Shown here piece by piece: positions 1 through 64,000 of a stretch of 64,000 nt of DNA. Under the pieces are notes generated by a model, which had not been told where the DNA came from, ran no database searches, and saw only the letters and a program-made list of their open reading frames with translations. The stretch comes from Arenicola marina. Its lineage: Eukaryota; Annelida; Polychaeta; Arenicolidae. A program made the translations under genes and the position numbers. Every line of letters starts with the position of its first letter. Within the stretch, counting starts at the first letter, position 1. The stretch covers positions 31,418,029-31,482,028 of the forward strand of contig OZ025261.1 of the NCBI GenBank assembly GCA_964019135.1, written 5' to 3'.

Positions 1-330
1 CCCGACCCACACAGACCGCCACACTATGACCCGACCCACCCAGACTGCCACACTATCACCCGACCCACCCAGACCGCCTCACTATAACCCGACCCACCCA
101 GATCCACCGCCACACTATAAGTATAACCCGACCCACCCAGACCGCCTCATTATAACCCGACCCACACAGACCGCCACACTATGACCCGACCCACCCAGAC
201 AGCCACACTATAACCCGACCCACACAGACCGCCACACTATAACCCGACCCACCCAGACCGCCACACTATAACCCGACCCACCCAGACCGCCACACTATAA
301 CCCGACCGCTCCAAACCGCCACACTATACC
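1..330. repeat. 29-bp minisatellite upstream of GBE1
   Basis: About eleven tandem copies of a C-rich 29-bp unit (core CCCGACCCACCCAGACCGCC followed by ACACTATAA) run from the window edge to about 330. Units differ by single substitutions and one short insertion near 105-125. The array may begin before the window. No coding potential is seen. Confidence 0.9.
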
Positions 331-385
331 CCAGCAAACAGGTTAACGTCATGACAACGTTGACAACGTTATTTTTTGTTGCGAT

Positions 386-700
386 AACGTTGTGACCACG
401 TGAAAATGTATGTGTTTTTTTAACGTTGCCAGAGCGTTTTCAGATAACGTTGTCAGATATTTAGTCTGGTATCACAGTTGTGCCTTCTGTTAGAAACAAA
501 TGCCTCTATGATTAAATAATTAGAAGCATGACTGTAAAAGACAATCAATTACATATTGTTTTCATGATGTCTGATTTTTAAGGTAACATTGTCTGATGGC
601 GGTGAACTACCACGTGGTTACCACGTGGTCACAACATGCCTAAATGTGGCGTGGTGCATGGCGGTGAATATTTACTGCCACGTAGTTACCACGTGCGAAA
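386..700. promoter_or_regulatory. E-box cluster with a ChoRE-like paired site
   Basis: Four perfect CACGTG E-boxes lie at 397-402, 611-616, 622-627 and 690-695. The middle two form CACGTG-GTTAC-CACGTG (611-627), the spacing of a carbohydrate response element bound by Mondo/ChREBP-Mlx in animals. A second module at 679-695 reads CACGTA-GTTAC-CACGTG. The two modules lie in a roughly 65-bp tandem duplication that starts with GGCGGTGAA. They sit 530-840 bp upstream of the GBE1 start codon. Regulation of GBE1 is inferred from motif and position only. Confidence 0.5.
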
Positions 701-1163
701 CGTTTTTGTCCATGCATACGCCTTTGAAAACGTCAAGCGACGATTAATAATTAGCTGTCACAAAGCCTAAAATTATTCATGAAACATCTGTCTGGCTTTT
801 TCGACGATGCCATCAGAGGCACACCCACATAAACTCTTAAGTTGGTCACGTTATACAAGGATGATATGGAGTACCCCCTCCAAAGTACTTGAGTTGTGTA
901 AGTCACCGGGTTACGTCTAAACTGCTAAATCGCAGACCACTCAAAGAAGAAAGTTTTGCTATCATGCACGCCTTAGACAGACGCCTATCTCATGGAAGTT
1001 CAAATCCATACCATTAAGGTATTATAAACTATGTTAAGCGTAATTCAAGATCGAGAAGTGAGCTACGTTAAATATTTAGCAAAAGCCAGCAAGACTGCCA
1101 AGAGTTATCTTGTGAGTACGCTAGGAAAATTACCACAGTACTACGGTACGTTGTAAACAAACG

Positions 1164-1169
1164 CACGTG
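1164..1169. promoter_or_regulatory. E-box close to the GBE1 start
   Basis: A perfect CACGTG lies 57 bp before the GBE1 start codon, so in or near the core promoter or 5' UTR. No TATA box is evident nearby. Relevance is inferred from position and from the E-box cluster further upstream. Confidence 0.35.
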
Positions 1170-1225
1170 TATTATTCTGCTTCCGGTGACCTTGTCCGAA
1201 AACGATGCGGTCTTCAACATCCAAC

Positions 1226-4200
1226 ATGGCAGACGGGGACGCGACAAGTGTTGCTGTACCAGACATAGAAACTCTTTTCTCTGTCGATCCTTACCTGAAA
1301 ACTTACGAACGGGAACTACGGCGCAGGTGAAATATCTGAGGCCATTTTGCCACAGCTGTCACTTTCCCAAAATGTGTCGCTGTAATGTATGTCAGTGAAT
1401 GTAGTTGTGAAAGTTGTGAAAATGCGTGAAAATGTCATAGCCCATAATTCATATGATATGGGGCATTGCCAAGTGGCTGTCACTCACAGTCAGATATTGT
1501 CAGGTTGTCCATCCCATTTGTTACTTTCATCTTTTCATAGTCAAATTATTACTATAACGTGCAACCAAGTCAAGACTCTGAGTATTTCATGGTAGAGTCC
1601 TATAATTTATTATAATTGTAATATGCAACCAAGAAAAGACTGGATATTTTATGGTAAAATCTGATAACTCATAGTCATAGATAACTATATTGTGCAGCCA
1701 ATTCAGGACTGCATATCTCATGGTAGAGCCCTACAGCTAACCTGTGATTATGTATATATATTATGGGGATACTACAGTTGATCTTCTTTCAAGAAATAAA
1801 ATATATTATATAAATAATTTTTAGTAAGTAATTATTACATTTATACCTGATAAGATATAGATATTTGTTCTTATAGTTTCTGCCTTATCTGGCTATTAAA
1901 GGTCCATAAATGGTATAAAATATATATTGCATATATGATAATAAATGTGCTGCATGGGAATAAGCAGAATAAATATGAAATTAATTTATGTACCTGTACC
2001 TGTTAATTACTTATTACGTAGAAGGTGGCCATCCTGGTATAGTGGTTAGCACACTGGACCAATTAAAGATCAATAGGGTTAAATCCATGCCCAGGAACCT
2101 AATCTGGGGTGTCTTTCTTTAGTTCATCCTTCATCGTCCTGGGAGGTTCCTTAGCCCAGTTTTGCCCTGGCATGCATATACATAAAAGCAGTGTAAAATA
2201 CCAATTCATTTCATCTACTGGGTACACCAAATATAGTGGCTTATGAATGCAGCATTTTATTTGTATATAGATTTAAACAATATCATGGAATTATTAGGAA
2301 TATAAAGCAACTCTCTATTGATATATATTTGAAAATGATTTCTCTTCAGTGCTTTCATGACTTTTTCATGATGCGTATAATTTACACTTTTCAAAAGTAC
2401 TTACAATGGATCTAAATTTACATCATTTTGTACCTTCCAATTTCAGATATGGATGTTTCAAAACTTTATTGAATGAAATACAGACTAAAGAAGATGGAGG
2501 GCTGGATAGGTTCAGCAGAGCTTATGAAGAGTTTGGGATCCATGTCAAGCCAGATGGAAGTGTCTACTGCAAGGAGTGGTGTCCAAGAGCACAGCAGCTT
2601 TACCTCTGGGGTGACTTCAGTAAGTTAGGATCTCTGCTTCAGCTCTTGCATTAAAATAAAATGATGAAATTCTTGTAAATATAGTCATTGTTCTGTCTTT
2701 TTGTAAACAAGAACAAAAATTTGCTTATTTAAAAAAAACAATATTTAGAGGTGAAGAAAGTCCTACAATTGTTTGAATAGATCTGCTCACTAAATTGCAT
2801 AACTCACATTAATTGTTTTTGTTTTAATTTGTGAAAACAGTGTATTGTCTATCTCTCATAGCATATTAAATTATTGCCCTGTAATACTATAATATCTTTA
2901 ACATGAAATTTGTTCATTTATTTCTTTCCACTGTTAGACAAATGGGACAAGCATCAGTATCCATTCAAGAAGCTTGATTTTGGAAAATGGGAACTGACCC
3001 TGCCTCCCAAACCGGATGGCACCTGTATTATAGATCACATGTCTATAATCAAGGTTTGGTCATATTTTTCTTATATACTAAATATTATATTTAGTCTCTG
3101 GATCCGTTATTAGGTGATGTACTAATTAGTAGGAGTGCACATAAATAGCTTTGAAACCCAAATCGGAGTTTACAGTACCATAACACCAATATGAGATCAA
3201 AAACAGCGGAACGAAATATCTTTCTATATTTTGGCAAGGATTAAAGTGATGGTTATTTATTTCATACATAATATTAATTAATTCCCTACAATGTCTTCCC
3301 TCCAACAATTTCCCTGCAATATATCTAATTATTTCCTACAACGTCTTTGATAAAGTTATATGACGATAAAAATATTATTATATTAAATAATTTCCTATTT
3401 TTCTACAATGCATTTTTTAATTATTCACAATGTCTATATTAGGTTCTTCATTCCCAACAATATATTTGCCATTTGTTATCTCCCTACAAGATATTTTATT
3501 GGCCTTGCAGCTGGTTGTTGTTGACCCTGAAGGGAAGGAGATCGATCGATTATCACCGTGGGCCAAGTATGTAACCAGGCCAGAGAAAGCTGTTGTCTAT
3601 GAACAGTATTTCTGGAATCCGCCCAAAGAGGAGGTGAGTTAACAAGCTTGTTTTTGTCTTTGTACAGCGCCCAGCTCTTTATGCGCGAAGAGTACGGTGT
3701 TACTTCCCAAGATACAGTATGGAGATATTTTTATACCGTAATTTGTCGCATTACCACGATATGCTTAAATTACTGCGTCCAACTTAAACCAATTTCATTA
3801 CACTCTATTTGCACCCTTCCTATAGTAATATATTGTCTGATCCGCATAATACCGGTAGTTATCCATTTACGGTCCCTTCAAGGACAAAAATGCTCAGACT
3901 ATTGATGGGGCACATTTTGCCTTTAATGTTAATATATCAATTGAATGAAAAAGTCCAACTGTTTATCCTGGGTCAAGATTTTTCATTCTTTAGCTCTGCA
4001 CTTTGCAATCAATGCAACACTCAGCTTTAAAAATATGTCAAATGTGTCAACAAGTAGAACGAATGTTCAACTTCGCATATGCATATTTATTAGTCGATTG
4101 TTCTACTTCACACTTTCAGATCCATCAGTTCGTCCACAAACGACCCGAGAAACCTGACCGGCTGCGTATCTATGAGTGTCACGTTGGAATAGCTTCTTGG

Positions 4201-7200
4201 GAGGGGAAGGTGGCTACCTACAAACATTTCACTGATAATGTCATTCCTAGGATAGAAAAACTGGGTAAGCACCATATTTTGACATTACAAATATTTGAAG
4301 CATAAATTTATCGATAAGCGACTTGTTGCGCTGCTTCACCGTTCAATGCGTGCCTCTGGTAAAATATTCTTTTGTATCCACTATCAGTTGCTTTTATCAT
4401 ACATTCTGTTGCAGTAACAAATTGCGTTTATTACCAAAAGGTAATATATTACATAGTCTAGTGTCATATTACTTAGTCTAGTGTCATATTACATAGTCTA
4501 GTGACATATTACAGTCTAGTGTCATATTACATAGTCTAGTGTCATATTACATAGTCTAGTGACATATTACAGTGTAGTGACATATTACAGTGTAGTGACA
4601 TTACAGTCTAGTGACATATTACAGTTTAGTGACATATCACAGTCTAGTGACATATTACATAGTCCAGTGACATATTACATAGTCTAGTGACATATTATAT
4701 ATTTATTACGCATGCGAGCATTAGTTAACGTCATTTGTTGCTAGGTTACAACGCCATTCAGCTGATGGCAGTGATGGAACATGCATACTATGGTAGCTTC
4801 GGTTACCAGATAACCAGCTTCTATGCGGCGTCTAGGTAAGTCAAAGCCCTGAATGACCAGCCGTGATATACGAACGGCAGATGTAACTTCAGCTAAAACA
4901 TAAGGATGTTGGCTATAATTAGATATCATGGTTCCTTCTGCTTGTCGTCTGGGAAAGGAAGATTGATAGTATGCGTGAACTGATATTATATATCTAATTT
5001 TCTCTATAATAATAATATCTGGGCATGCGACAACCTCTTTAGCATATTGGTCGACGAATAGAGACAAATATTTAACTTCTATTCCTGTTGCACGCTCAAA
5101 CAAGTTGGTGTGGAATCCTTTAATTTAATTTGCATGAATAATGCATGCAATATATTATTGGCGTTCCTAGCCAATTTTAACCTTTGAAAACGATCTCGAA
5201 CTTAACAATTTATCATTCCTATTGATCTCCATTTCCACAGTATTGTTACATGCGATTTTGGTTTTAATGGTTGACTTGCCAAGCGATCGCAAGATTAACA
5301 ATGCATCTCAGGTTGACCCCGCCCCCCTCCCTCCCCCCCCCCCCCCCTATCCCCCAAAAGGCAATGTACAGGTTGTGGCTACGTGGCCATTGTCTTTCAG
5401 TCGCTTCGGAAGTCCCGAGGAGCTGAAGGAGCTGATCGACGTGGCGCATTCTCGCGGCATCGTGGTCCTTCTGGACATCGTTCATAGCCACGCCTCCAAG
5501 AACACGGTCGACGGCCTGAACCAGTTTGACGGCACCAATGGCTGCTTCTTCCACGACAACCCCAGAGGCTTCCATGACCTGTGGGACAGCAGACTCTTCA
5601 ACTACCAGGAGTAGGTCTCCCACAGCCGCTAACCATGGGGGGTTTGCTTTTAACGCGCCGTGATCAGTCATAAAGTTTTAAATTGAAATTTCCCGAGAAG
5701 TATAAACTTGTTGGGGAATTAATGTGTTTAGTTTCGTGTGTTTTAGTTTAGACGCTAAGTATGTTGATCAGCTTAACGGCTCAGCCATGTTGTAACACGA
5801 TTTTCAGCAGACAAAACATTTTCGGATTAATTTAGGAAGTCTAAAGATATTTTATTCGGTTGAGCTTTGTAGAAGTGTACGCGGATAGCTATGTCCTTGT
5901 CGATAGAGAATAATAACAGGGTTCTGAAGGATTTAAATTTGTCTCTAGGTGGTACACAGTTCTCTTATATGCGATGACATGATTAGAAACCATCGTATTC
6001 AACACCCCTTTCTCATTCTTCTCATAGTCATGATAAGTTCATGTATCGATCATCCAGGAAAACGCGTCTGAGCGAATGATACATTTAATTATTGGTTTGT
6101 TCCTCAAAAGGTGGGAAGTTGTCCGCTTCCTATTATCCAACCTAAGCTGGTGGGTAGAGGAGTATCACTTTGACGGGTTCCGCTTCGACGGCACAACCTC
6201 CATGTTGTACCACAGTCACGGCTTGGGTGAGTCTTTGCCTTTAGTGAATGTATTAATGACTTTTGTGTTTCGCAACAATCGGAAAAGTTAAAGAGGTGAG
6301 ACCTGCCATCCTTACTTTTTCGGGGCCGGCCCGGTGGCTCAGTGGGTTAGAGCCCTCGCCTTGAGTGTTCTGGCCACCTGAGAGCCTAACGGCACGTGGA
6401 TCGATGGTTCGCGCCCCGCCGTGGCCATGTCTGTGTGGTCGCAAGATCAAGATCCCATGTCCTTCTTCGCAAAGAGTAGGGGGTTACCCCCGGGAACATG
6501 GCTCCACTCTCCCTTCCTTCTCCCATTGACGAGCTATGACCAAAAGTGGTTAAAGCGTCCTGAATATACCACCAACCAACCTTACTTTTTTCGCAGAAAA
6601 ATCTGAGATCTTTATCCTTCATGAACTTTAACATTTGCATAGGTGGGGCTCGAACGACGCACCGGCCGCTTGGGCTGGTCTAGCAGAGCGCATTCGACAA
6701 TAAATCGAATTTTTTTTCTCGAAATTTGACTACTCGTTTTACTATATTCAGTAATAATTGTCTCATGGACACAGAGGCTTAGACTAATTTTATGTCGTTG
6801 TTGACTTTCTTCAGGGCAAGGATTCAGTGGCCATTACGACGAGTATTTCGGTCTAAATGCCGACACAGAGTCGTTGACGTACCTGACCCTGGCCAACCAC
6901 ATGCTTCACACCCGCTACCCCTTCATTATCACCATCGCGGAGGTAGGTAACCTGGTCAACCACATGCTTCACACCCGCTACCCCTTCATTATCACCATCG
7001 CGGAGGTAGGTAACCTGGCCAACCACATGCTTCACACACGCTACCCCTTCATTATCACCATCGCGGAGGTAGGTAACCTGGTCAACCACATGCTTCACAC
7101 CCGCTACCCCTTCATTATCACCATCGCGGAGGTAGGTAACCTGGCCATCCTTCACACCCGCTACCTCTTCATTATCACCATCGCGGAGGTAGGTAACCTG

Positions 7201-10200
7201 GCCAACCACATGCTTCACACCCGCTACCCCTTCATTATCACCATCGCGGAGGTAGGTAACCTGGTCAACCACATGCTTCACACCCGCTACCCCTTCATTA
7301 TCACCATCGCGGAGGTAGGTAACCTGGCCAACCACATGCTTCACACCCGCTACCCCTTCATTATCACCATCGCGGAGGTAGGTAACCTGGCCAACCACAT
7401 GCTTCACACCCGCTACCCCTTCACCATCACCATCGCGGAGGTAGGTAACCTGGCCAACCTTCACACCCGCTACCCCTTCATTATCACCATCGCGGAGGTA
7501 GGTAACCTGGCCAACCACGTGCTTCACACCCGCTACCCCTTCATTATCACCATCGCGGAGGTAGGTAACCTGGCCAACCACATGCTTCACACCCGCTACC
7601 CCTTCACCATCACCATCGCGGAGGTAGGTAACCTGGCCAACCTTCACACCCGCTACCCCTTCATTATCACCATCGCGGAGGTAGGTAACCTGGTCAACCA
7701 CATGCTTCACACCCGCTACCCCTTCATTATCACCATCGCGGAGGTAGGTAACCTGGCCAACCACATGCTTCACACCCGCTACCCCTTCATTATCACCATC
7801 GCGGAGGTAGGTAACCTGGTCAACCACATGCTTCACACCCGCTACCCCTTCATTATCACCATCGCGGAGGTAGGTAACCTGGCCAACCACATGCTTCACA
7901 CACGCTACCCCTTCATTATCACCATCGCGGAGGTAGGTAACCTGGCCAACCACATGCTTCACACCCGCTACCCCTTCACCATCACCATCGCGGAGGTAGG
8001 TAACCTGGCCAACCTTCACACCCGCTACCCCTTCATTATCACCATCGCGGAGGTAGGTAACCTGGCCAACCACATGCTTCACACCCGCTACCCCTTCATT
8101 ATCACCATCGCGGAGGTAGGTAACCTGGCCAACCACATGCTTCACACCCGCTACCCCTTCATTATCACCATCGCGGAGGTAGGTAACCTGGCCAACCACA
8201 TGCTTCACACCCGCTACCCCTTCATTATCACCATCGCGGAGGTAGGTAACCTGGCCAACCACATGCTTCACACCCGCTACCCCTTCATTATCACCATCGC
8301 GGAGGTAGGTAACCTGGCCAACCACATGCTTCACACCCGCTACCCCTTCATTATCACCATCGCGGAGGTAGGTAACCTGGTCAACCACATGCTTCACACC
8401 CGCTACCCCTTCATTATCACCATCGCGGAGGTAGGTAACCTGGCCAACCACATGCTTCACACACGCTACCTCTTCATTATCACCATCGCGGAGGTAGGTA
8501 ACCTGGTCAACCACATGCTTCACACCCGCTACCCCTTCATTATCACCATCGCGGAGGTAGGTAACCTGGCCAACCACATGCTTCACACCCGCTACCCCTT
8601 CATTATCACCATCGCGGAGGTAGGTAACCTGGCCAACCACATGCTTCACACCCGCTACCCCTTCATTATCACCATCGCGGAGGTAGGTAACCTGGCCAAC
8701 CACATGCTTCACACCCGCTACCCCTTCATCATCACCATCGCGGAGGTAGGTAACCTGGCCAACCACGTGCTTCACACCCGCTACCCCTTCATTATCACCA
8801 TCGCGGAGGTAGGTAACCTGGCCAACCACATGCTTCACACACGCTACCCCTTCATTATCACCATCGCGGAGGTAGGTAACCTGGCCAACCACATGCTTCA
8901 CACCCGCTACCCCTTCATTATCACCATCGCGGAGGTAGGTAACCTGGTCAACCACATGCTTCACACCCGCTACCCCTTCATTATCACCATCGCGGAGGTA
9001 GGTAACCTGGCCAACCACATGCTTCACACCCGCTACCCCTTCATTATCACCATCGCGGAGGTAGGTAACCTGGTCAACCACATGCTTCACACTCGCTACC
9101 CCTTCATTATCACCATCGCGGAGGTAGGTAGCCTGGCCAACCACGTGCTTCACACCCGCTACCTCTTCATCATCACCATCGCGGAGGTAGGTAACCTGGC
9201 CAACCACATGCTTCACACACGCTACCCCTTCATTATCACCATCGCGGAGGTAGGTAACCTGGCCAACCTTCACACCCGCTACCCCTTCATTATCACCATC
9301 GCGGAGGTAGGTAACCTGGCCAACCTTCACACCCGCTACCCCTTCATCATCACCATCGCGGAGGTAGGTAACCTGGCCAACCTTCACACCCGCTACCCCT
9401 TCATCATCACCATCGCGGAGGTAGGTAACCTGGCCAACCACATGCTTCACACCCGCTACCCCTTCATTATCACCATCGCGGAGGTAGGTAACCTGGCCAA
9501 CCACATGCTTCACACCCGCTACCCCTTCACCATCACCATCTCGGAGGTAGGTAACCTGGCCAACCACATGCTTCACACCCGCTACCCCTTCATTATCACC
9601 ATCGCGGAGGTAGGTAACCTGGCCAACCACGTGCTTCACACCCGCTACCTCTTCATCATCACCATCGCGGAGGTAGGTAACCTGGCCAACCACATGCTTC
9701 ACACCCGCTACCCCTTCATTATCACCATCGCGGAGGTAGGTAACCTGGCCAACCACGTGCTTCACACCCGCTACCTCTTCATCATCACCATCGCGGAGGT
9801 AGGTAACCTGGTCAACCACATGCATCACACCCGCTACCCCTCCATTATCACCATCGCGGAGGTAGGTAACCTGGTCAACCACATGCTTCACACCCGCTAC
9901 CCCTTCATTATCACCATCGCGGAGGTAGGTAACCTGGTCAACCACATGCTTCACACCCGCTACCTCTTCATTATCACCATCGCGGAGGTAGGTAACCTGG
10001 TCAACCACATGCTTCACACACGCTACCCCTTCATTATCACCAGCGCGGAGGTAGGTAACCTGGTCAACCACATGCTTTAAGCGCACTGGGCCATCACCAT
10101 ATGTATCTCGATGTGAATGGATGAAAGGGGATGGCGATATACGTTGCTTTGGAAAGGAATGGTATCTGCTCCTTAAAGATGTCGTGAATTGACACATATT

Positions 10201-13200
10201 CCTGCTTTGGTTTTGAGAATAAAATTTGGCGGCGCACAATATTCTAGCTTACTTCTGTAGTGCATGTATAAAGCCTGAAGTATAAATAGGCATATATATC
10301 TATAAACGTATATTCGAATAATATATTATTCTATACATGTACGTATATTCGAATAATATATTATTCTATACATGTACGTATATTCGAATAATAGATTTAT
10401 ACTATAGCAATATTTAACAATTAACCGTGTAACTTCTCGCCGTAGGAGGTGTCAGGAATGCCAGCTCTGTGCCGACCGGTCAGCGAGGGTGGGCAAGGAT
10501 TCGACTACAAGCTGGCCATGGCTATACCAGACATGTGGATTAAGGTATTCAGTTGATCTATTTGACGTCTAACTACACTTTCAACTTGTAAAGCTATCCA
10601 GTGCCAACTGTCTTAAGGGGATTGTTATTAACTATCAATTAATGATCTAGTAACAGTTTTGGGGCCAGTTGGCCAATACGCTTTAATATTTCAATTCCAA
10701 CTCTGACACATGTATGTTAACATACCAAGTTGACCAATAGAAAGTATCTTGATTACGATATGAGTTTGAACTTTCAAAATATATTAATAATGTTATTTAC
10801 TTAGTTTTGATTTAGAAAACACCATTACCTTTGTTGCGTATTTGTGTGACATAACAATGCACGCCACTGTAATTAATCAGTAAAACAAACACATAATTTG
10901 TCGATACCTTGGCAGCTCCTCAAGGAGAAGTCGGATGACGACTGGGAGCTGACCAGCATCACGTGGACGTTAATCAACCGTCGTCATGGCGAGAAGCACG
11001 TGGCTTACGCCGAGTCACATGACCAGGCCCTGGTGGGCGACAAGACGCTAGCCTTCTGGTTGATGGACAAAGAGATGTACACACACATGTCGGTAAGATA
11101 AGATAAGATAAAATAAGATAAAATGAGATGAAGTTTTATTTAACGTCGGTTATGTAACAGTCAACAATAAACATTAGGGCAAGTGCTATTGACCGACAAT
11201 GATAAAATGACATGAGCGGATGAGATATATGTACATATAATCATGAAACTATAACAATCATTGCAAACCTTATCCATTAGCTATGTTGCATAATGTGCAC
11301 GAATTACAGTGACACATGAACACACCCGAGGTTGTTTTAAATTCCTTGGCAGGTAATGTCTGAGCCCAACCTGATCGTGGACAGGGGGATGGCTCTGCAC
11401 AAGATGATCCGACTCATCAGCCACGCCTTGGGCGGCGAGGGATATCTAAACTTCATAGGTACACAGACAACAGGGGCAAACAACCATATATTTATAGATT
11501 ATCATGCGGTCTATATGTCACGGAGGCAAATTTAATGGTCCAATATTTAATGTGTAGCTCTGTTAAACAAGAAACTGGAACTTGTAGGATTTTGGTCACC
11601 TAATTAAACTCCGGTTCAGCTTGCATACTTGAGTCATCAGGCCTTAAGAGTGATGTTATAAATCTGGCTGTATTTGTTATCAGACCAAGAGTTGGATCCC
11701 TAGTTATATATATTAACTGTGGCAACATTGGTAATCATGCAATGCAATTGGCTATTCACAATAATACTGTAATTCTGGTTACTTAGATTGATTTTACGGG
11801 GTTTCATCACTGGAAGCGATATTAAAGGTGGCTGTCTGTGTCTTCAGGCAATGAGTTTGGCCACCCAGAGTGGTTAGACTTCCCCCGGGTTGGGAACAAC
11901 GAGAGCTACCACTACTGTCGCCGACAGTGGAACCTGGTGGACGACAAAGTACTCAAGTATCAGTTCCTCAACAACTTTGACGAGGATATGCAACACCTTG
12001 AGCAGAAATACGGCTGGTTGGCTTCCCCGCAGGTAACAGTCCGACTTTTGGAGCCCGGGATGTTGTTATTACACTCATAGGGTTAAACTGATTAATAATT
12101 GTGCAATTGTTACACGTTCTGGTTCTTGTCTAATGTCTCTTATGGTGACATTTTCCTCGTAGTCTCTATTGCTCGTGAAGATGAGCGAGTCAATTACCAA
12201 TCATACAGCTTTTTCCACCATTGTAACTTCTGTGTCCTTGGGGATACGATAATTTAGCCTGTGATTTGTTTGGCACATAGAGAGAATTAGGCTTCACACA
12301 TAAGTTCATCAGTGAGTTACAATTACTGATTAATGATTTGTAGTGTAGTTTGCTATAGTAAGACTCTCCCCCCCCCCCCTGCAGGCGTACATCAGCCGTA
12401 AGCACAATGGAGACAAGATTGTGGTGTTCGAGCGCGCCGGCCTCGTCTGGGTATTCAACCTACACCCCAGTCAGAGCTTCACCGACTACAAGATCGGCGT
12501 CCATGAACCGGGAGTGTATCCTTTCATAGCTAGGATATACGAAAAAAAAACCACGCTACACCCCTGCCCCCACAGCGGCCGCCACCCACGCCACTCCCCC
12601 TGCCCAACCCCGCAGACCAAACCGAACGTATCGGCCGGTCGACCACCGAAATCGGGTCTAAGCAAAACTTTTAGGCACCAGAATTGCCACATTCTTGGCT
12701 TAAGCCCAAACTTAAAGGCTCAACATTATTCATTTATTTCCAAAAATTGGGTGATTTTGGTCTAAGTGGTATTTAAGGGTACTGTATAATGATCTCAGAT
12801 GAAAAAAAGGCTACGAATGCCTGCCAGACAACTCTTAACACTGTTTGTTAAGTATATCTCTCTCCAGTCTGCACGAGCATGTATGGCCTTCTCTGCGGGG
12901 GCTCACTCATGACTTTCATTACAATGAACGTTAGCTGAATTATCCTTAATGTATTTAAGTTACAAAATTGTGCTGGACACGGACTGTGAGCGCTTTGGAG
13001 GTCACAAGAGACTGGATCCAAGCGTGGAGTATCAGTCCTTCCCGGAACCTTGGGATAACCGACACAACCACATGTTTGTAAGTACATATACTCTGGTCGA
13101 CGTGGTCGGGCAAGGACTGGGCAGGTAACAGATGTCTTGCCATAGGGGCATAGGCTTTATAAAATGTATCTTTACCGTGGATAAATTTGCGCTATTGTTG

Positions 13201-13332
13201 CTACTACTAGTACTTCTTATGAAGATAGCAGGTTACCTAACGCCTAAATGCCTTTGTCGTAACCTTCTGTCTCTGCTATTGTAGGTATACTCACCGAGTC
13301 GTACGGCGATTGTACTGGCCAAGGTCAGATAG
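1226..13332 (+). CDS. GBE1: 1,4-alpha-glucan (glycogen) branching enzyme, 16 coding exons
   Basis: Cytosolic GH13 enzyme that moves short alpha-1,4-glucan chains to alpha-1,6 branch points in glycogen synthesis. Exons: 1226-1326, 2447-2619, 2938-3053, 3511-3633, 4120-4264, 4745-4835, 5401-5610, 6111-6226, 6815-6942, 10446-10544, 10916-11092, 11353-11458, 11848-12032, 12385-12515, 12960-13077, 13285-13332. They sum to 2067 nt, 688 codons plus stop; human GBE1 has 702. The N-terminus aligns with the human one (SVDPYLKTY). An N-terminal CBM48 region (YCKEWCPRA) precedes the GH13 barrel. Expected catalytic residues are Asp346 in DGFRFDG, Glu401 in ITIAE and Asp470 in AESHDQ; their spacing of 55 and 69 residues equals the human spacing. 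Glu401 is the last codon of exon 9, and that exon end plus its donor is amplified 51-fold in the intron. Family assignment is certain; exon edges rest on manual splicing. Confidence 0.95.
2027..2215 (+). mobile_element. tRNA-derived SINE (family A) in GBE1 intron 1
   Basis: The head carries a pol III A-box-like TGGTATAGTGGTTAGCA and a weak B box (GGGTTAAATCC). The body has TTCATCGTCCTGGGAGG, shared with the minus-strand element at 50632-50757. This identifies a dispersed SINE family whose head resembles Glu/Asp/Gly tRNAs. Confidence 0.7.
4437..4700. repeat. Irregular AT-rich minisatellite in GBE1 intron 5
   Basis: Tandem copies of a 16-22 bp unit built on CATATTACATAGTCTAGTG; some units lack the CATAG part. 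The array ends about 45 bp before exon 6, so it sits next to the branch-point region of that acceptor. Confidence 0.85.
6320..6590 (+). mobile_element. tRNA-derived SINE (family C) in GBE1 intron 8
   Basis: Best-preserved copy of this family. The A-box region is GTGGCTCAGTGGGTTAG near 6331 and the B box is GGTTCGCGCCC near 6405. The body includes CTTCTTCGCAAAGAGTAGGG and CTCCCATTGACGAGC, and the end is ACCAACCAACC. Related copies lie at 24185-24590 (nested pair) and 28645-28805. Confidence 0.75.
6640..6715 (-). mobile_element. tRNA-derived SINE head (family D), antisense, GBE1 intron 8
   Basis: On the minus strand this has a B-box-like GTTCGAGCCCCACC preceded by CCCAAGCGGCCGGTGCG. Matching sequence is found at 24185-24260 (+) and 52681-52757 (-), so it is a dispersed tRNA-related element. 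Only a fragment is recognisable here. Confidence 0.55.
6895..10080 (+). repeat. 51-unit array made of GBE1 exon 9 end plus its splice donor
   Basis: Fifty-one tandem units cover 6895-10065: 44 of 63 bp and 7 of 57 bp (44x63 + 7x57 = 3171, the exact span), then a 15-base partial unit ending in TAA. Unit 1 is the true end of exon 9. Each unit holds codons for [16 protein letters not shown], then a donor GCGGAG/GTAGGT, then GTAGGTAACCTGGCC. The 57-bp units lack six bases (His-Met), so every unit keeps the GBE1 frame with no internal stop. Differences between units are a mix of silent and replacement changes (Ala/Val, Pro/Leu, Ile/Thr, Met/Val), which looks like neutral minisatellite drift. The antisense strand is open too, simply because the unit lacks stops. 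Confidence 0.97.
10300..10400. repeat. AT-rich 35-bp repeat, GBE1 intron 9
   Basis: About 2.5 copies of a unit containing GTATATTCGAATAATA and ATTCTATACATGTAC. It lies between the 63-bp array and the exon 10 acceptor at 10445. Confidence 0.75.
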
Positions 13333-16300
13333 AGGTCACCAGTCATCGGTGGCAGATGCGTTCACTTACGACGACTTTCTACCTGCGTATGAGAATTTAG
13401 CACTTATTGCCCTTGCTGATGGATGAAAAAGTCGTGTAGGTGTCCCATATGGCAAACCATTCTACTTATATTGAAGCCATTGTCAAGTTCTTCAGCTTGG
13501 AGAAAAGTTCGGGCTTCTATACATAACTTTAACAATAGCTACGTAGTGTCGACTATTCCTGTTACAGTAGCCGCAAGTCGTTCCTTAGTTATAACTGTGC
13601 TTGGCGCTAGACGGAATCTGCTATAATGTATGAACGTCTTCATATATGTATTAGTCAGGGTAACAAAGTATGTTTATGACGATTATTCCCGCTTCTATGC
13701 CAGGTTAGATCTATGCCCTGTTAGGGTTCCCTGAGACCTAAATGTTCTTAGTTCCAGATACATATGCTTTCATTGTTTCTGTGGGAAATCTGAGAGATGC
13801 TGACCATATTTACATTTTACTGTAACGTTTATTTTGCACGTTCGTTTTTCACTGCCATTTGATAAGCTTGGACTATAAATACACAAAAAACCGAATAGGG
13901 AACTATTATTAGCGATAAGATAAACCTGATGGAACTCACAGTGGATTGTCCCTCTGGACACGAGCCCGCGTCTCAGCCCGACACAGCTGTTAGGAATCGC
14001 CTGTATCGAAGCTTCAACGTTTGAATCGTCACGACTGAAACTCTATTTCGTATCTGAAACTCTATTTCGATATGTTGAGATGGGTATGGATAGTACATCG
14101 GATCGGATGAAACCATTCACCGAAAGAAATCTAGGAATGTTATTAGATAGTTATATATTTATCTTTATGATTACGGAATGTCGTATGCTGAATTTAAGTA
14201 GAAGTATCCGTTTTTTGTATCGCTTGTGTATATGTGTATACGGCTATGTAGTGGTGCATATCAGTATATGATATTGCGTTGTCACTAGTGGGATATTTGT
14301 AGGTCTGTATAATAATATTGGCGTGTGATTTGCATGTTGTAATATTCGCAAGGACGGAGACAGTTGCCTTGCAATATTGTTTGCCAGGCAGAAGTGAGTG
14401 ACTGCGCAGTTAGTATACACATGTGTCCTTTCTTTATTCAGCAGTAAATGCACTGTAGCTGGTCATACAATAAACTGTGATATATACTCAATGGTGACGC
14501 TTTTTGGTGCTACGGAGTCTTAGTTTGCCGCATGAATGTGTTATTCGTGTATGATAATTGTGCCAGCACAAAACGTCGGGCTCTGACTGACTATAGAGCA
14601 ACTATAGTTGGCGAACATTATCTCTAGTTCATCGTCGCTATAGCGTCACCAAAGACCAAAAATGCCCAGCTTTTGTCTCTTCGACTATAGTCAACGGCCA
14701 AAATTATTTACCAATTTTTTTACAATTCTATGAACCTCGTTATACGTGCTGAGAAAATTCCTGACTATTTTCCTCTTCCTAAACATCAAACTTCGAGGCC
14801 TTGTAACGACAATAACATATAAGGTTGCTCAACCATCCCATATTTCTTCGGTCCTCTATTATCATGGATTTAGCAGGGTTGCTGCTACGTAAGGATGCAG
14901 GTTTTCGATTGGATAAACTGTTGTGGGAAGTAAAACAAGTAGGACAAATAGATCATCCAGAAGTGGTACTGCATTAATGTGACCAAGCTGCAGGCTAAGC
15001 AAGTCTTGAATTGTCAAATAAATCTTTTGAACCATCGTTTGGCTGTTGTTTCCTAATTCACGGAGAGCCCATATGGAGACCAGCAGAAAAAAGTCCGCTT
15101 GTGGGTTTGTCTGGGTTAAGACTGCCACACTTAGTAGGTTTTAATTTACAGCTGTTGGCGACTGACAAATTCGATAGATGAAGCTTTGCATAATTCACTT
15201 GCTATAGGCTTATTCATATTTTTTTCTTTTCCAGCAGGGCTCACTATTAGTAACTGGGAGGCCACAGAATGTATGAGATTTGACTCTCGTACTTATAGGA
15301 ACAGACCTCCAGGGGGATGGGGCTATGTTTTTTTGGGTGGTGGCCAACACAGAAGAAGCATTTTTTTCGGTAACAGGCATAGGGAGATTTTTTAAAACAA
15401 AGTTCAGAGCCAGATTTAAAAACACAAAGTTGAAAAAGCAAATACATAGCCCCCCACGCCTCCCTCTGGATATCAAAGAGTCCGTCCCTTATGACCTGAT
15501 ATTATTCAGTTATAGAATGACACCTACAACTAGCTCATTCTGGTAATCATATTTCGTACAATACACACAAAAAATTAGTCAAAATTGATAAACACCCTGA
15601 TGACCTTTAACAATATTTTCTGCTACAGGTGCCACAATAAGATTCCACTTTTGGAGGGGACTTCATTTTGAGGTGACGAGTTGCATAAAAATAACCCGTG
15701 TCTTTTCATGTCATTTTCGAATTAGATGGGTATCGGGTCGCTCTGTGACATAAAAATATTAGGATTTGCCAGTATTTAACGAAAGATAAAAAAAAAGACT
15801 CGCCGGATTCCTTTTTAAAGCCGCTGCCCGAACCGCAGAGTTACTGATACTCCATACTTTTGCACGCGTGCCTGTTTGCTGAAACAACGACGCTGCCATT
15901 CGCCAGATGTCGCTCGCGTAACAAATCGACCTATTTCCGGGGTCATGACCCCTCAGACGAAGAAGAACAACACAGCCGCTCACCAGTTTACGCTCTCTCG
16001 GCGAAACGTTCCTCCTAATAGTGTCGATATCCAACTTTCTTTAATTTTAAGGCACAAATAAAGCCATGAATCGTTAAGCTGCACATTCGCTTAACTTTTT
16101 GAGTGGTGAACGGTCTTGTGATTTCGGGAAGCGAGCTCGTAACTGGCCCACTCGCCTCTGACAGCCGAGGCACCGAGGCAGAGCCAGTGCCCCAGGCCCA
16201 GGCTGGGCAGGGCAGGGCAAGGCCAAGGGGGAGGATCCCAGAGCTTCACTCGGCATATGTCGGTGACTGAATCTCCACAGTCGCGCATGTTAGACGGAAT

Positions 16301-16350
16301 CCGGGATCAGGGATTCGCTACATTTAGACATCCAGACAGTGTGCTTCACT
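13333..16350. other. GBE1 3' UTR and GBE1 to Rab11-FIP intergenic DNA
   Basis: After the GBE1 stop the sequence to about 14474 is probably 3' UTR. From there to 16350 I recognise no gene. Short open frames (for example minus 15128-14862) have no recognisable motifs. The last 300 bases before 16351 are richer in GC and CpG and are the likely promoter and 5' UTR of the Rab11-FIP gene. Confidence 0.5.
14469..14474 (+). terminator. Candidate GBE1 polyadenylation signal
   Basis: AATAAA, the first canonical hexamer I see downstream of the GBE1 stop codon, about 1.1 kb into the inferred 3' UTR. Use of this site is inferred. Confidence 0.4.
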
Positions 16351-18234
16351 ATGTGGAGTCCCACCCATGTGCAAGTAACTGGTAGGTTCTCTTTACAGTT
16401 TACTGATATTTACACATAATTTGAAGTATACTTGTAATAAGTTATACCTTGTTTTAAAGTTTCACTATATCATAGACATTGCTATATGTTACTTAAAAAA
16501 TATGTCTGTATATGATATGCCAGCATTATATGTAAGTGTGGGTATGAAGAACCCAATGTTATATATAATTAAAATCCAGATTCAGTGATTAATGTAAGTG
16601 TGAAGAACCCAATGTTATATATAATTAAAATCCAGATTCAGTGATTAATGTAAGTGTGAAGAACCCAATGTAATATATAGTTAAAATCCACATTCAGTGA
16701 TTAATGTAAGTGTGAAGAACCAAATGTTATATATAATTAAAATCCAGATTCAGTGATTAATGTAAGTGTGAAGAACCCAATGTTATATATAATTAAAATC
16801 CAGATTCAGTGATTAATGTAAGTGTGAAGAACCTAATGTTATATATAATTAAAATCCAAATTCAGTAAATAATTTACCTTACACCTGTTTTGGAGGAGCT
16901 GCCACTCATTCTGCCTCATTGCATGGTTGGCCAATGTTTTGCTTATTTATATATATATGCAGCATATGCTGATATATGCAACAAAGATTAAAATTAAATT
17001 ATCGTTCTTTTGCCAAGCTGGTCACCAAACAAATGATTTACTACTGTATCTAATTTTTGAGGTGTATCTATAGATACCCATGCTACACTGATTTTTCCAT
17101 TGTGTTTTCCATTGTAAAACAATTCATTTGTATGCCTAAGTCAATCTCCACCTCTTTTGAGGACAACATATCATTGAGAAGTTGTAGACACTGAACTGCA
17201 TAAATGTAGATCAGGCATGTGAATCCAGTCTTATGAGGTCTTCCAGGGGATTCAGGAGATTGATAGGCACATTGTGGATGGAGGCATGGGCAATCTCCAG
17301 TGCTTTGATTGCAGTCAAGGAGACATTATTTAGCTGAAATAGAAACCCTTTGCATCCCTTCTCTGTTTGTTGATGTGAAAAAAGATAATGGATCTGCAAC
17401 ATATATTGATTAGTGCACAGTAGATACAACCCTGGCAGGCAGCCTCTATCTTCATGCACATCTATAATTATTATATACTCATTTGCGGAAGTCCTAATGG
17501 TTCAGTAAGGCCGCTACCTAGTATGCTCGATATGAATACACACATATGTCACTGAAAGAACTGCATGTTTTGTCACCGAAGTGAATTCCACAAGTGGAGG
17601 TGACGTTGACTGTATTGTTTGGTGTGGTAGGAGGCGTTATATATAGATGATTACAGTGGTAACCTCACCAGTTCACGCCTGAGTGAATCTAGATGTAATG
17701 CGGTACGTCTCCTGAGGTCACACCACCCTCGCCACAGGCCAGGTTACGTCTCCGAGGGTGACCTCAATGTCAAGGTAAACATTTTACTTCGGGTTGTGCC
17801 TGGGTTAGTGGCCTTCATGGGCGAAGTCATGGGCTGGTAATCATGACGTAGACCTGTTGGTTACTTTGTTCAAGGTGAGGGCTGTGCTGTGTGAAACCCG
17901 CCCTTAAAAAATACAGTTCCCAATATGCAACACTGACATATGTGAGTGTTGTATGTTATGCTCGTCGGGCCACGAGGTAGTCATACAGATGGAAGCCATT
18001 GAACCTACATGTTTAGGTCGCCGGCTCTCGAACCGTATTGACTTTGAATGACAAAGAAGACGCCAGATTCTATTATGTCTTCCTCATATTCCGTGAGTCA
18101 TCATCTCTTGAGTGCAGCTTTGTCCTTCTGACAGATGGGATCCGATCATCTTCTGCGCATCAGCTGGGGGCGACTGTTTCCCGTTATGCATACCGGGGCC
18201 GCTGGCAATAAGCTTAAGTCTTTAATAAAGACCC

Positions 18235-18268
<34 letters not shown>

Positions 18269-21200
18269 CTACATAGATATTTATAGCATCGTGATATTTC
18301 TGGCACGGTTCCAGTCTATCTGAGGTCACGGTGGGTCGCGAAGCTGATCTGTCGATGATCGACCCATTATTGAACCAGGGAGCCCTCGTCTGCCACGCCG
18401 AAGGTGAAGTATTCTCGGATCCCGTACTGGACAACTGATTAATAGCTTGGTCTCAGGTTCGAAACCCGGGTTGGGCAAGCTTATCTGGGGCATATTTCAT
18501 CCCGGCAAAGCATTCATTGTCGCCCGGAGGTTCATTGACCTAATTTATCCTTCGTGCGCGCAAAACGGTCATAAAACAACAATCAAGTAATCTGCTATCC
18601 AGGGATGATATATACGCTGTGGTACAACCCTGCCGGTCACGGAATCTGTTTTTATCGTCTGGACGAATATAAGTTGTATTTCTCGCCTAATTTAGCTTAT
18701 TATCCCGCATTTATGATTCGTGCAGATCGAAGTCTGCCGGTTGGGAAGGGGAGGGGAGGGGGGGGGGGGGGAGGCGTCCACGCCCAAAAATGGAGTTACA
18801 CTTTAAATAATGCCTAAAAGGGGCGTCTGCGCTATCTCAATCGGTAAGCTTAGCAGGCTGACTTGCAGATAAACCAGCGGTAGGTGCAAACCCTGCATCT
18901 GGCATCTGGCACCAACTCCCAGTATAGCCTTTATGCGCACAAAAGCGGCTCGAAACAACAATATTTCATTTCGCGCTATAAAAGAAACTGGGTTGGACAA
19001 GACCCCGTCTCCTCTCCCTGCACCAACCCCTGGATCTTCCATTGCGGTGCATAATATCTAGGGTTTTATTATACATCTGTTATCGTATCAATGCAATCAA
19101 AGAGACAGGTTCGACTGTGTGTAGCTTGTAGCTAATCTGAACATATATTATATATTTAGAACAATTCGTTCATTTTGTGGTGGATATATATACTGCAAAA
19201 GGCGCTTTGCTTGGGACTTCGACATCGGCTAGGACATCTGTCGGCCATCGGTAATTAATTACTCACTTACGCCAGCTTGGGCTGTGACCGCGGCGACACT
19301 TGTCTCGAGGGCCATGTGACCACTGGTGACACCGGGAGCGGCGGTGGCTGTGCCTGGCCGCGGGGCCTTGTCAATATGCCTAAAGACAACACGTCTGTGT
19401 GTGATATATACTGCACCGCCTTTGTGAACACAAGGAAGTATTGTAGTGTCTAATACTGTGGGATGGGGTGGGAGTTTGTCGCGGAGACGCAGTGGAAGAC
19501 AACTGATTCGTTATATACATGTATATGAAAAATATGTCGGGAAGCTCGTAGAGTTTTCACTTCCTTCGCTGAGTAATGACGTCTATAAGGTGCCTGGGTG
19601 GTGCCTGGGTGTGGGGGGGGGGGGGTGCATGGCTGGGCCCATGCAGGTGCTGTTTGTTAGGGGGTGAGTTTGTGGGGTGAGGGGGTGCCCCGGGGGGATG
19701 GGGTGGGCCCAGGGGGTATGTCGCTTAGGGTGGAGGGGACCGAGCGGAACATAGCTATTGGCAGAACGCAAATTATGGCTATTTATTAGCGTGCTGCTGA
19801 CAATGTGAGGCGGGGGGAGACCGGTCTGATGGGTTGCGTGGGACGCCAGCTGGTCGTGTAACCAGACAGCTTGCCTGACCCAGCGTGTGGAAGGTCCTGG
19901 ACGGTGCGTGGGGTGGGGGGTGGTACTGGTGGGTGGCGGAAGAGGCGGAGGGGAGGTTCACATCTGTCCGGTATGGTGGGGGTGGGGGGTGGTACTGGTG
20001 GGTGGCGGAAGAGGGGGAGGGGAGGTTCACATCTGTCCGGTATGGTGGGGGGGGGGGGGTACTGGTGGGTGGCGGAAGAGGGGGAGGGGAGGTTCACATC
20101 TGTCCGGTATGGTGGGGGGGGGGGTGGGTACTGGTGGGTGGCGGAAGAGGGGGCGGGGAGGGGGGGGGGTCACATCTCTCTGGTACATAGTGCGACATCA
20201 CATAACGTGCAGTGGAATCCACGCTGACTGTCACTGGACTCTTAAGTCCGCGCCCTATGACTAATCTCAATCACGCCGAATATGTGGCCAGCGGGGAGTG
20301 CTATTTCCAAAATGGCGTGGTGTCTAGCGTCGTGGACTGCCTCGCACGTGCTGTCATTTCCAGGGTTTTTTAACGTCAATCTATTTTTAGAAAGGGAATT
20401 CAATTGTTGTTTTGGGCCGCTTTACTTCCCAGAGCAGGTAATAAAATGCTGCTGATGTTTTGAATTGTTAAAAAATTAAAATCCCATTAAGTCTAAATAG
20501 GAAACGGATGCGCAACTGTGGGAGAAATATAAACCGAAAAGCCGTATTATGGCTCAACGCGAACAAACAAATAAATCGCTACTCTTGGGTCACTTTTATG
20601 CACACATGAGTTGAACTAAGCCAAGAAACCTTCGTACGAATACCTAGTGATACTCGGGCAGGATGAAGATTTAATGTTTTACTAACGTACATTCGACATT
20701 TACATTAATACCCCGGGGACATGGCGCTATCCTTGACCCTTGTCATCGACGCGATATTATTAGCTCACATGCATTAAAACCTTAAAACATCAATACAACG
20801 CAAAAATAACGTGTTTACACTGAAATGTCAATCATTCAACGGCTGAAAATCAGTGATGGTCATCGCGGCGGGTGATCCGCGGAGTGTTCACTAGAAATCT
20901 ATGTATTGAACTGAACCTATTGATGGAGAGGCTTTTATATGATGAAGTGATGAAGCCCTGTATTGATTATTTCCACGTGGTATTTCGCGGTAGGCGTATG
21001 ATGATGAACCCAGGCTTCCTATGACTAGCGTGATAATCGAGGGTTTGGATTGGGCAGCCCGCTCGCCTCGCCCGAGGGTTTAACGATCACGTGATTTCTC
21101 CGAAATTTCGAGTTTAGAGTGCCAGAAAAAGGGAAATAAGTCCTGCTTCTGGAGGCCTTCCAACCTTTGGAATTGTGCCGTTGTTGACGCGAGACCCGGA

Positions 21201-24200
21201 TTCGCACTGTGATTTGAGATTCCGTTCACAATCGATGCGTCGCATGACACGTATAGGCTGAGTGCTCCATCTATGTGGTTTGTAAAATACAAACAAAACA
21301 CTCCGTACGTCGCCCGATCAAATATTATGAGAGGATCCCTGGCATCTTTATACCACAGGAACGCCAGGGAAGATGACTCAGAAACCAGACCTTCCGCGTC
21401 GCTGTACTTTGGTCGTCGGTCTACGCTCCACCCACCCCTAAACTTAGACGGTTCGGTGCAGCACCATGGTAAAGGGGAGGTGGGCTGTGTTGTGTGTGTC
21501 TGGGGGGATATGGCTGCTTAGCCCGGTGCACGATGCTTACGTCGCTAAGTGTAAGTATTGACAAGCTAGGCATATGGCATTAGTATTAATTCGTATAGCC
21601 CCCCCCCTTTCAAATAAAAATATTACAAACGATTTGTTATGGTGTCCTGTAACAGCTATAATGGTAGGCATACGACGCTTTTGTCGCCCTGCCTTACGCC
21701 TTACCCCCCACAGTGGCCATGCCCCGGGGACCAGGCCCTATACGTGTTCAGGTAAAGGTTAGCATTAATTATCATGGTCAGCTTCGATCAGAATTATGAG
21801 TAGTCGGTACAGATTACCCGGTCTGACTACACAGAAAACGCATAGCTCACACAACACCATTCGCTGTCGACCTGCACCACGCTACGATGGCGCAGGTACG
21901 TAATAGCGGACCACGAGATGGAGGCACGCTACTCGAGGCAGGCACAGCGCACGGTCTGACCTCTGACCTGCGGCCCCGGGGACTTCCGGTTCCCTGGGGC
22001 TGGACAGGCCATCGCACTTTGGCGAGACTGCGGAATCTTGTTTCCCCGGTTACCCCGGGGGTGGGTGGGGGGTAATGCTCGTGTGTTGCTTGGGGGATGG
22101 CTGGCTGATGATTGGGTTACATCGTGGTCTTATTGCAAGTAGAGGTGGGGTGGGTATTAAAACAGGTGCGAGTTGAATCAAGCAGTGCTAAAAGCGGCGT
22201 ATCACCCCCCCCCCCCCTCCACCCCCCACCCCACTCTAGCCCTTCCACTGATGTACTGCCTGTGTGATAGGCGGGGATGTCGAAGATAGCCGGCGTGGGT
22301 GAGACATTATGTCCGTCTGGATTAGGTGTACTGGCTGGTGGTCTCCATGATCTCTCTTGAGCTTGCCCGGCGGCATTGCTGAGGGCATAGCTCACAGTCT
22401 CATAGCTCACAGTCTCGTATGGCCGCTACTCCTATATCTCCCTTGGTGAGTCTGCCAGTCCGTGGTTAAATACAAGATTTCACTGAAGCCCTGCCTGCAC
22501 CTTTAGTACGCGTGTGGGGGTGGTGCGGTACGGTGCCTGTATAGTTAAGATATGTTGGTGAGTGGGTGGTTGATGTGTACAACTGGCACCTACGCCTGTG
22601 GGCACAGATTACACACCGTGTTTAGACTGATGGAGTGGTGAGTCCAGGAGAACCTGACCCGCTAATATCCTGACATATTAACGATGAGGTGCCAACACTA
22701 TCAGTCAGGTATGAGGTGTTAATATTACGGCACCTCTGTATATGACCAACACATCTATCTCACATGATTGACACGTGCCCGTTATAAGCCGATGGCCATC
22801 TTTCGAATTCTCAGGACGATTCCATCGATGGATGTTTAGATTATAATGAAGTGGTGCTTCAGGCCGCCTTTGTACAAGCAAGGGCTCACTCTCTGCCTTC
22901 GACTCACTCCGCTAGGGCTCCATTATATCTCTGTTGTCGCCCGCGTCCTCAATGCCTTTTCACACTCGCTCGCCAGGGCGGCGCTACGCAGATTGATAGG
23001 AAAAATGCGTCGCGCATTTCTACAAATTAGTGCTGGGACCCAGCCTAAGCCTAATAACGCCTGAAATTAGTTGATGAAAAGAAAGAGTTCTGTCACAATT
23101 ATAACTTTTTCGAAAGGGTATAAGACGTTTTTTGCTGTATTAAATACACAAAGCTCGTTATTTTTATGTTTTATTCTTGAAAATTATATCATTGCAAGAA
23201 ATTACAGCTGATTTGACCGTTTTTCAAGAATCTTGAAATTTTCCCCCGGCCGACAGGAGCGGTAAAAGCTAGCTTGCGTAGCGCCACCGTGCGGGGAGCT
23301 TGCCAAGGGCTAAATTGGGCCAAAAAACCTCATTGATGAATTGCTGAAACTCGCCCCACTTTGGTCCCTATTCGAATCCAGGAACAATTAAATCATCTGC
23401 GGTCTCGTGCGTTACCCACGACACCAGCGAGGACCCCCACTTAGTGATTAGTGTATTAAGATTTCGCATTTCTAAAAGTACAATTTTACACTTCCGATGA
23501 TTCTAATCATCGAAAGGGTGTATATGGCCCCTAAAATTTATATACAAGAGCTAAATCAAACTCCAGAACCGAATGGAATATATTGTCATGTGAAGCAACC
23601 TCGATCCGTCGGCTGGCGGCTCCACAGTGTACTACTAACTTAGTTACTGGGTCTCCGGCCGCTAGCGATAAATCACAGCCTCTAGTTGCCGTCTCCGGTC
23701 GCCTGTTTTGGTCATGAATCATTGCAAATTACTCCACATCTCTGATATCTATCCATACGCTTGTACTTTGGTGGCAGCTGGTGTACTTCGATGTCTACAA
23801 TCGAAGACGGAATATTGGGTGTTCTTGCTTTAGTAGATGTGGACAATCTAGATTGACTTATTCTCTTGAAAAAAATAGTTGTCAAGAAATCAAAGCATAC
23901 ATTTTCGTAGCGAGTGTAAAGCCAGTAACCAAGGTTACTGCTTTACCTAGTTCCGGACCGGTGGACTTGTTTGTTGCACGTGCCTTGAGCCAGTCATTTC
24001 TTTCTTGGAAGCCGCTGGATCCGCCTTAAGCGTCTGCGCCCCTCGCTCCAACACGAGGCTCAACCACAAACTAGCGATCTGCCTTTGCCCCGGGAGTCCA
24101 GACAAGAGTCAGCTGGTGACTTTGTCCATCCCATTCGGCCGATGTTGATACTTGGGCGGGGTCTCCCTGTGGTCTCCCACGTGTGCCAAGATAGGATAGG

Positions 24201-27200
24201 CCAGTCTAAGCGGTCGGTGCGTGGGTCGAGTCCTACTTGTGCAAATGTCGATAAAAAAAGGGATAAAGATCCCATACCTTTCTTCGCACACAGTTCGTTG
24301 GTTGTATATTCAGGAAGATTTAGCCAATTCTGGTCATATCGCGTCAATGGGAGAAAGAAGGGAAGACCTGAGCCATGTCCCCGGGGTAACCCCCTTCTTT
24401 TTGCGAGGAAGGACATGGGATCTTTATCCTGCGGCTATACAGACATGGCCACAGCGGAACTATCGGGCGGCTCGCGCACAAAGTAGGGGGTTACTACCGT
24501 AGACGTGGCTCCCATTTACCATGACCCTTCCCATTGTCGCGATATGACCTGAGAGGTTAAAGCATCCTACCTAAAACAACCAAGAGAGAATTTTGTTCAC
24601 TGACTTGCTAGACATTGTGGACTGCAGCTTGTAATGAAGCTGGTATGAAGATAATTGGTCGACCAGTATTCCCCCGATCCCCCATTTGGATCCGGCCAAG
24701 ACATTTGTGTTCACAGTACTTCCTTCACGAAGCTTAACAAGAAATTTGTCGCATATTTATTTCATTAATGTTTTTGCTTGTGGGTCACAAGTGATTAGCG
24801 AACGGGTGTTGCAAAGGCACAGTACATGTCTGTGTGCGGGTGGCGCGGGGGGGGGGGGGGGGGGGGGGGTTGTGACGTTAACCAGCTGCTCAGCCATATG
24901 AAGTCGCTGGTCAGACACGCAGGCCAGGGCTCAGCGCAGTTCTCAGTGCATGGTAGTCCTGCAGGCCCCTCGGTTAAAAACTTAGCTTAGCCCCGTAAAC
25001 TTGACCCTTCTGACAACAAGCTGATCGGCAGAAGGTTTGAGGTCGTGAGGGCCATGCGTCAGGGCAAGGGTTAACTGATTGCTTACCTTAGTGCTAATTG
25101 CAGCTCATCGCTCTTAGCTCACTAGCCGAATTCAGTGCTCAATGCTTGGTTCAATAGGTCAGGCTTTCATATGTCTTTTTAGTATAGCTCTCGTATTACT
25201 CATGCTTTGACTTTGACAATAATCAATAGACCTATCCATACTCCGACACTAAGCCCCGCCCACGTGAGTATGAAATTAACCATCTTAGCTGATGGTAGGT
25301 ACAAGTGAGAAGTACTCATCTCTGAAACTGACAACAACGTGACACGCTGTTTTGTTTGTCGCAATAGACCGATCCAGGCGCCGACACTAAGCCCCGCCCA
25401 CGCATGAGTTCTTTTTCCTTACTCGTGAGTATGAAATTTACGATCATAGCTGATTGTAGGGAAAAGTGAGAAGCACTCATCTCTGAAACTGACAAGAAAG
25501 TAACACGCTGCTTTGTTTGTCCGACATAACGCACGTGGAAGACCTTATTTCACCACATGATTGGATAAAAGCAACAGTGACGCCAGTGAATGATTGATCG
25601 CCTGCATGGATCGGTCTATTTCTTGGGCTGTAAAATGGGCCCTGAAATGGCAGACAGTGGTTCATCGCAAAAAGTTGTTTCATTATCGGGCTGTTAGTAT
25701 CTGTCAATAAGCAAACATTCCAGCGCCATCGCCAGATCTAAGTGGGTTCCATGATAGCGCACCGAGCCACGGACTCGCTCACCCCGCAGTATGAAAACAT
25801 CTGTCGGCCATGTTAGCTTCCTTCCACCCCCATCGCAGATGTACGTTGCCTGGTAGCCGACAGAATCTCGTCAGTCCGGTGACTTGCCCACGTGGGCCAG
25901 CGTGACTTGATATGATACCCGAGAGTTGAGTCTGGATCGTGGCTGTAGATAACGGAGGTAGATCCAGAAGCGAACCGCCTAAGTCATTGCCTGACCCTGT
26001 ATATAGTTCATCATCTCAAATGTCATGATTTCTCCCCCCCCCCGCCTCCCATCATACTCCTTTACCCTCCACCTTGGTTGGACCCGTCACCCGAACACTA
26101 CCACCTGCCCACCCCCCCCCATACTCTTTTACCCTCCACCCCCCACCTTGGTTGGACCCATCACCCAAACACTACCGCCTCCCCTACTCCGACTCGCATC
26201 CGTTTACGTATCCATTTAGAGAATACTGGCGTCGGTAAACAAAGATGATAGGTTCCAAATCCGGATGCCTGCGACTCGTTACCCAGGGGATCTTCTGGAT
26301 GGCTTGCAGCGGGATCCTGTAGCGGGTATCCTGTACTCAGTCGAGGCCTGGCTCAAAAGCTCCAGGACAATCCCCACTTCTGGGAGGAGAAAAACGCTGA
26401 GACGTGAAGATTTTTTTTGGGTTGCGGTTTTTGCCGGCTACTACTGGAGTATTGTTGAGCGCTGTGATGTTTGTGTCTGAGTCTTGGGAGAAGGAGGCGT
26501 GTGTTTCCTTCTGGGCTGACACTAGATTCGATAACGAGCCCGGATGGCAGAATAGTTGGGAAGTAGAACCGGTCATCGTACCATGGTGCAAGAGTGCGCA
26601 TCGTACTGGGTGAAAGTGTCTTGCTCACAGTTAACTTTGTTTATGGTAGATAAACAAATAATTTGATTTAACGGGAGTTTACAGTTTTTTTTCCTCTATA
26701 GCACTATAAACGCGTTCGTCAAAGTAGCCAAAGTGAGGTCCGGCGTGTTTATTTCTGGGAGCATTGCATTTGAGCGTTATTTAAAAATTCCCCAATGATG
26801 TCACAAGATTGACGGGTGAGCTTTGATGCAGTGCGTAGACTTCTGTTGTCAAGGGCGTGTATTGTTTTTATGGATGAGTGCTTTTCGTTAAGTTCAAGCC
26901 AATGAGCAGAGAGGATCTGAATCTCAATATAAAAGCACATGCGTTTGTATTCCCCTTTGACGTCAGTTTCCTCTCTGGCAGAATTTAAATTGGTAGGTGC
27001 GAAAACAAGTGGAAAAAGTATTCCCTTCTACTATTGGGGCGTTATAGCTCGATAAAATAAGTGTGGAAACACAGAAGATTAATATGAGCTAAGTTGTTTT
27101 GGCGTGCCACCAACTGTTAAATGTCTATGTTTGGGCATAATGCAAATTCTCATTCGAAAAGAGGGGAATGTTAAGCGGGGGACGTCACTCCTGCCTGATT

Positions 27201-30200
27201 TGACTCTCAAGCTACATGACCTTGATGGTTCCTTCTAGAAATTATATAAGTAGCAAACGCATTTAAACCGAACAGGCGAGACTTTTACCTCCGCCGTCGC
27301 CGCGACCTGAGTGCTACAAATAAACGCCTTTTATTTATTTTTATGTTGCACCTTTGAACGGGGAGTAATGTTGTCGAGATAACAAGTATTACAATTGTTT
27401 TTTCGCGCGGAGACTTTGTATGTTGAAACTTTAGTCGACCATTGCGAAAACATTGTGAAAACTTTAGGGCCACTCAGGATAACTTGCTACAAGGCAAAGA
27501 CGTGGTAGTTGTTTCTGTTTTTGAGCAAGTACAACTCTCGCGGGTTGTTTGCGCACTGAGCAAGGCACAAGTGGGCCGATCCATACTCTGACACCCCGCC
27601 CACGCTCCAGTCATACTCCGACACTAAGCCTCGCCCACGTTCGAGTCATACTCCGACACTAAGACTCGCCCACGCTTGAGTCCTACTCCGACACTAAGCC
27701 CCGCCCACACTTGAGTCATACTCCGACACTGAGCCCCGCCCACGCTAGAGTCATACTCCGACACTAAGCCCCGCCCACGCTGGTCATACTCCGACACTAG
27801 GCCCCGCCCACGCTAGTCATACTTCGACGTTAAGCCCCGCCCGCGCTTGAGTCATACTACGACACTAAGCCCCGCCCACGCTAGTCATACTACGACATTA
27901 AGCCCCGCCCACGCTTGTCATACTACGACACTAAGCCCCGCCCACGCTAGTCATACTCCGACACTACGCCCCGCCCACGCTTGAGTCATACTCCGACACT
28001 AAGCCCCGCCCACGCTTGTCATACTCCGACACTAAGCCCCGCCCGCGCTTGAGTCATACTCCGACACTAAGCCCCGCCCACGCTAGTCATACTCCGACAC
28101 TACGCCCCGCCCATGCTTGAGTCGTACTCCGACACCAAGCCCCGCCCACGCTTGAGTCATACGCCGAGACTAAGCCCCGCCCACGCTAGTCATACTCCGA
28201 CACTAAGCCCCGCCCGCGCTTGAGTCCTTTTTCCTTAATTGTAAGTATGAAATTGACAATCGGAGCTGATGGTAGGTACCAATAAGAAGTACATTCTCTG
28301 AAACTGACAAGAAAATGACATGCTGCTTCGTTTGTCCGATAATGCACGTGGAAGACCTTTTTTCACCGCATGATTGGATAAAAGCAACAGTTACGTCAAT
28401 GAATGATTGACACCTTGGATCGGTCTACTGAATACACAGGCTCGATGCCTCGTTTAGGGAAATCTTAGGTTGCTATTCGTCTGGCTATGGATGTTCCGTT
28501 TAAGGAAATCTTAAGTTGCTATTCGTCTGGCTATGGATGTTCCGTCGGGATTATTATGTTATTTGAAATTTTCTTTTCGATGGATGAAACACACTAGTAG
28601 ATAAAATCCACCGTGGCATATGCTCACTGCGTGTGTTAGAGAGGCCGGCGCGATAGCTTAGTGGGCTAGAGCGCTCGTTCATGTCTTTCTTCGTGAAGAG
28701 TAGGGAGCTACCCCGGGGGATATGGCTCCACTCTCCCGTCCATCTCCCATTAACTCGATATGGCCAAAAGTGGTTGAAGCCTCCTGAATAACCAACCAAC
28801 CAACCTTGTTTTAGATGCGCTGACTCTCCTTTCATAGCAAAAAGAGAAGCTGAATCCGCCCTCTCCTTTTCTCTGGAACATATTCATGGATTTTGCACTG
28901 TTATATGAACTTATCTTACGTCTGTTTATGTTCCAGTCTACCGTGCAAGGAACTTACTAACGAAAGGAAAAGGAGGTAGGACCCAGACTTTATGTGTATT
29001 AAGTAATTTTAAGTTTTAAAAAGTTAAGTAATACATAAATGGTGGTCCAGTAAGATTCATTTATATATTTGATGCAATAACATACTGTAGCAGAAATATA
29101 TGATGCATCATCTTGCGAATACAATGTTTTGCCCTAAACAATGCACTGCATATCAGACGGGCTCTGAACTTTAGATAACGTGATTGATATTGTGCCCGAA
29201 TTGTATCACATAGTTCTCTCGCGACGCTCTCTAATCCAATGAAGTTTAGTCATGGACAAAATTGGCATAAACAACAAATTTCGCACTCAATTATTTCCTG
29301 TTATTCATGGCAGGAACCAACGATGCCTACGTGACAATCAAACTGGGTCCGGAGAAATACCAGACATCGATCAAAGAGCGAAGCAAAGACCCAGAATGGA
29401 TGGAAGAATGCGACTTGTAAGTTTCTACTTGACGTTGATTTATGAATTGTAGGCTCTCCTGATTCTAGTCTGATTAGGAATATTCCTTCTCGAATACACT
29501 AAACGCCTATATTTCAATATGGTCGATTGGCCCGTCAACCAACGATACACATTTCGGCCAACCTCCGTAACTATTTGTTATCGTTCTTCGATTTCATTAT
29601 TAAGCAATCTTATGGTCTACTAATTATTTTAGCTATATTTTATAAAAGTGCCATATCGGGTTGAATGAAGTTGTGTTTTGCCCGCCAGACCCCTGTCCGA
29701 GCGGTCGGGTTTGATCCACCTTAACCTGTACCACCGCAACCTGCTGGGGCTGGACGAGTTCCTGGGGCATACGGACCTGGCTCTCGAGGACTTCCCGGTA
29801 CATGAGAGGCCGCGCAGCAGGTTGGTAACAGCGCCATCTGGCGACACACGTGCTCACTGCGTCAGCGGACGTACGGATTCGGGGGCGGGGGGGGGAGGGG
29901 TGGGGGGCACTGTAGTGAGTAGAGGTAGTGATCAGTACAACGTTGTGATAACGACTGTGGTATGTTGCCATGGTGACCGTGGTATGTTGCCAGTGACCGT
30001 GGTATGTTGCCATAGTGACCGTGGTACGCTGTAATAGTGACCGTGGTACACTGTGATAATGAACGTGGTACGATGTGATAGTGACCGTGGTACGCTGTGA
30101 TAGTGACCGTGGTACACTGTGATAGTGACCGTGGTACGCTGTGATAGTGGCCGTGGTACATTGTGACAGTGACCGTGGTACGCTGTGATAGTGACCGTGG

Positions 30201-33200
30201 TACACTGTGATAGTGACCGTGGTACACTGTGATAGTGACCGTGGTACATTGTGACAGTGACCGTGGTACACTGTGATAGTGGCCGTGGTACGCTGTGATA
30301 GTGACCGTGGTACGCTGTGATAGTGACCGTGGTACGATGTGATAGTGACCGTGGTACGCTGTGATAGTGACCGTGGTACATTGTGACAGTGACTGTGGTA
30401 CGCTGTGATAGTGACCGTGGTACAATGTGATAGTGGCCGTGGTACGCTGTGATAGTGACCGTGGTACGCTGTGATAGTGACCGTGGTACATTGTGACAGT
30501 GACCGTGGTACACTGTGATAGTGACCGTGGTACGCTGTGACAGTGGCCGTGGTACGCTGTGATAGTGACCGTGGTACGCTGTGATAGTGACCGTGGTACG
30601 ATGTGATAGTGACCGTGGTACGCTGTGATAGTGACCGTGGTACATTGTGACAGTGACCGTGGTACGCTGTGATAGTGACCGTGGTACAATGTGATAGTGG
30701 CCGTGGTACGCTGTGATAGTGACCGTGGTACAATGTGATAGTGACCGTGGTACACTGTGATAGTGACCGTGTTGCGCTGTGATAGTGACCGTGGTACGCC
30801 ATGATAGTGACTGTGGTACGCTGTGACAGTGACTGTGGTACGCTGGGATAGTGTCCATGGTACGCTGTGGTAGCGATTGTGGTACGCTGTCATCGTGAAA
30901 AAAAGATGCAGAATATAAGGCATATTTGGCATGTGAAATATTTGCTTTACCGTCGAGAAACTTAATCATTGCATTAAGTGTACTATGCAACATTTTCTAA
31001 ATGTACTAGGAAACATTTTCTAATTGTACTATAAAACATTTTCTAAATGTACTATGAAACATTTTCTAAATGTACTATGAAACATTATCTAAATGTCCTC
31101 TGTAACATTTCTAACATGATATTTTCAGGTGGTACGCCTTGAAGAACAAAGTGGGCTCCAAGAAACCGGAGAAGTATCGAGGGGAAATCGAGGCCAAGGT
31201 CACGCTCATTGTACAGAGTTTGGCAGGAAGTGTGATGAGTCTCAACAAGTCCAGCAAGGTCAAAAGGTCATCCTCCATTAGGACCCTGGCGCAGGACATG
31301 GGTAAGAAACATGTGAAACCCAAAGAAACCCTTAGATTGCCTAGTTGTGCAGTTTATGTATGCATGAAGTCGGTTACCCGACCAGTGGACGTCAATATGG
31401 ACTTTTTCACATACATTTGGATGTATCAACAATCTTTCTTATACATACAAATTTATATGGATTTATGCATACATGGATACGCCAATGTGGTGCTTTTGTC
31501 AATGCGATACTTTTGTCAATGCGATACTTTTGTCAATGCGATACTTTTGTCAATGTGATACTTTTGATATACATATAATGCCGCAAAATATTTTCATGAT
31601 ATGGGAGACAGATTCAAACCAAACACATCCTTTTGTGCCGTGTCCTATGCATATCGTATAATGATAACATCACTTAAATGTGTCACGCTGGTCGAGGAAA
31701 AGCATGTTGGTGTCTAGATGGTGCATTGCGCGAATGTATATTCACGATGTCTCTTCGCGTCTTAAATCTTTGAGTTATAAGTTCTAACCTGATATCAATG
31801 TCTCGGTTTCTGGTAGGAGATCGAATGAAGGGTCGATGGTCAAGTAAAGGCAGCTTAAACAAGTCTCTCGGCAAGCAAGATGATAGCTTCGACCAGAGCT
31901 TTGGTACGGCCTACACAGACCCTCCGGGAAGTGTAAGTATTACAGGGGACGTGTCTAATCAGTGCTTTGACATTTCATATCGTTAAGAGAAGTAAAGTAA
32001 CCGTGATGTACAGTTTATATGTGCTGTATTTAAAAATATTAAAAATTGTTTTTCTTACATGCAGCCGTCTTCTTCCGCCGACCAAAGTCCTACTGTGAAG
32101 AAGCTGGACAAAAGAGATCTCAGTAAAAGCGTAAGTATCATAGACTGTGAACATCTACATAGATGTGTTCCTGCGCGATTTCTTACTTGTGATTTATTCG
32201 GTCGTGAATAAATTACATCAATGAAATTGATGAGACTTACCATAATTTGATTGTTTTTCAGTATTTACATATTATTACTAATCACTAATATCAGATTAGA
32301 CGTACCTTCCAGGATATAAGTTGCGCTCTGTTTTTAACGCGATCTCCGTTCGCTAAGTGGGTAAAGTACTCAGTGTCGACAGTAGCTTATAGGTTAAAAA
32401 ATAACCACCATGGTTTTTCACTTCACATCCCTTGTGGTGTGTACTTTCCCTCAAAAGCATAACGATTCTGTTTGTTTTGATGCAGCACACCATTTTACCG
32501 ACATCGTACAACAACTTAATGGAGCAGCATGAGTGTGGAAGCCTACCCGACACCCTGAGGGAGGACGAGGAAGACGAAGACGAGGCTAAGGAGTTTGATA
32601 GGTGGAGAAATGTAGGTCACCGGGCGAGCGAGCCGTTCGCCTGCCGCTCGTACGCCTCGCGCGCGGTGCATGCTGGATCCCACGAGAATCTCCACGAGGT
32701 GGAGCCCTTGCATGCTGTCGCTGACCACGGGACTGCACGCAGAACGTCCTTGTCCGTATGTCGTGTTTTGTTCAGCCGTCCATCGATCACGTGGTTTGGC
32801 TTCCTTACTTACCCTTATCTTATCTAACCCGCACGGTACTCATCTTTCTCTCATATGCGCCTTTTGTACACACATATATCTATTTAACCTATGTAACCAT
32901 GACTGCTGATAGGCATTTTTAATTATTTAACATCTGTTACTATTATTGCTGTTAGGCATTTTAACTTATTGAACATACATTACTATTATTGTGGTTATTT
33001 AACATACCTTACTATTATTGTAGTTATTTATCATACCTTAATATTATTTTCGTCATTTTAGATACCTTACTATTATTGCAATCAGCACTCTTATTTAGCA
33101 TTTTTAGGCACGTTTTCTTATTTAGCAGCCATCGCTATTGCGACTTTTTTTTTAGTCCTTAATGGTCATTTTGTGTTATATCATGTAGTGTTATGTTGAG

Positions 33201-36200
33201 GTAATATATTTACTTTCTCGCTCATAAAACACGTTTCCGCTGCTGCTTATTCCCTGGCATGTTAGCCAGCACAGACTAATATAAGAGACAAAAACACCAG
33301 TAAAATTACGCATGTGTCCTTTACCTCTGGTGAAACATTTAGCGAAATTAAGCCAGCTAAATTTGCACGTTATGCGTTACTGTATGCAGTTTTTACCCTT
33401 ATAGGTAGGTCTACCGGCGCATGTATTTGTCAGTTAAAACGCACATTTATAGGTACGCAATTTACAACTGCCTCGCTGTATTAAACATTGAAGAGTTCCT
33501 ACAAATGTTTGTCCTCTGGTTTCATGCACCCACCCTATGTAAAATCGCCTTTGATTTGCGATTTTCGGGCTTGTTAAACTATAGTCCACTGGCAGTGTTT
33601 CATATTCCCCTGTAACTGTGGCAAATTGTCCCTAACTTGTAGGTTTCGTGTGCGAATGTTAATTAAGGAAGCTGCATTTTGGTGTTGTAGCTTTATTGTA
33701 CTTTTATAATACCTTGATAAAGATCATGGAATGTTGTTTACGCTATTTAGGAAGATCTGATTAATGCAGAGCTGCTTGCGCTTACTTGGTGATTAGCGAA
33801 TCTGTACAAGTATGATACGTGCCTAAATATATTAAATTACTGCATTCAATATCGTAACTCCACCATTTATATCAGCATATTTGTTGCTTTTTATTTAAGG
33901 GATAATATATTAGTGGATTATAATGGCCTATTTTAAACGTGCACTATGTTAGCATTAAACGTAATCACAGCTTCATCGCTTTGAGACACCGCCTCACAAA
34001 ATGGACGCATTACAATAATTACAATACCATTTGTTGTATTATGATGATCTCTCTGTGACGCTTATAGTCGTGTTTTTCTTCTTCAAATAAAAGCCCATAG
34101 CTCCATTCCGTCGCAAAAAGAAAAGTCGCCTTTCCAAGATGAACATTCTGACTAACTCTCCAGTAGGTTTGGATGTGGGTATAGATTGACTTTGCTTTGC
34201 TTTCTATCAACTTGGTGGGTGGCGATGGATTTTAATGTAAAATATTTGGACACTTTTCCGTAGATTTTTCTATTCCATCTCGGTGATTTTTGGCTACGTT
34301 ATACCAACTGTAATATGTAATCATAACTCCTTATTTCACTGGTGTAATTAATAATAAGGTCTGAAAAGTACCTTTAATAATAGAAAAGATAAATTGGCTG
34401 TTGTCAACTGTTGTGAATATAATAACAACTGGAAAAGTAGGAGTTAACATATTGTTTGTCATGGAAATTATTGAATTAGTATTACTTTTAATTACGGTGC
34501 TATTTATTTACACGATAATTGTTGAATATTGCTGTGATACTATTATTGTGCGTCACACATCTCATTACTATTTCAATATATCGCTATTTATTTGTCGCAT
34601 TTTTAGAACAACGCAAGTCCTAGTGACAAGGAAGCAAGGGGAAAGAAAAAACTAACTTTAGAGAAGCCGTCTTTCGCGAAGGTAGGACTATTAGAGTTGT
34701 ATTGTTAGTACTGTACTGTACTGTACTGTTAGCTTTTCACGCATGACATTCCTTGCAGAGTTCTATATACTGTGGATCTTTCCACGTGTTTACAGCGAAG
34801 GATTGATTCTCTGTAAACATACATATTTATGTTGTTTTATTATGGTTTATGCCTTGCGTAAGTCCCGAGATATGTGAAGAGCTACGGAATGACGAGTTCT
34901 CCGGAATGCAGAATCATGCCAGTCGAGCAGTTTCTGCGGGTACCCGCTGCATGTCACCATGGACTAAGTCGGACGCCTGTTAGACTATCATTGCTTCTGC
35001 GTTGCGGATGCAATTCCTGCTCCACATAATTCTGCCATTGCATTGCATTATTTTTCATTCATGTTTCATCTTACCTTCCGCAATTGAAGTTCGTTGTTTG
35101 CCATGCAGTGTGTGTCGACCACGAATGGCAGTGAAAACTTAATTACCTAATGTCCGACATTTTTGTTTCTAAATACGATGTTGGTGACTAAGCGAATTGA
35201 TCCTCTTTCTACATGAAAACGTTTCGTGTATTTTTCATTTCTTTTCTGATGTTTTATTTTAGTTGTCATTTGTTATAATGTCCGTTCCGTTCGACTGTTG
35301 CATAGAAACCACATTACTTTATTCGGTTTATAATTACGCGCCGACGGGTATGACGCGCATGACCCATCTCCATCATTGCTCAATTAAATTAATTATATCT
35401 TTCTTGTACTTTGAAAACTTGTTTCAACGTTTCAGTATTTCCCAATGCATGGTTCTCAATGTTATTTTTTCCGTGTTCTGTGTAGTTTGGATGGATGGTG
35501 GTAAAGTTCCTTTCTTGCAGTCCATGTTTGATTTATCGACAACGACCATGGAGGACTTCACAAGCCACAAACGGGCTAAAGTGGACCTCGACTTGCGTGG
35601 CTCAGAGAGTGATCACGAAAACGAAAGTGAAACTGGACATTCCAGTAGTTATACTATGCAGGACATCGAGGAGGCTGAAGTTGACCTCGATGAGCTGATG
35701 GAGCGACGAGTGGGTATTCCTGTATATGGCTATTCGTGGCACAGCTTTATCTTGTATATATTTCATGTTTCACTGAATTCACATTTGTCATAAACTGTGA
35801 CGTCACTCACTTGTCAGAATTTCATTTTAATAACTTCCTTTGTAGTCGCGTTAACGTGAAATGTCGATTTGTAACACTCTTGGTACACGCAAGTGCAGCT
35901 ATTCATAAATGGACAGTTACTCGTCTCACTAGCAAACATAACGCTGCTTTCGCTATTCGCTTGGCCTTTTCTAGGCTTTGAGTGACAACAACTGAATCCG
36001 CGCATAGACGCACTTTTAATAGATGAAAATAACATGCTTCTATACGAATTATCGATTATTACAGTGGTACACTGACCGCTATTTAGACAAATAGTCTGTC
36101 ACTCAAAGTCTCCTTGTTTATTTCTTTTCTGTCAATATCTCTTTATAACATCGGCAGCTGGGCATTAATTCTTGTAACTGTTTCAATTTGAATATTGTTT

Positions 36201-39200
36201 ATTTTCTCCTTGTTGCCATATTCATTGGTGAGGTGTGAATAGATAAGTTCGGTTTGTGGGTTCTTTACTCTGTTAACTCTCGCCAGTCGCAGAGTGATAA
36301 GGCCGAAGTCATGGTATCGGAGAGTAGACCCGTTGTCCAGGCGATCGCGGATGTACCTGAGACTACGCCGTCTGTGGATGAACCAATGGCGACGACTGAT
36401 CAAGTGGACGCAGCAGACGACAATCAAAACGCGCGCGTTGACAACCTCGAGCAACCTCCGACGGCGTACAGAGAGCGGGAAATCATTGAGCCTCCTCCTT
36501 CAACAGGACTAAAGCCGATGGAATTGGAAGAACCACTGGCTGATCAGGAGCTGCGAAATACGACCCCGCCTAGCTCTCCCACTGTCCAACCGTCCGCGAC
36601 AAATGGTCTATCCCCATCGCTCAGCAGACTCGAAACTTCAGACGGGCAATCGCACGCTGACAACGACAACCAATCCAATGTGAACTTCGCTGAAGCCGGC
36701 AAATCTGTTGATAACGAACCTGATCACGTGGTACAGCCACTGCTAAACACCGAGAGCAGCGAGTTAACCCAGGAAGTAGCGGTGTCTCCCAGCGTATCTT
36801 GCTCGAAGCCTAGTCCACGCCCTGAACGAAAGTCCGTGGATGATTCGCATCAAGTAAACTCTTTTTCTTTCATTTCTGTTCTGTTCTTTTTAGTGATTAA
36901 CTTTTAGTAGATTATCTTTTCTTTTATAATTCATGTTACGTTTGACTTGTTAGTATATGTTGGAATGTTGGACTGATTATTTATCAGAATCTTTGGACCA
37001 TTCTAGAAAACATATTTATATATGCGCATGTTTTCTAATTATGACGCTGAAATTACTGAACAGCTTATTACAGTTTATTCGCCAACAACATGATGATGTT
37101 ATGCATAGCGTTTAACCACAAACAGTTCGTCGATAAATTGTTTTACACGTACTAATTGATTTAAATACTTTAAAGAACTAAACGCTTGATATTAATATTA
37201 GTCATTAACCTATAATTATGACTGGCTACTAAAACAGTTTATATTCGGATTTCGCCAAGTTGGAAAGCTATAACTATGCAATAAGATAGTAAGTTCTTCT
37301 TAGCGTATTTCAACATAATTATGATCTGATTATTAGCGGAAGCTCGATTTTATATTTAATTCTTATTGTTCTTCGGCTTGATCATCAATTACGGTTCTGG
37401 ATAAAAGTCCTCATATGTATATATGAACAATTGTCTGAAGTGTGAACTTTTGTCAAGAAATATATAACTTAATGTTTGCTTAAAGGTTAAGGAAGAATCA
37501 AGCACCGAATCTGATTGTCCAGATTGTGGTAAGTTGAGCTAGATATTTACGTACTACTTGAATTAAGTACTACTTGAATTAATTAATTAAGTTTTTTCTC
37601 ACAGAGTGTACATGAAGATTTATAATTATACATTATGTAATTATAATTATATAATTAATAACGACTTCTATATGAAATATTCTTAATATGCCTTTTTTTT
37701 ATAAATTGTGTTTTAGTCTATAAATGGACAGGTCGGAGACGGTGCTCCGGCCGCAACAGTAGACCTGTTGATCTGTGGGTGCTTAGCAGTAACACATTAA
37801 TGAACAATATTAAATTAGGCCGATCTGATTCCGGCCGTATATGATCATCCATTCCTCACAATAGAAAATCGATATTTTTCCTCCTGCCACTTCAACTAGG
37901 TACTGTACATACATTGTAATGTAATAAAACACGGAAAAACCACGTGACTCCTCTGCTCGCAGACATGAGAGATGATTTTCGTCGGCGATCTCAAGAAGGC
38001 GCGCCGTTCATCTCTGGCAGCGACAACGTCACTTCCGGATCCGGAGGGGATGCCAATAGTGACGAGGACCAGAAGTCTGAGAAGGAGAATAAAGAGAGCG
38101 AGCGTTGGCCTGGCGACGGTCGGGACCAGGCAAAGAGGATGACGGAAGGTACTCTTCATAGCGCAGGGAATGAAATGTTTTAGGGGTTTTATGCCGCTTT
38201 GTGCATATGAAGGTTGAATTGGGCCAAGAAACCGCCAGGACGACTTTGTGAGATTTAACTTTATGATGCCAGAGAAACTACTCAAAACACACACCATATA
38301 ATGGTCAATATTTTGTGTTTCAACGTTTTGGGGTGGAAATATCTAGAAATTATATTTTCATCTCGATATGTACATTTTTGCATGTTTTCATGGATGGCCA
38401 CACGTTTGGCTGCTCACGTGGTTTACAGGTTAATATTACCTTCACAGTTTGGCATTCCCTTAACTGAAAGCCACCAATGGGATTTAATTCCCAAACGCTA
38501 GCACCGGTATTTACACAAATCTGTTTGTCGTTCACTCTCTATCTACCATGCTTTGTCCCTCAGTCAATCGCAGGCACACCTTGCAATTTGGTAAGCGGAA
38601 CGTCCACAAAGTAGCAGCTCACGACCTCCACGAGGGTATCCTGGAGTACAAGAAGGCTCAGGACGAGAGCTCGGTCAAGGCCAAGGCGCAGACACTCCCT
38701 GAAGAAGTCATGGAGCAGTTCAAAGAGTTATCTCGAGAGGTTAGCTATTTACACCCAAATGTGCCATTATTTATTGCTTGAGTGTCCTGACCGGCTAAGG
38801 TAGGTCTCGTTGGTTCACGTGGAATCCGAATGGTGATTGGTGATATTAATTTTGAGCCGTGGCACAGTGTTATTTTGTGTTCGAAGACAGCTTTTTGACA
38901 ATCGGTAAATCACGTACATTGTGTCATACACTTCTCTTCGATCAGAATAAGCACGAAGCAGGTCATGATGGATACATCATATTGTAGTTATATGGCTTCC
39001 GTCAGTAATTGCTGGACAGTCTAGTATGAGGTACTTCTCCAAAGGTACTGATAAAGGTAGTGATAATATAAATGCGTCACTTTCTTTTTTTGCAGGATTT
39101 AATCAAGAAAATATTAGAACAGCGGCTTACAATACAGAAAAAGGACGCCGCCAATCGTGACCTTGAGAGCTACATAGACAACCTGCTCGTCAAGGTCATG

Positions 39201-39602
39201 GAAGAAACCCCCAAACTGCTACAGAATCCGGCGTCACCCTTAGCTAGAGGCGCTAACAACCGGGGATTCATGGGAGCGGGGTCAAGGCCGACGTCCCAAG
39301 GTCAAGGTCAATCCGGCCAGCGGCCTCAGCCGACGATCTCGAACCGGAACGTTTCACAAAGTTCTCAGTCCGGCTATTCTGCTGTGTCGTATTCGGCTAC
39401 AGTGGGAAATACGAACTTGATGAACAGGGCTAACGTCCAGGTATTATCGCCCACGTCTCACCCTCTAGCGCCCTCACGCGGCACCAATGTGAACACTAAA
39501 GTACACCCGGGCACCAAGTCGACACCCACTATCTCAGCGTTCAACAAGAGCCCGAAAAAGCATTTGAACCCGTTCAAAAAGTTGCAACAAGCCATGAAAT
39601 GA
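16351..39602 (+). CDS. Class I Rab11-family interacting protein (C2 domain plus FIP-RBD), 15 coding exons
   Basis: Adaptor that binds membrane lipid through a C2 domain and active Rab11 through a C-terminal coiled coil, acting in endosome recycling. Exons: 16351-16381, 28937-28975, 29314-29416, 29689-29820, 31129-31301, 31817-31932, 32065-32130, 32486-32755, 34607-34681, 35521-35709, 36287-36853, 37486-37528, 37963-38148, 38564-38739, 39096-39602; sum 2673 nt, 890 codons plus stop. The start MWSPTHVQVTV matches the vertebrate FIP1/FIP5 N-terminus and joins in phase to YRARNLLTKGKGG (exon 2) and TNDAYVTIKLG (exon 3). The C2 region is about residues 1-130. The middle is acidic, Ser/Pro-rich and low in complexity. 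The Rab11-binding segment is about 713-762, with YIDNLLVKVMEE at 748-759. About 130 residues follow the RBD, ending in a basic stretch with an NPF motif. Orthology to FIP1, FIP2 or FIP5 individually is not decided. Confidence 0.93.
16526..16866. repeat. 56-bp AT-rich tandem repeat in Rab11-FIP intron 1
   Basis: Nearly six copies of a 56-bp unit containing TTAATGTAAGTGTGAAGAAC and AATTAAAATCCAGATTCAG. It begins about 145 bp after the first coding exon. Each unit includes GTAAGT, a strong donor-like hexamer. Confidence 0.9.
17211..17333 (-). other. Possible exon or fragment coding a leucine-rich repeat
   Basis: On the minus strand a TTCTATTTCAG acceptor-like site precedes an open frame with hydrophobic spacing typical of a leucine-rich repeat (KALEIAHASIHNVPINLL, then LEDLIRLD), ending in a stop at 17211. 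No donor follows, so it would be a terminal exon or a relic. It lies antisense in Rab11-FIP intron 1. I cannot name a gene for it; chance is possible. Confidence 0.25.
18236..18264. repeat. (TA)n microsatellite
   Basis: An uninterrupted TA dinucleotide run in Rab11-FIP intron 1. Confidence 0.9.
18400..18590 (+). mobile_element. tRNA-derived SINE (family B)
   Basis: A perfect pol III B box GGTTCGAAACC lies at 18457-18467. The body GGGGCATATTTCATCCC matches the SINE at 57822-57965. The tail CGTGCGCGCAAAACGG then AACAACAATC is shared with other SINEs in the window. The A-box part is degraded. Confidence 0.65.
18825..18980 (+). mobile_element. tRNA-derived SINE with shared 3' tail
   Basis: A-box-like CTATCTCAATCGGTAAG, degenerate B box (AGGTGCAAACCC), and the tail ATGCGCACAAAAGCGG then CGAAACAACAAT, the same tail type as at 18540-18585 and, in antisense, at 50632. 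Confidence 0.55.
19614..20180. repeat. G-rich DNA with four 67-69 bp tandem units
   Basis: Four copies of a unit containing GGTACTGGTGGGTGGCGGAA and GGTTCACATCTGTCCGG start at 19922, 19991, 20058 and 20127, separated by G runs of varying length. A further G tract is at 19614-19625. The many GGG runs make G-quadruplex formation on the plus strand plausible. Overlapping open frames here are products of the repeat. Confidence 0.85.
24185..24590. mobile_element. Nested SINEs: minus copy inserted in a plus copy
   Basis: A plus-strand element (family D head GGTCGGTGCGTGGGTCGAGT, then body AAGATCCCATACCTTTCTTC) is interrupted after 24290 and resumes at 24475 with CGCACAAAGTAGGGGG. Between them lies a minus-strand family C copy (about 24291-24474). 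CGCACA occurs at both junctions (24285-24290 and 24475-24480) and looks like a target-site duplication. Confidence 0.65.
24847..24869. repeat. Uninterrupted run of 23 G
   Basis: Homopolymer of guanine in Rab11-FIP intron 1. Its exact length is likely variable and difficult to sequence accurately. Confidence 0.9.
25225..25362. mobile_element. Truncated MITE copy (first of a tandem pair)
   Basis: Starts with AATAGACCTATCCATAC, a one-mismatch version of the terminal repeat of the neighbouring element, followed by TCCGACACTAAGCCCCGCCC and GAGTATGAAATTAACC. It stops where the second copy begins, in the TTTTGTTTGTC region. Confidence 0.6.
25363..25620. mobile_element. Complete MITE with 14-bp perfect terminal inverted repeats
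   Basis: 258-bp non-coding element whose ends AATAGACCGATCCA (25363-25376) and TGGATCGGTCTATT (25607-25620) are exact reverse complements. It holds one CCCCGCCCACGC motif near the left end and no coding frame. The same internal sequence recurs at 27573-28426. Confidence 0.7.
26030..26190. repeat. C-rich direct duplication
   Basis: Two copies of a unit of about 65-75 bp containing TTTACCCTCCACC and CCTTGGTTGGACCC, separated by C runs. No other signal. Confidence 0.8.
27573..28426. mobile_element. MITE carrying an internal tandem expansion
   Basis: Bounded by GGGCCGATCCATAC on the left and TGGATCGGTCT on the right, matching the ends of the 25363-25620 element. The right part (28222-28426) matches that element closely (GTGGAAGACC, ACCGCATGATTGGATAAAAG). 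The left part is expanded into a 19-unit array, giving about 855 bp against 258. Confidence 0.7.
27582..28221. repeat. 19-unit array of 33/35-bp GC-box/EGR-like units
   Basis: Nineteen tandem units of the form GTCATACTCCGACACTAAGC then CCCGCCCACGCT, with or without TGA. Thirteen units hold CGCCCACGC, the reverse complement of the EGR1/Zif268 nonamer GCGTGGGCG. The array is derived from a single motif in the MITE. It lies about 0.7 kb before Rab11-FIP exon 2. Protein binding is inferred from the motif only. Confidence 0.9.
28451..28545. repeat. 46-bp direct duplication
   Basis: Two nearly identical copies start at 28451 and 28497 (CGTTTAGGGAAATCTTA against CGTTTAAGGAAATCTTA), just after the expanded MITE. 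Confidence 0.85.
28645..28805 (+). mobile_element. Internally deleted family C SINE
   Basis: A-box-like GATAGCTTAGTGGGCTAGAG joins directly to the body CATGTCTTTCTTCGTGAAG, so the B-box part present at 6320-6590 is missing. It ends in AACCAACCAACCAACC. It lies about 130 bp before Rab11-FIP exon 2. Confidence 0.7.
29957..30892. repeat. 22-bp minisatellite, about 42 copies, Rab11-FIP intron 4
   Basis: Unit TGACCGTGGTACGCTGTGAT then AG, with variants at a few positions (CGCT/CACT/CATT/CAAT; GACC/GGCC). It fills most of the intron between two C2-coding exons (29820 and 31129). The long minus-strand open frames of over 350 codons across it arise because three 22-bp units equal 22 codons; they are not genes. 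Confidence 0.95.
30988..31110. repeat. 23-bp repeat before Rab11-FIP exon 5
   Basis: About five copies of a unit like ACATTTTCTAAATGTACTAT then GAA. The array ends about 20 bp before the exon 5 acceptor, within the usual branch-point zone. Confidence 0.85.
31490..31563. repeat. 18-bp repeat, four copies
   Basis: Four copies of TTTTGTCAATGCGATACT in Rab11-FIP intron 5, the last with one substitution. Confidence 0.9.
32918..33085. repeat. Degenerate AT-rich repeat, Rab11-FIP intron 8
   Basis: About five diverged copies of a 28-35 bp unit with TTATTTAACATACCTTACTA and TTATTGTAG. The remainder of this intron (33086-34606) shows no other structure that I can support. Confidence 0.7.
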
Positions 39603-42600
39603 TCAAGGTGACGTCATATGATGACACTGTTTCCCCTGGTGGGATATAACGGTGAACCCATTCAACATAAGGTGCGTTTTATTAATCCAATCCGATTTTA
39701 ACTTCTTCACGAGAAATACGAATGCTTAGGACTTGAGAGTTGCGTGCCCAAGAAATAATATTTATATTCTATGCTTCCTCTCAGGTTTAAGCAGCATCGA
39801 ATTCATTGCTAAAGATCCTATTTTTTAAGACTTCCGTGTATCAACACATAAGGGCCTCTTCCAAGTAAACAGATGCGACGTACAACATGCAGTGAGACAT
39901 AACTATGCTGTATTTCATAAAATGCATATCATTCGTGTATATATATATATATATCGATAACCTAGTTTGTATTTGATGACTTACTATACTGACAATGTAA
40001 TCAAATGTAATCTATAGCAATGTAATATTGGTATACAATTATGTCATTCGATTGTAAATTGAAATGTGTACATTTTAAATCAATTTTCCTCTGCTAATGT
40101 CGCGGGATTCTTTGTAATATAACGCGCAACTCATGGTCTTGTCTTTCTCGTCTAGATCGTGGAGTCTATCAGTCTAGATATCGTTAATGTGGAGTACATG
40201 CAGTAAGACATCTGGAAAACATGCGATACCTTTCCCCTTGACTCATTCGCATTGATTTGTTAGTTTTAAAGTTTTAACATTTTGTTTTAACCTCGTCAAT
40301 CATTCTTGAGGATTATGCATTCTTTTTGTGCTGCCTTTAGGCGACAAACGTTATTGTCTTTGATGAGCTATTCGCATCCTCTGCAGTAATAATATCGTTG
40401 TTAAATATTGCTGAATGAGCAGCCAAGCATTGCGTTCAAGCTACTCTTATGTACGTAACTATTTTATCTTTCTTATTAATGATTTCTTCGTTTTTTACCC
40501 TACGCGTTTACCCGGTTCAACGTTTACACAGTGGATGGTGCAATGTATTTGTAGCAGTGAAGAAACTTCGATGTCCTAAATATGGCAATCAGTCACGGAA
40601 CTCCCAGAATATAAGAAGATATATTGGTTATTGTGTATCATTGTACTGTTAATGCTCATAACAATGAGGTAAATACCGGGAATAGTAATGTACAATCTGG
40701 TGTTGTTCCTGCTCAGGTTTGTAACATTTGAGTCAGGAGTTTATGAGTTATAATTCAATGGATGAAGATTGTCGGAATTAAATGCATAATTCAGCATCTG
40801 TACTCACTCAAAGTATACTCATCTAACTTTTTTTCAGTACACACAGGTCGCAGTAGTTTGATATAGACTATATATTATATATCGTAAGTACTAAATCCTG
40901 TCTATGTACTTGTATAAGTATTCACTAGGAGTTATTTTTTAAACGTATACATATTCCACCGATCTTACACCGAGCCATGGAAATTAAAAGGTCACGCAGA
41001 GTTGTTACATACGTAGAGGGCCTTTAACCGGGAGAAAGATAAAGAACCACTGTTATGTCAGTATTTTGCATTGTTCCTAAAATGTTTCTGGAATAGAGAC
41101 TAAACTGGAACTACCTTTTGCCAGAAGTTGTGACTGTTTTTCACTCGATATTGAGTGCAATAAGGTCATTCTACCTTGTTAACGCGATCTATGGTTGTTG
41201 GCGATATTTTAATATGAGATACCCTTGGCTCTGAAGGATTATCTGTTTACGAGCTACAATAATGAAAAAGTTTGGTGAAATAGTCTTTATATCGTCTCTA
41301 TATTTAAGAATGGGCGATTTACAAAAAAGAAAGACATAATTTTGCGGGTTGTGTTCTCGTCTTTCAAAAGGGTTAATCTGTAATGAACATCGTATGTGCT
41401 TCCTGCATGTATATCCAGTAGCCTGTGCCCATTCGCTACGCCAGAAGGGCATTTTGCACTCACAACACGAGGCTTCCAAAATAACCAGCGTCTCCATCGT
41501 TAGTGAGCCACTTTGGATGTTAACTGGTTCTTTTTCGGTGACGTATGCGTTCAAATCACTTCGATTATCATACCCTTTACCCTGCATGATGTGTACTATG
41601 GTTCTGCGTTTTTAGCTCTTAGACACTTAAAATTCATCGTAAATCAGCACTTTAAGGGGATTTTAAATTCGCAAGTGTTGTTGACGTCCGTACGAGCCAT
41701 TTTGTGTTATAATAAAAAATAGGAGGATTCATCCAGACACTGAACATTTTGCGGCCTTCAGATTTATGCTTCCTTCTTTCACTTTTTCAATTTCTGATTT
41801 TTTACTTGATTTAGTGTCGTACTGCGTTATGGCTTTTTGCGTTACCGCATATCAACTGAATTAGTCACACGGTTGTCATTTTTCATGTGAAAGTGTAAAC
41901 CATTGTTTCAGCATTGGTCCTGAGCTTACTTCCAATCGCTTAAGGAACTGACAAATACTGCCTACTGTAGTTAGGAAGTTGTTTCATCCTTTACCGTGTG
42001 CTGTATATTACTAAATACATAACAAACAAAGCGATTAATACATTCTCTCCCACTACTTTGACAAGTGTGGTCAGGCCCACTTACTGCGGTGAAACGTATG
42101 GGAGCTATCGTCTTGGGTGCAACAAACTATTGTCAGGAACAGCCATTTGTTATCTGTTCGTAAGCGTACTGAGTTCATAAGCAGACGGTCAGTGTGTTTT
42201 TTTCTTATCGCGACTACTATTTTATCTGTCCTGGGTGCATGGGAGCAACATTCTGTTGTTCGTTAACCGGTCATCGCCTTGCTCGAGGCACTCTGCAGTC
42301 GATACGGCCAAAACCGCCATAGTCTGCACCTTGGCCCAGCCACAGTTCTGGCTGGCCCTATGCCATATATTATTAGAAGTCTTTGGAAGTACATATACAA
42401 AGTTCACTTTCAACCGAAAGTATCCTAAGATCGGTTCAGTAGACAGCGGTATCGACATTTGTACGTAATTTCTTTTGTGCTCTAGTTCAGTGAGGACTGC
42501 TTCGCTTCGCCATGTTTAACATTTAAATCGAAGCCCTGCAGCTGCTATCCAGGGTAGCAGGATTCGATTCAATTCCAAATCAACAAAGCTAAAACCATTT

Positions 42601-43110
42601 CGCAGGACGTGTTGAGGATAAGTTTAATGTCCATGGAGTAGCGAAATTGCGTTTTGCGACAGGTTACAATCAAAGTGGCGACACCAGCGAGGGCATAATA
42701 ATGAGATAAGCTAGCAGAACTGAAAGAACTGAACGCTTTACAAGCGAGAGGATAATTTGTGTACGTTGTAGTCCTGAAGTACCATGTTGAAAGGCGGCAA
42801 TTAATAAGACATTTATCAAAGCCGATACTCTGGAATATCAGAATTTATATTGAACTATAAAATATTCACATAGCTACATTTTAGTTCATCAAAACGGAAA
42901 ATCAGTTACCTATAAATGAATTTTGTTCATTTAATTCAACTTACTGGCAACACAAAATTCTGAAAGACCAGTCATTTTGGTTCAGGGAACTTTATTGCAT
43001 CAAAACAAGGAACTGAACTTCATCGTATCAAACATGGAAAGGAAACAGGAAACAAAACAAATATTCATTTCATTTGAACATGAAACAAAACAAATTGTGA
43101 ATGAAAAGTG
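39603..43110. other. Rab11-FIP 3' UTR and tail-to-tail intergenic DNA
   Basis: No supported gene between the Rab11-FIP stop and the end of PRORSD1. The 3' UTR could be long: AATAAA occurs at 41711-41716. A 132-codon minus-strand frame (41587-41189) has no recognisable motif or splice context. Confidence 0.5.
42991..42996 (-). terminator. Candidate PRORSD1 polyadenylation signal
   Basis: TTTATT on the plus strand, that is AATAAA on the minus strand, 115-120 bp past the PRORSD1 stop codon. Confidence 0.5.
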
Positions 43111-43611
43111 TTAGTTATCAAGAAACTTGTAAACTTCAGGTGCATAACCATGGTGTGCAAGAAAACGAACTAAGTCTTGTCCAGATATAGTTACAGATAC
43201 TGAAGGATCCATAGGATGGAAGTGAAGAAGTTCTAGACCCTTTAAGAGATCTTCATCAACTACAACTCTGATACCCTTGGAACTATCACATATTAAAGCC
43301 AAAGGAGAAACAGAACCAGAGTCCAGTTGGAGTAAAGATTTCAACTCCGATTCAGATGCAAAAGAAAAATTCCTGCATGCATTCAGTGTCCCTTTCAGCC
43401 ACTTGAGATCTATGGCTTTGTCTTCATGAGTAACAACCAGGTAGAACTGTCCTTTCCGATCTTTGAGAAGCAGGTTCTTGCAGAAGGTCCCCTGAACACC
43501 ATTTCGGTCACTCTCCTCATGGTAGCGGACAATTTCTACTTCAATCCCCAGCTGTTGGAGGGTGGCAAGGACCAAATTCCTGCCACCCTCCCCACAACCA
43601 GAGGTCGCCAT
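43111..43611 (-). CDS. PRORSD1: Prolyl-tRNA synthetase associated domain protein (YbaK/ProX fold)
   Basis: 166 residues covering the whole single YbaK/ProX editing-like domain, close to the usual size of about 169. The family hydrolyses or binds mis-acylated tRNA and is related to the editing domain of bacterial prolyl-tRNA synthetase. Visible family motifs are CKNLLLKDRKGQFYLVV near residue 44, an ID-LK block, PLALICD near 106, and FHPMDPSVSVTISGQDLVRF near 132. I chose the ATG at 43609-43611 (MATSGCGEGG); the in-frame upstream ATG at 43674 would add 21 residues after which TTACAGCTGCAG looks like a splice acceptor in the 5' UTR. The coding part is a single exon, unlike its neighbours. It is tail to tail with Rab11-FIP. 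Confidence 0.9.
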   Translation of the reverse strand: MATSGCGEGGRNLVLATLQQLGIEVEIVRYHEESDRNGVQGTFCKNLLLKDRKGQFYLVVTHEDKAIDLKWLKGTLNACRNFSFASESELKSLLQLDSGSVSPLALICDSSKGIRVVVDEDLLKGLELLHFHPMDPSVSVTISGQDLVRFLAHHGYAPEVYKFLDN

Positions 43612-44626
43612 GATGTCTTCCTGCAGCTGTAAGCACACGATGCGCAACCCAGCCCCATACAAGCACAAACCCATTACAGGATGCCTGCTCGTGTTGGTGA
43701 AGTATCACAAGTCTCTTTTAATGGATTCACCCCTACAATGGGTCGCACATGGGCTATATCAAGCCATTACAGGATATATATAGCAGTTGCTATTACAGTT
43801 TCCACATTAAATACCCGTACATATCACCAGGACATTTTCACACCAATAACCAGTCTTGTGTACATTGTCACAGACATTTTGGCAGTGAGTGTTCTTGGCA
43901 AGTTATCCTATCCATACATCCAGTCTCGTCATCCTGGGGTGGAAGAGTAGCCAGCAATCCATATAAACCTTAAAGTAATACCTGTAAATGACAATACAAT
44001 CGCAGCTATAAAAATACTAGCAATATATATAATTATTTTTAAAAAAATATATATATAACAGAAATTCTATATAGACACCAATACACTTTGTCGCAAATAT
44101 TTGCAAAACTGTGTTTGCTGCCAATGGAGTGTCAGCATGGAAAATATTGTTTGTGTCTTAAAAAAGGATAATATCACAGTACACACATAAGTTTGGTATC
44201 ATTAAAATTGCTTTCTCATATCAGTGATTTTTAGAGTGATTGCGACAAATTTGTGGAAAATATGGGCCGAAACGACACACTACGGCATTTATGACTTTGA
44301 CTTTAGTAATAAATATAAGACTTAAAATTTTTCTACATTTTACTATTCATGAATAAGCTCTTCACTAAATTGAAAGCCTAAAGCATACATTTTTGTTATC
44401 TTACACTAGGTTAGGACTTATATCGTTTATGAAATCGTTTATGAAAAGTGCAAGGGCAAATGGAAATTTCTTTAGATCAACAAGGAAAACAGTGTTGTCC
44501 TTTATCGGGAGACACTGGTCTAGTCCTTTATGCGAGATAGTGGTCTAACGTTACCATCACCAAGAACGGCTTTCAATTAGGCGCAACAAGAATATATAAT
44601 TGTAAATTTAAACTTACCGTCTGCGT

Positions 44627-44827
44627 TCATTTTGACTTCGTTCTTGTTCTGTTGTGATGCGTGTTGATTAGCTTGGTCGCCATTTTCCTTGTGTGGCCAG
44701 ATGGGTCGTGGTGGTTGGTGTTTAAACTCGCTTCTTTCTTGGAGCGTCCCTTGCCACTCCTTCCCGAAAACATGTGCTTCTCGTGGTCATAGTTATAATG
44801 CTCATATTCGTCAAAATGAGCCTCCAT
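44627..44827 (-). CDS. NUPR1-like nuclear stress protein
   Basis: 66 residues. NUPR1/p8 proteins are small, disordered, basic HMG-like chromatin and transcription cofactors induced by stress. The family signature is clear: an acidic aromatic start (DEYEHYNYDHE) and then a basic bipartite region GRSGKGRSKKEASLNTN, followed by SGHTRKMATKLINTHH. These line up with human GRKGRTKREAAANTN and GGHERKLVTKLQN. The start is the first ATG in a GAAGATGG context. The coding region has no intron. Upstream on the minus strand are a TATA box and a CRE, as expected for a stress-induced gene. It may be orthologous to NUPR1 or NUPR2; the sequence alone does not say. Confidence 0.9.
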   Translation of the reverse strand: MEAHFDEYEHYNYDHEKHMFSGRSGKGRSKKEASLNTNHHDPSGHTRKMATKLINTHHNRTRTKSK

Positions 44828-44912
44828 CTTCTATCAATTTCCTGATATTCGTTTCTGACCAGACGTCCTTCTTTGTCGTTTTCTTGTGGGTGAGGATAGT
44901 GCGTCGAGCTTT

Positions 44913-45030
44913 GTTTATATACTGACAGATGACGTCAGATTCCTTGATTTTCATTGGCTCCGCAAACAAGTGCTTGTTGTGGTCACATGATTCGCCTCAT
45001 GCATTTCGATTGGACACAACGAGACGTCAC
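44913..45030 (-). promoter_or_regulatory. NUPR1-like promoter: TATA box, CRE and CCAAT boxes
   Basis: Read on the minus strand: TATATAAAC at 44921-44913, palindromic CRE TGACGTCA at 44930-44937, CCAAT at 44957-44953 and 45013-45009, and another GACGTCA at 45023-45029. The TATA box is 86 bp before the start codon and the CRE is directly upstream of it. CRE sites bind ATF/CREB factors; ATF4 control of NUPR1 is known in mammals, and its use here is inferred. Confidence 0.65.
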
Positions 45031-45102
45031 TCTCGCCATCACCTTTGAACTTTGACCTACATTTGAGTTCATGTTCTTGCACTCGCCAGAGGGCACCATC
45101 GC

Positions 45103-45113
45103 ACTTCCGGAAA
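45103..45113. promoter_or_regulatory. ETS site in the divergent promoter
   Basis: ACTTCCGGAAA, a palindromic ETS-type motif, 250 bp before the KIF21 start codon and 280 bp from NUPR1-like. No TATA box is seen on the KIF21 side, as is usual for ETS-type promoters. Confidence 0.4.
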
Positions 45114-45365
45114 TACACAACCGCGAAGGTGGAATCGTTGACGGGTGTGTTTGGTTAAATTATGCAGGATTTGTGACGTGAACCACTGGAATATCTTGCT
45201 GTCGTACTTAAGGATTAACAAAACTATGTGAGGATTTGTCGATCTCGACAATGAAAATGACAAGATCGAGAAAGAAATGACACAACATAGAGCAATATCG
45301 TCAGTTTGTTTTGTAAAGGCCTTCTGCCAGATGTGGATTCTGGTGCTGGATAGCAAAAACAGAGA

Positions 45366-48300
45366 ATGACAGGAGACATGGGAGATGACTCAAGTGTTCG
45401 CGTTGCGCTCAGGTAAGCAATAGGCCTTAGGGTAAATTGTGCTTGTCATGTTACTCCACTGCTAAGCTTTCTGAAAAGTGTTTATTTAGAATATTTCACA
45501 CTTGATATGGTCAATAATACATCATTACATGTTGATGACAATAAGAATATTCTTAGACTTACTTTTTTACAAGTCAATCCTCAACTTTCAATCTCATACG
45601 CATACTCATAGACATAAGCTTACAGTCATGTGGTGTCCAGTATTGATTTTTTTAAATTGTCTGTAACAAATATCAATTTGTTTATGATGTCCTGTGTCAC
45701 GTATTGATATTCGAATTCATCAGTCCCCCAAATTTCAACCAAAACAAACCTGCCGCCGCTCACTGCCATTTGAAAAAGCACTCAAAAACAAAAACAAGGT
45801 TGGTTCTACTCATACAGCAACAGGCACTCAGCTGCTTGTATGGCTTTAGTGACGTAAGGATGAGCGCCCCTGGTGTGAGAGTTAGCGTTCAGTGGCACTA
45901 GCCTTGTTTTTGGTGAGTCCTGGAACAAGCCATATTTTTCAAATGGCGGTGAGCGGCGGCAGGTTTGTTTTGGTTGAAATTTGGGGGACTGATGAATTCG
46001 CGCGTAGCGCATGGGGTCTTCAATCTTTGTGCCTAAGGCTTCATAAATGTATACTGGACATGAATATGTGAACGATATGTGCCGTCTCCATCACATTTTT
46101 GTGGAATCCAGAAATCTTTGTCACCACCCCCTGCTTTCGGACGACAGGCCGTGATCGGTAATCCATGGCCCTCCGGTCCGCCCTGCGGCCGGTGGGCCAT
46201 GTTACAGGGCTAGGGGCTAAGTATCAGAAACTATTGTATATGTAATTATTTAAAGGGTTTCCTTCAAATAAAATAGCATATATAGACTGCACAATATTTC
46301 CTTTAAGTTAATATCCCAGAATTTTTTGGATGTCCCATCATGTTAAGCAGTTCTGGGACATTGAGACCCACCCACTGGCATGCCTATTAAAATCACTGCT
46401 ATCTGTGTTGATATTACTTTTTCAAATCCTCAATGACCAAATTTGAGGTTCACTATCGAAAATTGATTCATCAACTGGCCTGTGTCACATATCACCATTT
46501 ACCCCTTCCAGACCTTGCTGTCAGATTTTAAAGAGGCAACTGTAAATCTATCTGTAAAATTTTGAAAGCTTCAGTGTTAGGAATTTCAATGCAAATGTCA
46601 GATATAAGTTTTATGCAAGCAAATTTTGCATTTATAATACTGCTTATATGGGTGTGTATCTTGAATAAGGGAGGGCGTAATAACAATAATATAATATTCA
46701 ATAAGCATTGATAATGAAGATCTTATTAGGTTATAGCTGTTAAACTAGTTGTTTAAGGGTAAATTGTTATTGATCAAATAGTACAGGTAAGTAACATTCA
46801 ACAGATATTAGATCCTGTCATGTAGTTGAATGCAAAGGTTGCACTGTATGCATGGTTTAAAGCAAACTATCATATAGAATGAGTATATAATATGTAATAG
46901 AAATTAAAATGATTACATACAAAGTTCTAAATTTATCTTACAATACAAAACATGTGGATTAATTAGATTTTTTGTAAATAACACTTTTCCTTTCTGAAAC
47001 AGATAGATATTTGGGCATATTGCTGATTTATTTTTTAATTATTTTCCCGGCTGTACCACTCATACACCTGAAATTACTCTACTCTGATATCTACCAGGAT
47101 AATTTAATTGACCTTTTGGTTTCTGTAAGTGCTATCACAAAGACAGAATAATCTGACTTGTTGGAAAAATAGATAGGTTAGTAAGTATAAAAAAAGTGAC
47201 ATCCACCTTTGAAGCTTGGTTATCTTGTCTTTGTGATTTGCTAAATATCACTCTTCCCATGCCTAACCATTGGGTCTGTTTCGAAAGGTCCCAGCATTGA
47301 GACTGAGGCAGGGCCCTCTCCATTCCTCACCATTGGGTCTATTTGAAGGGTTGCAGCATTGAGGCTGAGGCATGGCCCTCCCCATCCCTTTACCATTGGG
47401 TCTGTTTGAAAGGGACCAGCATTGAGACTGAGGCAGGGCCCTCCCCATCCTTGTCTGTTTGAAGGGTTGCAGCATTGAGAGTGAGGCAGGGCCCTCCCCA
47501 TCCCTGTCTGTTTGAAGGGTTGCAGCATTGCGACTGAGGCGGGACCCTCCCCAGCCCTTACCATTGGGGTTGTTTGAAAGGTTCCAGCATTGAAGCTGAG
47601 ACAGGGCCCTCCCCATCGCTTACCATTGGGGTTGTTTGAAAGGTTCCAGTATTGAGGCTGAGACAGGGCCCTCCCCATCCCTTGCCATTGGGTCTGTTTG
47701 AAAGGTTCCAGCATTGAGGCTGAGGCAGGGCCCTCCCCATTCCTTACCATTGGGTCTGTTTGAAAGGTTCCAGCATTGAGACTGAGGCAGGGCCTCCCAA
47801 TAGCTTACCTTGCCATTGGGTCTGTTTGAAGAGTTTAGCATTGAGGCTGAGGCAGGGCCCTCCCCATCCCTTACCATTGGGTCTGTTTGAAAGGGTTCCA
47901 GCGTTGAGGCTGAGGCAGGGCGCTCCCCATCCCCTACAATTGAGGCTGTTTGAAAGTGTCCAGCATTGAGGAAGAGACTGGGGTCTTCGCACAACAATGG
48001 CCATGTAATTGAGCACCGAACAAGTACTCTCTGGTACATGTGTATGAAACGGCATAATTTTCTGTAACGGGGCCGCATCCGCGACGGTTATGCCCTCGCA
48101 TCACCCGGAATCGGAGGAGTGTGTTGCGCAACAGACCGATGTAGCTGATGAGTTGGTTTACAATCCTACTGCCGTTGACACCTATCGCTGGGGGAAGTCA
48201 TAAGAACGCTTCCTGGTTTAGATGGATCGATCTGTCGTCTGTGAGCGGGCTATACTGTTACCAAGCGCTGGTTGTGGCGGCTTCGGTGTCGGCCGGTGCT

Positions 48301-51300
48301 ATATTGGTGTCGGGTGCACGCTGGAAGTGGCCGGCTCGATTACTGGCGTCCGTACTTCCCGGCGGGATACGGGATCCCGTTGGGCTCAGCTAGCCAGCCA
48401 GCCACCTCCCCATCTGGACGGTGGCGTTTGGTCTCCGGACCTGGTGGATTAGCGCCAGGTTTCCACTGTGGTTACCATGGCAATCGGGGCTATCTATGTT
48501 TGATATCAACATAACTGCCGGCCATTGCGGAGAAGGTTGGCAACAGCGCATGGTATTGGAAGCAGAGGGCAACGTTGCCGGGCAACGGTCTCTCTTATGT
48601 CATGTAATCATTGCTGCATGTTTTGGTTCTCACACAACAGTATGAGACCGTTCGCTGTCCTGTGGCGAATTTCACGGTCGTAATTTAGCCGTCTACGGGG
48701 CTTAGTCGGCTAAACTTACCGTGTAAATGATGGACAATTTTAGCCCGCTAAGCGCCGTAGCCGGTTAATCTATGTACGTGAAATAGGCCACTGCACCCCC
48801 GCCCCCCCTCGCCCGGTCACTATTGCTTAACAAATTTGATGTGAAAGGCGTGGCGGGGGAAACATTGAGGCGTCGCGACTGTGGGCGAGATGGTGGTCCT
48901 TCGGTAGCCACGTTCCGTCATCATCGTGCTATGCGGGAGGATAGTCATTTATTCGCTATCCTAACAAATGATATTTGTACACCCAGTATGAAAAAAACCC
49001 CAGCTGTATGGCTAAGCAATTCGGTAACTTCGGTTGCAACGTCGGCGGTGGCAAATCCAAGGTCCAAGCATTCACCTGATGGACACAGAAATATATCTTG
49101 GTATCTTTATATGTATCTCTAATATATCTCATTGCCTAGCTGAGTACTCGTACATACGTCAATATGTCTTGTGGCTGTCACCTTCATACACACGCTGTCA
49201 GCATCGCTAGGGTTCCTCGGCATTCACGTTAGAATCGTGGGCACTTCAAGTGGGAAAGAGCAAGAGCCGCAAAACTAGTACTCAGTTTTATCATCATGTT
49301 TTGTTCGTAGCAGCGTCGCTTACGTAGATCGCATGTTATGCACGCTATGTACACTGAACTACCTATGTATATATATGTGTATATATGCAGTAAAGATTGC
49401 AAACTGTAATATTTTAGGGCTCCGCAAAAATAGCGAAACTTTTTTTAAGTATATGTGTACTTACCTACATGCATGTATAACATGGTGGCATGTTGCGAGC
49501 AATAACACAAAAATATGATAATTAGCGGTTAACGCCCCCGCCGTTTTTTCCCCCCGACGCCATGCCAACCGGGATTCTCTCGCGTTCTTTTTCGCTTGGG
49601 GCGCTGGACAAATTGCCAAACGGCATCGCCCACGAGTTGGAGATTGTTAGACAACAGGAGTCTGATTCGTGGGCTGGTGAGTCCGGGGTGGCGGGTGCAG
49701 GGGGTGCAGGGGGCACCTACACGCGATGGAAGCTCCTGTGGTGACACAGAGGACTTTGCGGTGTTCGGTTGGTGCTATAGGCCGTGTCCTTCCCAGCTGT
49801 ACCAACGTCTGTGAGAGTGCAGTTCTAGGACTACGATGTTGTAGATTCCGTGTGCTATATGGTTCACTGTTGGGGCTTGCTGATGTCCTCCGAGTCGTTA
49901 CATGGCTGCAGCGGTGTCGGGAGCTCGACTGCAAGTCGATCGGTCGCCCGCAGTATATTTAGGCCATAAATATATAATCATTGTCCCAAGATTTTTTTCA
50001 GGTCCGTTGTCAGCCAATCTAACAAATGGTGGTTGTTTGTCTGCAATAATATGACGCTCTCTGTCCTTTCACCCATGGAGGAACCAAGTGCTTTCTGTCC
50101 TTTCACCCATGGAGGAACCAAGTGCTTTCTGTCCTTTCACCCATGGAGGAACCAAGTGCTTTCTGTCCTTTCACCCATGGAGGAACCAAGTGCTTTCTGT
50201 CCTTTCACCCATGGAGGAACCAAGTGCTTTCTGTCCTTTCACCCATGGAGGAACCAAGTGCTTTCTGTCCTTTCACCCATGGAGGAACCAAGTGCTTTCT
50301 GTCCTTTCACCCATGGAGGAACCAAGTGCTTTCTGTCCTTTCACCCATGGAGGAACCAAGTGCTTTCTGTCCTTTCACCCATGGAGGAACCAAGTGCTTT
50401 CTGTCCTTTCACCCATGGAGGAACCAAGTGCTTTCTGTCCGCATAATGGTACTTTATGGGGCTAATTTTGTGTCATTATTCAATATCTCAGTCTCTATGG
50501 TAGTTTTGTAACACCTGATGTCTATTTCGTGATAATTATGATAGCATATGTCTGCTTTGGTCTCCAATCTAAACTCGATTTAATCCAGTGAATTAATATG
50601 TAATGAACTAAATTGATGTTTCGGCCGTTTTTGTGCACACAAGGGCTCTTCGACTAAGCCAATGAGCCTCCCGGGACGATGAATGGATGATTAGGTGCTG
50701 GGGGTCCAGATGCGAACCCAAGTCTAGTTAAACCGCTAACCACTACACCAGGAAAGTTCCCTCGTAAACATTGGTGATGCGAAACCAACGCTCCTCTCTG
50801 ATTACTGGCACGTTTAAAGGAGGGACCGCTAGTGTGTCATACAGATAGCTGTTTAAAACCGCTTTCAGTATCAGTTGATATCGTACAGACGTGATCGGGT
50901 TGAGCGCTTTGTCGATGTATATATATCCAGCTTCCGGTGTAATGCCTTTGAACACACACACACGGGCCAGACTGAACCATGAATAAATCACACGATAATT
51001 ACATGCACAATTATGTGAAACGGTCTCCCGTCAGGACTCAGGTGCCGGACTCGAGAACCGGACCCGGATATGTCGGGCTGCAGCTGCAGCTGAGTTGCGT
51101 CGAGACGTCCGCGCCACACATACAACGTGATCCGACAAACATAATGATTGGAAGGGTTATATTGAATCGTTGGCAACGGTCGGGAAAGCTCAAACATGGT
51201 CCTTTGGAAAACATTATGTATATGGTGGCCCAGCCGATGGCGAGGGTTGCAATATATTATCTGGCTAAACAATCCTGGCCAGTTTGGTCCTGCGTTTGGC

Positions 51301-53968
51301 TTGTCTGCGGGGACTACTGCGGCTGATACAGCGTTTGGCAATTGTTGCTATGTCTCACCATGGTCTTCCCCGCCAGCATGACGTACTAACTGCGGCGTAT
51401 GCTGCGCTAAGTGAAGAAGGCCTTTGGCGGCCTTACGACCCGCACTATCAGTTGCTAAGAGAGCACTTCCGGTTGTTGCTATGACCACATCGGCTGTCTT
51501 ATCGATGCGGGCTCTTGGTGCAGATTGCAGCGCGTAGACAACAATGTAGGCCATGCTACAAATGGCTCGTTTGGTAATACATTACTGATGGCGATGTTTC
51601 ACATGAAATCGATGTTTAGTTGGGGTAGCAATTTACAACCCGGCGAATGGCTAGTATCGATGGTCACTATGCTCTTCTTCGTGTGACAACCTCTTTTACA
51701 TCTCTTGATGGTCGCGAATCTAATACCTAAATTACACCGAAATAAGCTGCAAATCTGTCGTCTGAGGCAATACGAACGGGTGCCAACCATAGCATCAGGC
51801 CATCGGCAACAATTTCAATGCGGCGGTATCTGATATTTGGTAACAGCGCTTATCTCGCAAATCGCACCGGCACGGGTTTTTTACCTGGTTACGCGGCTTT
51901 CTCTTTTTCTCAGCGGAGAAAACCGCGTCACTTGCGGGCCGCATCACTGGCGCATTGATATCCTCGTCGTCTGAACATGAAGGGATTGTGCGACTTCCAC
52001 GCCCGGTAAAGGTCGCGGTGGTATAAAACAAGCAGGCTGAGGTCCGGACGGGGCCTGTCCCCTTGTTATGTCCATCGGACTAGTTACATCGAGCGCTTTC
52101 TATTTGCCCATCGTGTTAGCACGTAGCGGGGGATTGCGGCGGCCTCATGCCGTGCAGGGAGTGCTCAGTGTACCCCACGTGTTGCCAACCGAGTGCTAGT
52201 CCCAATGGTAAACAGAAATGCGCTACGCATTTTTCCATTTGCTGAAGTAGCTTTTTGTTTCTGTGCACACCACCTTGGTGCCCGAAATAGATTTGTTGCC
52301 CTGAAGTAAACAGATGCGTTACATACTGTCCACCTACTGAAACGATTCCGACTGTTGCATTGTGTTCTGCATATGTCGCCTTGATGTTCAAGGCAGCTTT
52401 GTTTACAAAAGATGAAGAGCAGAATGTAAATGACGTTTCTATGTTGTCCTGTGGTGTCAGCGATAAGGATGTGTGATGATGACATTGTGTTCACGATGGA
52501 CGAAGATGATCACGAGATAAGGGTGAAGGGAAAATGGATGTTGTTTTTGGTTTAAGGACGATGCTTTAACTGTTTAGGTCATATCGCGACAATGGGAATG
52601 ATCATGGTATAAAGGACCTCGGGAATAACTCTTTGCGTAAACCGACTAGGGGCATTATAATGCACAAAACCTAAATATTTGCACAGGTGGGGTTTGTACC
52701 ACTTACCAACCGCTTGAGCTGGCCTGACAGGGGCACACAGCGCACACTCGACAATAGATGCAACCTACTAAGCAACGGGGTGCCCCATGGCGGATGGTGG
52801 AAAATGAGGGTGAATTTATGTTTATATTACATATTTGGCTCAAAGGTCAGCCTTCTACTGAGATGCTTTCAGCAGATATTAATTCCATACGACTGTATGT
52901 AATGGGAATAGAGGTATGCTGTACAGACGTGAGATATATGTATATTATGTGCCTCTCTTTGGTGGCCTTTTCCTTGTATAACGCGATCTCTGGCCGTGAC
53001 CATGTGGGTGGCCGGCCATGGTCTGGTGTAGGGGGTGCGGGGAGGGGGTAGAGGTCGGCACTCTTGTGTGACTTACCTGACGGGTCATAAAAACACAGTA
53101 TCATACTCACATAAAGTCATTGGAAAATAACACAGTATATAACCTGACCGACCATGGAGGTATGAGGGGGGCGGAAAGACGGGGGGGGGCGCAAGGTCCC
53201 AGAGCTGGTCAGACTGTTCATCCCGACGATGTGTTGTGACAAACCTTGTGACCGCTGCGGTGTGCCGTCCCCTTAACCCTACCCCCCCTCCCCCCCCCCC
53301 CCCCGTCTGCCCCTACCTGACCTGAGGTCGCAATTACAAAGGAAAACGTGCACGACTCCTCCCACCACCCCTCCCCCCACCCTTCCCCCCACCCCGCTGC
53401 CAAAGACCCCTCGACCTAACACGGTATGGTGGACAACTGGTCTACCCCACTCCCCCCACAACACCGACCCCCCCCCCCTCACCCACACACACACACACAC
53501 ACTCACCGAGAGACAACTCTATGTTGGGTCAACGGGTCTTTGTTAACCCAACACAGTTCCAACGGTAAACATACATATTAGTGTATACCTGACCAATCGC
53601 TTATTAGTTTACGACTGTTGCCCTGTGTGGGGTCAATGGGGTCTCTGCCACCCCCCTACACCCGCCTCCGGTGAGGCCAGACGGTGGAGCGGACGGGTGT
53701 TTGTTTGGGGGTCACACTCCCTGAGGGGGGTCCTGAGTGTGGCCCCGTGGCCATGCCATCGTGCCTGGGTGACACCTTCCTTTATGTGCTGATTGATGGC
53801 TCAGACACTTCTGAAGCGGTCAGTTGAGCCGGACTTGACGGGTCTGTCTTTGTCCCTTGGTGTGTGTTATTTACATACATCATTGGCTTCTTCTAAATTA
53901 ATTATAGTGTATATATATATATATCGAGGTGAGCATTAACGTGTGAAATCGCTATTGCAAACATTCAG

Positions 53969-54007
<39 letters not shown>

Positions 54008-57000
54008 GATATTTATAATCTTGGGGTCGGGTTTTTACTCTTGTATTAAATGCAGTGGTTTATGTATTAATAGTTAGAATTAAATGTTTGGTCGCACGTG
54101 CGTTGGTGATAGCGTTTAACACGTGAGAATGTTATGGGGTGCGGTGAGTGTGGATTGGGGTGTACCGGGAGGTATGTGGGTGGTAGTGAACTGGCTCACG
54201 AGGCGATTAACCGTGTGAAGCGAGGGTATCTGTGGCCACCCTACACCTGGCCTGGGGCCACGTAAATTGTGTGTGGAGTTCAACGCAAGGCCGCCCGCAA
54301 CTCCGCAATGTCTGGGATCAGAATGCGATTGGGAAGGGATGTGGGGTGAGGGTGGGTGACCTGTGGTGCCTGGTGCGGACCAGGTGTGATAAACCGGGGT
54401 GCTGGTACCAGCCTACTGCTACTTCCGTTTCCATGAGATCACGTGTGCATGTGGACACCTGCCAGCTGCACGTGGGCGGCGATAGGCCTGTTGGGAATCT
54501 CCATCCCCCTTCTCCCCGCCTCCCCCACGCGGTCCCCATCCCCTCCCCCGCCGTCCATCCAAGTCACCGTTCACCATGGCGGTTGAGATGGAGGACTTTT
54601 TACTCCTTCATCATAATATGTGTTCTGCTTGGGTTCGGTTGTACATCCGACCATCATTCCTTTTAACATATACCACTACCCACGATGAAAGAAATCATGA
54701 AGGCGCGATGGACATCGAGTCCTTGAGTTGACATCACACGCCTTGTAAGTGTGATAGAAGCATCCATCTAACCATTTTAATGTCGAATTGCAATCTAATT
54801 ACAAATCATTCCTTCATTACATCCGCCATCTGAACTCTAGAGTTGACAAGATCATTAGCCTGTTTTGTTTTTAAAAAAACACTTTCTGTTTGTTTATGTA
54901 TAACAACGTATCGTCGATGGCAAGAATCTCTTCCGGTGATGACCGTCGAAGGAATCTAATGGTGGTATTGTCATTACATATTTCGTGATATATCCGTTGT
55001 TAGGAAGCACCTCAGTGGCTTATTATTCATACAATGTGGTACCATGGCGTGAATTGCCGCCACGTGTTTGTTGCCATGTGGACATCGGTGGCTGGCAATG
55101 GCGGAGAATAACACACACAAGATTGACTAACAGCGAGAGGCTGAGCTGCGGTCTCCGCTGCGTGGTAGTCAAGCCAGTTGGCATGGCACTTGTCAACTAT
55201 CGGAGAAAGGACGCGATAAGACTTTGAATTGTCATCATCGTCTTCCACATAAAGAAGTTATGACACGTCTGCGTGCGTTCCCGCCATGTTACACCAGTTT
55301 GTTGGCAATCACGGCGCATATTGTCCTTGAGCTGTTGAGTTGGTACTTTGTTTCGCCAAGTTTACCGAAGTGGCTAACGAGGAAGTCTCCTTAGCTCAGT
55401 TGGTAAAGGGGCTGAGCTGCCAAGCTTACCGAAGTGGCTAACGAGGGAGTCTCCTTAGCTCAGTTGGTAAAGGGGCTGAGCTGCCAAGCTTACCGAAGTG
55501 GCTAACGAGGGAGCCTCCTTAGCTCAGTTGGTAAAGGGGCTGAGCTGCCAAGCTTACCGAAGTGGCTAACGAGGGAGTCTCCCCAGCTCAGTTGGTAAAG
55601 GGGCTGAGCTGCCAAGCTTACCGAAGTGCCTAACGAGGAAGCCTCCTTAGCTCAGTTGGTAAAGGGGCTGAGCTGCCAAGCTTACCGAAGTGGCTAACGA
55701 GGAAGCCTCCTTAGCTCAGTTGGTAAAGGGGCTGAGCTGCCAAGCTTACCGAAGTGGCTAACGAGGGAGCCTCCTTAGCTCAGTTGGTAAAGGGGCTGAG
55801 CTGCCAAGCTTACCGAAGTGGCTAACGAGGAAGCCTCCTTAGCTCAGTTGGTACAGGGGCTGAGCTGCCAAGCTTACCGAAGTGGCTAACGAGGAAGCCT
55901 CCTTAGCTCAGTTGGTACAGGGGCTGAGCTGCCAAGCTTACCGAAGTGGCTAACGAGGAAGCCTCCTTAGCTCAGTTGGTAAAGGGGCTGAGCTGCCAAG
56001 CTTACCGAAGTGGCTAACGAGGAAGCCTCCTTAGCTCAGTTGGTAAAGGGGCTGAGCTGCCAAGCTTACCGAAGTGGCTAACGAGGGAGTCTCCCCAGCT
56101 CAGTTGGTACAGGGGCTGAGCTGCCAAGCTTACCGAAGTGGCTAACGAGGGAGCCTCCTTAGCTCAGTTGGTAAAGGGGCTGAGCTGCCAAGCTTACCGA
56201 AGTGGCTAACGAGGAAGTCTCCTTAGCTCAGTTGGTAAAGGGGCTGAGCTGCCAAGCTTACCGAAGTGGCTAACGAGGGAGCCTCCTTAGCTCAGTTGGT
56301 AAAGGGGCTGAGCTGCCAAGCTTACCGAAGTGGCTAACGAGGAAGTCTCCTTAGCTCAGTTGGTAAAGGGGCTGAGCTGCCAAGCTTACCGAAGTGGCTA
56401 ACGAGGAAGCCTCCTTAGCTCAGTTGGTAAAGGGGCTGAGCTGCCAAGCTTACCGAAGTGGCTAACGAGGGAGTCTCCCCAGCTCAGTTGGTACAGGGGC
56501 TGAGCTGCCAAGCTTACCGAAGTGGCTAACGAGGGAGCCTCCTTAGCTCAGTTGGTAAAGGGGCTGAGCTGCCAAGCTTACCGAAGTGGCTAACGAGGGA
56601 GCCTCCCCAGCTCAGTTGGTAAAGGGGCTGAGCTGCCAAGCTTACCGAAGTGGCTAACGAGGGAGCCTCCCCAGCTCAGTTGGTAAAGGGGCTGAGCTGC
56701 CAAGCTTACCGAAGTGGCTAACGAGGAAGCCTCCTTAGCTCAGTTGGTAAAGGGGCTGAGCTGCCAAGCTTACCGAAGTGGCTAGCGAGGGAGTCTCCCC
56801 AGCTCAGTTGGTAAAGGGGCTGAGCTGCCAAGCTTACCGAAGTGGCTAACGAGGAAGCCTCCTTAGCTCAGTTGGTAAAGGGGCTGAGCTGCCAAGCTTA
56901 CCGAAGTGGCTAACGAGGGAGCCTCCTTAGCTCAGTTGGTACAGGGGCTGAGCTGCCAAGCTTACCGAAGTGGCTAACGAGGAAGCCTCCTTAGCTCAGT

Positions 57001-60000
57001 TGGTAAAGGGGCTGAGCTGCCAAGCTTACCGAAGTGGCTAACGAGGAAGCCTCCTTAGCTCAGTTGGTACAGGGGCTGACCTGCCAAGCTTACCGAAGTG
57101 GCTAACGAGGGAGTCTCCTTAGCTCAGTTGGTAAAGGGGCTGAGCTGCCAAGCTTACCGAAGTGGCTAACGAGGAAGTCTCCTTAGCTCAGTTGGTAAAG
57201 GGGCTGAGCTGCCAAGCTTACCGAAGTGGCTAACGAGGAAGTCTCCTTAGCTCAGTTGGTAAAGGGGCTGAGCTGCCAAGCTTACCGAAGTGGCTAACGA
57301 GGGAGTCTCCTTAGCTCAGTTGGTAAAGGGGCTGAGCTGCCAAGCTTACCGAAGTGGCTAACGAGGAAGTCTCCTTAGCTCAGTTGGTAAAGGGGCTGAG
57401 CTGCCAAGCTTACCGAAGTGGCTAACGAGGAAGTCTCCTTAGCTCAGTTGGTAAAGGGGCTGAGCTGCCAAGCTTACCGAAGTGGCTAACGAGGAAGCCT
57501 CCTTAGCTCAGTTGGTACAGGGGCTGAGCTGCCAAGCTTACCGAAGTGGCTAACGAGGAAGCCTCCTTAGCTCAGTTGGTAAAGGGGCTGAGCTGCCAAG
57601 CTTACCGAAGTGGCTAACGAGGGAGTCTCCCCAGCTCAGTTGGTACAGGGGCTGAGCTGCCAAGCTTACCGAAGTGGCTAACGAGGGAGCCTCCTTAGCT
57701 CAGTTGGTAAAGGGGCTGAGCTGCCAAGCTTACCGAAGTGGCTAACGAGGGAGTCTCCCCAGCTCAGTTGGTACAGGGGCTGAGCTGCCAAGCTTACCGA
57801 AGTGCCTAACGAGGGAGCCTCCATAGCTCAGCTGGTAAAGAGCTGCAGGTCAACACCTCATGGGTTTGGGCTCTGGCACCTGCAGCTGGGGCATATTTCA
57901 TCCCACACATGACACTGTCCCTGAAAGTTTCTTGACCTTCATGCGCGTCAACATGACCCAGCATTGTATATCCGATCGGCTCATGTTGGCCATCACGGAT
58001 GTCCCTCCTGGCCGACTTCCTATATAGGCGGACACGTGTATACATGATACGAATCCTGGTTTTCGTCCTTCGGGTTTGGTCCCAGTTGTCCCAGTATGTG
58101 ACCGCCCCCCCCACCCCAGCCTCGCGAGACCGGTTCGCGCGTACGATAAACATGGTTGTCAACTGGTGAAAATATTTTAATGCGTTTCGGGTGACGTCAT
58201 GCATTGTTTCATGACCTGCCTTTGACCAGTGACGCCAGAAAAGTCATCATCATGGTAACGGACGTGACGCTGAGGCGAGACCACGTGCTAAAGTTGTCCT
58301 CTAGAGTTCAAGGTCATCGGGTCACAGAACTGGGGCAACATTGCCGAAAGGACAGTACCGTCATGCGACCGAGTATCGCGCCAAACTCTCCACATTGTTA
58401 TGTGCCACCTTTGTGCACACAATGGCTGGTCTATATGACCGCTGAAAACACCAGTTTATACTGTCATTTACATGTGTAAGAAACAAGTGACCACACGCTC
58501 CAGAAATCAGGCTCGATGTTCTGTCGTTGACCATAGCCTAAACCTGAGGCTTCAGCCCTTGCTGTATAGATAAAGAATAGTGCCCTGTCCGGCTCTGGGC
58601 CGCTGTCATTGGGCAAACAATGCCTGTCACTTGATGGATCTTGTGCCAAACTCTCTGTGATGTAACTGAATTATGCCAGCAGTGGGACAAGTTTGCGCTG
58701 TGTGTGTCTTTATCGTGTCCCCTTATCGTCATTCTGTTCTGTTAAGTCGCTGGTGTGCGGGGCAAGGGGGCGGGGGTAACACAAAGGAGAGGTTTGGTGG
58801 GGGGGGGGGGGTACAGACAGCGTAGTGAGAGTGGCCGCGCGCTCGGCAGGCTGCCCTCCCCGTCACACCGTAGACTGACCAGTACGTGGACGGTGCTTTA
58901 AATAAGGCGCAGAGTGAGGACAGACAGTACGCAGACTCTTAATGCGATGACCGCGCCGCCACGCTCATCGGCGCGACATCTGTCGGGACACTCCGCGCGC
59001 GTCTCTTTGTCCCTGGCTTCCGTTCAGCCGATGACGTCATAGATGTCGCGTGGAGACTCTTGGAGTGGATGTGTCGCCCCAGGGGCCTTTGTGGAAAGGG
59101 GAGACGGGGGGGGGGGGCGGAGTGCCACACCCTGAGAGGAAGAAGCGGGCTTCTCTCCCTGGACGCTTTTTGGGGGGCGGAGTGCCACACCCTGAGAGGA
59201 AGAAGCGGGCTTCTCTCCCTGGACGCTTTTTATCAGGGTAGACACCCCCATTTTATTTATCGCTTGTTACCGGTCTGCGTTGATCGTTCGCGAGGCACTG
59301 GCCTGTGTTGGGCCTTGAAGTTCATGAATTCGGTTTTATCTGCCATGAGGATGTGTGTTCATTAATCGTCAGACATGAGGAGTGGCCGAGAGATGGCGGG
59401 CTCCAACCCCACCTATGTCAGTGGCCGCTACATCATTACATCTAAGTTTCCCAGGCTTCATTGGCCCAGGTTTAACTATACTGGCCACAACATTGGCCTA
59501 ACCACATTGGATAACCAAAGATTGCAAATAAAGCATGTGGCAGTTCTTTAGGCCTTCTTTCACATCTCACTTTTTTTTATACTTTGTTTAATTTATTCAT
59601 TAAGTGCATTTGACAGTTAATGACAGCTCGTCAATGATGCAACCACGCACCGGCCATATCTGCGCCATCCGCGCGACTGGCAGTCTAAACGCTGTAAACC
59701 GGCCCTCGCTGAGGTAGCCACTTGGCGAGTAGGTGGCATATTGAGTGGGACGTGATATGTCTTGAGGGTTTTTGCTGGCGCTGACCCAGTACAAACAGAA
59801 GTCGGCTTTCTGTATGTCCCCTTGTTACATCCTCCGCAGTGACAGCCTCTTACGCTTACAGCCTGTGGTCTAGCTGCACCGCTTGCGCCTCCATTGGTCC
59901 CTACAAATACATCCTTTGTTGATACGGTATAGCACCCCTAGGAAGTATGACACAGAGTGCGATCAAAGCGGGTGTGGGTGTGTGTGTGTGAGGGAGGGTG

Positions 60001-62552
60001 GTGGGGTTGAAATGTTGTTGGAGTGGGATAGCCACCGCAGAGGAACCCCTTGGGTTATGTTTGCTGAGGTGCACGCGGCAGACAGCGTCAGCTCTCCCCC
60101 CCCCCTCTCCGACCGTCAGTTTCCGTCGTAGCAGTGGACAGAAGATATTAATGTGTATGTGGAATTACTTGAGGGGATGAGAGACCGAAAGTCGGTTGAG
60201 CGGGGGGGGGGGAATGAAGAGGGAGTCCTGGAACTTGGGTGGTAGATAAGTCACGTGCGATGTCTTAACAGAAGTCATTCGGTTGAGAGGCTTCTAGGAT
60301 TGTGGCAATTTATGACGCGTATGACGTCATGTTGACGTCACGACCTGTTGTCATGGTGATACCACGTGCGTTGGATCTCTGTCGTGGCCAAGGTCCTCAT
60401 TGCATATCGAAAGAACCAGTGCCACTTGTATCCTATAGATGGCGCTACTATATGTGGGCCGGGCACTGTAGACAGGAACTGAAGTCGTGTTCAGCAGACA
60501 GTGTGGTTGTCCCTCGCTTGTGGAGACCTATCAACCATCGAGAATGAAGCGGGCACTTTGGGACTGACAGTGGTGTGCTATTGACTACCGGTGGCGTCAA
60601 AACAGAGGCGGAAGTCATCAAGGGGAAAGCATGATTGCAGGTGTCATGTATCCTGAATGCCAACACACATTCCCTCAACACAGTATTTTATTTATATAAA
60701 CCATGTAAAATTCATGGGGGAATGAATTTGCTAACGTTTCTTTGACTTATTCACAAGTCCATTAGCTATTCGATGGCATTGTCCACCGATAATCTGAATA
60801 CCTGTTTCTCCTACAAAGCTACGGGGAAAGCCCGTCTAAATGTATATCTCTGTCGTTCTCTGCATTACAAAAGAATCTTCACTGCTTGTATGGCGTTGGA
60901 TAAACTGGTTGAAAATTGTTACTTATTATCACTAATATTGAAGACGCTTGGGTTTTTCTCTGTTGCGCCTTTTCGTGGGATACCACATTCGATATGCTTG
61001 GGATGGATATGATGACCCCAATCTAGTCAGGTTTATTTAGTCACGGCCATTTCGCACCACTCTTATCTGTGCATAGTGAAAGAGGCCTTTTTTACTGCTC
61101 GTAATCTGGGTTAAGGGTGACTGGCCAGCGCCAAGTCAACATCAATATATGCGGGGAGCAGTAATCGATAGGACGTAGCGTAGGGTGTAATGCCAAGTCA
61201 AATAACACGCCAAGCTCGCTAATGCGCACCGTTCAAGCATATATAATAACTTAGCCTGTGATTCTGCTTGTTAACTTACAATGAATGTATGGTGCCAAGT
61301 TATGTTTTTTATGATTTTGACTTGCTGCCTGCCGTCTGTCTGATGTTTCGGTATATTAATTCAGGTAACCCATTGCTCTCTTGCAAGCTGGCAAAATCTA
61401 CTATTTTTAGATATAGCTATTTACAATATTGACAGCACATTCTTGTGGGTTTTCCACAGTTCTCCCTCTAAGGCGGATTCTTTGAAGCTCACATTAGTCG
61501 TTTCTCATCATGATCAACTACCAAGCTCGGGGATTTTACACAGTAATGATATCGTCTTCCCCGGAGATTCCTAGAATACCTATTCCTTATTCCTTATTTC
61601 TTTCATGTTTGAAACACGGGATTACACTTAGCTAGTAAAGTGTCTTCCTGTGAGTTCAGGACCATATGGAGTTCTCGGCTTACACGTCAAACACGTTTCA
61701 ATCGTCTTTCCTATCCCTACATAGTGAACATTTCATCCCGCTGCCTTTGAAGAAGAGGGTAAAAAAATCGGTAAAACTTACTAAATATTCCTCACCCATT
61801 ACGTCAGCGACCCTCTCTTCTCGTTGTTGCCCTATCGACGGATGCACGCTGCCTTGCAAGGGACGGGGTCATACTCTCACTCCGAGTATTTCGACATTTC
61901 CATCCCGTGCTTTCCGGTTGCAGCGTCACAACAGGCCACCCATCATCACAGTTTACCATATCAACAACCCACAAATACGTGTAACATTACTGTAAACAAA
62001 AGTTTGCTTTCATTAAGACTTTCCCGTTTCCCTTTCAGGGTGCGGCGTAAGGCATTAATATTAAGATGTGAGACATTAATTAGCATTGACATGTTTTTAT
62101 TCTTCTCTTTCCTTCATAGTGCGGCGTGAGGCATTAATATTAAGTTGTGAGACATTAATTAGCATTGACATGTTTTTATTCTTCTCTTTCCTTCATAGTG
62201 CGGCGTGAGGCATTAATATTAAGTTGTGAGACATTAATTAGCATTGACATGTTTTTATTCTTTTCTTTCTTTCATAGTGTGGCGTGAGGCATTAATATTA
62301 AGATGGGGGGGGGGGCTTGAGTTTTGAGATGTGAGACATTAGCATTAACGTTAATTCACCCCTCTGTTACAGGGTGCGGCCGCAGTTGGCGAAGGAGCGG
62401 ATCGACATGTGCCAGGTCTGCACTCAGGTGTCGCCGAGTGACAACCAGCTGGTACTGGGCAAGGACAAGGCCTTCACCTACGACTATGTCTTCGACATCG
62501 ACACCTGCCAGGAAACCATCTACGACGGCTGCTCCAGACCACTCATAGAAGG
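45366..62552 (+). CDS. KIF21: KIF21-type kinesin, coding exons 1 and 2 (partial)
   Basis: Plus-end-directed microtubule motor of the kinesin-4 group. Exon 1 is 45366-45412 ([15 protein letters not shown] plus a split Arg codon AG/G), with donor GTAAGC. Exon 2 is 62373-62552, with acceptor TTACAG and donor GTGAGC. Joined, they read [15 protein letters not shown], then [22 protein letters not shown] and [12 protein letters not shown]. This matches the motor-domain start of KIF21A/B (RPQLAKEKIEGCHICTSV), and better than KIF4. The ATP-binding P-loop should be in the next exon, which lies outside the window. The 16.96 kb intron 1 is rich in repeats. The gene is head to head with NUPR1-like. Confidence 0.9.
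45712..46000. mobile_element. 289-bp foldback element with long inverted repeats
   Basis: The outer 67 bp or so (45712-45778) is the reverse complement of the right end (about 45935-46000) with a single mismatch (CACTGCC against CACCGCC). Both ends begin CGAATTCATCAGTCCCCCAA. Beyond a 16-base insertion in the right arm the pairing resumes (CAAAAACAAGG against its complement). The central loop is about 100 bp with no coding potential. The element is about 300 bp after KIF21 exon 1. A target-site duplication is not evident. Confidence 0.8.
47245..47975. repeat. 62-bp minisatellite, 12 copies, KIF21 intron 1
   Basis: Unit contains CCATTGGGTCTGTTTGAAAG, CCAGCATTGAGGCTGAGGCA and GGGCCCTCCCCATCCC. 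Units range from about 50 to 66 bp. Minus-strand open frames across it are due to the repeat. Confidence 0.95.
50057..50440. repeat. 34-bp array, 11 identical copies, KIF21 intron 1
   Basis: Unit CTTTCTGTCCTTTCACCCAT then GGAGGAACCAAGTG. I find no substitutions between the eleven units, unlike all the other arrays here. Three units equal 34 codons, so all three forward frames stay open; no gene is implied. Confidence 0.95.
50632..50757 (-). mobile_element. tRNA-derived SINE (family A), antisense
   Basis: On the minus strand: A box CTGGTGTAGTGGTTAGCGG, B box GGGTTCGCATC, body TTCATCGTCCCGGGAGGCTC and tail TGTGCACAAAAACGGCCG. The body matches 2027-2215; the tail matches the family B elements. 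Confidence 0.7.
52530..52770. mobile_element. Degraded family C and D SINE fragments
   Basis: GGTCATATCGCGACAATGGG (about 52577-52596) matches the family C body in antisense. At 52681-52757, GCACAGGTGGGGTTTGTACC and ACCGCTTGAGCTGGCCTGAC match the antisense family D head seen at 6640-6715. Confidence 0.5.
53150..53505. repeat. C-rich and (CA)n low-complexity DNA
   Basis: Runs of C (for example near 53287-53303) alternate with CCACCCCTCCCCCCACCC-type sequence and end in a CA-dinucleotide run at about 53483-53502. No coding signal. Confidence 0.85.
53973..54002. repeat. (TA)n microsatellite
   Basis: TA run of about 30 bp; a shorter one lies at 53912-53924. Confidence 0.9.
55352..57823 (+). repeat. 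64-bp satellite of tRNA A-box-like hairpins, 38 periods
   Basis: TAGCTCAGTTGG first occurs at 55392, and the equivalent TAGCTCAGCTGG of the flanking SINE is at 57824: exactly 38 x 64 bp, with no net indel. Each unit holds a perfect pol III A-box pattern in most copies (some read CAGCTCAG), AGCTCAG-TTGGTAAAGGGG-CTGAGCT (a 7-bp stem with a 12-base loop), then GCCAAGCTTACCGAAGTGGC and TAACGAGGAAG. No B box is present within the unit. Variants are few: AAG/GAG, TCT/CCT, TTAG/CCAG, AAAG/ACAG. Confidence 0.95.
57822..57965 (+). mobile_element. tRNA-derived SINE (family B) at the array's edge
   Basis: Head CATAGCTCAGCTGGTAAAGA continues the array phase, but then diverges to a degenerate B-box region (ATGGGTTTGGGCTC) and the body CTGGGGCATATTTCATCCC, as at 18480-18500, with CTTCATGCGCG in the tail. 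It is the likely source of the 64-bp satellite. Confidence 0.7.
59113..59231. repeat. 60-bp perfect tandem duplication
   Basis: Two copies of GGCGGAGTGCCACACCCTGA and the following 40 bases through GGACGCTTTTT, exactly 60 bp apart, with a G run before the first. Confidence 0.95.
62022..62300 (+). repeat. 79-bp array mimicking the KIF21 exon 2 boundary
   Basis: Units begin at 62041, 62120, 62199 and 62278 (period exactly 79). Each starts TGCGGCGTGAGGC (first: GGTGCGGCGTAAGG), preceded by a pyrimidine tract and AG (CCCTTTCAG or CTTTCCTTCATAG). The real exon 2 starts GGTGCGGCCGCAG after TTACAG at 62372. So each unit resembles an acceptor, six to eight exon-like bases, and a GTGAGG/GTAAGG donor. 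Confidence 0.9.
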
Positions 62553-62754
62553 GTGAGCAGTTGTATTATTAAAATTATTATTATTATTACTTAACAGCAG
62601 TCATATTGCAATGTAACCAGTATTAACCAAATATTGCTGTTGACCTGTCCGAATCACAGCGCATTGGCGGCGTGCGCGCGCAGGTGACTCAGGTCCGCCA
62701 ACCGGAAATCAAGAGTTGACGCATGGAGGTCTTTAACCGGAAAAGGGGAATCTG

Positions 62755-62835
62755 GAGAATTGTCCTCCACCTTGAGAAATGTCCTTGACCCACTGTAGCC
62801 TGTATGTGCACAAAAATGGCCAGGATGACACATAT
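62755..62835 (+). mobile_element. SINE tail fragment in KIF21 intron 2
   Basis: TATGTGCACAAAAATGGCCA and the preceding TCCTTGACCC resemble the 3' part of the family B SINEs. No head is recognisable. Confidence 0.35.
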
Positions 62836-63184
62836 ATGCATTTCCTAACTACGAGTGATTATAACTGACCGCCGCCTTTGTGATTGGATGTGATATTTAT
62901 AAGCACACCGTTCGTTATGTACAGGTTGACCCCACGAGCTGGAAGTAATAAGGCTTTGTCGGGTGCATGTGGGACAGCGAGTATGCAATGAGTGACTCGT
63001 CAGTAGCTCTCTACATGGGTGTGAACCTGATGGTAGATACGGCGGTGTTATGTGTCGGGGCTGCGGTAAGCGGGGGTCTCGTGGCGGCGTGTGCGGCATG
63101 CGGTCACGTTACGCCATCCTCACCGTGGCCGACGTTATCTGGGGCGGCCAGGATCGACCGCTAACCCTCTAAGTGGCAACCCGC

Positions 63185-63435
63185 ACAACCACAAGACACC
63201 ACCCTCCCCCCTGCTCGTCCGCCCCCTCTCCCTGCCCTTCCGTCCCCTCCCCCTGCCTCCGCGCCCCTCCCCCCTGGCCCTCGCCCCTCCTTCCCCCTGC
63301 CCTTCTGCCCCCCTCCAGATCCTGCCCCCCCCCCCTATCCATGACCTTACGCCCCACCACCCCGGATCCTCTCCCTCTGCCCACCTTACCCGCTGCCCCT
63401 GTCCCTGGCCCTCCGCCTCCGCTCCACCCTCCTCA
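63185..63435. repeat. Pyrimidine-rich low-complexity tract, KIF21 intron 2
   Basis: Nearly continuous C/T sequence built on CCTCCCCCTGCC-type words. Open frames on both strands are compositional. Confidence 0.85.
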
Positions 63436-63639
63436 TCAGCGGACACATCAAAGACGACAGCGAAATGTGTCTGGGACATATAAGTATAATAAAGATATAA
63501 AAAAACATAAAACTGGCGGAACAAACAAAATTTAACCAGCGAGAAGAGTGTGGAGTAACAAAGCCGGGTCACACGAGAGGGCCACACGTGAGAGCTGTAC
63601 TCCGTACACGAGGTCTGACGCTGGAGCTTTCTACAAAGG

Positions 63640-63735
63640 GGTAGGGGGGGTGACGGGGGAGGGGTAAGGAGGGTGATGGGGGAGGGGTAAGGAGGGTGAT
63701 GGGGGAGGGGTAGGGAGGGTGACGGGGCAGGGATA
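63640..63735. repeat. 23-bp G-rich repeat, about four copies
   Basis: Unit GGGTGATGGGGGAGGGGTAA then GGA, with TGACGGGG variants. A G-quadruplex is plausible. Confidence 0.85.
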
Positions 63736-63739
63736 GCGG

Positions 63740-63909
63740 CCTGCGAGTGATCTTGACAGGCAGATCATTGCACCCCAAACAGTAGTCCATCTGGTGGATG
63801 AGGTTGTATTTCTGTATTAGTGTTGAGCCATCACCTGGTGTCAGGACTCCACCCACAGGCTGGGTCCCCGTCAGCAGGGAGACGTACATACACTCATACG
63901 GTGGAGCCC
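63740..63909 (-). other. Possible unidentified minus-strand exon
   Basis: On the minus strand an acceptor-like CTTGACCCTCCTGTAG leads into about 57 codons of normal-complexity protein (APPYECMYVSLLTGTQPVGG, then LIQKYNLIHQMDYCLGCN). It then runs into the G/C-rich repeat without a GT donor. The composition looks more like protein than the surroundings. I do not recognise the family; it would lie antisense within KIF21 intron 2. Confidence 0.25.
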
Positions 63910-64000
63910 CTACAGGAGGGTCAAGGACAGGCCGCATAGTGGCAACGAAGATATCTGTGCACAGTGCGCATATATCTGTATATATGGATGTATCATTGAC

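Follow-up and report, generated by a model that had tools for sequence, protein, structure and literature searches.

The GBE1 Array and Its Host Gene

The question that this locus raises is how an enzyme gene can be spliced when the end of one of its exons, together with the splice donor, is present in 51 tandem copies, and whether these copies reach the protein. The array lies in the GBE1 gene, in the window of 64,000 nt (the whole stretch of DNA that was analyzed). The relevant features are:

1226..13332, plus strand: coding region of GBE1 (1,4-alpha-glucan-branching enzyme), 16 exons, unbroken 688-aa product
1226-1326, 2447-2619, 2938-3053, 3511-3633, 4120-4264, 4745-4835, 5401-5610, 6111-6226, plus strand: GBE1 exons 1-8
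6815-6942, 10446-10544, 10916-11092, 11353-11458, 11848-12032, 12385-12515, 12960-13077, 13285-13332, plus strand: GBE1 exons 9-16
6815..6942, plus strand: exon 9 as it results from splicing at the first donor, 128 nt, last codon that of the catalytic Glu401
6889..10059, plus strand: tandem array of 51 units (44 of 63 bp and 7 of 57 bp)
6889-6951, plus strand: unit 1, the coding copy, which carries the authentic donor
6943..6948, plus strand: first donor GTAGGT (GAG/GTAGGT), the likeliest donor in use, with the strongest U1 duplex of the gene
10060..10077, plus strand: truncated final copy, 18 bp, by unit parsing
10078..10080, plus strand: in-frame TAA directly 3' of the array, which closes the frame if intron 9 is retained
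10078..10445, plus strand: non-array remainder of intron 9, with the acceptor TTCTCGCCGTAG
10446..10544, plus strand: exon 10, which starts EVSGMPALC directly after Glu401

All 15 GBE1 introns have GT/AG ends and the reading frame is unbroken, so the host gene is otherwise intact. Human GBE1 (4bzy) matches the gene model with 1039.7 bits, and Glu401, the last residue of exon 9, aligns with a Glu of the human enzyme. The preliminary description of this DNA placed the Glu401 codon at the end of exon 9 and in the repeated units, and the gene model and this alignment agree with it. Judging from a DNA search with exon 9, GBE1 appears to be single-copy in the genome.

Tandem Repeats Finder reports a single array at 6888-10077 (period 63, 51.3 copies, 95% matches), and unit-by-unit parsing gave the same 51 units, 44 long and 7 short, that had been described before. 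Each unit spans the exon/intron boundary, with 54 (in the short units 48) nt of exon 9 tail followed by 9 nt of intron, GTAGGTAAC. The earlier account of exon tail, donor and intron bases thus holds in kind; its proportions of about 16 codons and 15 nt become 18 codons and 9 nt. The 51 units fall into 16 distinct types, and unit 1 is found in 16 exact copies, itself counted. The mean distance to the consensus is 1.0, 0.65 and 1.76 in the successive thirds of the array; its 3' edge has diverged more than its 5' edge, where the coding copy lies. A decayed further unit beyond 10077 was sought and rejected, the best local match being 8 bp, equalled by 87 of 1000 shuffles. The non-array part of intron 9 also holds a small 35-bp repeat, at 10306-10406.

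Donors, Reading Frame and Selection

The donor GAG/GTAGGT is present in 51/51 units, with the nine splice-site bases identical. With assumed values for the splice-site weights, position frequencies and U1 5' end, it forms a U1 duplex of -12.0 kcal/mol, stronger than that of the other 14 GBE1 donors. The donor offsets are multiples of three for all 51 and no unit contains a stop, as the preliminary description had noted. Is this openness a sign of a repeat protein? One minus-strand frame is likewise open across the whole array, and of the 189 single-base changes that the unit can undergo, only 3 create a stop (the chance of finding no stop is 0.90). For both reasons little can be concluded from the lack of stops.

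The changes between units look neutral: among 13 distinct changes, 3 are synonymous and 10 are replacements (P=0.47). Selection on a repeat protein is unsupported by these values, and the earlier remark that replacement changes between units speak against such selection fits the same neutral pattern. Selection preserving the donors was also considered and rejected; the nine donor columns are invariant, yet this would occur by chance alone with P=0.13. The in-frame, stop-free state is probably a by-product of a 63-bp unit drawn mainly from coding sequence.

When the read-through frame was searched as a protein, 175 of 7,994 scored candidates matched; the array is absent from the 120 matches listed, each of which covers 13% or less of the query. 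Neither an Rfam scan at gathering thresholds nor ARAGORN found anything over the 64,000-nt window. AlphaFold2, run on eight units without an alignment, gave a beta-solenoid (pLDDT 79). Models of near-perfect repeats by this method are unreliable, and this one was therefore set aside as evidence.

Related Arrays in the Same Genome

Arrays of an exon tail with its donor are also found in AASS-like, ALDH-like and CCT-like genes of the same 867-Mb genome; beyond the Pfam domain, the names AASS, ALDH1 and CCT are ones that we presume. Arrays begin at an exon end in the AASS-like gene (41 bp x138), in the ALDH-like gene (a 39-bp unit across 6.5 kb) and in an antistasin/WAP/Kunitz-type gene (34 bp x13.5). 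By looking at exons that were chosen by homology (49/49 CCT/Cpn60-family matches and 10/13 ALDH-family matches, the other three being apparent tandem copies by near-equal query ranges and scores rather than by alignment), we found a donor-side array in 5 of 59, plus one diverged case (L083) counted as probable only, and an acceptor-side array in 3 of 59. These 59 include at least one last exon (L071), and some may be single exons. One of the acceptor cases (L078) was called by eye: Tandem Repeats Finder splits its repeat into 2.9 and 2.2 copies, and the repeat ends short of the domain match, which begins inside the exon. The difference between the two sides, 5 to 3, is not significant. No array wholly within the matched exon part was seen among the 59 exons.

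Altogether 8-9 of 118 boundaries carry an array, where the local array density would predict about 1.8, a rough expectation (1.5% per boundary) since it was taken from 30 of the same loci with the boundary arrays counted in. Genome-wide, 20,564 windows contain a triplet of AGGTRAGT and 6,399 one of the reversed motif, although windows overlap within arrays and the counts are not independent.

These arrays bear directly on donor choice. In seven of the eight other donor arrays the first donor alone gives an in-frame, stop-free product, with one usable donor among 129 (AASS-like), 6, 8, 30, 6, 16 and 13, respectively; in the ALDH-like array 15 of 146 donors are in frame and stop-free. Such counts are of pattern-matching copies in the stretch examined, the end of which is reached by two of the arrays (L047 and L062). 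If the sister genes make protein, as we assume from their intact exons, use of the first copy is needed there. Since seven of the eight are translatable from the first donor only, the in-frame state of the GBE1 array is most likely a coincidence; and as the eight mostly have stops or the wrong frame, the persistence of such arrays does not depend on their being translatable.

Which Donor is Used

Based on these data, we consider the array an exon/intron-boundary minisatellite (a "mirage") in which the first donor, at 6943, is joined to the acceptor at 10446, with a probability of roughly 0.8. That only the first donor works had been mentioned as an alternative in the preliminary description, and it is the best supported reading here. 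Its origin was probably a short duplication in tandem over the boundary of exon 9 and intron 9, after which it would have grown into the intron by unequal exchange or slippage to give the structure seen. The copy attached to the rest of exon 9 would still serve as the exon end, and the 50 later copies would be removed within a 3,503-nt intron. By exon-definition reasoning, pairing with the acceptor of exon 9 would favor the 128-nt exon, so that the first donor probably wins, and the RNA may be committed before the later donors compete. The donors themselves argue against this choice, being 51 identical and equally strong sites with no feature that favors the first.

This equality is what suggests the rival that survives best, in which donor choice is stochastic and yields a ladder of products with 0-50 extra peptides of 19-21 residues, up to +1,036 aa. 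Every donor is strong, in frame and followed by an open unit, and a ladder of this kind was seen by RT-PCR for the tandem dual-specific sites of UBC (PMC10809524). Yet the changes between units look neutral, 187 of the 189 homologues listed have no insertion after the catalytic Glu, most sister arrays of the same design could make no protein in this way, and splicing at the mirages of amphioxus is reportedly normal (PMC3087553, PMC3902484). The insertion of 0-50 copies was the idea favored before; the present data give it no positive support and we regard it as unlikely. The accompanying claim that the intact enzyme needs the first donor probably holds, though not strictly: by its sequence, the last copy would restore the native order through EVSGMP.

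A second option is that the units act as both acceptors and donors, with the array removed stepwise and the donor regenerated each time, so that the final message equals that of first-donor splicing. Two overlapping AGGT motifs (GG-AGGT-AGGT-AAC) occur in 51/51 units, and a UBC 3' site that scores just -0.21 is still used (PMC10809524). With assumed weights, however, the unit acceptor scores 0.12 in its commonest form and 1.33 at best, below the minimum of 3.66 among the 15 real GBE1 acceptors, and a score of 0.12 or more is reached by 146 of the 307 ordinary AGs in introns. We consider such use very improbable.

Could the last donor, with its GT at 10051, be used instead? GBE1 would then gain about 1,036 residues and keep a 395-nt intron that is typical for this gene, which speaks against the first donor. 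Exonic enhancers between competing donors favor the intron-proximal one, according to PMC5585400, and this counts against the first donor too because exon sequence separates the donors of the array. But the exon would be 3,236 nt long against 91-210 nt for the internal exons of GBE1, the same use would break the product in 7/8 other arrays, and the insert would stand where homologues have none; use of the last donor can hardly be expected.

An assembly artefact in the array or its length is the least credible reading: the copy number rests on one assembly, but a simple assembly duplication is disfavored by the order of the 16 unit types, in which no mixed-type word of more than three units recurs, and several genes share the same design.

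More speculatively, and with the odds against it, the GBE1 array may be one case of a genome-wide, boundary-biased amplification. In this lineage, arrays would start preferentially at exon/intron boundaries; about 1 in 10 donors, a very rough figure, would have 5 to >100 downstream copies; a strict rule would apply by which splicing always goes to the copy adjoining the exon (first donor, last acceptor); and a low-level leak would give an in-frame isoform ladder in GBE1.

Comparison with Known Systems

The kind of array itself is already known. Mirages are minisatellite-like tandem duplications of exon/intron boundaries that were described in the amphioxus genes Adh3, BflGb6, BflGb9, TnC and PGBD5, with units of 10-160 bp, donor and acceptor sides and concerted evolution (PMC3087553, PMC3902484). 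Splicing is described as undisturbed for the globins by RT-PCR and for Adh3 (PMC3087553), and for Adh and TnC (PMC3902484). Like the GBE1 array, amphioxus mirages have a boundary-spanning unit with a splice signal in many units, and as in this genome they lie on donor and acceptor sides. The host differs, since in a tree it groups with annelids and not with Branchiostoma, and so does the copy number, with 51 (GBE1) and 138 (AASS-like) here against 3 and 6 in the two amphioxus BflGb6 haplotypes. Unlike in amphioxus mirages, every donor of the GBE1 array is in frame and stop-free.

The dual-specific arrays of human UBC and VCX3A also consist of tandem units that each carry AGGT, and the UBC unit, like that of GBE1, has a length that is a multiple of three (PMC10809524). 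However, the UBC units are the protein itself, whereas the GBE1 unit is an enzyme's exon tail whose AG is a poor acceptor. Short tandem duplications that copy splice signals are likewise described for potato RdRp and the near intron pairs of Drosophila (PMC4974935, PMC2891723). Those are cases of intron gain, and GBE1 has no sign of a new intron; intron 9 is probably older than the array because its non-array 3' part and acceptor persist.

In a literature search, no annelid case of a boundary minisatellite was seen among the titles and abstract openings listed, which is no proof of absence. What is new here is the host, probably an annelid, together with copy numbers >130, the spread through the genome and the 51 identical, translatable donors.

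Implications

To our knowledge, choice among identical 5' splice sites has been studied mostly with two-site constructs. The genes described here are naturally occurring substrates that carry 6 to >100 near-identical donors and can serve as tests of splice-site choice. In the AASS-like and CCT-like genes protein is possible from the first donor only, while GBE1 is translatable from any donor, hence its choice is readable. The arrays are also relevant to intron growth, to intron gain and to errors in gene models, where an in-frame array can be mistaken for a long coding exon. Finding arrays of the mirage kind in several genes of a probable annelid suggests that animal genomes rich in minisatellites may generally give rise to them.

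The GBE1 gene and its array

The exon-tail array lies in a complete GBE1 gene, whose product aligns with human GBE1 (4bzy) over residues 7–687. The main features, by window position, are:

1226–13332 (+), GBE1 gene, complete, 16 exons, 688 amino acids, GT/AG at 15/15 introns
6815–6942 (+), exon 9; its last codon is Glu401, matching the human Glu in ITIAE/DVSGMP by alignment to 4bzy
6889–10059 (+), array in which the final 54 nt of this exon and the adjoining GTAGGTAAC recur 51 times
directly 3' of 10059 (+), partial copy of 18 bp, preceding an in-frame TAA
10078 (+), in-frame TAA, 3' of the partial copy
from the TAA up to exon 10 at 10446 (+), non-array remainder of intron 9, 365 nt plus acceptor
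10306–10406 (+), small 35-bp repeat within the non-array part of intron 9

The preliminary description had claimed a 51-unit array at the end of exon 9 with the catalytic Glu401 as the repeated codon; unit parsing bears out the array (16 unit types; 44 units measure 63 bp and 7 measure 57 bp) and the alignment confirms the residue. A 263-base exon 9 DNA query matched a single locus in the 867-Mb genome, that of the window, on contig C14. In intron 8 (~6320–6580) there is a SINE-like segment with GGCCCGGTGGCTCAGTGGGTTAGAGCC, which we take to be tRNA-like.

All 51 units carry the donor GAG/GTAGGT. By U1 pairing it ranks first among the 15 GBE1 donors (-12.0 kcal/mol; the runner-up has -10.8), and by position weights it is third of 15 and is equalled by only one of 368 other intronic GTs of the gene. 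Scored as an acceptor, the unit AG is lower than all 15 real GBE1 acceptors; among 307 ordinary intronic AGs, 146 score at least as high as the commonest unit. Each unit is therefore very strong as a donor but weak as an acceptor, despite its two overlapping AGGT motifs. The exon 7 donor (5611) is GTAGGT too, yet has no array.

Arrays of the same kind elsewhere in the genome

A genome scan for three AGGTRAGT at 33–63 bp spacing gave 20,564 windows vs 6,399 with the reversed pattern, although these overlap and are not independent. The first places listed were four arrays, all on contig C1, and all were inspected. One lies inside a long satellite without an exon, while three begin at an exon end:

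L039, reverse complement 358–6020, AASS-like gene, 41 bp x 138; AlaDh_PNT_N, E 1.4e-12 across the junction
L040/L041, C1:605765–612308, ALDH-like intron, 39-bp donor unit over 6.5 kb; Aldedh, 7e-35 across the junction
C1, antistasin/WAP/Kunitz-type gene, 34 bp x 13.5

The AASS-like intron consists almost wholly of its 138 exon-tail-plus-donor units, with ~70 bp from the array to the next exon; the ALDH-like array has ~165 copies as estimated by length, and the exon of the antistasin-type gene is matched weakly, by a lustrin repeat that falls under its threshold. AASS, ALDH1 and the CCT subunits are tentative names, more specific than the Pfam domain found.

As picking exons by repeat was to be avoided, a further sample was picked by homology. 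It held 49 CCT/Cpn60-family matches (30 with loci of at least 3 kb, 9 inside those loci and 10 added later) and 10 of 13 ALDH-family matches. Donor-side arrays with the exon tail were found in 4/30 (L047, L048, L057, L066), 1/9 (L062) and 0/10 of the CCT/Cpn60 groups, and acceptor-side arrays with the exon head in 1/30, 1/9 and 0/10, both in L063, a CCT-eta-like gene. Among the ALDH-family exons, L083 has a probable array on the donor side and L078 has one on the acceptor side, so that the whole sample has 5/59 (plus one probable) on the donor side and 3/59 on the acceptor side, with no significant difference between the sides. No array lay wholly within the matched exon part (by a formal rule for 30 exons, by row inspection for the remainder). 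From the local array density, a founding unit spans a given point with probability 0.015, giving ~0.9 expected per side; the excess (P=0.002 for 5 donors, P=0.06 for 3 acceptors) is a lead and not a proof. GBE1 itself has an array at 1/15 donors and 0/15 acceptors. A CCT/Cpn60-family match at C5:14202523–14202759 (L045) lies within a 1,049-aa open frame, and TRF reported no array there.

Manual merging of 44 TRF rows, short ones excluded, gives 20 tandem arrays that take up ~17% of the window; a script gives 16.4% in 19 arrays. One, at 55355–57840, is a 64-bp unit x 38.8 with a tRNA-like stretch, TTAGCTCAGTTGG, presumably A-box-like; tRNA and Rfam scans of the window gave no match. The open frame at 35263–39599 (+) looks like a Rab11-FIP protein, and the one at 43114–43704 (-) looks PRORSD1-like.

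Which donor is used

For each array we counted the donors whose use leaves the product in frame and without a stop. These are 51/51 in GBE1, 1/129 in the AASS-like gene, 1/6, 1/8, 1/30, 1/6 and 1/16 in five CCT-like arrays, 1/13 in the antistasin-type gene and 15/146 in the ALDH-like gene (12/112 under a stricter pattern). Where a single donor is usable, it is always the first. Their intact exons suggest that the sister enzymes and chaperonins are made; if they are, first-copy splicing would happen often enough in this organism, because genes with one usable donor need the first. At acceptor-side arrays the exon continues from the last copy, and these look like the mirror case. The simplest rule would be that the spliced copy is the one attached to the exon body, and GBE1 should follow it. 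Against this rule, the last, intron-proximal GBE1 donor could be preferred, as is reported where enhancers lie between donors that compete (PMC5585400), and its use would leave a normal 395-nt intron.

Amphioxus offers a precedent. Its minisatellite-like duplications of exon/intron boundaries are described as "mirages" in PMC3087553: units of 10–72 bp in Adh3, an acceptor-side array of 150–160 bp units in the globin BflGb6 (6 copies in one haplotype, 3 in another) and a donor-side 157-bp duplicate in BflGb9. Splicing is undisturbed according to the globin RT-PCR and Adh3 data recounted there, and likewise for the Adh and TnC mirages as recounted in PMC3902484. In a tree of 41 GBE1 sequences the window gene falls in a 12-row group (99/96) with the annelids Capitella, Helobdella and Lamellibrachia and 8 further rows, apart from Branchiostoma; Owenia, a fourth annelid, is outside it, at an unresolved fork. 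Thus the GBE1 array is of the mirage kind, in a host that is probably of another phylum. UBC-type arrays of dual-specific sites operate in another way, their repeat unit being the protein itself and the acceptor side being used (PMC10809524).

The reading frame of the array is probably not under selection. Among 13 distinct substitutions between units, 3 are synonymous and 10 are replacements (P=0.47 against an expected synonymous share of 23–28%). A stop would arise from only 3 of the 189 single changes that are possible, so the absence of stops is expected (P=0.90), and the invariance of the nine donor columns has P=0.13 given 12/63 variable columns. A single event probably gave rise to the 63-bp unit, and one or two events to the 6-bp deletion, so that all lengths being multiples of three is little evidence. 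A straight run from Glu to VSG is present in 187 of the 189 homologues listed (179 by pattern, 6 in which Gly replaces Ala before the Glu, and a further 2 by eye). The other two, the Ixodes models P0171 and P0184, break directly after ITIAE, which suggests that the intron position after the catalytic Glu may be old and the boundary common to ticks. The caution of the preliminary description was sound, and its dial of 0–50 peptide copies after the catalytic residue is its least supported part; the substitutions look unselected.

Apparently one CCT-eta-like gene at C17:26057–26073 kb (L048, L062, L063) has boundary arrays on both sides, two at donors and two at acceptors, and here the first-donor and last-acceptor cases adjoin. 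What is noteworthy is the class as a whole: in one animal genome, arrays of identical splice sites are frequent and in some cases very long, which makes them a ready-made experiment on splice-site choice.
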